Notes under the pieces: generated by a model
Told to the model about the DNA's origin: nothing
Database searches by the model: none
Seen by the model: the letters and a program-made list of their open reading frames with translations, nothing else
Program-made: the position numbers and the translations under genes
Part shown: positions 1-37,439 of the stretch, piece after piece
Layout of the letters: each line of letters starts with the position of its first letter
Numbering within the stretch: position 1 is the stretch's first letter
Assembly (NCBI GenBank): GCA_945901045.1
Contig: CAMDKK010000039.1
Coordinates: 1 to 37,439, forward strand
Source: Limnohabitans sp. Rim8
Lineage (GTDB): Bacteria > Pseudomonadota > Gammaproteobacteria > Burkholderiales > Burkholderiaceae_C
Length of the DNA: 37,439 bases
Direction of reading: 5' to 3'

Positions 1-196
1 CGATGCCGCGGTGCGCCAGGTGGATGTCGTTGTTGCGCGCGCTTTCACGGCTGGCCCAGGCGCTGAACAGTTCTCGGTTGGTGGCGACTGTGAGTGAGCC
101 GGGTTCGGCAAGGTTGGCTTCGAGCAGCGCGTAGATTTCTCCGCGCTCGTTCATGAAGTCGTTTTTGGCCAGTAAAACAGAGATGTAGTTCAGCAT
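1..196 (-). CDS. pilR: Probable PilR-type inner-membrane pilus assembly protein, N-terminal part only
   Basis: The gene starts with ATG at 196, four bases after the pilQ stop codon, and runs off the left edge; 65 residues are visible. They are soluble and helical in character, with no membrane segment yet, as expected for the cytoplasmic N-terminus of a GspF/PilC-like protein. In R64-type pilus operons the gene after the PilQ ATPase is pilR, the polytopic inner-membrane platform protein. The assignment rests on position more than on sequence, because the diagnostic membrane helices lie outside the window. No RBS alternative was needed: the tight spacing suggests translational coupling to pilQ. 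Confidence 0.6.
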   Translation of the reverse strand, partial: MLNYISVLLAKNDFMNERGEIYALLEANLAEPGSLTVATNRELFSAWASRESARNNDIHLAHRGI

Positions 197-200
197 GGGC

Positions 201-1919
201 TTAAAAGTTCAGGCGTTGAGGGTTTTTGGCCAGGCGGTGCACCGAGGCGCTGGGCGGCATGTCGTGCAAGGCGTAGGTGTCGAAGGATTCAAAGTCGGCT
301 TCGATGTCATTGGGGTCGACCAGCCCGGCGCAGGCTTTGTACAGCGCGTGTTCGTACGCGGTTTTGCCTTGCATGTGCGGTGCGTCGAAGCCGTGCTTGC
401 GCTGCACGCGCCACAGGTGTTCGACCTGCATCCAGTCGCGCTCACGGATGGCATGCAAGATGGCATCGTCGGGGGTCAAAATTTCAGCCACCACCGTCAG
501 GCCTTTGGTGCCGGCCAGCCCCACCGATTCGACTTTGCAATGTGGGCAGCCTTGTTCATTGGCGACAAACATGGTGCCCGGGTCGACTGCAAATTTGTCG
601 CGCAGCAGCTCTTGTGTGTACGCAGGCAGGTGGTCGGTGGCGGGCAATTTGCAGTACGGACACAGCTTGGGCAAAAGCTTTTGGTACATCACCGCCGACA
701 GGTATTTTTTGGCCGCCAGGGTGGACGGGTGGATGCCGATTTCTTCACCGGTCAAACGCGCCAAGACGTCGACGCAGCCGTCGCCGTGCACGGTGGTGAA
801 CACCCGGTGGCCGGTGCGGTTGAACTCCGAGGCGAGGGAGGCGGAGTCGTGGTCGCGAATTTCGCCCAGCATGAGCACGTCGGGGTCCATCCGCAAGACG
901 CTGCGCAGGGCAGATAAGAATTTCATTTTGACCACTTCGTCGGGGTCGTCGGAGTTGCGCTGCACCGAGATTTGGCGCATGAAGGGGTTGAGGTATTCGA
1001 CCGGGTCTTCGACGCCGAAAATTTTCAACTGCTCTCGCTCTGGCAGGGCGTAAATGAAGGAGCGCAGCGCCGTAGATTTGCCCGAGCCGGTGGAGCCGGC
1101 AATGACCATCATGCCGGCATTTCGCCGAATAGCCGGCAGGATTTGGGCCTCGACGTGGTGCGAAGAGTAGCCCAGGCTTTCGATGCTGGGGATGGTGCTG
1201 TGAGGGTCGCTTTCGAGCAAGCGCATGACCACGTCATACCCGTTGACCAGAGGGTAGCCGTTGAAGCGGCCGTTGTAGGCTTTGCCCTGGACCACCTGCT
1301 CGGTGATGGTGTTCATCGGTCGCTCGAAAGACAGCGCCCCGGCTGAGTTGGTGCCGCTTTTGGTGCGCTTGGAATACGCCGAGGACAGTGCTCCCTTGAC
1401 CAGTTCAGTGGGCAGCCATTGCCATTCGCGCAGCCGTCCAAAAATGCGCAGCTTGATCGGCGTGGTCTTGGTGTTTGTGATTTCGAAATGGATGTCAGAT
1501 GCCTCCAACTGTATGGCCGAGCTGACCAGGTCGTCGTAGGCGACGATGAATTTGTTGTCTTCGTTCAAGACCTCCCCGACGTGGAACAACGAACGCTTGT
1601 CGCCCTGGTTGCGTATGTGTTGCAGCAGCGCTTCGCTGGTGATCCATTCACGTACCAGGGTGCATAAAAACCGGGGGCCTTTGAGCGTGCTGAGCAAGGT
1701 CAGGTAGTTGCTGGAGCCGTAGAAGGCGCTGGTGCATACCACGCCCACTTCGGCGCAACCCAAGTCGAGCACCAACACGGATTTTTGCAAGGTGATGTTG
1801 ACGGTGTTGGAAATCACGCCCTTGAATGTGCCCAGATCGTCCAGGCGACTGATTTTGACGGGCGTCGCGATGGCACTGGCCAGTGCAGAGGCAGTCACAG
1901 GGCTTGCCAAGGTGTTCAT
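201..1919 (-). CDS. pilQ: PilQ-type secretion/pilus assembly ATPase (GspE/PilB-PilT superfamily)
   Basis: Predicted cytoplasmic hexameric ATPase that powers pilus assembly. The protein has 572 residues from the ATG at 1919. It shows Walker A GSTGSGKST near residue 275, an Asp box EDPVEY near 304, Walker B LMLGEIRD near 349 and a His box around HRVFTTVHGD near 371. Two CxxC pairs (CPYC near 420, CPHC near 458) look like a zinc-binding element, as in many GspE proteins. A longer reading upstream to 2018 exists, but the ATG at 1919 overlaps the pilP stop as TGATG, the usual coupled arrangement, so I prefer it. The neighbours (pilP before, pilR after) match the R64 thin-pilus order. Confidence 0.9.
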   Translation of the reverse strand: MNTLASPVTASALASAIATPVKISRLDDLGTFKGVISNTVNITLQKSVLVLDLGCAEVGVVCTSAFYGSSNYLTLLSTLKGPRFLCTLVREWITSEALLQHIRNQGDKRSLFHVGEVLNEDNKFIVAYDDLVSSAIQLEASDIHFEITNTKTTPIKLRIFGRLREWQWLPTELVKGALSSAYSKRTKSGTNSAGALSFERPMNTITEQVVQGKAYNGRFNGYPLVNGYDVVMRLLESDPHSTIPSIESLGYSSHHVEAQILPAIRRNAGMMVIAGSTGSGKSTALRSFIYALPEREQLKIFGVEDPVEYLNPFMRQISVQRNSDDPDEVVKMKFLSALRSVLRMDPDVLMLGEIRDHDSASLASEFNRTGHRVFTTVHGDGCVDVLARLTGEEIGIHPSTLAAKKYLSAVMYQKLLPKLCPYCKLPATDHLPAYTQELLRDKFAVDPGTMFVANEQGCPHCKVESVGLAGTKGLTVVAEILTPDDAILHAIRERDWMQVEHLWRVQRKHGFDAPHMQGKTAYEHALYKACAGLVDPNDIEADFESFDTYALHDMPPSASVHRLAKNPQRLNF

Positions 1920-2416
1920 CAGCTGGCCTCGTAGTGCATGACTTTGAATTCGCAGGCTTTGCTGCGGACGCATTTGCTCAGGTGCACGCCTTGGCGGGTG
2001 ATCTGATCGATCACCCAACCGCCTTGCAGGCGCCCCCCGACCGGCAGGTAGCGCACTTGACCATCGATGTTGAATTCGGCCATGGCGTTTCGGGGTGACA
2101 GGAACAAGCCGACCAACACGGCACCTGCGCTCAGGTTGGGGCTGGGTGGAGGGGGGCTGGGTGGGGGTAAGGGCATGGACAATTTCGGAGGCGGAGGTGG
2201 AGTCAGGGCCGGTATGGGCGTCTTGGGTGTGGCCAGGGGTGTGGGCGTTTGCAGGCTGCTGATGGGGACGTCGTTGGACTCGGCGATTTTTTTTTTCGCT
2301 GCTTGCCCGATGTCGTCAATGGTTTTGCGCGCCGGGCCTTCGGCCCAGGCCGGTAGCCACCAGATGGCCAGCAGCAGCGCTGCTGCCTTAAAAATGGGCC
2401 TGTTATTTGCGGACAT
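1919..2416 (-). CDS. pilP: PilP-type pilus biogenesis protein, exported, proline-rich
   Basis: Small exported protein of 165 residues in the position of PilP in type IVb pilus operons. From the ATG at 2416 it has a basic start, a hydrophobic stretch (AAALLLAIWWLPAWA) and a likely signal peptidase site after AWA. A central low-complexity linker holds long proline runs, and a compact C-terminal domain contains two Cys (SKCVRSKAC), possibly a disulfide. An ATG at 2434 is also open but would overlap pilO more (32 instead of 14 bases) and adds nothing to the signal peptide. PilP links inner-membrane PilO with the PilN secretin in related systems; here that role is inferred. Confidence 0.75.
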   Translation of the reverse strand: MSANNRPIFKAAALLLAIWWLPAWAEGPARKTIDDIGQAAKKKIAESNDVPISSLQTPTPLATPKTPIPALTPPPPPKLSMPLPPPSPPPPSPNLSAGAVLVGLFLSPRNAMAEFNIDGQVRYLPVGGRLQGGWVIDQITRQGVHLSKCVRSKACEFKVMHYEAS

Positions 2417-3734
2417 AGGCCATACCGGAAGCACTGAAGGTGACGCTTTTCAAGTCGTCTTTGATGAGAAACGTGAATTGCTCCAGCGTGATGTGCGACC
2501 CCAAAGTGCCCAGGATGTCGCGGCTCAAAGGCCAGTCGGTCTCTGCCAAGCTCCACGGCATGGCGTAAATGGCGTTGGGGTGGTCAGCCACCTGCACCGC
2601 CTGGATGGCCGGGGGGACGGCTTGTTGCACGGCGGGCTGGAGCCGCAAAGGCCATTTCAAGTCTTTGAGTTTTTGCAGATTCACACCCATCTGGAATAAA
2701 AAATCTTCACGGCTGGGCCAGCTGGGCTGGGGCGGTAATTTGTCCGAGGTCAGCGAGAGCTTCAAGTTGTGTTGGATGGTTTTCAAATCGCCCAGGATCT
2801 GGCTGTCGGTGGCGCCCAGAGACAACTTGCCCCAGGCTTTGGGGGCGACTCGCCCAAAGTCCTCGTAGGTGCCGCCGGTGGACTGCCAGGTGAATTGGCA
2901 GTTGGCCAAGGTGCAGCTCATGCGGCTCAAGACCCATCCGTCCAATTGCGCGGGGAGTTCGCGCAGTTGATCGCCGATTTGCGCCACTGCCGAGGGTGCC
3001 AGCAGGTAGTCTTGAGCCAAGGCGTTTTTGACCGAGACTTCATACAGGTAGGCCGGGGTTTGCAGGGCGTTTTTCAATTGATCTTCCAGCTTTTTTTGGT
3101 TCAGCTGGTACCAATCCCAGGTCCACAAGAGCAGCATCAACGCCACTGCGGCGATGGCGGCAAAAATGACGAGCAAGATTTTTTTGTCGTCTTGCAGTTT
3201 TTCAAGTTTGACTTTTTTTCCTTTGCGCCCTTCCACCAATTCGGCCAAGGTGAAGGGGTGATTCAGGCTCAGGCCTTCGGGCGCGATATCGCCATGGGTG
3301 ACAAAGTGGCGGCCACTGCTTTCGCACAGGGAGGCAAATTTGCGGTAGTAGATGTCGATCTCGGCGCTGGCCAGTTGTTCGTCCATGACCACATTGCCGT
3401 CGACCAAACCGATGGCGTAGGCCGTGGGTTCCTCGGTCTCGGGCAATTGCATCAAGGCCAAGGCGGTGGTGCTTTTGAAGCGCGGGTGGGTGGCCACTTT
3501 GGCCGCCACGCTGTAAACGCGAAACTTCACCAGGGCTTCGTGCGCGGTGCTGCTGGTAAAGCCCACGTTGACTTCGGCACCGTTTTTGTATTTCAAAAAA
3601 TAACGGTAACCTTCGGCCAACATTTGATGGATTTGGTCGTGGATGAACAGCTTGTCGGCAAACGGGTCCAGCACCTGCCAGTGCAAATTGCTGACAAGCA
3701 CCTCTTTTTTATCGGGCAAAGTGAACAGTTCCAT
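2403..3734 (-). CDS. pilO: PilO-type pilus assembly protein, bitopic inner-membrane
   Basis: 443 residues with a soluble N-terminal part of about 180 residues, one strong membrane segment at about 185-206 just after a lysine-rich stretch (GRKGKKVKLEKL), and a large periplasmic C-terminal part. The N-terminus (DGNVVMDEQ, then YRKFA) and the overall plan fit the pilin accessory PilO family of R64-type type IVb systems, which is unrelated to the small PilO of type IVa pili. It starts with ATG at 3734, 13 bases after pilN, and its end overlaps pilP. It probably recruits cytoplasmic PilQ and spans to periplasmic PilP. Confidence 0.85.
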   Translation of the reverse strand: MELFTLPDKKEVLVSNLHWQVLDPFADKLFIHDQIHQMLAEGYRYFLKYKNGAEVNVGFTSSTAHEALVKFRVYSVAAKVATHPRFKSTTALALMQLPETEEPTAYAIGLVDGNVVMDEQLASAEIDIYYRKFASLCESSGRHFVTHGDIAPEGLSLNHPFTLAELVEGRKGKKVKLEKLQDDKKILLVIFAAIAAVALMLLLWTWDWYQLNQKKLEDQLKNALQTPAYLYEVSVKNALAQDYLLAPSAVAQIGDQLRELPAQLDGWVLSRMSCTLANCQFTWQSTGGTYEDFGRVAPKAWGKLSLGATDSQILGDLKTIQHNLKLSLTSDKLPPQPSWPSREDFLFQMGVNLQKLKDLKWPLRLQPAVQQAVPPAIQAVQVADHPNAIYAMPWSLAETDWPLSRDILGTLGSHITLEQFTFLIKDDLKSVTFSASGMAYVRK

Positions 3735-3747
3735 AGCGGTCGGGTGT

Positions 3748-5412
3748 TCAAAGACTTTTCAAAATGCGCGGGGTGATGATCACCACGAACATGCTTTGGC
3801 CGGTGTTGGCCGCGTTGGACGCGCCGCCAATGCCGTTGTTGCTGCGGTTGCTGCTGCTGTTACCGCCCAGGCCGACCATGACCATGGACTCTTCTTGGTT
3901 GAGCAGCAGGTTGGCAATGGTTTTGGAGCCAGTGGTGTTGGCCCACTGAATTTGCTGCAAGGTGCTGCCCGCGCCGGTGCTGGCCGAGTCGATGTTCACC
4001 AGGTCAGAGATGTCCACCGACATATTGATCAAGATCGTGTTGTTGTCGCGGATGGTGGGCAAGATGCGCAAGAACGAACCTGTGGTGATGGAGCCGGGCA
4101 ACAGCCCAGGCACGCTGGTGCCGCCAGCCACTGAGCTGGGCACGGAGATGGTTTGCGCCAAATAGCCGACCGTTTTGTAGGACCCGGTCATCGCGGGCAC
4201 ACGGTTGGTGGTGATGACCGAGGAGCTGGTGTCGCTCACCGTAGTGCCAAACTGGTTGAGGCCTTGAACGACGAATTTGCTGCCGTTGAAGCGGGACAGC
4301 GCATTGTTCATGGCAAAAGTCAAATTACCTGCCGACGAGGTGGTGCGGGTGCTTGGCGCTGTGGAGGACAGGCTGGAGTTGTCGATGCCGTCGGTGCTCA
4401 GCGCCTTGTACACGCTGTTGAGGTCAAAACCGGCTTCGCTGGCTTTGTTCAAACTGACGTTCAAGATGCGCACGTCAATGATCACTTGCTGGCCCAAGAC
4501 CGTCGATTCGTTTTGGATGATCCGCTCTATTTTGTGCAGGGCGTCGCGCGTGTCGGTCACGGTCACCACGCCGGTGGATTCGTTCATGGCGATCTTGCCC
4601 AGCGAGGTGCTGGCCGTGTCCAGCATGGGCTTGAGTAATTTCCAAAACGAATACGAGACCTTGACGCCCACCGAGGCGTTGCTGCTGAAGCTGCCCGTGG
4701 AGTTGGCGTTGGCGCTGCCGGTTTGACCGGTGCTGGCTTGGCCCCCTTTGGACATGTTGTCGTTCAAGTCCACATCGCCCGGGCTGATGTTGGAGAGGTT
4801 GAAGGTTTTGGTGATGAGTCGATAAAAATAAATGGCGCCGTCTTTGTATTCCCACTCCACCCCGGCGGCGTTGGCCACTTCTTTGACGTAGGCGTGCAGC
4901 GTGCCGGTGAAATCCAACCGCACTTGCAAGCGGTTGTTCGGGGGCACCACGCTGGCGTTGGGGGTGTCCGTGGCGGCCGGGGGGGGCGTGGCTTGCGCTG
5001 CGCCAGCGCCGCCAGCACCCGTCGCCGGCATGGGGATCAGGTCCACATCGGGGTTGACGCGCACCGGAATGCCGGTGGCCAGGTAAATTTGGCGCGCCGC
5101 TTGCGCCACCGAGCCAAACCCCAAGCCGCGCGATTGCAAGAAGATGGTTTCAAAAAATGCACTGGGCAAGCCTGCGGCGTAGGGCAAATCGATCGGCACA
5201 TCGCCCAGGTAATTGCCTTGGACGTAGGTCATCCGGGATTCGCGTTTCAATTGCTTTTTGGCCAAGTGCAGGACCTGCTCGGCCTCTTGAGTGACTTTTT
5301 CTTTGGCTTGGTTCACCTGCGATGGCGTGACGGCGCAAGCCGACAAGAGCACGGCGCAAATGGCGCTCAGGCAAGCCAAGGCGCAGCGATGAAGCTTCAA
5401 TGCCGTTGACAT
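3748..5412 (-). CDS. pilN: PilN-type lipoprotein secretin, outer-membrane pilus channel
   Basis: Predicted outer-membrane secretin through which the pilus emerges; 554 residues. The preferred ATG at 5412 gives a lipoprotein signal peptide with lipobox LLSAC and acylated Cys26. A longer reading from 5460 would bury the signal sequence. After the signal comes an N-domain (about 60-250) interrupted by a Gly/Ala/Pro-rich insert (near 120-150), a Gly/Ser/Asn-rich stretch, and a C-terminal secretin domain with the conserved segment around VVTVTDTRDALHKIE and the C-terminal ITPRIL strand. The start overlaps the end of pilL by 16 bases. It corresponds to R64 PilN and BfpB-type secretins. Confidence 0.9.
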   Translation of the reverse strand: MSTALKLHRCALACLSAICAVLLSACAVTPSQVNQAKEKVTQEAEQVLHLAKKQLKRESRMTYVQGNYLGDVPIDLPYAAGLPSAFFETIFLQSRGLGFGSVAQAARQIYLATGIPVRVNPDVDLIPMPATGAGGAGAAQATPPPAATDTPNASVVPPNNRLQVRLDFTGTLHAYVKEVANAAGVEWEYKDGAIYFYRLITKTFNLSNISPGDVDLNDNMSKGGQASTGQTGSANANSTGSFSSNASVGVKVSYSFWKLLKPMLDTASTSLGKIAMNESTGVVTVTDTRDALHKIERIIQNESTVLGQQVIIDVRILNVSLNKASEAGFDLNSVYKALSTDGIDNSSLSSTAPSTRTTSSAGNLTFAMNNALSRFNGSKFVVQGLNQFGTTVSDTSSSVITTNRVPAMTGSYKTVGYLAQTISVPSSVAGGTSVPGLLPGSITTGSFLRILPTIRDNNTILINMSVDISDLVNIDSASTGAGSTLQQIQWANTTGSKTIANLLLNQEESMVMVGLGGNSSSNRSNNGIGGASNAANTGQSMFVVIITPRILKSL

Positions 5413-6116
5413 GCTTGAGAGACGTGCAAAATGCGGATGACACGGTTGGCGTAGGTGCACGCATGCAGCGGGTAACTGGAGCGCTCGGTGTCGGCCATGA
5501 CCATTTCGATGGCGTCATGCAGGTTTTTTGCGGGGTAGGCCGTGTTGCGCGCTGGAAAATCTTTGCCCGCATCCCATATCAGCTGTACACCCTGCGTGGT
5601 CGTCCAGCGGCGCAGGGCTAAAAACAGGGATTCATCGGTGGCCAGGATTTCATAGGCAAAGAGCTTGGGCGTCGCAATGGGGGGGCGTTCCAAGTCCGGC
5701 GGGTCGCTGGGCCGAGGCAGGGGGGTGGGATTGGGCGCTAATTTGAGCATGTTGATTTCAGGGGCGGGTTTGGCCGCTGGCTCGGGATGTTGGAGACTCA
5801 GAACTCGGTTCAAAATCAACTTCATCGCGGGGGATCTTTCCAGCTTCTCGCCGCCTTGCTCTGTGGGGGCGGAGTTCCCTGCTTTCGCTGGCGCTGGCCG
5901 CATTTTCAAGATGTACACAGGTTGTGTGAGCTTGTCGGGCTCGGCCCTGCTCAATGGGCTCACGCACAGGAGCGCGATGATGGCGATGGACTGGATGCCA
6001 CCCCATAACGAAAAAAAGTCCGGCTGGAACCGCAAGTGGGCATGGGGCGGCAAGAGCCAAGGCCCTGAACCAGGTTCGGACGGACGCCGTGAGCGAAAAC
6101 CTTGTGAGGTATTCAT
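5397..6116 (-). CDS. pilL: PilL-type protein with TcpQ-like C-terminal domain
   Basis: First gene of the visible pilus operon; 239 residues from the ATG at 6116 (a TTG at 6131 would add five residues and has no better RBS). It has a hydrophobic segment near residues 38-58, a Pro/Ala-rich linker, and a C-terminal domain of about 85 residues (from ATDESLFLALRRW through the final HVSQAC) that resembles the TcpQ/PilL C-terminal domain, which interacts with the secretin. It is shorter than typical PilL. No pilM-like gene lies between it and pilN, unlike R64. The AT-rich DNA upstream is the likely promoter region. Confidence 0.75.
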   Translation of the reverse strand: MNTSQGFRSRRPSEPGSGPWLLPPHAHLRFQPDFFSLWGGIQSIAIIALLCVSPLSRAEPDKLTQPVYILKMRPAPAKAGNSAPTEQGGEKLERSPAMKLILNRVLSLQHPEPAAKPAPEINMLKLAPNPTPLPRPSDPPDLERPPIATPKLFAYEILATDESLFLALRRWTTTQGVQLIWDAGKDFPARNTAYPAKNLHDAIEMVMADTERSSYPLHACTYANRVIRILHVSQACQRH

Positions 6117-6218
6117 AAATGAAACCACCAATTAAATATAAAAAATCCTATCAAAGAATGAAATTTATTTATATTAAGAGACATTAAGAACTATTTTAAA
6201 GAAGAAATCGTTACAACG

Positions 6219-6288
6219 CAGTGAATGGCTCATATTTCACTGAAATAACCATTTTTTTGGAGTGTGAACGCAACAGTGAATTCACTGT
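6219..6288. promoter_or_regulatory. Paired CAGTGAA dyads upstream of pilL and groES
   Basis: Two inverted repeats share the half-site CAGTGAA. The first is CAGTGAA (6219-6225) with TTCACTG at 6236-6242 after 10 bases. The second is a perfect 16-base palindrome ACAGTGAATTCACTGT at 6273-6288. Their centres are 50 bases apart, so a regulator binding both could sit on nearly the same DNA face. They lie about 100-170 bases upstream of the pilL start and about 100 bases upstream of the groES promoter. The regulator is unknown. Confidence 0.55.
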
Positions 6289-6294
6289 CCAGGC

Positions 6295-6316
6295 TGCCAG
6301 TGCCAGTGCCAGTGCC
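6295..6316. repeat. Short tandem repeat of TGCCAG
   Basis: Three perfect copies of TGCCAG plus a partial fourth lie just after the palindrome. No coding frame is affected. Its role, if any, is unknown; it may vary in copy number between strains. Confidence 0.7.
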
Positions 6317-6382
6317 TTGGTTCGGTGGTTCAGGGGCTGGTCTTTTCAGCTGCGCCGGACCAGGTAATTTGGTGACGACCTC

Positions 6383-6410
6383 TTGAAATCCGGTCAAATG
6401 CCCTTATCAT
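6383..6410 (+). promoter_or_regulatory. groESL promoter, sigma70/sigma32-like
   Basis: TTGAAA (6383-6388) and TATCAT (6405-6410) are 16 bases apart, a good sigma70-type pair. Read with the preceding base, CTTGAAA followed 13 bases later by CCTTATCAT also resembles a heat-shock sigma32 promoter (CTTGAAA / CCCCAT-T). It ends exactly where the CIRCE operator begins, which supports its identity. Confidence 0.65.
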
Positions 6411-6436
6411 TAGCACTCGTTGATGGAGATTGCTAA
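6410..6436. promoter_or_regulatory. CIRCE operator (HrcA binding site) of groESL
   Basis: The left arm TTAGCACTC (6410-6418), a 9-base spacer and the right arm GATTGCTAA (6428-6436) match the CIRCE consensus TTAGCACTC-N9-GAGTGCTAA with one mismatch. CIRCE is the operator of the HrcA heat-shock repressor. Here it overlaps the expected transcription start, so HrcA should repress groESL. hrcA itself is not in the window. Confidence 0.92.
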
Positions 6437-6530
6437 CAAGCGTCTCTGTCGCGTTGCAAATTTGCGCTTATTGGACATTCCCAATCAGCGCCTTGCTTTT
6501 CAACCTTTGTTTCATATTCAAGGAGATTCC

Positions 6531-6818
6531 ATGAAACTGCGTCCTTTGGGCGATCGCGTGATCGTCAAACGTGTCGAAAGCGAAACCAAAACTGCTTCGG
6601 GCATCGTGATCCCCGATTCAGCCGCTGAAAAACCAGACCAAGGCGAAGTCTTGGCTGTCGGCCCCGGCAAAACCAACGACAAAGGCGATCTGAAAGCCCT
6701 GACAGTGAAAGTCGGCGACCGCGTGTTGTTCGGCAAGTACAGCGGCCAGACCGTCAAGGTCGATGGCGACGAGTTGCTGGTCATGAAAGAAGAAGACCTC
6801 TTCGCGGTAGTGGAATAA
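6531..6818 (+). CDS. groS: GroES co-chaperonin (Cpn10)
   Basis: Seven-membered lid of the GroEL chaperonin chamber in the cytoplasm. The 95-residue length is normal, beginning [14 protein letters not shown] and containing the mobile loop ([18 protein letters not shown], about residues 17-34) that contacts GroEL, and the roof segment near [14 protein letters not shown]. An in-frame ATG at 6420 exists, but it falls inside the CIRCE operator; the ATG at 6531 follows a good AGGAG and matches the family start. It is followed 86 bases later by groEL in the same operon, under CIRCE and probably sigma32 control. Confidence 0.98.
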
Positions 6819-6874
6819 CTTGCGGAACAGACCGACTGACGCGCGCAGCGCCCGGTCGCTCTGTCCTCAACTGA

Positions 6875-8557
<1,683 letters not shown>

Positions 8558-8601
8558 ATGCCCGGCGCGCAAAGACCTTGACCGGTCTTTGACCCTCCGC
8601 A

Positions 8602-8632
8602 AAAACCCTGCGATTTTTCGCGGGGTTTTTTT
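8602..8632 (+). terminator. Rho-independent terminator of groESL
   Basis: An 11-base stem (AAAACCCTGCG at 8602-8612 with CGCGGGGTTTT at 8619-8629, one G-T pair) with a six-base ATTTTT loop is followed by T residues to 8632. It sits 45 bases after the groEL stop. Confidence 0.93.
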
Positions 8633-8663
8633 ATTTCCGAGTCGATTCAGTCACAATCCGTTC

Positions 8664-9068
8664 ATGTACGCAGATCGTATTCTTTTGCACTTGAATAAAC
8701 GCTTTCCCGCGTTGATGGCGGTCTACGCATTTGGCAGTCGCATTCAGCAACATGGTCTGCATGCCCATGCACAGAGTGACTTGGACTTGGCCGTGCTGGT
8801 TGAAGGCTATGCAGACCCCGTATTGATGTTCGATGTGGCGAATGAATTGGCCGATATTGCTCAATGCCCCGTAGACCTGCTGGACATTCGCGCAGCAAGC
8901 AGCGTGATGCAATCACAAATATGGAACCAAGGTCAACGCTGGTGGGCAAAAGACATGCGCGCCGCCTTGTTTGAGGCTGCCATGCTCAATGAAAAGCTGC
9001 ACTTGGATGCAGCCAGGCAAGGCTTGCTCAACGACATCGCTCTCAGAGGCACAGTTTATGGTCGATGA
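8664..9068 (+). CDS. mntA: MntA-like antitoxin, minimal nucleotidyltransferase
   Basis: 134-residue protein of the minimal nucleotidyltransferase family. It has the polymerase-beta-type motif FGSR (residues 23-26) and SDLDLAV (38-44), with the catalytic acid pair D39 and D41. In studied systems MntA neutralises the HEPN toxin HepT by adding AMP to a tyrosine. The stretch between GS and DxD is 13 residues instead of the usual 10, a three-residue insertion rich in His. The ATG at 8664 is preferred over an upstream extension that would run back through the groEL terminator. It overlaps hepT by 11 bases, the usual coupled order. Confidence 0.85.
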   Translation: MYADRILLHLNKRFPALMAVYAFGSRIQQHGLHAHAQSDLDLAVLVEGYADPVLMFDVANELADIAQCPVDLLDIRAASSVMQSQIWNQGQRWWAKDMRAALFEAAMLNEKLHLDAARQGLLNDIALRGTVYGR

Positions 9069-9468
9069 TGTGATGCTGAACAAAGCGGCCACCATCGAGC
9101 GTTGCGTGGCGCGTCCGCGCCAGGAGTATGCAGCCCAGCCTGAAGAGTTTGCACTCAACTTCACACGGCAAGACGCTGCTATTTTGAACATCCAAAGGGC
9201 TTGTGAAGCGACCCTGGACATCGGGCAGCACATCATTCGTCGGGAGTCTTTGGGTATCCCGCAGAGCGCCAGAGATGTGTTTTCGCTTTTGGCGCGGGCC
9301 CAATGGATTGATGCCCTATTGGCTGAACAAATGAAACGTATGGTGGGCTTTCGCAACGTCGCCGTTCACGACGACCAAAAGCTGCAATTACCCATCACAG
9401 TCAACATCATCACATTGCATCTGCAAGAGTTCATCGAATTCAATAAACAAGTTCTGCGCAAGGCCTAA
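9058..9468 (+). CDS. hepT: HepT-like HEPN ribonuclease toxin (DUF86), Tyr-to-Asp variant
   Basis: 136-residue all-helical HEPN protein, partner of the preceding MntA. The RNase motif RNVAVHDD (R99, H104) matches the Rx4-6H signature of HEPN toxins. The third conserved position of Rx4HxY, the tyrosine that MntA AMPylates in characterised pairs, is Asp106 here (codon GAC). Relatives usually read RN-AVHDYQ, so a single base change would account for it. The toxin might still cleave RNA but not be modified in the usual way, or the Asp may mimic the neutralised state. The start at 9058 overlaps mntA; an ATG at 9073 is possible. Confidence 0.85.
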   Translation: MVDDVMLNKAATIERCVARPRQEYAAQPEEFALNFTRQDAAILNIQRACEATLDIGQHIIRRESLGIPQSARDVFSLLARAQWIDALLAEQMKRMVGFRNVAVHDDQKLQLPITVNIITLHLQEFIEFNKQVLRKA

Positions 9469-9470
9469 GC

Positions 9471-9842
9471 ATGAATTTGCGTCGAATATCTGGGGTTTTG
9501 ATTCTGGCAGTGCTGCTCAAAGTGAGCGCGGCCTTAGCCTCTCCGACGCCTCACCATGGGCCGATTGCTGCCCCTTCCGCAGGTCATGCGCTTCCTGCGT
9601 GTGACGAACACCAAGCTCATCCCAGCGCTGAGACGCCGCCCAAGCTGGATGCAGTGGATACATCCACGGCATCCCAGTTGACTTGCTCGCCATGGGACGA
9701 CTGCCAAAATTGCTGCGCTGTGGGTCTGGGTATGAACCCGCCCCAGCTGGCGCACAAACTGCCCAGCGCAGCGCCAATGCGTGCATGGACAAACGGCACC
9801 AGTCTCAGCCCACGACCGGGCCTGCGCCCGCCCATTGCCTGA
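9471..9842 (+). CDS. Small secreted Cys/His-containing protein, possibly metal-related
   Basis: 123 residues with a clear signal peptide (MNLRRISGVLILAVLLKVSAALA). The mature part is Pro/Ala/His-rich and includes a cysteine cluster CSPWDDCQNCC in the middle, then a Pro/Arg-rich tail. I do not recognise a named family with confidence; the plan resembles small DUF2946-like exported proteins found beside copper genes. It begins two bases after hepT and 85 bases before a cupredoxin gene, so a copper role is a guess from context. Confidence 0.6.
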   Translation: MNLRRISGVLILAVLLKVSAALASPTPHHGPIAAPSAGHALPACDEHQAHPSAETPPKLDAVDTSTASQLTCSPWDDCQNCCAVGLGMNPPQLAHKLPSAAPMRAWTNGTSLSPRPGLRPPIA

Positions 9843-9927
9843 ACATTCACGGCCACAAGCCACTCAGTTCCTCATTAAATGAGGTTTCTTTGTTTTCGCG
9901 CCTACGTTGTGGGCGCATGGATTGTTT

Positions 9928-10911
9928 ATGACTTCATCTTTTTCACTTCAACACGGCGCCATGCTGCTGCGCTATACGGGCATCAGCTTTATTTCAGGCG
10001 CTGTGAATCACGGCTTTTTCAGTGGCGAACGCTCTTTGTGGACTGCTGCAATTGGCATGGTGCTCTTCGTTCTGGGCGCGGTTCTGGAGCACCGCTCGAC
10101 CGAACACTCCCCCAACCAACCCCAGTCAAGCCTGCTGCAAACCCTGGCCTTGGGCTCTTTATTGTCAATTGGCTTGGGCCTTTTCACCGGGGGGTTACAG
10201 CACTTTCCCGACGCGCCTGCACGCAGCAGTTGGGTCGTGCCTTTGGGATTTTTTGTATCGGTCTTGGCATTGGCGTTCAGCGCCCCGCGCGCATGGCAAC
10301 GCGCGGCCACGGTGTATGTGATCGTGCTGGGCGCGTGTGTGGCGGGCGGCAGTTGGAGCGCCTGGCAGTGGCTGGAGCGGCACCCTGAATGGGCGGCTAA
10401 CGGGCACAGCCACGATGAAAGCACAGCCCCTGCCGACAAGGCTCATGACGGCCATGATCCAAGCCACTTACCCAGCCCCTTAGTGGCCCAGGTGGTAAGC
10501 CGCAGCTTGGCGCTGCGCATGGACGACCAGATGCGCTTCACGCCATCGCAGATCGACGTGCAAGTGGGAGAAACGGTGCGCTTTGTGGTTCATAACGCGG
10601 GTCAGACCACCCACGAAATGGTGTTGGGCACGGAAGAAGAGATTCGCCTGCATGCCAAGGCCATGCAGCAAGGTGCTGGGCACGCGCCTGGCCACAGCCA
10701 CGGCAGCGGCGCAGCCATCACGTTGGCCGCAGGCCAGAAGGGGGAATTGGTGGTGAGCTTTGCCCAAGCCCAGAAGTTGCAAATGGCTTGTTTAATTCCG
10801 GGGCACTACGAGGCGGGCATGCGCGGCGCGGTCACGGTCAGTATTGCGAATGCTGTGAATGCTGCAACGCCAAAGCCTGCACACGTTGGGCACGGATCAC
10901 ACGCTCACTGA
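9928..10911 (+). CDS. Membrane-anchored cupredoxin (fusion of multi-pass domain and blue-copper domain)
   Basis: 327 residues from the ATG at 9928. About five hydrophobic segments fill residues 12-147, followed by a His/Asp-rich linker (GHSHDES, AHDGHDPSH) and a cupredoxin domain at about 190-307. The likely type 1 copper ligands are all present: H229 in THEM, C288 in MACL, H293 in PGHY and M298 in EAGM. A second His-rich insert (HAPGHSHGS) interrupts the domain and the C-terminus ends HVGHGSHAH. The cupredoxin part resembles CopI-type periplasmic copper-tolerance proteins; the N-terminal membrane domain is of unknown function. A TTG at 9907 would extend it by seven residues. Likely role: copper binding or tolerance at the cell envelope. 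Confidence 0.75.
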   Translation: MTSSFSLQHGAMLLRYTGISFISGAVNHGFFSGERSLWTAAIGMVLFVLGAVLEHRSTEHSPNQPQSSLLQTLALGSLLSIGLGLFTGGLQHFPDAPARSSWVVPLGFFVSVLALAFSAPRAWQRAATVYVIVLGACVAGGSWSAWQWLERHPEWAANGHSHDESTAPADKAHDGHDPSHLPSPLVAQVVSRSLALRMDDQMRFTPSQIDVQVGETVRFVVHNAGQTTHEMVLGTEEEIRLHAKAMQQGAGHAPGHSHGSGAAITLAAGQKGELVVSFAQAQKLQMACLIPGHYEAGMRGAVTVSIANAVNAATPKPAHVGHGSHAH

Positions 10912-10935
10912 AGGGGGGCTGTGGTCAAAAGATAC

Positions 10936-10956
10936 CCGCATCACGGTCAGATGCGG
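10936..10956. terminator. Probable bidirectional terminator between cupredoxin and J-domain genes
   Basis: A perfect 7-bp stem, CCGCATC with GATGCGG around a 7-base loop, lies between two convergent genes. On the minus strand it is followed by TATCTTTT, a weak T tract; on the plus strand there is none, so it probably serves the J-domain gene mainly. Confidence 0.5.
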
Positions 10957-10962
10957 CCCTGC

Positions 10963-11304
10963 TCACACATAGGCGTGCAGGCGACCACGCTGATCGTAAG
11001 TGGTCAAATATGGCTGCACGGGTCGCCTTGCCTGATAGAGCGCGTTGACGTTGCGATGGAGTGACTCAAAAGGAGCTTGTGGTTCTAAGCGGCTGAGGTC
11101 GTAAGCACGGCGGCTGTCTGCCTGGCTCAACACGCTGTAGGCGCGGTTGAGGCGAACCATTTTGTCTTCGGACGCCTGGCTGACGCAGGTTTGGCGGTCA
11201 GGGTGGTACCTCTGGGCCAAGACGCGGTAGGCAGCCCGAATGACTTCGGGTTCTGCCTGCGGCGTGACGCCGAGTTCGCTGTAGTGGTCCATGAAATGTT
11301 GCAT
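10963..11304 (-). CDS. Orphan J-domain protein (DnaJ-like co-chaperone)
   Basis: 113 residues. The first 75 or so form a J-domain (DHYSELGV start, HPD at 34-36, then the helix-III/IV region KMVRLNRAYSVLSQADSRRAYD). The zinc-finger and C-terminal substrate-binding regions of full DnaJ are absent; the tail is short and basic. Such proteins stimulate DnaK on specific clients; the client here is unknown. ATG codons at 11304 and 11292 are both possible. The gene stands alone, convergent with the cupredoxin gene. Confidence 0.8.
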   Translation of the reverse strand: MQHFMDHYSELGVTPQAEPEVIRAAYRVLAQRYHPDRQTCVSQASEDKMVRLNRAYSVLSQADSRRAYDLSRLEPQAPFESLHRNVNALYQARRPVQPYLTTYDQRGRLHAYV

Positions 11305-11324
11305 GGACGAATTATTGAATAAGA

Positions 11325-11362
11325 ATACATTTAAACTACTAAATAAACAAAATGAAATGTAT
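11325..11362. repeat. AT-rich inverted repeat between pgi and the J-domain gene
   Basis: ATACATTT (11325-11332) and AAATGTAT (11355-11362) form perfect 8-base arms 22 bases apart, just upstream of the J-domain gene on the minus strand. It could be an operator of that gene. The remainder of this 119-base gap shows nothing recognisable. Confidence 0.35.
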
Positions 11363-11423
11363 CAAACTGTTAATCCAATCCCAAGCCGCCTCTCATCACA
11401 CAACCCACGCTGACGAGGGCCAC

Positions 11424-12962
11424 TCAAACCCTGCACACGCGCTGCAACAGGGCCGCCGTTGAGCTGTCCAGCCCCGCCACCACACCCGACACGATCCGGG
11501 CATGGATGTCTTTGGCCAGAACCTTGCCCAGTTCCACGCCCCACTGGTCAAAGCTGTTGATGCCCCAAACCGAACCGCTGACAAAAACGCGGTGCTCTTG
11601 CAAGGCAATCAAGGCGCCTAAACTGGCTGGCGTGAGTTCATCCAGCAGCAAGAAAGTGCTGGGTCGGTTGCCCGTGAAATGGCGGTGCCCGCCAGCGTCG
11701 TCCTTGCCCATCATCAAGGCTTGCGCTTGGGCAATCACATTGGCCAAGAGCAATTCGTGGTGGTCCTTCAGCTTGTGTGTGGGGGTTTTTACAGCAATGA
11801 ACTCCATCGGCACGATGTCGCTGCCTTGGTGCAGCATCTGAAAATACGCATGCTGGCCATTTGTGCCCGGCTCGCCCCACAACACCGGTGAGGTGCCGTA
11901 GGTGAGCGCCTGGCCGTGGCTGTCTACGCGCTTGCCGTTACTCTCCATCTCCAGTTGCTGCAAGTACGCCGGCAAACGGCGTAAAGCGCTGTGGTACGGG
12001 GCAATGCTGCGGCTGGTGAAGTGCAAAAAGTTGCGGTACCACACGTCCAGCAAGCCCAAGCGCACCGGCAAGTTTTGCGCCAATTGCGCAGTTTGGAAAT
12101 GCTGGTCCATGGTGTGCGCCCCGGCCAACAAGTCTTTGAACCCGGCCGCGCCAATGGCGATGGCCAGCGGCAAACCAATGGCCGACCACAGGGAGTATCG
12201 CCCACCCACCCAATCCCAAAACCCAAAGGTGGTGCCGATGCCGAACTCGGCCGCAGCCGCCACGTTGGTGGTCAGTGCCGCAAAATGCCGTGCCTGATCA
12301 TGGCCGCCTTGCGCTTTGAACCACTGCAAGGCCGAATGGGCGTTGGTCATGGTCTCGACAGTGGTAAAGGTTTTGGAGGCGATCAAAAACAAAGTGCTTT
12401 CGGCCTTCAAACCCCTGAGGACGCCGGCCAGTTCATGGCCATCCACATTCGAGATAAAGTGAAAGCGTTTGCCCGGCAACGCAAAATCTTGCAGCGCCAA
12501 CACCGCCATTTGCGGGCCCAGATCCGAGCCGCCAATGCCAATATTCACCACGTCGGTGATCTGCGCATCGGCGCGCACCTGCTCGGCGTAAGCCAGCATC
12601 GCATTCAGGGTGTCGTGCACTTGGGCCAAAGGCGCGGCGAGGGGTCCGTTCAAGCTGCCCGCCGGATGACGCAGCAGCCAATGCATCACCGCGCGGTCTT
12701 CGCTCACATTGATGTGCTCGCCGCAGAACATCGCATCGCGGTGCGCCTCCAGACCCGTCTGCTGCGCCAGCTGCAGCAGCAGCGCTTCGGTCGCCGCATC
12801 CACGTGGTTTTTGGACAGGTCGGCAAACACATAAGGCGCGGACTGGCTCAGAGACTCGGCACGACCCGCATCCGCAGCAAACGCGGTACGCAAGTCAAAG
12901 CCTTGAAAAGCTTGCGCGTGATGTTGCAGGTTCTTCCAAGCAGTGGTCTGGTCACATCGCAT
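11424..12962 (-). CDS. pgi: Glucose-6-phosphate isomerase
   Basis: Cytoplasmic enzyme interconverting glucose 6-phosphate and fructose 6-phosphate. The 512 residues carry family hallmarks: NIGIGGSDLGPQM, IASKTFTTVETMTNA, FWDWVGGRYSLWSAIG, the segment GEPGTNGQHAYFQMLHQG with the catalytic His region, and the C-terminal signature around GSVWGINSFDQWGVELGK. It is a little shorter than the E. coli enzyme. It lies downstream of tal on the same strand, separated by 164 bases of REP-like repeats, so the two may share transcripts. With zwf nearby it lets carbon cycle around the hexose phosphates. Confidence 0.98.
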   Translation of the reverse strand: MRCDQTTAWKNLQHHAQAFQGFDLRTAFAADAGRAESLSQSAPYVFADLSKNHVDAATEALLLQLAQQTGLEAHRDAMFCGEHINVSEDRAVMHWLLRHPAGSLNGPLAAPLAQVHDTLNAMLAYAEQVRADAQITDVVNIGIGGSDLGPQMAVLALQDFALPGKRFHFISNVDGHELAGVLRGLKAESTLFLIASKTFTTVETMTNAHSALQWFKAQGGHDQARHFAALTTNVAAAAEFGIGTTFGFWDWVGGRYSLWSAIGLPLAIAIGAAGFKDLLAGAHTMDQHFQTAQLAQNLPVRLGLLDVWYRNFLHFTSRSIAPYHSALRRLPAYLQQLEMESNGKRVDSHGQALTYGTSPVLWGEPGTNGQHAYFQMLHQGSDIVPMEFIAVKTPTHKLKDHHELLLANVIAQAQALMMGKDDAGGHRHFTGNRPSTFLLLDELTPASLGALIALQEHRVFVSGSVWGINSFDQWGVELGKVLAKDIHARIVSGVVAGLDSSTAALLQRVCRV

Positions 12963-12983
12963 GGTGTTTTCTTTCTATAGAGG

Positions 12984-13122
12984 GATCGCTTGTAGGCAAG
13001 CATCTCCTACGGGACGTAGCATAGATCGCTTGCAGGCAAGCGCCTACGGAGACTCAACAGGGATCGCTTGCAGGCAAGCGCCTAAGGGGGTTTGGAGGCT
13101 ACTTTGGAGCCAGCCTGCTGGC
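12984..13122. repeat. Cluster of REP-like palindromic elements between pgi and tal
   Basis: Three copies of a unit close to GATCGCTTGCAGGCAAGC followed by GCCTA(C) begin at about 12984, 13024 and 13062, spaced 38-40 bases apart. Each contains the self-complementary core GCTTGCAGGCAAGC (TGTAGG in the first, diverged, copy). A fourth element in the opposite sense, GGAGCCAGCCTGCTGGCGAT (13107-13126), shares the REP-style GGAGC head and GCGAT tail. They lie in the only long spacer between tal and pgi. Possible roles are mRNA stabilisation or attenuation of pgi relative to tal. Confidence 0.75.
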
Positions 13123-13126
13123 GATT

Positions 13127-14074
13127 TCAGGCTTTCTGCATCAAGACTTCGAGTTTGACGGCGTCGGCACAAAAGGCGCGAATGCCTTCGGACAATTTTT
13201 CGGTGGCCATCGCGTCTTCGTTGAGTGCCAGACGGAAAGACGCTTCGTTGTAAGCCACGGCCGGTAAATCCAAGGCCTGTGCAGTTTGGGCGTCCAAGGC
13301 GGGCCCCAAGGGCGTCTCGGTGGCAGCCAGTTGCGCCAGCAAATCGGGGCTGATGGTCAACAAATCACAGCCTGCCAGTGCGGTGATCTGCCCGACATTG
13401 CGAAACGAAGCACCCATGACTTCGGTGGTGATGCCGTGTTTTTTATAGTGGTTGAAAATCGCACGCACCGAACACACGCCCGGATCGTTGGCGCCCGATT
13501 GCGCCGACTCGTCCCAAGCAGCCCCTGCGCTCTTTTTGTGCCAGTCATAAATGCGGCCGACAAAAGGCGAGATCAACTGCACCTGGGCTTGACCACAGGC
13601 CACCGCTTGGCAAAAAGCAAACAACAAGGTCAGATTGGTGTGGATGCCTTCGCGCTCCAACTCGGCTGCGGCTTGAATGCCTTCCCAAGTCGCCGCAATT
13701 TTGATCAATACCCGATCACGGGCGATGCCCTGGGCTGCATACAGCGAGATGAGGCGCCTTGCGCGTGCCGTGCTCGCAGCCGTATCAAAACTCAAACGGG
13801 CGTCGACTTCAGTCGACACGCGACCCGGAATGGTCTTGAGAATTTCACACCCAAAACGCACCAGCAAGTGGTCCATCACCACGTCCAGCGGCTCACCACG
13901 GTGCTCGGCAACGGCTTGCGTGAGCAAGGGCAGGTATTCTGGTTTTTGTACCGCTTTCAAGATCAAGGACGGGTTGGTCGTTGCATCTTGCGGCTGGAAT
14001 TGGGCCAGTTGTTTGAAATCACCGGTATCGGCCACCACGGTGGTGAATTGTTTGAGCGCGTCGAGTTGGTTCAT
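13127..14074 (-). CDS. tal: Transaldolase
   Basis: Pentose-phosphate pathway enzyme moving a dihydroxyacetone unit between sugar phosphates. 315 residues from the ATG at 14074, the normal length for class I transaldolase; the longer open frame to 14128 is spacer. Motifs include [12 protein letters not shown] (30-41), the Schiff-base lysine K125 in [13 protein letters not shown], and [12 protein letters not shown]. It is divergent from zwf across an 83-base region, forming one sugar-phosphate locus with zwf, hexR and pgi. Shared HexR control is plausible. Confidence 0.97.
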
Positions 14075-14116
14075 GCGTATTTTCCGAATTAACACTTGAA
14101 TTATCAATGAAACAAA

Positions 14117-14146
14117 GTTACATTTCAAATGAAATTTCTATGTAAC
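14117..14146. promoter_or_regulatory. Inverted repeats in the tal-zwf divergent promoter, candidate HexR operator
   Basis: GTTACAT (14117-14123) pairs with ATGTAAC (14140-14146). Nested inside is ATTTCA-AA-TGAAAT (14122-14135). Both dyads lie in the 83 bases between two divergently transcribed sugar genes, and hexR is encoded immediately after zwf. HexR operators in other proteobacteria are AT-rich palindromes with TGTA/TACA ends, which the outer repeat resembles. The assignment to HexR is inference. Confidence 0.55.
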
Positions 14147-14157
14147 TAAAGAACAAA

Positions 14158-15621
14158 ATGGCTTTTGACCTCGTTTTTTTTGGCGGTACAGGCGACCTCG
14201 TTTGGCGCAAACTCATGCCCGCCCTGTTTCAAGCTTACCGACATGACACCCTTCCTGAAGGGGGTCGCATCATTGGCGTGGGCCGCGACGACCTGAGCGA
14301 CGAACAGTACCGTCAGCAAATTCAAATGCGTTTCGAACAGGTCGACGGTGCCAAACGCCCCAACAGTGAAGAGTTTGCCCGCTTTGCCAGCCTGCTGTGC
14401 TACGTGCGCATGGACCTGACCAACCCCGAAGCCTACGCCAAGCTGAAAACACGCTTGTCCGAGCGTGAAGCCAACAGCGTGGTGATGTACCTGTCCACCG
14501 CGCCCAGCCTGTTCACCACCGTGTGCGAGCAACTCGCCGCCAGCGGTCTGAACACGCCTCAAACACGCATTGTGCTGGAAAAACCACTGGGACACGACTT
14601 GGCCTCCAATCGTGCCATCAATGAGGCGGTGGGCAAAGTGTTCAAAGAGCAACAAATTTTTCGCATCGACCATTACCTGGGCAAACCTGCGGTGCAAAAC
14701 CTGTTTGCCATGCGTTTTGGCAATGCCTTGTTCGAGCCCTTGTGGCGGCGTGAGCACATTGCCAACATCCAAATCACCATGTCCGAAGAACTGGGCGTGG
14801 AAAAACGCGGTGCCTTTTATGAAACCACTGGCGCACTGCGCGACATGGTGCAAAACCACGCCTTGCAACTGCTGTGCGCCATCGCCATGGAGCCGCCCAT
14901 CAATGCCCATGCGGATGCCATACGCGATGAAAAGCTCAAGGTGCTGCGCTCTCTCAAACGCTGGACCCCTGAAACCTTGAATCAGCACGTCATCCGCGGC
15001 CAGTATGCACCGGGCATCATCGATGGCAAACCCGTGCCCGCTTACTGCGAAGAGGCAGGCGTCCATCCTGACAGCAGCACCGAAACATTTGTCGCCCTGC
15101 GCACAGAAATCGCCAACTGGCGTTGGGCCGGCGTGCCTTTTTACATCCGCACTGGCAAGCGCATGGCGTCCCACGAGGCGCACATTCACATCAATTTCCG
15201 CAGCACTCCGCATGAGATTTTCAAAAACCCGGCCGGTCAGTTCAACACCTTGGTGATTCACCTGCAACCCAAAGATGGACTGGAATTGCATTTGTTTGCA
15301 CAAGACCAAAGTAAGCGCAACCAAGCAGGCAGCAACAACGCCTTGAGCCCGGTTCACTTGGACTTGGACTTTGACAAACGATTTGGCAGCCAGCGCGTAG
15401 GTGCTTACGAGCGCTTGTTATTGGATGTATTGGGCGGCCGCCTGAATCTGTTTGTACGAAGCGATGAACAAGAAGAGGCCTGGCGCTGGGTTGAGCCCAT
15501 CTTGCACCATTGGCGCTTTGACGCCCTAGGTCCACGCCCTTATGGCGCAGGCACTTGGGGCCCGAGCGCGGCCAGTGCAATGATTGCGCGTGACGGCTTT
15601 TGCTGGAGCGAAGAAACCTGA
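14158..15621 (+). CDS. zwf: Glucose-6-phosphate 1-dehydrogenase
   Basis: Oxidises glucose 6-phosphate to 6-phosphogluconolactone with NADP+ (or NAD+), feeding the pentose-phosphate or Entner-Doudoroff routes. 487 residues, the usual length. Visible motifs are the dinucleotide-binding FFGGTGDL (7-14), EKPLG (141-145) and the active-site signature RIDHYLGK (169-176). The start at 14158 has only a weak RBS (AAAGAAC). It is followed 18 bases later by hexR, so repressor and enzyme are cotranscribed. Confidence 0.98.
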   Translation: MAFDLVFFGGTGDLVWRKLMPALFQAYRHDTLPEGGRIIGVGRDDLSDEQYRQQIQMRFEQVDGAKRPNSEEFARFASLLCYVRMDLTNPEAYAKLKTRLSEREANSVVMYLSTAPSLFTTVCEQLAASGLNTPQTRIVLEKPLGHDLASNRAINEAVGKVFKEQQIFRIDHYLGKPAVQNLFAMRFGNALFEPLWRREHIANIQITMSEELGVEKRGAFYETTGALRDMVQNHALQLLCAIAMEPPINAHADAIRDEKLKVLRSLKRWTPETLNQHVIRGQYAPGIIDGKPVPAYCEEAGVHPDSSTETFVALRTEIANWRWAGVPFYIRTGKRMASHEAHIHINFRSTPHEIFKNPAGQFNTLVIHLQPKDGLELHLFAQDQSKRNQAGSNNALSPVHLDLDFDKRFGSQRVGAYERLLLDVLGGRLNLFVRSDEQEEAWRWVEPILHHWRFDALGPRPYGAGTWGPSAASAMIARDGFCWSEET

Positions 15622-15639
15622 TTTTTTAGGAAACACGAC

Positions 15640-16485
15640 ATGCTAGAACGTATCAAAGCCTCCCTGCCCTCTTTGGCGCCGGCCGAGCAACGTGTGGGCA
15701 AGCTCGTTTTGGAAGATCCCCGTGCCTTTGCCAAGTTGCCTGTGACAGAACTGGCCCACCGCGCAAACGTGAGTAAACCCACGGTGGTGCGCTTTTGCCG
15801 CAGCGTGGGTTACGACGGCTTGTCAGACTTCAAACTCAAGTTGGCGGGCAGCGTCAGCGAGGGCGTGCCCTTTATTCACCGCAGTGTGGATGTGGATGAC
15901 AAAACCAGTGACGTCGCTGTCAAGGTAATCGACAACACCGTGGCGGCCTTTTTGAAGTACCGCAACGACGCCAGTTTTTTTGCCCTCGATCGCGCAGCGA
16001 CTGCGCTGGCCGAGACCCATGGCCATGGCCGCCGGATCGAGTTCTACGGCGTCGGCAACTCCGGCATCGTGGCGCAAGACGCACAGCACAAATTTTTCAG
16101 ATTGGGTCTGAACACCATTGCCTACAGCGACGGGCACATGCAAGTCATGAGCGCATCGATGTTGCAACCCGGCGATTGTGTGGTGATCATTTCCAACTCC
16201 GGGCGCACGCGTGATTTGATGGACGCCTGCGACATTGCACGCAAGCAGGGCGCCACCACCTTGGTCATCACCTGCAGCGGCTCACCCTTGGCCAGTGCCG
16301 GACACATTCACCTGAGCGCCGACCACCCCGAGGGTTATGACAAATACAGCCCCATGGTCTCGCGCCTGTTGCACCTGCTGATCATCGACATTCTGGCCAC
16401 CACCGTGGCGCTGCGCATGGGCGAGCGTTTGCAACCCCTGCTGCGCGAAATGAAAAATAATTTGCGCAGCAAGCGCTACACCTGA
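15640..16485 (+). CDS. hexR: RpiR/HexR-family transcriptional regulator
   Basis: 281 residues: an N-terminal RpiR-type helix-turn-helix (about 1-78, with TELAHRANVSKPTVVRFCRSVGY) and a C-terminal SIS sugar-phosphate-binding domain (about 125-260, with EFYGVGNSG and ISNSGRTRDLM). HexR regulates zwf, edd-eda and related genes and in known cases senses 2-keto-3-deoxy-6-phosphogluconate. Its position after zwf and the dyads in the tal-zwf spacer support this. RBS AGGA lies 8 bases upstream. No convincing terminator follows in the 214 bases before hipA. Confidence 0.9.
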   Translation: MLERIKASLPSLAPAEQRVGKLVLEDPRAFAKLPVTELAHRANVSKPTVVRFCRSVGYDGLSDFKLKLAGSVSEGVPFIHRSVDVDDKTSDVAVKVIDNTVAAFLKYRNDASFFALDRAATALAETHGHGRRIEFYGVGNSGIVAQDAQHKFFRLGLNTIAYSDGHMQVMSASMLQPGDCVVIISNSGRTRDLMDACDIARKQGATTLVITCSGSPLASAGHIHLSADHPEGYDKYSPMVSRLLHLLIIDILATTVALRMGERLQPLLREMKNNLRSKRYT

Positions 16486-16699
16486 AAAACCAATCATTTG
16501 AGACTGCGTCTGCTTTGCAGCATTCTGACGTTCATCTCACCATCAAGTGAAGATGCGTAAAATTTTTCGATCATCTGCACTGACCTCACGAACCGCCTAG
16601 TGCAGACCCGCATGCTAGGTGGTCTGGCAGGGGTGCATTCATGGTGACTGCCCCCTATGCCGATTGTGACCCCGTGCGGCGTCGCTTTGCGAGGCGTTT

Positions 16700-17953
16700 T
16701 CAATGCATCAACTGATCTCGTTGCCGCGCAATGGTCTGGAGAAGCTGTTGCCGTGTTGTCGCGCGCAGGTCAAAACCACGGGCGCTGTCTGGCCAAAGGT
16801 CAACGGCTTGCAGCATCTCGTCGACGCGCCGACTGGCCCATCGGCTATCGAGTCCGCCTTGCTGGGCCAGCATCACCCAGTGCTGACGACGAATGGTTTT
16901 GCCTTCGCCGCACAAGTCCATTTGGTGCTCGCCGCACAAGTCCATTTGGTGCTCGCCGCCAGGGCCTTCGCTGAAGGTGAGGTCGAAACACGGGGCCAGG
17001 TGCCATTGCCTTTGGGCGTCGAGTCGGTAGGCAAAGTTTTTAGGATGGTCATCACGGTTGTGAGTCAGCACATTGAATACGGCACGCTCAAAGGCCTTTT
17101 GAACTTCTCGTTCATCTTGCGTGATCAGGCGTGTGGCGCGCAGCAGCGTGGTGTAGTCCACTGCTGAGGGGATTCTGAAATCGGCATGCAGCAAACCAGC
17201 GAGTGAGTGAACCGGTACCCGCAAAGGGCCTGACACATCAAAACGCGCAATCCCAAAGGCGGCCGCGTGTGGCCCCAGATCAAAATAATGTGTCTCAGGT
17301 ACTTCCAGGCCACACATTTGGGCCCATTGGGCGTAAATAGCCTCGATAGCGCAGACTTCTGGGCTCTCACCAGGTGCCTGAAACTTCACTAACCAGGCCG
17401 ACCCCGCTTCAAAAGGGGCGCTGCTGATGCGTGCAGTGGCTTTATCGTAATAAACCAAGACCTTGGGCCGAGCTCCTTGGGGGGATCCGCCCAGCAAAGC
17501 CATTTGGAGCAAGGCTTCAGATTCTTGACCCGAATAAATCAATGCGGATTGGTGCGCTAATTCATGCAGATCTATGGATTCTGCAAGCGAGTCCTGTTGC
17601 GTGGCCGGCTCGAAGGTGAGTGCCCCCATACCCCGTTGCCCGATGAAACTGAGACGATCAAGTGGTGAACATTGCGCAGGGTTGACACCCTGTTTGCGAA
17701 AAAGTCGGTCCATCAGCAGCATGCCCCAGCCATCGGGTAAAGCGTCGGCGATGAGCCCGGGTAGACGCAATAGATGTGCGGGGAATCCGCCAAATGCCGC
17801 TCGCTGAAGCGGCAGATGACGCGGCGACAATTCAAGGCCTTGCGCCAACGCAGCATCAGAATATTCAAATAACAAGCTTTGGCCATCGTCCGCCAAGGTG
17901 CCCAAAGGCCAATCCTCACCCCATCCCTTGTAGTGAACCCGTACTTTTTTCAT
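16700..17953 (-). CDS. hipA: HipA-family serine/threonine kinase toxin with internal duplication
   Basis: 417 residues. The C-terminal kinase core has HNRDDHPKNF (298-307), containing the catalytic Asp and metal-binding Asn, and PCFDLT (321-326) with the second acidic residue D324. The Gly-rich stretch LLGGSPQGARPK (153-164) corresponds to the P-loop-like region. HipA kinases arrest growth by phosphorylating tRNA synthetases or other clients; this one's target is unknown. A 24-base exact-type duplication gives GEHQMDLC twice (333-348), in a surface-loop region after the DFD-like motif. The start overlaps hipB by four bases (ATGA). Confidence 0.9.
   Translation of the reverse strand: MKKVRVHYKGWGEDWPLGTLADDGQSLLFEYSDAALAQGLELSPRHLPLQRAAFGGFPAHLLRLPGLIADALPDGWGMLLMDRLFRKQGVNPAQCSPLDRLSFIGQRGMGALTFEPATQQDSLAESIDLHELAHQSALIYSGQESEALLQMALLGGSPQGARPKVLVYYDKATARISSAPFEAGSAWLVKFQAPGESPEVCAIEAIYAQWAQMCGLEVPETHYFDLGPHAAAFGIARFDVSGPLRVPVHSLAGLLHADFRIPSAVDYTTLLRATRLITQDEREVQKAFERAVFNVLTHNRDDHPKNFAYRLDAQRQWHLAPCFDLTFSEGPGGEHQMDLCGEHQMDLCGEGKTIRRQHWVMLAQQGGLDSRWASRRVDEMLQAVDLWPDSARGFDLRATTRQQLLQTIARQRDQLMH
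16907..16954. repeat. 24-bp direct tandem duplication inside hipA
   Basis: Two adjacent 24-base units (16907-16930 and 16931-16954) are identical base for base and each encodes GEHQMDLC on the minus strand. The duplication is in frame and keeps the gene open. Perfect identity suggests a recent event. Confidence 0.95.
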
Positions 17954-18285
17954 GCCTTATTGGGGCGAGGTAAGCGTTGTCGTGAGGCCCGCTGGCGCTG
18001 AGGTGTTTGCCGGGCTTGCATGTCAGCGATAGACAGCACCGACGGCTTGAAAAGGGCTTGCAATTGCCCTGCTTGCCCCAAACATTGCGTCCATTTGATC
18101 CAGGTCTCTAGCGAGCCTTTGCCTGCGCTCTCTAGCGCATGGAAAGTGCTGCGCGACACGCCGATACGCGCTGCTGCTTCTGCCTGAAGCCACCCTTTTT
18201 GAATGCGAAGGACTTTCAATCTCTGGGCGAGAGTTTGCGCAATTTCGGAAGAAGTTGCCAGGCCAAAGTCTGAAATATCAATCAT
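17950..18285 (-). CDS. hipB: HipB-like XRE-family antitoxin and autorepressor
   Basis: 111 residues with a helix-turn-helix of the Cro/C1 type (about residues 20-56, including KGWLQAEAAARIGVSRSTFHAL). The C-terminal tail is Arg/Gln-rich. HipB-type proteins bind HipA and repress their own operon. The gene precedes hipA with a four-base overlap, the canonical order. Directly upstream is a perfect inverted repeat suited to autoregulation. Confidence 0.88.
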   Translation of the reverse strand: MIDISDFGLATSSEIAQTLAQRLKVLRIQKGWLQAEAAARIGVSRSTFHALESAGKGSLETWIKWTQCLGQAGQLQALFKPSVLSIADMQARQTPQRQRASRQRLPRPNKA

Positions 18286-18310
18286 TCATTAAAAATTTGT
18301 AATTTAATGA
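18286..18310. promoter_or_regulatory. Probable HipB operator
   Basis: TCATTAAA (18286-18293) and TTTAATGA (18303-18310) form perfect 8-base arms around a 9-base spacer, directly next to the hipB start codon. Size, symmetry and place fit an antitoxin autoregulatory operator. A clear -35/-10 pair could not be fixed in the AT-rich DNA around it. Confidence 0.6.
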
Positions 18311-18361
18311 TCAATATTCTATACTTTAAATAAAAATGAACAAGCTCTTATGAGGTTCGGC

Positions 18362-19342
18362 TCAAGTCACCACATGGCACGCGATCTTGATGCCCTTGAG
18401 TTCGCGCAACTGCGGCCGCTCGGTTTTGCAGCGTTCGGTCACTTGGGGACAGCGCGGGTGAAAGCTGCAGCCCGTTGGCGGGTTGAGGGGGTTGGGCACC
18501 TCACCTTGCACGGGCGTGCGGGCTCGGCCGGTGTCGTGCATTTTAGGAATGGCGTCGAGCAACATGCGGGTGTAGGGATGCTGCGGATTGGCAAACAGGG
18601 TGTGCTTGTCGGCCAGTTCCACCAAACGACCCAAATACATCACACCCACCTTGTCGCTGACGTGGCGCACCACCGCGAGGTTGTGCGAGATGAACAAATA
18701 CGTCAGGCCGCGCTCGCGCTGCAGGTCTTTCATGATGTTGAGCACCTGCGCCTGCACGCTGACGTCCAGCGCAGATGTGGGCTCGTCGCACACCAAAAAT
18801 TCGGGCGCGGTGGCCAAGGCGCGGGCTATCGAAATGCGCTGGCGCTGCCCCCCCGAGAACTGGTGCGGGTACTTGGGCATGTCAAGGGCCGACAAGCCCA
18901 CCGATTGCAGCAACTCGGCCACACGGGCTTTGAGCTCGCTCGCATCTTGGATCATGCCGTGCTCGTGCAGCGGCTCGCCAATGATGGCTTCGACCGTCCA
19001 GCGCGGGTTCAGGCTGGCATAGGGGTCTTGGAAGATCATCTGGATGCGCTTGCGCATCGCTTTGGCGTCGGGTGATTTGAAGGCCGCATGGGCGTCCTGC
19101 CCGTCAAAGGTCAGGCCACCTCGGGTGGGCTCATACAGGCCAACCAGCAAACGCGCCACGGTGCTTTTACCGCAGCCGGACTCGCCCACCAGCGCCAAGG
19201 TGGTGCCACGTTCGATGTCAAAACTCACGCCGTCCACAGCATGGAGCAGCTGGCGGGGTTTGCCTTCCAGCACGCGGTTGAGCCAAGGCGCCGAAACGTC
19301 AAAGGTCTTGGCCAGATCATGGGCTTGAACCAGCGCCGTCAT
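18362..19342 (-). CDS. Oligopeptide/dipeptide ABC transporter ATP-binding protein (DppF/OppF type)
   Basis: 326 residues. Walker [10 protein letters not shown], signature LSGG-type FSGGQRQR, Walker [12 protein letters not shown] and the C-terminal oligopeptide-transporter extension with cysteines ([14 protein letters not shown]) mark it as the second ATPase of a peptide/nickel-type importer. The start ATG at 19342 overlaps the dppD stop by four bases (ATGA). It is the last gene of a seven-gene operon running from 26712 down to here. Confidence 0.95.
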
Positions 19343-20304
19343 GTTGCGCCACCTACATGCCAGCAGGCCGCTTGCGTGGCGGTGGCAGGGCGCAGTTCGG
19401 GGCGCTCTTGCAAACAGCGCTCCATCACGCGTGGGCAGCGGGGATTGAAAGCACAGCCTTGCGGAATGGCGTTCAAGCGAGGCATCGCGCCATCGATCTG
19501 GTTCAGGCGTTCGCGGTCACTGCTCATATCGGGAATCGAAGCCATCAGACCCGATGTGTAAGGGTGCGACGGGCGGTTGATCACTTCATGCACGGGGCCG
19601 ATTTCGACAATGCGGCCCGCGTACATCACGGCCACGCGGTCACAGGTTTCGGCAATCACACCCATGTCATGGGTGATCAGCATGACGGCTGCGCCGCGGT
19701 CTTTGCAAATGGTTTTAAGCAGGCCAATGATTTGCGCCTGAATCGACACGTCCAGCGCGGTGGTGGGTTCGTCAGCCACAATCAATTGCGGCTCGGCCGC
19801 CAGCGCCAAAGCAATCACGACGCGCTGGCGCATGCCACCCGAAAACTGGTGCGGGTAATGGCCCATGCGCTCGGCTGCAGCGGGAATGCCAGTGTCTTGC
19901 AGCAAACGGATGGCGCGTTGCTTGGCCTCTTCATCGCTGACTGGCAAGTGCGCCTGAATCGTCTCCGTGATCTGCCGGCCCACGGTGTACAGCGGATTGA
20001 GCGAGGTCAAGGGGTCTTGAAAAATGGCGCCAATTTTGCGGCCGCGAATATGCCGCATCTGGTCGTTGTTGTACTGGTCAATGCGCTCACCTTGCAGCGT
20101 AATGCTGCCGGATGCTATTCGGCCGGGCGGCTCGAGCAGTCCAATGATGGAAGCCCCCGTCAGGGACTTGCCTGCGCCGGACTCACCCACCACACCCAGA
20201 ATCTCGCCGGGGGCGATGTCAAAAGAAATGCCATCGATGGCACGCAGTGTGCCGTGGCGGCTGGGGAACTCCACCACCAGTTTGTTAACTTCCAAAAGAC
20301 TCAT
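19339..20304 (-). CDS. Oligopeptide/dipeptide ABC transporter ATP-binding protein (DppD/OppD type)
   Basis: 321 residues with Walker A GESGAGKS, signature FSGGMRQR and Walker [13 protein letters not shown]. The C-terminal segment [14 protein letters not shown] is the cysteine-containing extension typical of peptide-transporter ATPases. It should pair with the DppF-type subunit whose gene overlaps its end. The gap to the permease gene upstream is 18 bases. Confidence 0.95.
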
Positions 20305-20322
20305 GAAAAAGACACGTTCAAG

Positions 20323-21234
20323 TTAGCGTAAGCGCGGGTTCAAAGCGTCACGCAGCCAGTCACCCAGCAAGTTCACTGACAAGGCAATCAGCACCAACAT
20401 CAGCCCTGGAAAGATAGTGATCCACCACTCGCCCGAAAACAAATAGTCGTTGCCCACCCGAATCAAGGTGCCCAAGGACGGTGATGTGGGCGGCACGCCC
20501 ACGCCCAGGAAAGACAAAGTGGCTTCGGTGATGATCGCGGTCGCGACCTGGATGGTGGCCAAGACCATGACCGGGCCCAACACATTGGGCAGCACATGGC
20601 GCAGCATGATGCGGCCCGAAGACACGCCGGTCACGCGGGCCGCTTGGACATATTCTTTGTTGCGCTCGACCATGGTGGTGCCGCGAACAGTGCGCGCATA
20701 CTGAACCCAACCCGTCAAAGAAATGGAAATGATCAGCACGCCAAAGGCCAATGATTCATCTGCATTGGGGAACAAGGCACGACCCACGCCGGCAATCAAC
20801 AAAGCCACCAAAATGGCCGGGAATGACAACATCACATCACACAAACGCATGAGCATGGTGTCGATCCAGCCGCCCCGGTAACCGGCCAGCAAGCCCATGC
20901 TCACGCCCACCAGCACCGAGACCAAGACCGAGGCCACGCCAACCACCAACGAAATACGCGCCCCGTAGATCAGGGCCGACAAAATGTCGCGCCCCTGATC
21001 GTCCGAGCCCAACACGTACTTGGTGGAGCCGCCCTGCATCCAAGCCGGCGGCAAACGCGCATCGCTCAACTCCAGCGTGGCCAGATCGAAGGGATTAGTG
21101 GGGGACACCCAAGCGGCAAACACCGAACAAAAAATACACACAAAAGCGATCAGGGCCGCCGCAATCGCCAAGGGCGAGGTGCGGAAACTGTAGCCCAGAT
21201 CGCTGTGCCACCAGCGCTGCCAAGTTTGCGTCAT
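20323..21234 (-). CDS. Peptide ABC transporter permease (DppC type)
   Basis: 303 residues from the ATG at 21234; an in-frame TTG two codons earlier is less likely. An N-terminal cytoplasmic leader (about 1-22) is followed by one membrane helix, a periplasmic loop, and a five-helix permease core. The EAA-type loop (YVQAARVTGVSSGRIMLRHVLPN) contacts the ATPases. The leader and long first loop distinguish DppC/OppC from DppB/OppB. It starts nine bases after the binding-protein gene. Confidence 0.93.
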   Translation of the reverse strand: MTQTWQRWWHSDLGYSFRTSPLAIAAALIAFVCIFCSVFAAWVSPTNPFDLATLELSDARLPPAWMQGGSTKYVLGSDDQGRDILSALIYGARISLVVGVASVLVSVLVGVSMGLLAGYRGGWIDTMLMRLCDVMLSFPAILVALLIAGVGRALFPNADESLAFGVLIISISLTGWVQYARTVRGTTMVERNKEYVQAARVTGVSSGRIMLRHVLPNVLGPVMVLATIQVATAIITEATLSFLGVGVPPTSPSLGTLIRVGNDYLFSGEWWITIFPGLMLVLIALSVNLLGDWLRDALNPRLR

Positions 21235-21243
21235 GTTCAAGTC

Positions 21244-22827
21244 TTAGGGTTTGACGGTGATGAACTTCCAGGCCATGTTGTTGTCGGGGTGTTGAACGAC
21301 TTCGATGTTTTTCTTCACCGCCCAGTTCAGGGCTTGCTGGTGCAGTGGCAGGTGGCCCACGTCATCTTGGTGGATCTTCATGGCTTCGCGGATCATGTCG
21401 TTGCGCTTTTTCTGATCGGTCTCAGAGGCCACTTTGTCGGTCAACTCGTCCACTTTGGGATTGCTGTAAGCACCCAAGTTGAACTGGCCGCGACCGCCGT
21501 CGCCCGGTGTCGACAAGATGGGGTAGAGCACGTTGTGCGCGTCCACCGTGCTGGCGGTCCAACCCAGCATGTAAAAGCTGGTGTTGCGGCTCAAGATTTT
21601 AGGGAAGTAGGTGCCCTTGGTCTCGGCTTCGAGATTGATCTTCACGCCGATCTTGGCCAAGTTAGCGGCCACGGCTTGGCAAATTTCTGCGTCGTTGACA
21701 TACCGGTCGTTAGGGCAGTTCATCTTGACTTCGAAGCCGCTCGGGTAACCGGCTTCGGTCAACAATTTTTTGGCGGCATCTGCGTCATAAGGCAGGCGTT
21801 TGGCCAGATCGGGGGCAAAGCCATTGACCTGCGGTGGCAACATCAAAGCCAGGGGTGTTGCCGCGCCTCGCATCACGCGGCTCTTGATGGTCTCGATGTC
21901 AATCGCTTGGTAAAAGGCTTTCCGAACGCGAATGTCTTTGAAAGGGTTTTTGCCTTTCACATTCGAGTAGAGCAGTTCGTCACGCTTTTGGTCCATGCCC
22001 AGAAAAATCGCGCGCAGTTCAGGCCCTTGCAAGACCTTGAGTTTGTCATTGGATTTCAGGCGCTCCACGTCTTGCACCGGCACAGGCTCCATGATGTCGA
22101 GTTCGCCCGACAGCATGGCCGCCACACGGGTGGCATCGTTGCCGATGACCGAGAACACCACTTCATCCACGTTGCCCGTGACTTTGCCCCAGTAATTGAA
22201 GTTGCGGGCAAAGCGTGTCTGCACGTTTGGCTGACGCTCTTTCACCACATAGGGACCCGTGCCGTTGGCGCGGAAGGACGCTGCATTTTCAATGCCCTTG
22301 CGGCGGTCCACAGGCTTGGTGGCTTGGTTTTCTTCGCACCATTTTTTGCTCATGATCGCCCAGTGCGTGATCAACTCAGGCACGATGGGGAATGGGGCAT
22401 TGGTGATGATGTCGATCGTGTGGTCGTTTATTTTTTTGATTTCTTTGAACTGACCGACATAGCTCTTCATGTCCGAGCCCTCGCCTTTGGCGCGCTCGTA
22501 GCTGAAGATCACATCGTCTGCCGTGAAGGGCGTTCCGTCATGGAACTTCACGTCTTTGCGCAGATCAAAGCGCCACACGGTGGGGGCGGTTTGCTTCCAG
22601 CTGGTGGCCAGCAGGGGGGTGAGCTTGTAGTTGGCATCGCGCGAGATCAAAGATTCGTACACGTTTTCGACCACGGTGATCTGCAAGGATTCGTTCAGAG
22701 AATGCGGGTCCATGGACAAAGCATCGCCCTGGTTGCCGATGCGTATCGTTACCGCAGAAGCCGACAGTGCGGTCAAGGCCAATGCTGAAGCCAAAGTGGC
22801 AACAAGTGGGGTGAGTTTGAATGTCAT
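21244..22827 (-). CDS. Peptide-type ABC transporter substrate-binding protein, family 5 (first copy)
   Basis: 527 residues with a signal peptide (ending near ALSASA), no lipobox, and the SBP_bac_5 plan: an N-terminal WRFDLRKDVKFHDGTPFTADDV motif and a C-terminal lobe. It is periplasmic and delivers ligand to the permease pair. It starts with ATG at 22827 behind a strong AAGGAG. A clear paralogue lies at 25120-26712 in the same operon: both share GMDQ-RDEL, SNVKGKNP-KD, QAIDIETI and QVNG. Ligands are unknown; the embedded amidohydrolase suggests peptides or acylated amino acids. Confidence 0.93.
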   Translation of the reverse strand: MTFKLTPLVATLASALALTALSASAVTIRIGNQGDALSMDPHSLNESLQITVVENVYESLISRDANYKLTPLLATSWKQTAPTVWRFDLRKDVKFHDGTPFTADDVIFSYERAKGEGSDMKSYVGQFKEIKKINDHTIDIITNAPFPIVPELITHWAIMSKKWCEENQATKPVDRRKGIENAASFRANGTGPYVVKERQPNVQTRFARNFNYWGKVTGNVDEVVFSVIGNDATRVAAMLSGELDIMEPVPVQDVERLKSNDKLKVLQGPELRAIFLGMDQKRDELLYSNVKGKNPFKDIRVRKAFYQAIDIETIKSRVMRGAATPLALMLPPQVNGFAPDLAKRLPYDADAAKKLLTEAGYPSGFEVKMNCPNDRYVNDAEICQAVAANLAKIGVKINLEAETKGTYFPKILSRNTSFYMLGWTASTVDAHNVLYPILSTPGDGGRGQFNLGAYSNPKVDELTDKVASETDQKKRNDMIREAMKIHQDDVGHLPLHQQALNWAVKKNIEVVQHPDNNMAWKFITVKP

Positions 22828-22872
22828 GGAATCTCCTTATGGAATGAAATCACTGAAATACACGGAAACAAA

Positions 22873-24114
22873 TCAAGCCGCCATCAAGGGCAAAGCATGC
22901 TCGACCAAACTGGCATGCAAAGCGGCCCCCAAAGGCAATATCTCGTCATTGAAATCGTAACGGCTGTTGTGCAGCGGATGCGGCCCCGCCCCATCGGGCA
23001 AACCCTGACCAATGCGCATGTAAGCACCCGGCACCACTTGCAACATGAACGAGAAATCTTCGCCGCCCATGCTCGGCATCATGTTACGCCACACTTTGTC
23101 TTTGCCGACCAACTGGGCGGCCACATCGGCCACAAAATGGGCTTCGGCCACGGTGTTGACCGTGGCGGGATACACCCGCTCATAGTTAACTTGGGCTGAT
23201 GCGCCCATGCCTTGCGCAATCGAAGTGCACAGCAAGGTCAAACGGTCTTCTATCTGCTGTTGAATCACTTCGCTGTAAGTGCGCACCGTGCCCACCAAAG
23301 TGGCCTCGCCGGGGATCACGCTCATGGCGAGGGGATTGCCTGCGTGCATGGCGCAAATGCTCAGCACCGCCTGGTCAAAGGCCGACAGGTTGCGCGAGAC
23401 GATGCTTTGTGCGGCGGTAATGATGTGCCCTGCCACCAGCACCGGGTCCACCGTTTGGTGCGGCCGTGCACCATGACCGCCTTTGCCGATGATTCGGATC
23501 TCGATCCGGTCCACTGCGGCTTGCATAGGCCCGGGCGTCACGCCCACCACGCCCAGCGGCACATCGGGGGCGTTGTGTTGGGCAAACACTTTTTCGCATG
23601 GAAAGCGCTCAAACAAGCCGTCTTGCATCATGGCTCGCGCACCGGCATATCCCTCTTCACCGGGCTGGAAAATCAACACCGCAGTGCCCGCAAAGTGGCG
23701 TGTCTCGGCCAGATAGCGGGCCGCGCCCATCAGCATGGCGGTGTGGCCGTCGTGGCCGCAAGCATGCATCAAGCCGGGCTTGCAGGACTTCCAGGCCATG
23801 TCACCCAGCTCAGGCAAGGGCAGCGCGTCCATATCGGCGCGCAAACCAATCATGCGGCCCGGATTTTGCGCCGAAAAGCCGCGCCCATACACCAAAGCGA
23901 CCACCCCCGTTTTGCCAAGACCGGTATGCACAGCATCGACGCCGCAGACCTTGAGGCCTTCGATCACTCGCCCCGAGGTGTAGACCTCTTCAAAGCCCAG
24001 TTCGGGGTGGGCATGCAGATCGCGGCGGAACGCTGTCAGCTCCGGATGAAAGGCGGCAATGTACGCAAACGCACGGCCGTGGGCCAAGGTGGACTGAAGC
24101 GACAGACCAGACAT
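22873..24114 (-). CDS. M20 family amidohydrolase (M20D, hippurate/acyl-amino-acid hydrolase type)
   Basis: 413 residues from the ATG at 24114; an open extension upstream overlaps the permease gene and is not used. Metal-binding and catalytic motifs are LRADMDALPL (91-100), MHACGHDGHT (116-125) and QPGEEGYAGA (150-159). This is the M20D subfamily, cytoplasmic metal enzymes that cleave N-acyl or amide bonds of amino acids. The gene is inserted between the DppB-type permease (two bases away) and the first binding protein, so it probably acts on the imported compound. Its substrate is unknown. Confidence 0.92.
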   Translation of the reverse strand: MSGLSLQSTLAHGRAFAYIAAFHPELTAFRRDLHAHPELGFEEVYTSGRVIEGLKVCGVDAVHTGLGKTGVVALVYGRGFSAQNPGRMIGLRADMDALPLPELGDMAWKSCKPGLMHACGHDGHTAMLMGAARYLAETRHFAGTAVLIFQPGEEGYAGARAMMQDGLFERFPCEKVFAQHNAPDVPLGVVGVTPGPMQAAVDRIEIRIIGKGGHGARPHQTVDPVLVAGHIITAAQSIVSRNLSAFDQAVLSICAMHAGNPLAMSVIPGEATLVGTVRTYSEVIQQQIEDRLTLLCTSIAQGMGASAQVNYERVYPATVNTVAEAHFVADVAAQLVGKDKVWRNMMPSMGGEDFSFMLQVVPGAYMRIGQGLPDGAGPHPLHNSRYDFNDEILPLGAALHASLVEHALPLMAA

Positions 24115-24116
24115 GT

Positions 24117-25097
24117 TCAATGCCCTCCGGGTTTGCCCACACGCATGCGCGGGTCGACTGCAAAGTACAGCAAGTCCACCACCAGATTGATGATGACAAA
24201 AATCAAGGCGATCAAACACAGGTAGGCCGCCATGACCGGAATGTCGGCAAAGGTCACCGCCTGGATGAAAAGCAGGCCCATACCCGGCCACTGGAAAACG
24301 GTTTCGGTGATGATGGCAAAGGCAATCAAGCCCCCCAGTTGCAAGCCAGTGATTGTCATGACCGGCACCAAGGTGTTCTTAAGCGCATGGCCAAAATAAA
24401 TAGCACGGTTGGGCAGTCCGCGGGCACGCGCAAACTTGATGTAGTCGGTGCGCAGCACCTCCAGCATTTCAGCGCGTACCAAGCGCATGATCAGAGTGAG
24501 CTGAAAGATCGCCAAGGTCACTGCAGGCAACACAATGTGTTGCCATCCTTGAACCGTGAACAAGCCCGAAGACCACCAGCCCAGCTTGACCACGTCGCCC
24601 CGCCCGAAACTGGGCAACCAGCCCAGCCAGACCGCAAAAATCAGGATCAGCAAAATACCGATCAAAAAGGTCGGCAAAGAGACCCCGAGCAATGACACCG
24701 TCATGAACAACTGACTGCCAAAGCTGCCGCGCCGCAGCGCTGCATACACCCCCAAGGGAATACCCAAGCTGAGCGCCATGGTGGCCGCCACCAGGGCCAG
24801 CTCCATGGTTGCCGGAAAACGCTCGGCAATCAGCCGCGACACTTTGGCCCCTTGGCGCAAGCTCAAGCCGAACTCGCCTTGCACTGCATTTTGCAAAAAG
24901 TGCCAGAACTGCACAAAGAAGGGTTGGTCCAAACCCAGGTCTTGCCTCAACTCCTTGATTTGCTCTGGACGTGCATCTTGACCCAGCAAAAACACCACCG
25001 GATCGCCCACGTATTGAAACAGCAAGAAGGCGATGAATGCGACCGTGACCATGACCACCACGGCCTGCAGGAGGCGCTGAAAAATGAAAGCGAGCAT
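24117..25097 (-). CDS. Peptide ABC transporter permease (DppB type)
   Basis: 326 residues with six predicted membrane helices, the N-terminal helix starting LLQAVVVMVTVAFIAFLLF, a DppB-type first periplasmic region (LGLDQPFFVQFWHFL) and the EAA loop near YIKFARARGLPNRAIYFGHALKN. It forms the channel with the DppC-type subunit encoded further downstream. The two permease genes are separated by the amidohydrolase and a binding protein, which is unusual. Confidence 0.94.
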   Translation of the reverse strand: MLAFIFQRLLQAVVVMVTVAFIAFLLFQYVGDPVVFLLGQDARPEQIKELRQDLGLDQPFFVQFWHFLQNAVQGEFGLSLRQGAKVSRLIAERFPATMELALVAATMALSLGIPLGVYAALRRGSFGSQLFMTVSLLGVSLPTFLIGILLILIFAVWLGWLPSFGRGDVVKLGWWSSGLFTVQGWQHIVLPAVTLAIFQLTLIMRLVRAEMLEVLRTDYIKFARARGLPNRAIYFGHALKNTLVPVMTITGLQLGGLIAFAIITETVFQWPGMGLLFIQAVTFADIPVMAAYLCLIALIFVIINLVVDLLYFAVDPRMRVGKPGGH

Positions 25098-25119
25098 GAA
25101 GGGCAGGTGAGGGTAAAGG

Positions 25120-26712
25120 TCATTGGACCGTGATGAGAGCCCAGTCTAATCTGTTATCTGGACGGTGAACAACGGTCACGCTCTTTTTCATGACCCATGG
25201 AATCACCTGGTTGTGAAGCGGTATGTGCGCTACCGTGTCGTTCTGCAATTGCAGGCCTTCTGTGAGCAGGCGGTTACGGACAAGCGTGTCGGTTTCGGAC
25301 TTGACGCGGTCCACCACGTAGTCCATGCGGGCATTGCTGTAGCGCCCCACGTTGTAGTTGCCATCACCACCCGTGCCAACACTTCGAACCAATGATTGAA
25401 GGCTGTACAGGGCGTCAAAAGTGGGCACGCCCCAGCCCAACATGAAGATGCTGGCCTCGTAACGCTGAATCATGGGGAAGTAGGTGACCAGCGGCAAGGT
25501 GCGCAGCTTGGCCTTGATGCCGATTTTTGCCCACATGGCTGTGATGGCTTGGCAGATTTCTTCGTCATTGATGTAGCGGTTATTGGGGCAGGCAAAGTCC
25601 ACTTCAAACCCTTGCGGGTAGCCGGCTTCAGCGAGCAATTTTTTCGCTTCATCCAATCCGTACGGCAGGCGCTTGTTGACCCCCGCAGTCCACCCATTGA
25701 CCTGGCTTGCCACGATCGCTCCGGTGGTTTGTGACATGCCGCGCATGGTCACTCGGTGAATGGTCTCGATGTCGATGGCCTGGTAAAGCGCTTTGCGGAC
25801 TTTCAAGTCTTTGAGTGGGTTTTTACCTTTGACGTTGGAGCCAGGAAGTTCGTCTCTGAACTGGTCCATGCCCAAAAATATGGTGCGGTTTTCAACGCCA
25901 TCAATGACTTTGAGATGGGCTTGGTTGCGCATGCGCGCTAAATCCTGGGGACTGGGGTCCAGCACGAAATCCACTTCGCCCGACAAAATGGCGGCTGCGC
26001 GTGTAGCTTCGTTTTTGATGGGGGTGTAAATGATTTCGGTGACATTCGAGGGTGCCGAATTCCAGCCCCACCAAAGCGGGTTCTTGACCAGGATCAGTCG
26101 CTGGTCTGGCTGCCACTCCTTGACCATATAAGACCCGCTTCCCATGGCATTGCGGTGGGCGAAGGACTCTTCTGGGGTCCGTATGTCTTTGGGTTCAATG
26201 GATTTGTTTTTTTCAGCCCAGGCTTTGCTCATGATGCGCAATTCGGTCAGCTGATTGAGCAGCACCGGATTGGGGCCTGACAGCATGATGTCCACATTGC
26301 TCTCATTGACTTTGATGATTTTGTCGAAGCCTTGGGTATAAACCGTGAAATTGGATGTCTTGGCGCGAGCCCGGTTCAGAGAGAAAACCACATCATCCGC
26401 AGTCAATGGCGTTCCATCGCTGAATTTGACACCCGCACGCAAAGTGAAACGCATTTGTGTGGCGGAAATTTCTCTCCATGCGGTGGCCAAACGAGGCTCT
26501 AACTTGAATGTGCTGCTGTTGTAGTAGACCAAGGAGTCATAGACGGCGGCATGAACGCCGTTACTCAAGGCATTGTTTTGCGAGTGAATGTCCAGCGTCG
26601 GGATGTCGCTGGCACTGGTCCACTTGAATGGTTTTGCGGCGACCGGCAGGGCCCATGCCATGACGAAGATCCAAGCGCAAACCGAGTACCGGCTGAAAAA
26701 AGTTTTGATCAT
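25120..26712 (-). CDS. Peptide-type ABC transporter substrate-binding protein, family 5 (second copy)
   Basis: 530 residues with a signal peptide ending near ALPVAA and the same SBP_bac_5 plan as the protein at 21244-22827 (FTLRAGVKFSDGTPLTADDVV near residues 90-110). It is the first gene of the operon, 22 bases before dppB. Substitutions are spread across both lobes, so the two copies have diverged well beyond a recent duplication and could widen the ligand range. The 99 bases upstream hold only weak promoter-like matches. Confidence 0.92.
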   Translation of the reverse strand: MIKTFFSRYSVCAWIFVMAWALPVAAKPFKWTSASDIPTLDIHSQNNALSNGVHAAVYDSLVYYNSSTFKLEPRLATAWREISATQMRFTLRAGVKFSDGTPLTADDVVFSLNRARAKTSNFTVYTQGFDKIIKVNESNVDIMLSGPNPVLLNQLTELRIMSKAWAEKNKSIEPKDIRTPEESFAHRNAMGSGSYMVKEWQPDQRLILVKNPLWWGWNSAPSNVTEIIYTPIKNEATRAAAILSGEVDFVLDPSPQDLARMRNQAHLKVIDGVENRTIFLGMDQFRDELPGSNVKGKNPLKDLKVRKALYQAIDIETIHRVTMRGMSQTTGAIVASQVNGWTAGVNKRLPYGLDEAKKLLAEAGYPQGFEVDFACPNNRYINDEEICQAITAMWAKIGIKAKLRTLPLVTYFPMIQRYEASIFMLGWGVPTFDALYSLQSLVRSVGTGGDGNYNVGRYSNARMDYVVDRVKSETDTLVRNRLLTEGLQLQNDTVAHIPLHNQVIPWVMKKSVTVVHRPDNRLDWALITVQ

Positions 26713-26811
26713 TTTGAAATTTCCTTAACACCGTATCTTTGGGTGCCGTGACTATGCAACATGAAGAACCGAAGGAGGGTGAGGGAATACCCCCAAAGCG
26801 TGCATTTTTTG

Positions 26812-27570
26812 TCAAGGTTTTGTCACGGATTGCAGCAATTGCACGTTTCCGTACCAGGCGCGCGTGTGGGTGCGGGTGTTGTCGCTGTCTGTCATCAGCC
26901 CTATCGCGACCAAGGGTCCGGGCGCTTCACCAAAGGCTTTCTCAAAATCAGTCCGAATGTCTCGCTCGTAGTTCCGCCAGCGCTGGAGTTGATGGGGGCC
27001 AGATTCGACCACGATTTTTTGAATTCGATCGGTGCGCGGATTGACAATAACCGACTCAACAGGGCGTTGATTGCACCACACATACATCAAGGTGGCGTAA
27101 GGCATTTCTTCATGGGTCAGCGTGCGGACCAGCTCGTTGAGCATGGCGTTACGCGCTGAAAATTTGGAGCGATCGCCTTCAAAAGCCAGCACCAGTCGAA
27201 CCGGCGAATCATCTGCCTCGCGCACGCCCATGTCTGCACCTGCAATCAACTCGGGCACGAACCAAGAAAATTTCAAGGCGCCCAATTGGTCTGCGGGCAC
27301 ATGCACCGATTGCCGCAACATGCTCACAGCAGAGTGCGCATCGGCTTGTATGCCTTCTCGGCCTTGGCGCTTTGCCAATTGGTACTGGGTGGGGTTTTTG
27401 CCTGGGAATGGCACCGCAAGCCAGGTCAGTTGTTGCTCGGGCGTCCAAGTCCGAAAGGCTTGGGGGCTTGGCAAATGCAGCGCATCAGCGCGCATGGGGC
27501 TGCTGGGCTGCGTTGCACAACCGGCCATCAGCCCTACGCAAATGAGCAGCAGCATCCAACGGAATTTCAT
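26812..27570 (-). CDS. DUF3047 family lipoprotein
   Basis: 252 residues from the ATG at 27570, which gives a lipoprotein signal MKFRWMLLLICVGLMAGC with lipobox LMAGC and Cys18. An upstream start at 27612 would overlap the preceding gene and spoil the signal. Conserved DUF3047 features include FSWFVPELI, GADMGVREADDSPVRL, LAFEGDRSKFSARN, ATLMYVWCNQRPVE, NPRTDRIQKIVVESG and the C-terminal IGLMTDSDNTRTHTRAWYGN. The family has no established function. It sits between the peptide operon and the Gfo/Idh/MocA gene (26-base gap), all on the minus strand. Confidence 0.85.
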   Translation of the reverse strand: MKFRWMLLLICVGLMAGCATQPSSPMRADALHLPSPQAFRTWTPEQQLTWLAVPFPGKNPTQYQLAKRQGREGIQADAHSAVSMLRQSVHVPADQLGALKFSWFVPELIAGADMGVREADDSPVRLVLAFEGDRSKFSARNAMLNELVRTLTHEEMPYATLMYVWCNQRPVESVIVNPRTDRIQKIVVESGPHQLQRWRNYERDIRTDFEKAFGEAPGPLVAIGLMTDSDNTRTHTRAWYGNVQLLQSVTKP

Positions 27571-27596
27571 ATCAATGAAGAACATGCCTGTTTCTA

Positions 27597-28730
27597 CTAC
27601 AACAATGCCCAAGGGCCTTGGGTCAAGTCCACAACTTCGCCGGTTTTTGCAGAATGTTCTGCGGCCAAGCCAATGACGACTGCAGACAAACCATCCGACA
27701 AACTCACTTCAACTGCAGCGAGACCTTGCACCACCGACAAGAATTTTTGATGCTGATAAAAGGTCGATCCATTGTGATCGCCTGCTGCCAACAAGTGAGG
27801 GTCAACCGGAATGTCCAGCGTATGCGGTCCTGCAGGGTTTCGCGGACTGACGATCAATTGCGCCACGGGTGGTTCGCCCAAAGTGTCAGCCGGCCAAAAG
27901 CGCGTGGGGCCGGGCACCTTGCACTCGATCTTGCCAAGGGGGCCCACCACGCAAATTTCTTCTTGATAGCGTGAGCCTTGTGCAAACATGCACAGCTCTA
28001 AAAGTGCGCGGCGGCCGCCTGGAAAGTCCAGCACCACCATGGCGTTGTCCAGAATATCGGGTATGCCGTCGGGGTAAGACTCGTGAACATGGTTGTGATT
28101 TTGACCGCCTGAAGCAAACAATCGAATCGGGTCGGCTTGCATGAGCAAGCGCATCAGGTCAAAAAAGTGACAGCACTTTTCGACCAGCGTGCCGCCGGTG
28201 TTTTTGTTGAAGCGATTCCAGTCGCCTACCTTTTCCAAAAACGGATACCGGTGCTCGCGTATCGACAGCATCACCGCCGAGCCCGTGGCACTTTGCGCAT
28301 GCACTTGCTTGATCAACTCAGCGATGGGCGGCATGTAGCGGTACTCCATGGCGGTCCAAATGGGCTGGCTGTATTGAAGAGCCATTTCGCGCAAACGGGC
28401 CACAGAAGCCAAATCGGTACAGGCTGGTTTTTCAACCAAGATGGGCAAGGGGCGGCGCGCCGCAATCGCCAGCAGTTGATCGGCGTGGCAGAAATTGGGG
28501 CTGGTGATGACCAAGGCGTCCACATCGCCAGCGTCGATCAAAGCAGCCATGCTGCCCACAGCGCGTGCACCAGGCGCCAGCGCCAGTGCAGCCGCCAACA
28601 TGCTTGCATCGGGCTCGTAAATGGCGACTGCTTTGGCTTGCGGCAGCAAGGCCATGTTGCGCAAATGCTCTTGGCCCATCATGCCGCATCCGAGCATGCC
28701 ATAGTGCATGGTTTTACCTGTCTGGTTCAT
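27597..28730 (-). CDS. Gfo/Idh/MocA family protein, possible NAD-dependent sulfoquinovosidase
   Basis: 377 residues with an N-terminal Rossmann fold (YGMLGCGMMGQEH, 10-22) and the EKP motif (100-102, K101). The second motif reads GGTLVEKCCHFFD (179-191) with H188 and D191 in place of the usual GG-L-D-G-H--D, an E-K-C-C variant. The family contains sugar dehydrogenases and NAD-dependent glycosidases that work by transient oxidation. It follows the GntR gene and is divergent from a sulfoquinovose-type oxidative operon. NAD-dependent sulfoquinovosidases (GH188) have this fold and occur in clusters lacking a GH31 enzyme, as here. The alternative is an ordinary sugar dehydrogenase. Start codons at 28730 and 28709 are both possible. 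Confidence 0.8.
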   Translation of the reverse strand: MNQTGKTMHYGMLGCGMMGQEHLRNMALLPQAKAVAIYEPDASMLAAALALAPGARAVGSMAALIDAGDVDALVITSPNFCHADQLLAIAARRPLPILVEKPACTDLASVARLREMALQYSQPIWTAMEYRYMPPIAELIKQVHAQSATGSAVMLSIREHRYPFLEKVGDWNRFNKNTGGTLVEKCCHFFDLMRLLMQADPIRLFASGGQNHNHVHESYPDGIPDILDNAMVVLDFPGGRRALLELCMFAQGSRYQEEICVVGPLGKIECKVPGPTRFWPADTLGEPPVAQLIVSPRNPAGPHTLDIPVDPHLLAAGDHNGSTFYQHQKFLSVVQGLAAVEVSLSDGLSAVVIGLAAEHSAKTGEVVDLTQGPWALL

Positions 28731-28758
28731 TCGTCTCTTTCTGTGCAGGGTGGGTGCA

Positions 28759-29505
28759 TCAAGACCATCGGGCCATGTAATGCGCCAAACGGGTGTCGAC
28801 CCAAGTCGTTGAAAATTCTTCGAGCGGACCGTTGCTGCTCCAGGCTTTGCGTTCGATCTTGCAGCAGGTTTGCCCCGGTCTGAGTTGGAACTGCGCAGGC
28901 GCCCAATCAGGGACTTCGCCCACTTTCAGTCTGTCCTCGGCATGCGATATCCAAAAGCCCAGTTCGGTTTCGTAAAAATGGTAAAGCGCTTCGTCCAATT
29001 GCGCCATGGTCAAGCCTTCACGGTGTCTCGCGTCAAACCAGATTTCTTCGACCGCCACAGGCGATGAATCCAGAAAACGCAAGCGCCTGACCCGGTAGCA
29101 AGAGGGTGTTAAGCCATTTCCAAAGGCAGGTATGGCTGCAGGCTTTCGGACTTTTTTGAGCTCGATGAGCAAAGCTGATGGCAAGCCACCCCCACCTTCG
29201 AGTTCGAGCCTGAAAAATTCATAGATGTTGCGCGCCGAGGCATCGACTTGCTTGCGACCGCGCACATAGGTGCCGGAGCCTTGTTTGCGTTCCAGCATGC
29301 CGCGAGATTCCAGCAAGGCCAAGGCTTTGCGCAAGGTGCCTACAGAAGCCCTCAAATGGACCGCCAACTCGGCTTCGGGTGGCAACCGCTCACCGGCCTG
29401 GTAGTGGCCTGCTCCAATCCCGCGCGCCAACACCTCCGCCAACCGCAAAAAAAGCGGCAACGATTTGGCGGGCGTCAATTGAGGGGCATCAGGTGAAATA
29501 GGCAT
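28759..29505 (-). CDS. GntR family transcriptional regulator, HutC/UTRA type
   Basis: 248 residues: a winged helix-turn-helix (about 15-80, with GERLPPEAELAVHLRASVG and LESRGMLERKQGSGTYV) and a UTRA ligand-binding domain (about 95-245). The ATG at 29505 is chosen because AAGGAC lies at good distance; the TTG at 29511 is too close to it. It is divergent from the monooxygenase operon with 79 bases between them, and a palindrome covers that operon's expected start site. It is therefore the likely local repressor, released by a sugar-like ligand. Confidence 0.92.
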   Translation of the reverse strand: MPISPDAPQLTPAKSLPLFLRLAEVLARGIGAGHYQAGERLPPEAELAVHLRASVGTLRKALALLESRGMLERKQGSGTYVRGRKQVDASARNIYEFFRLELEGGGGLPSALLIELKKVRKPAAIPAFGNGLTPSCYRVRRLRFLDSSPVAVEEIWFDARHREGLTMAQLDEALYHFYETELGFWISHAEDRLKVGEVPDWAPAQFQLRPGQTCCKIERKAWSSNGPLEEFSTTWVDTRLAHYMARWS

Positions 29506-29544
29506 TGACAAAGTCCTTCACTATTCCTACATTAGTTTGAACTA
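29505..29544 (+). promoter_or_regulatory. Promoter and candidate GntR operator of the monooxygenase operon
   Basis: TTGACA (29505-29510) and TACATT (29528-29533) are 17 bases apart, a strong sigma70-type promoter; its -35 touches the gntR start codon. The palindrome TAGTTTGAACTA (29533-29544, arms TAGTT/AACTA) begins at the end of the -10 and covers the expected start point, the classic place for a repressor site. Binding there would also affect gntR itself. Confidence 0.65.
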
Positions 29545-29584
29545 TAGCAAAGACTGCTAAAAAATTTCATGCTAAGGATCGATT

Positions 29585-30739
29585 GTGTCTGTTGTACCCG
29601 TTAAAAGCCAGCACCTTGACAGCGCCGAGATCGCGTGGTTCGCACCGCTGTGTTCAGATGATTACAGGCATTTAGGTGTACCCGAAGGCGACTTGCGAAG
29701 CAGTTGGGAAAACACGCGTGACATTGCCTTGGCGGCCGACCAACTGGGTTACCGCAATATCTTGTGCCCCTCGTCTTACCAAGTGGGTCAGGACACGATG
29801 AGCTTTGTGGCGGCCATGGCCCCTTTGACCGAACGCATGAATTTTTTGGCGGCCATTCGCTGCGGTGAAGTTCAGCCCATCATGCTGGCACGTTCAGTGG
29901 CCACGCTCGACCACATGCTCAAGGGACGCTTGATCTTGAATGTGATTTCGTCCGACTTCCCCGGTGAAACGGCCACCAACGAATACCGCTACCGCCGCTC
30001 CAAAGAGGTTGTCGAGATTCTCAAGCAGGCCTGGACGCAGGACACGATCAATTACCAAGGTGAAATTTACAACTTTCAGAATTTGTCCACCGATCCGATC
30101 AAGCCTTATCAAAAAGGCGGGCCCCTGTTGTATTTCGGTGGGTATTCGCCTGAGGCCGTTGATTTGTGCGCCGCCCATTGCGATGTGTACCTGATGTGGC
30201 CTGAAAAAGAAGAAGAATTGGCAAACCGCATGCGAACCGTGCACGCCCGTGCAACGCACTACAACCGTGTGATCGACTACGGCCTGCGTATTCACATGAT
30301 CGTGCGCGATACCGAAAATGAAGCCCAAGAATACGCCGAAGAGCTGGTCTCCAAGTTGGACGACGACGTCGGTCGAAAAATACGCGAGCGAGCACAGGAC
30401 GCCAAAAATTTTGGTGTCTCCATTCAGACCCAAAACCTGGCCCTCGCTGATGAACATGGGTATGTGGAGCCGCATGTATGGACCGGTGTTGGCCGCGCAC
30501 GCTCAGGCTGCGGGGCCGCGCTGGTGGGCAGCGTTGATCAGGTCCTGAGCAAGATCGAGGCCTATCAGAAAATGGGTATTCGGGCTTTCATTTTTTCGGG
30601 TTATCCTCATTTAGATGAGTGCCGTATTTTTGGTGAAAAAGTACTGCCCCATCTCAAAACCTGCTCCCTGCCCCACGCCTATGGCCGCGTGCCTGAGCAA
30701 ACCCCTGCCACCCCACTAGGACAAGGAGTCCGTCGTTGA
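29585..30739 (+). CDS. LLM-class FMNH2-dependent monooxygenase, SsuD-like; probable sulfoquinovose monooxygenase (SmoC-like)
   Basis: 384 residues starting at GTG 29585 after AAGGATC. The bacterial-luciferase-type fold closely resembles alkanesulfonate monooxygenase SsuD. Likely counterparts of SsuD active-site residues are W205 (YLMWPE), R235 and H237 (LRIHMIV), an Arg in GRARSGCGAALVG (304/306) and Y340 (FSGYPHLDE). Such enzymes use reduced flavin and O2 to cleave C-S bonds of sulfonates, releasing sulfite and an aldehyde. Clustered with an aldo-keto reductase, a flavin reductase and a sugar importer, it fits the SQ monooxygenase of the sulfo-SMO pathway better than SsuD of sulfur-starvation operons, which carry a nitrate/taurine-type importer. 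Substrate identity is inference. Confidence 0.85.
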   Translation: MSVVPVKSQHLDSAEIAWFAPLCSDDYRHLGVPEGDLRSSWENTRDIALAADQLGYRNILCPSSYQVGQDTMSFVAAMAPLTERMNFLAAIRCGEVQPIMLARSVATLDHMLKGRLILNVISSDFPGETATNEYRYRRSKEVVEILKQAWTQDTINYQGEIYNFQNLSTDPIKPYQKGGPLLYFGGYSPEAVDLCAAHCDVYLMWPEKEEELANRMRTVHARATHYNRVIDYGLRIHMIVRDTENEAQEYAEELVSKLDDDVGRKIRERAQDAKNFGVSIQTQNLALADEHGYVEPHVWTGVGRARSGCGAALVGSVDQVLSKIEAYQKMGIRAFIFSGYPHLDECRIFGEKVLPHLKTCSLPHAYGRVPEQTPATPLGQGVRR

Positions 30740-31641
30740 TCCCCACTATTGCATTTCACAAGAACTTGTCACCTTTCAGTGCCTTGGTTTATGGCGCTTG
30801 GCGCATGGCCGATGGCAGCGATACCTCTGCGCAAACGGCATTGAAAAAAATCAAGCTCTGTCTGGACTTGGGCATCACCACCTTTGACCATGCTGATATT
30901 TACGGGGATTACCGCTGCGAGGCCTTGTTCGGTGAGGCCTTGAAGTTGGACCCCGGTCTCAAGCACAAGATGCAAATCGTGAGCAAGTGCGGCATCAAGT
31001 TGATCTCGTCCCAATACCCTGCCAGAAGTGTCAAACATTACGACACGAGTGCGGCGCACATCCGGTATTCAGTCGACAACTCGCTTCAGCGCTTGGGCGT
31101 TGAGCGTCTGGACGCTTTGCTGATTCACCGTCCTGACCCGTTCATGAACGCCCACGAAACAGGCGCCTGTTTGGACGCGCTGGTCAAGGAAGGCAAAATC
31201 GCTGCAGCGGGTGTGTCGAATTTTTCAGTGACCGATTTTGATGTGCTGCAGTCCGCCATGCAAACGCCGCTGGTGACCAACCAGCTGGAGTTGAGCTTGC
31301 TGGCCCAGCATGCTTTTTTGGACGGTTCGGTGAGTCAGTGTCAGCAACACCAGATCCGGCCTATGGCCTGGTCACCCTTGGGCGGTGGGCGCTTGTTTAG
31401 TAATGAAACTGCTGCACTGCGCCTGCGCCCAGCCTTGCAGCGCTTGGCTCAAGAACACGCCGTGGACGTGGACGCGGTCGCGATTGCCTGGCTGCTGGCC
31501 CATCCGGCCGGCATCGTGCCCGTTGTAGGCACCAACAATTTGGACCGCATGGCCCGACTGGGTGATGCCTTGAAAGTTCGGATGGACCTGGAAACCTGGT
31601 ATGCGTTATGGACCTTGGCGGCAGGCCAGGAAGTGCCATGA
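30736..31641 (+). CDS. Aldo-keto reductase; probable 6-dehydroglucose reductase (SmoB-like)
   Basis: 301 residues; starts at TTG 30736, overlapping the monooxygenase stop as TTGA, with AAGGAG seven bases upstream. The catalytic tetrad is visible: D51 and Y56 (TTFDHADIYG), K84 (IVSKCG) and H131 (LLIHRPD). The fold ends with a C-terminal cofactor segment around GIVPVVGTNNLDRMA. In the sulfo-SMO pathway an NADPH-dependent aldo-keto reductase reduces 6-dehydroglucose, the desulfonation product, to glucose. Its coupling to the monooxygenase gene supports that reaction; a broader aldehyde reductase role remains possible. Confidence 0.88.
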   Translation: MIPTIAFHKNLSPFSALVYGAWRMADGSDTSAQTALKKIKLCLDLGITTFDHADIYGDYRCEALFGEALKLDPGLKHKMQIVSKCGIKLISSQYPARSVKHYDTSAAHIRYSVDNSLQRLGVERLDALLIHRPDPFMNAHETGACLDALVKEGKIAAAGVSNFSVTDFDVLQSAMQTPLVTNQLELSLLAQHAFLDGSVSQCQQHQIRPMAWSPLGGGRLFSNETAALRLRPALQRLAQEHAVDVDAVAIAWLLAHPAGIVPVVGTNNLDRMARLGDALKVRMDLETWYALWTLAAGQEVP

Positions 31642-32108
31642 CCATCAAGTCTGCGATGAGCCGGTTCACCACGGGCGTGACGGTGGTCACCACCCACTTC
31701 GAAGGCCAGGACTGGGGCATGACGTGCAACTCCTTCAACACCGTATCCCTTGAGCCCGCCATGGTGCTCTGGAGTATCCGAAAAGAAGCCAACAGCTACC
31801 AAGCCTTTACGCAATCTTGCACGTACTTGGTGAATGTATTGCAAGCCGACCAAAAAGACACGGCCATGCGTTTTGCGTCCGGTCCTCAGCCAGAGCGTTT
31901 TGCCAATCAGCTGACTGAACGGACAGCGCAAAAGAACCTCAGACTCAAATACACCGTCGCTTGGTTCGAGTGCCGCTTGGCGCAAGTGGTGACCGCGGGT
32001 GACCACGACATTCTGATTGGCGAAGTCACGGGTTACGGGACACAGGAAGGCCAAGGCCTGGCCTACGCTAACCGCCAGTTTGGCGTCCTGTCGGCGTTCG
32101 AAAGCTGA
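31638..32108 (+). CDS. Flavin reductase (HpaC/DIM6-NTAB family; SmoA-like)
   Basis: 156 residues from the ATG at 31638, overlapping the preceding stop (ATGA). Conserved features are the N-terminal SRFTTGVTVVTT, GMTCNSFNTVSLEPAMVLWSIR (flavin-binding region) and the C-terminal LAYANRQFGVL. Such proteins reduce free FMN with NAD(P)H and hand it to a partner monooxygenase. Encoding next to the LLM enzyme makes it the likely supplier of FMNH2. It belongs to the HpaC-like group rather than the flavodoxin-like SsuE group, another difference from ssu operons. Confidence 0.9.
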   Translation: MTIKSAMSRFTTGVTVVTTHFEGQDWGMTCNSFNTVSLEPAMVLWSIRKEANSYQAFTQSCTYLVNVLQADQKDTAMRFASGPQPERFANQLTERTAQKNLRLKYTVAWFECRLAQVVTAGDHDILIGEVTGYGTQEGQGLAYANRQFGVLSAFES

Positions 32109-32111
32109 CTC

Positions 32112-33185
32112 ATGGCCCATGTAGAACTCCAAAATGTTGTCAAAAGTTATGACGGACAGAACAAGGTTTTGCACGGCATCAACCTGACTGTTTCTGACGG
32201 ACAATTTGTTGTTCTGGTAGGGCCTTCGGGTTGCGGAAAGTCGACATTGCTGCGCATGGTGGCCGGGCTTGAAACGGTGACGCAAGGTGATATTTTGATC
32301 GATGGCGTTCGCATCAATGACCTGCCGCCTCGTGACCGCGACATTGCGATGGTTTTTCAAGACTATGCGCTCTATCCCCACAAATCTTTGTTTGAAAACA
32401 TGGCTTTTGGCTTGCGCTTGCGCAAGGAGTCCGAAGCGGTGATTCAACAGCGTGTCATGGACGCGGCCAAGTTGCTGAAAATCGAACACCTGCTGGAGCG
32501 CAAGCCTGCGGCCTTGTCGGGTGGTCAGCGTCAGCGCGTGGCCATTGGCCGCGCCATCGTGCGGCAGCCTAAAGTGTTTTTATTCGATGAGCCGCTGTCC
32601 AACCTGGATGCCCAGCTGCGCGGCGAAATGCGCGCTGAAATCAAGAAGCTGCACTTGCGCTTGGGGGCCACCATCATTTACGTGACCCATGACCAGGTCG
32701 AGGCCATGACGCTGGCCAACCAAATTGCGGTGATGCACGGCGGCCACGTGGTGCAGTACGGCTCGCCTGATCACATTTACAACCAGCCCCAAGCCTTGTT
32801 TGTGGCGGGGTTCATGGGCTCACCGGCCATGAATTTACTGAATGTTCTTTTGCACAAGCAAGAGATTCAATTGGATGGGCAAGTGCTGGCCATTCCTGCC
32901 TTGCGCCTTCAAGCCTTGTCAACCGTGCAGCATTTGAAAATGGGATTGCGTCCTGAAAAATGCCGCGTGACGCGTGATTCTGCGCAAGACATTCAGCTGC
33001 ACACCGAACTGGTTTTGCTGGAGCCCTTGGGGGCCGAAACCTTGGCTACTTTTAAAATTGGCGAGCAAGAATTGACAGCGCGTTTGCCGCCTGATTTCCA
33101 TTTGCCGCCCGGCTCGGCTTGCAATTTGTATTTTCACCCAGAGCATTTACAATTTTTCGATGCAGACAGCGGCCTGTCGCTGTAA
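32112..33185 (+). CDS. Sugar ABC transporter ATP-binding protein (UgpC/MalK type, CUT1)
   Basis: 357 residues: Walker A GPSGCGKST (37-45), Q-loop VFQDYALYPH (81-90), signature LSGGQRQR (135-142), Walker B VFLFDEP (155-161) and a C-terminal TOBE-type regulatory domain (about 235-350). The length and C-terminal domain identify the CUT1 carbohydrate/glycerol-phosphate group. It starts three bases after the flavin reductase. Together with the next three genes it completes a high-affinity importer. Aromatic sulfonate or taurine importers use a different, shorter ATPase. Confidence 0.95.
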   Translation: MAHVELQNVVKSYDGQNKVLHGINLTVSDGQFVVLVGPSGCGKSTLLRMVAGLETVTQGDILIDGVRINDLPPRDRDIAMVFQDYALYPHKSLFENMAFGLRLRKESEAVIQQRVMDAAKLLKIEHLLERKPAALSGGQRQRVAIGRAIVRQPKVFLFDEPLSNLDAQLRGEMRAEIKKLHLRLGATIIYVTHDQVEAMTLANQIAVMHGGHVVQYGSPDHIYNQPQALFVAGFMGSPAMNLLNVLLHKQEIQLDGQVLAIPALRLQALSTVQHLKMGLRPEKCRVTRDSAQDIQLHTELVLLEPLGAETLATFKIGEQELTARLPPDFHLPPGSACNLYFHPEHLQFFDADSGLSL

Positions 33186-33225
33186 TTTTTTTCAAACCCA
33201 CGTTATTTACCACTGGAGACAAACC

Positions 33226-34503
33226 ATGAAACGCAGACTTTTTGGGAATTCGATCAGCACTTTGGCTGCTGCACTTTGTATGGCTGTGGGCTTGATCAGC
33301 ATGCCAGCAGCCGCAGACACCAAGCTGCGCGTTTTTTCGGGCGGCCAAAACCAACGCCCTGATTTGATGCGCAAACTGTTTGACAGTTACCAGGCCAAAA
33401 ACCCGGGCGTCACCATCGACATTGAAACCGGCGGTGCCACCAGCGAGCTGCAGCGCCAGTACCTGAGCACGGTGCTCAATGCCAAAGACACGGCGATCGA
33501 TATCTACATGATTGACATCGTCAACCCCTCCCAGTATTTCAATGCCGGTTGGTTAGAACCACTGGACAATTATGTCGGCGGTGCGCAAGCGCTCAAGCCT
33601 TATTTGCCCGTGTACTCGCAAGCCAATTTGGTCAATGGCAAAGTGGCCGCCATGCCCGCCTTTGCGGATGCCATGTTCATGTACTACCGCAAAGATTTGT
33701 TGGAAAAGCACGGCATCAAGGAACCCAAAACCTGGGATGAGCTGGCTGCTTCGGCCAAAAAAGTGCTGGACGCTGAAAAGAACCCCAATCTGCAAGGCTT
33801 GAGCATTCAGGGCGCGCCCATCGAAGGTGCGGTCTGCACTTTCTTGCTGCCTTACTGGAGCCAAGGCAAGCAGTTCAATGATGCCGCAGGCAAGTTGACG
33901 CTGGACAAAGACACCGCAGTCAAGGGTCTGGACATGTGGTTGAAATTGGTCGACAGCGGTGTCATGAAAAAGAACATCGCCGAAGTGACCACGCCCATCA
34001 CCGTCAACGAATTCAAAGCCGGACAGGTGCTGTTTGCCATCAACTGGGGCTTTGCCTGGGACGTCTTCAAGGACGCTGCGGACAGCCAAGTCAAAGGCAA
34101 AGTGGGTGTGATGCCTCTGCCGGCCATGGCCGGTGGCAAGAGCGCCACCTGCGTGGGCGGCTGGCAATGGGCTGTGAGTGCTTTCAGCAAGAACAAGCAA
34201 GCCGCCGCTGATCTCGTCAAGTTCATGAGCACACCGGAGACCAGCAAGTTCTTGGCGGTTGAGGGTTCGCTGTTGCCGGTCTTCCAAAGCGTCTACAACG
34301 ACGCGGCTGTGCTCAAGCAAGCCCCTTGGTTCAAAGACGCGGCCAACGTGATCGTTGCCGGTCAAGCGCGTCCGATCAGCAGCCAATACGGCCAAGTCAG
34401 CGACGTGGTCCGCACCAACACCAATGCGGCACTGGCCCGCACCAAGACGCCAGCCGAAGCTGTGGCTGACATTGACAGCCGTTTGACACGGGTTATGCGC
34501 TGA
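33226..34503 (+). CDS. Extracellular sugar-binding protein, family 1 (candidate SQ/SQ-glycerol binder)
   Basis: 425 residues from the ATG at 33226 with GGAG upstream; the longer frame from 33160 is spacer. A signal peptide (about 1-31, ending PAAA) precedes the SBP_bac_1 fold, which contains AAMPAFADAMFMYYRKDLLEKHG and a WDELAASAKKV segment. It is periplasmic, without lipobox. In sulfo-SMO clusters the counterpart (SmoF) binds sulfoquinovosyl glycerol; here the ligand is inferred from context. It is the only gene of the operon with a longer (40-base) leader, which may allow extra expression. Confidence 0.93.
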   Translation: MKRRLFGNSISTLAAALCMAVGLISMPAAADTKLRVFSGGQNQRPDLMRKLFDSYQAKNPGVTIDIETGGATSELQRQYLSTVLNAKDTAIDIYMIDIVNPSQYFNAGWLEPLDNYVGGAQALKPYLPVYSQANLVNGKVAAMPAFADAMFMYYRKDLLEKHGIKEPKTWDELAASAKKVLDAEKNPNLQGLSIQGAPIEGAVCTFLLPYWSQGKQFNDAAGKLTLDKDTAVKGLDMWLKLVDSGVMKKNIAEVTTPITVNEFKAGQVLFAINWGFAWDVFKDAADSQVKGKVGVMPLPAMAGGKSATCVGGWQWAVSAFSKNKQAAADLVKFMSTPETSKFLAVEGSLLPVFQSVYNDAAVLKQAPWFKDAANVIVAGQARPISSQYGQVSDVVRTNTNAALARTKTPAEAVADIDSRLTRVMR

Positions 34504-34507
34504 ACTG

Positions 34508-35392
34508 ATGACCTCTTGGCGCGACCCCTCTGAGAAAACGCTGGCGCTGCTGCTGCTGGCACCCGCGTTTTTTCTGATCGCTTTGATTGTCATTTACCCG
34601 GTGGGTAAGTTGATCTACACCAGCCTGTTTGACATGCAATTGAGCGGCGGGGCGCGTGCGCTCGATTTTGTAGGTTTGCGTAATTTCGAAGAAGCCCTGA
34701 AGGACAAAGAGTTTTGGCATGCTGCGCGCAACACCTTGCTGATCACCGTGGTCACCGTACCGGGGGCCTTGGTGGTGGGCTTGGGTCTGGCCCTGTTGGC
34801 CAATTTGCCTTTCCGCTACAAGTGGGTGGTGCGTTTGTCCTTGTTGCTGCCTTGGGCCTTGCCGCTGAGTTTTTGCGGTTTGATTTTTGCCTGGTTCTTC
34901 CACACCGATTACGGCATCGTGAACGATGTGTTGCGCATGCTGGGCGCCCCTGAGCCGACCATGTGGTTGCTCAATCCCACTTGGGCCATGACCGCCATCT
35001 GCCTGACGATCATCTGGAAAACCAGCTCCTTCATGGCCCTCATTTTGTTGGCTGGACTGCAAATGATTCCGCGCTCTTTGTATGAAGCTGCGCAGGTGGA
35101 TGGCGCCACCCGGTGGCAACAATTTTGGCAAGTCACTTTGCCTTTGCTGGTGCCCAGCATTGTGGTTGCGCTGATTTTCAGGACCTTGACCGCTTTGCAA
35201 ACCTTCGACATTCCCTACACCATGACCAAAGGTGGCCCGGGCAGCAGCACCGAGACCTTGGCCATGCTGATTCACAAAACCACCATTGATTACCTGGACT
35301 TGGGTTACGGTTCAGCCCTGGCGGTGTTCATGTTTCTGATGTCTATGCTGGTCACAGCGGTCTATTTGCGGCAAATCGGAAAGCAAGCATGA
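34508..35392 (+). CDS. Sugar ABC transporter permease (MalF/UgpA type)
   Basis: 294 residues with six predicted membrane helices, the first at about 13-35 (LALLLLAPAFFLIALIVIYP). The EAA loop reads LYEAAQVDGATRWQQFWQVTLP near residue 195. It starts four bases after the binding-protein stop and overlaps the next permease by four bases, so all importer parts are cotranslated. It pairs with the MalG-type permease to form the channel. Confidence 0.95.
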   Translation: MTSWRDPSEKTLALLLLAPAFFLIALIVIYPVGKLIYTSLFDMQLSGGARALDFVGLRNFEEALKDKEFWHAARNTLLITVVTVPGALVVGLGLALLANLPFRYKWVVRLSLLLPWALPLSFCGLIFAWFFHTDYGIVNDVLRMLGAPEPTMWLLNPTWAMTAICLTIIWKTSSFMALILLAGLQMIPRSLYEAAQVDGATRWQQFWQVTLPLLVPSIVVALIFRTLTALQTFDIPYTMTKGGPGSSTETLAMLIHKTTIDYLDLGYGSALAVFMFLMSMLVTAVYLRQIGKQA

Positions 35393-36216
35393 ATCTGTGG
35401 ACCTCTGCCCGCTTGCGCTTGTTTGCGGCTGTCTGGATTGTCTTTAACGGTGTGTTTCCGGTCTTGTGGATTCTGTTCACATCCCTCAAGCCCGAAGCCG
35501 AGTTGGTGCAAAAGCCCATCACCTGGTGGCCACACAGCCCCACGCTGGTGCACTATCAGCATGCGTTCACCGAGCAACCTTTGTTGCATTACCTGGGCAA
35601 CAGCCTGATTGTGGCGAGTTTGTCAACGGTGCTGTCTTTGATCGTGGCCACGGGTGCCGCGTACGCCATTGCACGCCTTAATTTACGCTACCGCCAGTGG
35701 ATTTTGACGGCCATTGTGGCCTCGAGCATGTTCCCCTTGATTGCGCTGTTGGTGCCTATTTTTGAGATCATGCGCAGCCTCGGGCTGCTCAACACCTATA
35801 CCGCCTTGATACTGCCCTACACGGTGCTGAACTTGCCTGTTTGTACCTTGGTGTTGGTCAGTTTTTTCCAGAGCATTCCACGTGACCTTGAAAATGCGGC
35901 CATGATCGATGGTTGCTCCCGCATCGGCGCCTTGTGGCATGTGGTGATTCCCTTGGCCGCGCCGGGCGTCTTCACGGCCGGCATTTTGGCCTTTGTCAAC
36001 GCCTGGGATGAATTTTTACTGGCCCTGTCCCTCAATGCCAGCGCCGCCATGCGTACCGCGCCCGTTGGGATTGCGATGTACCAAGGGGAATACACCTTCC
36101 CGTGGCCGCTCATCAGCGCGGCCTTGATCGTGACCATCATCCCGGTGGCATTGATGATTGCGCTGTTTCAGGAGCGCGTGATTGGGGGCTTGACGCAGGG
36201 TGGCCTCAAGGGTTAA
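35389..36216 (+). CDS. Sugar ABC transporter permease (MalG/UgpE type)
   Basis: 275 residues with six predicted membrane helices. The second-permease marker EAA loop reads LENAAMIDGCSRIGALWHVVIP, and the C-terminal segment is FQERVIGGLTQGGLKG, typical of MalG-like subunits. The start overlaps the preceding permease stop (ATGA). It is the last gene of the operon. No GH31 glycosidase or sulfoglycolysis gene follows it. A perfect palindrome TCAGCTTAAGCTGA lies 33 bases after the stop, but lacks a loop and T tract. Confidence 0.95.
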   Translation: MNLWTSARLRLFAAVWIVFNGVFPVLWILFTSLKPEAELVQKPITWWPHSPTLVHYQHAFTEQPLLHYLGNSLIVASLSTVLSLIVATGAAYAIARLNLRYRQWILTAIVASSMFPLIALLVPIFEIMRSLGLLNTYTALILPYTVLNLPVCTLVLVSFFQSIPRDLENAAMIDGCSRIGALWHVVIPLAAPGVFTAGILAFVNAWDEFLLALSLNASAAMRTAPVGIAMYQGEYTFPWPLISAALIVTIIPVALMIALFQERVIGGLTQGGLKG

Positions 36217-36254
36217 CCCGTCGGCCATCTGGCACAGGCCAGGCACTCATCAGC

Positions 36255-36578
36255 TTAAGCTGAAGAGTCACTCAGATCGGCAAAATTGCTGATCCTCACA
36301 ACACCATCCGGGAATCGCGCGACCACCTCTAATTGCCCAGCCATCGCTTCGATGTGACTTCGCAGAGTTGAGATGTAAATGTCCGTGCGCCGCTCCATTT
36401 TGGCGATGGATGGTTGCTGAACATGAAGTACATCAGCCAGCATCTTTTGTGAAAGGCCACGCGCTTGTCGCAACTCGTTAAGCGGCATTTCGTCAAGCAT
36501 CCTCCGGGCCTTAGCCTCAGCACGTGTCAGAGACTGGGGCGACATTTGTTGCCGTGGTACTGCAAATTTGTTAGCCAT
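36255..36578 (-). CDS. higA: HigA-like XRE-family antitoxin
   Basis: 107 residues with a central helix-turn-helix (about 34-62: NELRQARGLSQKMLADVLHV, then QPSIAKMERRTD) and a C-terminal strand-rich part (GQLEVVARFPDGVVRISNF) typical of antitoxins that follow RelE/HigB toxins. It appears intact: all key parts are present at normal length. Its ATG overlaps the ancestral toxin stop by eight bases. The upstream toxin gene is broken, so this is now an orphan antitoxin. Confidence 0.88.
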   Translation of the reverse strand: MANKFAVPRQQMSPQSLTRAEAKARRMLDEMPLNELRQARGLSQKMLADVLHVQQPSIAKMERRTDIYISTLRSHIEAMAGQLEVVARFPDGVVRISNFADLSDSSA

Positions 36579-36936
36579 TGATCAGCCCTTCCTTTCGAAG
36601 TTGCTCTCAGTGTTCATCGTAAAGTTCGTCAGCAACAGGAATATGCATGTCATAACAGCGGCTGTCTCCGGTTTTGTCGCCACCGATCAACAGAATGGCT
36701 GAACGCCGTGGATCAAACGCGTACAAAGTTCGAAACGGCCGTCCCTCGTGCTGAGTCCGCAATTCACGCATATGTGTGTGTCTAGAACCGTTGATCCCGC
36801 TACTGTGCGGAAAGCCCAAATTCGGACCTCGATTTTCCAGCAGTCGCACCAATGCATCCAACGACTCCTGCTCGCCCTCTGACAAACCTGCCCACCATTC
36901 GCCAAAGTCATCTGTCTATTCAACGTCCCAAGTCAT
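36571..36936 (-). pseudogene. higB: higB-like (RelE superfamily) toxin gene with two in-frame stops
   Basis: In one continuous frame from ATG 36936 to TAA 36571 the translation reads MTWDVE, then TAG (36916-36918, codon 7), TDDFGEWWAGLSEGEQE and onward for about 100 residues to YDEH, then TGA (36607-36609, codon 110), then EQLRKEGLING and TAA. Both flanks of each stop match the normal HigB/RelE toxin plan, including the terminal overlap with the antitoxin ATG, so these are nonsense changes rather than frameshifts. A TTG at 36885 could restart translation, giving a 92-residue product lacking the first strand and helix. Mostly likely inactive. Confidence 0.85.
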
Positions 36937-36993
36937 GTTGGCCAGAATACCCTTCATGGAATATTTCTTCAATCCGTGATGGCTGGGATCCAG

Positions 36994-37439
36994 GCCGCCT
37001 TCGTTTTGGTATTTCATCTCCGACACGACGCCCAGGGCCTGGCAGAAGTCTTCCTGATGGATGCGCACCAAGCACTCATCATTGCCCGCCTGACGGTCAT
37101 ACCGTGCAACCAGCAAGATGCGGCGTGATCTACAGAGAAAATTTGCGTCGGGCTGTGGGTAGCCCCAAGGCCTTTGCCAGGGTCATACAGAAGCCTTCGT
37201 TGAGCACGCTATGTTGCACCGCCAAGATGGCGGTTTTGAGAATGTGTGTACTCGGCTGGCAGCCTTGAGGCAAGCCGATACACTGGCCATCGAAGAGCAC
37301 CGGCAATTTGTCTTGGGCACCTGCCAGTGACAAGCGAATTCCCTCTCGTCCAGCCAGCATGGGGCGGTGGGGCAACTCATCCAGCACGGCTTCAAGCTGT
37401 TGCTCGCCCAACCATTGCACGCCTGACTTTTCGGTGGTC
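36994..37439 (-). pseudogene. hipA: Degraded hipA-like kinase gene, frameshifted and truncated, runs off the edge
   Basis: From the right edge the frame encodes a HipA-type segment with LSLAGAQDKLPV, GCQPSTHILK and ALGLPTARRKFSL, then stops at 37130. The next conserved piece, ILLVARYDRQ, RIHQEDFCQALG and MKYQNEGG, continues in another frame from about 37142, so a frameshift lies near 37129-37142. Homology ends abruptly at about 36994 before the kinase catalytic motif, and the DNA passes into the region before higB. The missing C-terminal half indicates a deletion. The upstream part lies outside the window. Confidence 0.8.

Follow-up and report, generated by a model that had tools for sequence, protein, structure and literature searches.

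On its forward strand (29585-36216) the window, by which we mean the whole stretch of 37,439 nucleotides analysed here, carries genes for a CUT1 importer together with three enzymes: a flavin-dependent monooxygenase, an aldo-keto reductase and a flavin reductase. A preliminary description, made from the sequence alone, had read them as a probable cluster for sulfoquinovose (SQ), the sulfosugar of plant membrane sulfolipid, of the sulfo-SMO (sulfoquinovose monooxygenase) type with a divergent GntR/UTRA regulator. All eight genes named there are present as open frames and belong to the families stated (Pfam and NCBIfam), but the interval given, 28759..36216, omits an adjoining GH188 gene. The region 27597-36216 is very probably a cluster for the use of SQ by the sulfo-SMO route, with a divergent GntR regulator and its own GH188 glycosidase, because a SmoC-clade monooxygenase and a SmoF-type receptor are found with an adjoining GH188 gene and no GH31 was found in the 94%-complete genome. 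It seems to supply nearly all of the genes needed for the import and breakdown of SQ. The functions of all genes in the cluster, including the substrate and the enzyme activities, are putative assignments by sequence comparison (Table 1). A search of the whole window for RNA families gave no match at gathering scores.

Table 1. Genes and candidate control site of the putative sulfoquinovose cluster
Feature	Coordinates	Strand	Basis and remarks
GH188 (SqgA-like) NAD+-dependent sulfoquinovosidase, putative	27597..28730	-	Gfo/Idh/MocA fold, 377 aa; phmmer, contact residues
GntR/UTRA (HutC-type) transcriptional regulator, divergent from smoC	28759..29511	-	Pfam
Candidate operator, degenerate tandem-repeat copy	29513..29533	+	Motif 12.4 bits
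SmoC-like FMNH2-dependent sulfoquinovose monooxygenase, putative	29585..30739	+	384 aa, GTG start; phmmer, tree
SmoB-like aldo-keto reductase	30736..31641	+	301 aa, TTG start overlaps smoC stop; phmmer, Pfam
HpaC-like flavin reductase (SmoA role, putative)	31638..32108	+	156 aa from coupled ATG; Pfam
CUT1 ABC importer ATPase (UgpC/MalK type)	32112..33185	+	NCBIfam, Pfam
SmoF-like sulfoquinovosyl-glycerol binding protein	33226..34503	+	425 aa; phmmer
CUT1 importer permease 1	34508..35392	+	Pfam BPD_transp_1 6.3e-21
CUT1 importer permease 2	35389..36216	+	Pfam BPD_transp_1 5.9e-17

The genes had been described as packed with overlapping stops and starts behind one promoter. Overlaps occur at three of the six junctions (smoC/smoB, smoB/flavin reductase and permease/permease, -4 each), whereas the other three are short gaps (flavin reductase/ABC ATPase +3, ATPase/receptor +40, receptor/permease +4). 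A single promoter is no more than plausible: the sigma-70-like match that scores highest, TTGACA-17-TACATT (29505-29533, +), falls for the most part within the 73-bp gap between gntR and smoC, but the stretch holds 7 such matches against 4.1 (sd 1.9) expected.

The best solved matches of the monooxygenase are 7oh2 and 7olf (phmmer, 1.8e-189), followed by 7jv3 (2.4e-65) and SsuD (1.8e-59), and 270 of the 383 residues aligned with 7oh2 are identical (70%, over the whole length). We take 7oh2 to be the Agrobacterium SmoC and both 7oh2 and 7olf to be SQ monooxygenases; the PDB titles of 7oh2, 7olf and 7bby/7bbz read alkanesulfonate monooxygenase, methanesulfonate sulfonatase and aryl-alcohol dehydrogenase. 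The phylogeny proposed beforehand as a check groups the window protein with SmoC, apart from SsuD, so the outcome named there as refuting the reading did not occur. In this quick tree, which has SH-aLRT support only and uses rows hand-selected from the retrieved loci, 30 proteobacterial SmoC rows fall together with the window protein, 7oh2 and 7olf on the same side of a branch with a support of 100, and 18 rows form a separate SsuD side (99), one of which (L127) falls below the SsuD cut-off and sits on a very long branch. The SsuD family model TIGR03565 gives the monooxygenase 261.3 bits against a cut-off of 518.2; no protein of the genome passes this cut-off, and the smoC-type monooxygenase is itself the best match to the model in the genome. 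An ordinary alkanesulfonate (SsuD/MsuD) operon, or another luciferase-like monooxygenase operon with a sugar importer beside it by chance, is scarcely credible and was rejected on the tree: SsuD/MsuD enzymes have the superfamily and the two-component FMNH2 chemistry in common with the window protein, which matches the SsuD model at E 1.2e-77, but the window protein stands in a separate, strongly supported clade, scores below the family cut-off and has partners of the SmoB, SmoF and GH188 types.

The aldo-keto reductase (Pfam Aldo_ket_red) is closest, among solved proteins, to 7bby/7bbz, which we take to be SmoB (2.2e-98; next match 2.1e-69). By phmmer, the tree and the junctions, SmoC and SmoB, as we take the solved matches to be, are encoded together, and a dedicated flavin reductase (Pfam Flavin_Reduct, 1e-38) is coupled to smoB. 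The joint encoding of SmoC and SmoB is how a passage of PMC13372026 defines a sulfo-SMO cluster. The start of the flavin reductase is most likely at 31638, in an ATGA overlap, and none of its solved-protein matches is named SmoA.

The GH188 gene, 28 bp behind gntR and outside the interval first noted, is judged from its sequence to belong to the SQ system. The best solved matches of its product are 8zn9 (2.6e-148), 8qc3 (9.5e-112) and 8qc2 (9.6e-109; next match 2.2e-13), of which 8qc2 is a GH188 structure (PMC11465081). All eight contact residues described in a section of PMC10755693 are kept (K107, Y136, R166, L170, K172, E189, H193 and H321), including the sulfonate triad of R166, L170 (backbone) and K172 named in passages of PMC10755693 and PMC11465081. 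By our count, the position given as Glu163 in the paper holds Val in 8qc2, whereas the window protein has Arg there; a conserved Glu follows one place on, which is probably a numbering matter. The window protein resembles the SqgA sulfoquinovosidases of PMC10755693 in its whole-length match and its contact residues and differs from them in organism and partner importer, with no site change seen. A GH31 enzyme as the sulfoquinovosidase was rejected, as none was found in the 94%-complete genome. The sulfo-SMO system of Agrobacterium tumefaciens (SmoA, SmoB, SmoC, SmoF importer) is like the window in its monooxygenase, aldo-keto reductase, flavin reductase and SmoF-type CUT1 importer, but differs in the glycosidase, which in Agrobacterium is presumably the GH31 enzyme SmoI.

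The importer ATPase reaches 475.9 bits with the NCBIfam UgpC subfamily model (cut-off 432) and has the Pfam domains ABC_tran and TOBE_2. The receptor, whose start is corrected to 33226 (the phmmer query began at 33229) and whose N-terminus looks by eye like a signal peptide, is closest among solved proteins to the sulfoquinovosyl-glycerol binder SmoF (7nbz, 7.6e-136; next match 5.5e-63), with 203 of 387 aligned residues identical (52%). Of nine positions presumed to be the SQ contacts of SmoF, eight are alike, and the one presumed to be His13 is Asn. With the chemistry unchanged, the natural substrate might be another 6-sulfo-sugar or a particular SQ glycoside instead of SQ-glycerol, as the moderate identity to SmoF and the Asn at the His13 position would allow; GH188 accepts alpha and beta SQ glycosides according to a passage of PMC10755693, and there are further sulfosugars, such as sulfofucose (PMC12421959). 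This is very unlikely, given how closely the monooxygenase follows 7oh2 and that the GH188 contacts to the sulfonate and hydroxyls are unchanged. The sulfo-SMO reading is upheld, with a SmoC-clade monooxygenase and partners that match the SmoB, SmoF and GH188 types by sequence.

In the route that we propose, the CUT1 importer (SmoF-like receptor, two permeases and ATPase) would take up SQ-glycerol or other SQ glycosides, and the GH188 enzyme, with NAD+ as its catalytic cofactor, would free SQ from them. FMNH2 would come from the flavin reductase, and the SmoC-like monooxygenase would use it together with O2 to split the C-S bond, yielding sulfite and 6-dehydro-glucose. The SmoB-like reductase would reduce the latter to glucose, which would enter the G6P-dehydrogenase route by way of glucokinase. 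A glucokinase was found in the genome, and pgi, transaldolase and zwf lie within the window; a genome search for a sulfite oxidase of the Mo-co_dimer type found none. The divergent GntR/UTRA protein would repress both arms through a tandem repeat over the predicted smoC promoter, beside its own start, until released by an SQ-derived effector.

It had been suggested that the gene order and the GntR regulator may represent a variant not yet described for freshwater betaproteobacteria, a suggestion that the comparisons do not support. Beta-proteobacteria are listed for the sulfo-SMO pathway in a passage of a 2026 review (PMC12890257), and the arrangement GH188 <- GntR <> SmoC-SmoB-flavin reductase is identical, in core, orientation and intergenic motif, on named plasmids of Rhizobium sp. 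SL42 (L097) and Ruegeria sp. THAF33 (L098). In the rhizobial and Roseobacter-clade clusters a TRAP transporter replaces the CUT1 importer of the window: TRAP genes occur in 44 of 52 alphaproteobacterial loci, and a SmoF-type receptor in none of the 52 within the stretch examined. For these comparisons 80 of 120 relatives were kept, and the gene maps exclude matches covering less than 50%, 40% or 30% of the query, depending on the analysis, and show no matches at 28% identity or below (26% for the genomes with unlinked gntR). Seven loci (L101-L107) are not independent, as they are the same clusters as L009-L015, and L137 and L016, whose contigs are equally long, are probably one record.

The regulator (Pfam GntR 3.9e-16, UTRA 2.4e-17) may start at TTG 29511 or ATG 29505. 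GntR proteins mostly bind palindromes, and our first operator guess was a palindrome found only in the window, TAGTTTGAACTA, which was dropped for a shared repeat because it is absent from the closest relative, L016; a scan for GTnnnnAC found no shared site. The shared element in the gntR-smoC gap is a conserved 11-bp tandem direct repeat, TTSATNYACT-ATTSATNYACA, of a kind unusual for GntR proteins. In 49 non-redundant gaps the motif reaches 26.8 bits, while three control sets, made by shuffling single bases and run with 3 restarts where the real set had 6, gave 8.3-8.6; 16 of 65 gaps had been dropped as near-duplicates, and gaps were excluded if they measured at least 450 bp or lacked neighbouring matches to gntR and smoC. 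All 49 gaps have a site by construction, some of them weak, because the motif finder picks exactly one for every region. The window copy is degenerate, falls within the -35/-10 region predicted for smoC and abuts the gntR start, and at 12.4 bits it is weak, about 3 hits per Mb being expected by chance at 12 bits. A site of at least 12 bits precedes smoC in all 20 further same-genus loci examined, of 23 available; L107 has no site above 11 bits.

The motif recurs where pathway genes stand apart from smoC. In all nine loci where the importer ATPase gene stands apart, a copy lies 41-57 bp upstream of it, although two of these sites (L152 and L154, fractions 0.06 and 0.08) do not stand out from controls with similar AT content. 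The fractions are conservative, since the control windows were drawn from the same loci and real sites may be among them, and the pooled p of 1.3e-13 overstates independence, since the loci are related. The motif also precedes a detached GH188 gene in one of five loci (five of six such genes, that of L154 lying at the stretch end), and a strong copy precedes an alternative receptor gene in one of five.

Alternatively, the repeat might be part of the promoter or be bound by a different regulator, with the GntR protein not its binder. The copy in the window overlaps the predicted -35 and -10 and takes up the space between them, and three loci (L017-L019) keep the motif before smoC with no gntR beside it. 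Against this, the genomes of these three loci carry a gntR ortholog elsewhere, against a flavin reductase gene and with the same motif between them, so that the motif stands there in 3 of 3 genomes with both genes unlinked from smoC; one of the three unlinked orthologs (G676) is in two pieces in different frames. The regulator also co-occurs with the pathway: of the 24 same-genus genomes that have SmoC, 23 carry its ortholog, as do none of the 66 that lack SmoC. In addition, the half-sites change together: in 22 hand-picked sites, 56 of 66 letters are alike against 45.5 when shuffled, with 3 of 5000 shuffles as high. Either alternative is possible but unlikely, and the GntR protein most likely binds the tandem repeat and represses both arms, as judged from these sequence patterns.

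More broadly, we consider it somewhat probable that sulfo-SMO genes of alpha-, beta- and gamma-proteobacteria are under a dedicated GntR/UTRA regulator ("SmoR") acting at this tandem 11-bp direct-repeat operator. With such a fixed pair, the importer, the glycosidase and even the flavin reductase could be exchanged or relocated and yet stay in one regulon. The open-licence literature search, judged by its listings, showed no described operator or regulator of the sulfo-SMO pathway. The pathway itself, its beta-proteobacterial occurrence and GH188 within it are already in print; new here are the conserved tandem repeat in the gntR-smoC gap, its recurrence at detached genes and the co-occurrence of regulator and pathway. 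The points of interest are the likely control site and the spread in the group, the conserved site offering a way to locate pathway parts away from smoC and a handle on the switch that turns on the use of SQ. PMC13372026 reports that 13C-sulfoquinovose labelled Comamonadaceae in incubations from estuary and mangrove, yet its section 20 names no pathway for them. SmoC is present in 24 of 90 same-genus genomes examined, about a quarter, and the sulfo-SMO pathway is therefore a ready candidate for the labelled Comamonadaceae.

On sequence comparison, the locus is very probably a good sulfo-SMO (sulfoquinovose, SQ, monooxygenase) cluster, and one ordinary in kind. The best solved matches of the window monooxygenase are 7oh2 and 7olf (1.8e-189 over 383 residues; 270/383 identical to 7oh2), with lesser matches to 7jv3 (2.4e-65) and SsuD (1.8e-59). 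We take 7oh2 and 7olf to be SmoC, and 7bby/7bbz to be SmoB, the PDB titles carrying older annotations. In a tree of 59 rows, built by a quick method with SH-aLRT support only, a branch with support 100 sets apart 30 proteobacterial rows including the window protein, 7oh2 and 7olf. Another branch, supported at 99, separates off the SsuD side (18 rows), which includes L127, a row that scores below the SsuD cut-off and has a very long branch. The aldo-keto reductase matches 7bby/7bbz best (2e-98; next match 2e-69), and the best solved match of the receptor is 7nbz, whose title is sulfoquinovosyl glycerol-binding protein SmoF (7.6e-136; next 5.5e-63), with 203 of 387 residues identical. At nine positions that we take to be SmoF contacts, eight residues are the same and His13 is replaced by Asn.

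Every gene named in the preliminary description is there, with an open reading frame and the family assigned to it, and the sulfo-SMO reading of that description is supported and extended by the SmoC-, SmoB- and SmoF-type matches, the SmoC clade and an added GH188 gene. Its betaproteobacterial host is also borne out, because the nearest named relatives of the window SmoC are Comamonadaceae. The six forward junctions (-4, -4, +3, +40, +4 and -4 bp) fit a single transcription unit, and most of the strongest sigma-70-like match in the stretch falls within the 73-bp gntR-smoC gap.

Features in the window and GH31 genes at related loci (L-numbers)
Feature	Position	Strand	Remark
pgi, transaldolase, zwf, RpiR-type regulator	11424-16485		about 11 kb from cluster
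HipA-like kinase (HipA_C 1.3e-40)	16700-17953	-	
DUF3047 protein (2.2e-63)	26812-27612	-	directly behind GH188 gene, same strand
Gfo/Idh/MocA-fold protein, GH188-like	27597-28730	-	28 bp behind gntR; left out of preliminary description
Best sigma-70-like match	29505-29533		
Motif copy	29513-29533		
Helix-turn-helix protein (Pfam HTH_37, HTH_3)	36255-36578	-	
Small RelE/HigB-type-looking ORF	36607-36885	-	toxin by eye
Second HipA-like reading	36916-37420	-	window's end; in two different ORFs, by eye only
GH31 genes accompanied by importer genes, next to sulfo-SMO cores	L103:9479-11575, L104:13928-15961, L106:12783-14810, L144:4732-6723, L156:11790-13829, L147:16379-18400		

The best solved matches of the GH188 protein are 8zn9 (2.6e-148), 8qc3 (9.5e-112) and 8qc2 (9.6e-109), the next being at 2.2e-13; 8qc2 is the GH188 structure in PMC11465081. 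The SQ contacts given in PMC10755693 (K107, Y136, R166, L170, K172, E189, H193 and H321) are all kept in the window protein with numbering set by the R-L-K motif, and by the same count Glu163 of that paper is one place off a conserved Glu. The genome (126 contigs, 4.0 Mb, 94% complete, the window being contig C39) gave no match to GH31, leaving GH188 as the sole candidate from the two known sulfoquinovosidase families. A glucokinase encoded elsewhere in the genome, together with pgi, transaldolase and zwf in the window, provides an outlet for glucose, the latter three offering a route into central metabolism for any glucose formed from SQ.

In the literature, the pathway is placed mainly in alpha- and beta-proteobacteria (PMC12890257), sulfo-SMO clusters with GH188 are reported (PMC10755693) and sulfo-SMO is widespread in aquatic genomes (PMC13372026). 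The last study labelled Comamonadaceae with 13C-SQ, without naming a pathway for them in its section 20. With pathway, GH188 and aquatic occurrence already in print, the cluster adds one more example of a known system.

At E up to 1e-100, SmoC is present in 8/200 sampled family genomes and 24/90 same-genus genomes, own included in both (in the genus, six at 88-100% identity and 18 at 72-76%), and in 1/399 of an order-wide sample, namely the window's own genome. The gene maps show a fairly steady SmoC-SmoB-flavin reductase core with regulator, and a varying importer. L139, L141 and L016/L137 (probably a single record) share the complete compact arrangement of the window; L140 is truncated at its contig end, and L107 has the compact order with no flavin reductase detected. 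L138 has an SmoC 89% alike, yet no importer beside the flavin reductase. In L142, L145, L151, L152 and L154, GH188 and the CUT1 genes stand together as a separate, convergently oriented group, as they do in L021, a Rhodoferax locus. The L021 cluster resembles those of the same-genus loci, and the window's genus may accordingly be Rhodoferax. In L103-L106, L144 and L156 (L105 cut short), GH31 accompanies a different CUT1 importer, window-type CUT1 genes adjoin GH31 in L143 and L147, and no CUT1 set lies within the stretch examined at L148, L149, L150 and L155. Among 52 named alphaproteobacterial loci, some in stretches cut short, 44 have TRAP genes, 49 GH188, 50 a gntR gene and none a SmoF-type receptor. 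Rhizobium sp. SL42 (L097) and Ruegeria sp. THAF33 (L098) have TRAP genes as annotated, whereas the window has a CUT1 importer.

The regulon signature is the part of the locus worth a bench test. The 65 gntR-smoC gaps, reduced to 49 non-redundant ones, yield a 24-bp motif of 26.8 bits, against 8.3 to 8.6 for three single-base-shuffled sets (fewer restarts). The motif repeats in tandem every 11 bp (TTSATNYACT-ATTSATNYACA), and its half-sites co-vary: in 22 hand-picked distinct sites 56/66 letters are alike versus a shuffled mean of 45.5, with 3/5000 shuffles as high, which is indicative only. The window copy, at 12.4 bits weak alone (3.3 chance hits per Mb), is in the right place, is identical in L016, extends over the predicted -10 of smoC and adjoins the gntR start. 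A site of at least 12 bits precedes smoC in all 20 further same-genus loci examined, out of 23 other SmoC genomes; the family locus L107 has none above 11 bits there. In all 9 loci with a detached importer ATPase gene, the best site is found 41-57 bp upstream of that gene, with scores of -2.2 to 14.0 and control fractions of 0.0007 to 0.077. The motif precedes a GH188 gene standing apart in one case of five (12.8), and at five loci with the alternative receptor it is strong in one (19.9, L103), weak in two (6.1, 4.5) and absent in two. No description of the element was found in the open-licence literature searched.

At E up to 1e-30, a gntR ortholog is found in 23/90 same-genus genomes, all within the 24 SmoC carriers, and in none of the 66 without SmoC; the sole SmoC genome lacking it, G623, is 77% complete. 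Loci L017, L018 and L019 have no gntR beside smoC; the ortholog lies elsewhere in the genome and is transcribed away from a neighbouring flavin reductase gene, the intervening DNA holding the motif (22.6-27.2 bits). In one of these three genomes, G676, it reads in two pieces. In genome G615, gntR adjoins a GH188 gene at a distance from smoC, and two copies of the motif are close by. These pairings link both flavin reductase and GH188 with the pathway, and they make the GntR protein the best candidate for reading the site. GntR probably represses both arms, which fits the place of the window copy over the smoC -10 and against the gntR start; we infer its binding, the direction of control and the effector alike. 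In the reduced layout of L017 and L019, GH188 faces SmoC-SmoB across the motif, with the regulator and a flavin reductase elsewhere in the genome.

In six aligned GH31 proteins encoded next to sulfo-SMO cores, the catalytic Asp pair (D405, D472) is conserved; the YihQ residues Q262, Q288, W304 and Y508 are missing in 6/6 and R301 is kept in 1/6. Given the roles that we assume for these residues, the proteins are probably not classical sulfoquinovosidases. At L103, the motif lies 10 bp upstream of the first gene of the GH31 operon.

Bacteroidota also carry SmoC-like proteins (about 50-63% identity), in the MAG loci L076, L077 and L079-L095 and on plasmids of Emticicia (L099) and Spirosoma (L100), and all 11 Bacteroidota rows of the tree fall on the SmoC side. 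A SmoB-like gene is found in 9 of the 19 MAG loci, and neither GH188 nor gntR was detected near the Bacteroidota genes, several contigs being short. Near its SmoC-like gene, the Spirosoma plasmid is annotated with a SoxC-type sulfite dehydrogenase and with SusC/D genes.

Just behind the importer operon, the helix-turn-helix gene and the small ORF form a possible toxin-antitoxin pair, and the HipA-like reading at the window's end is possibly broken.
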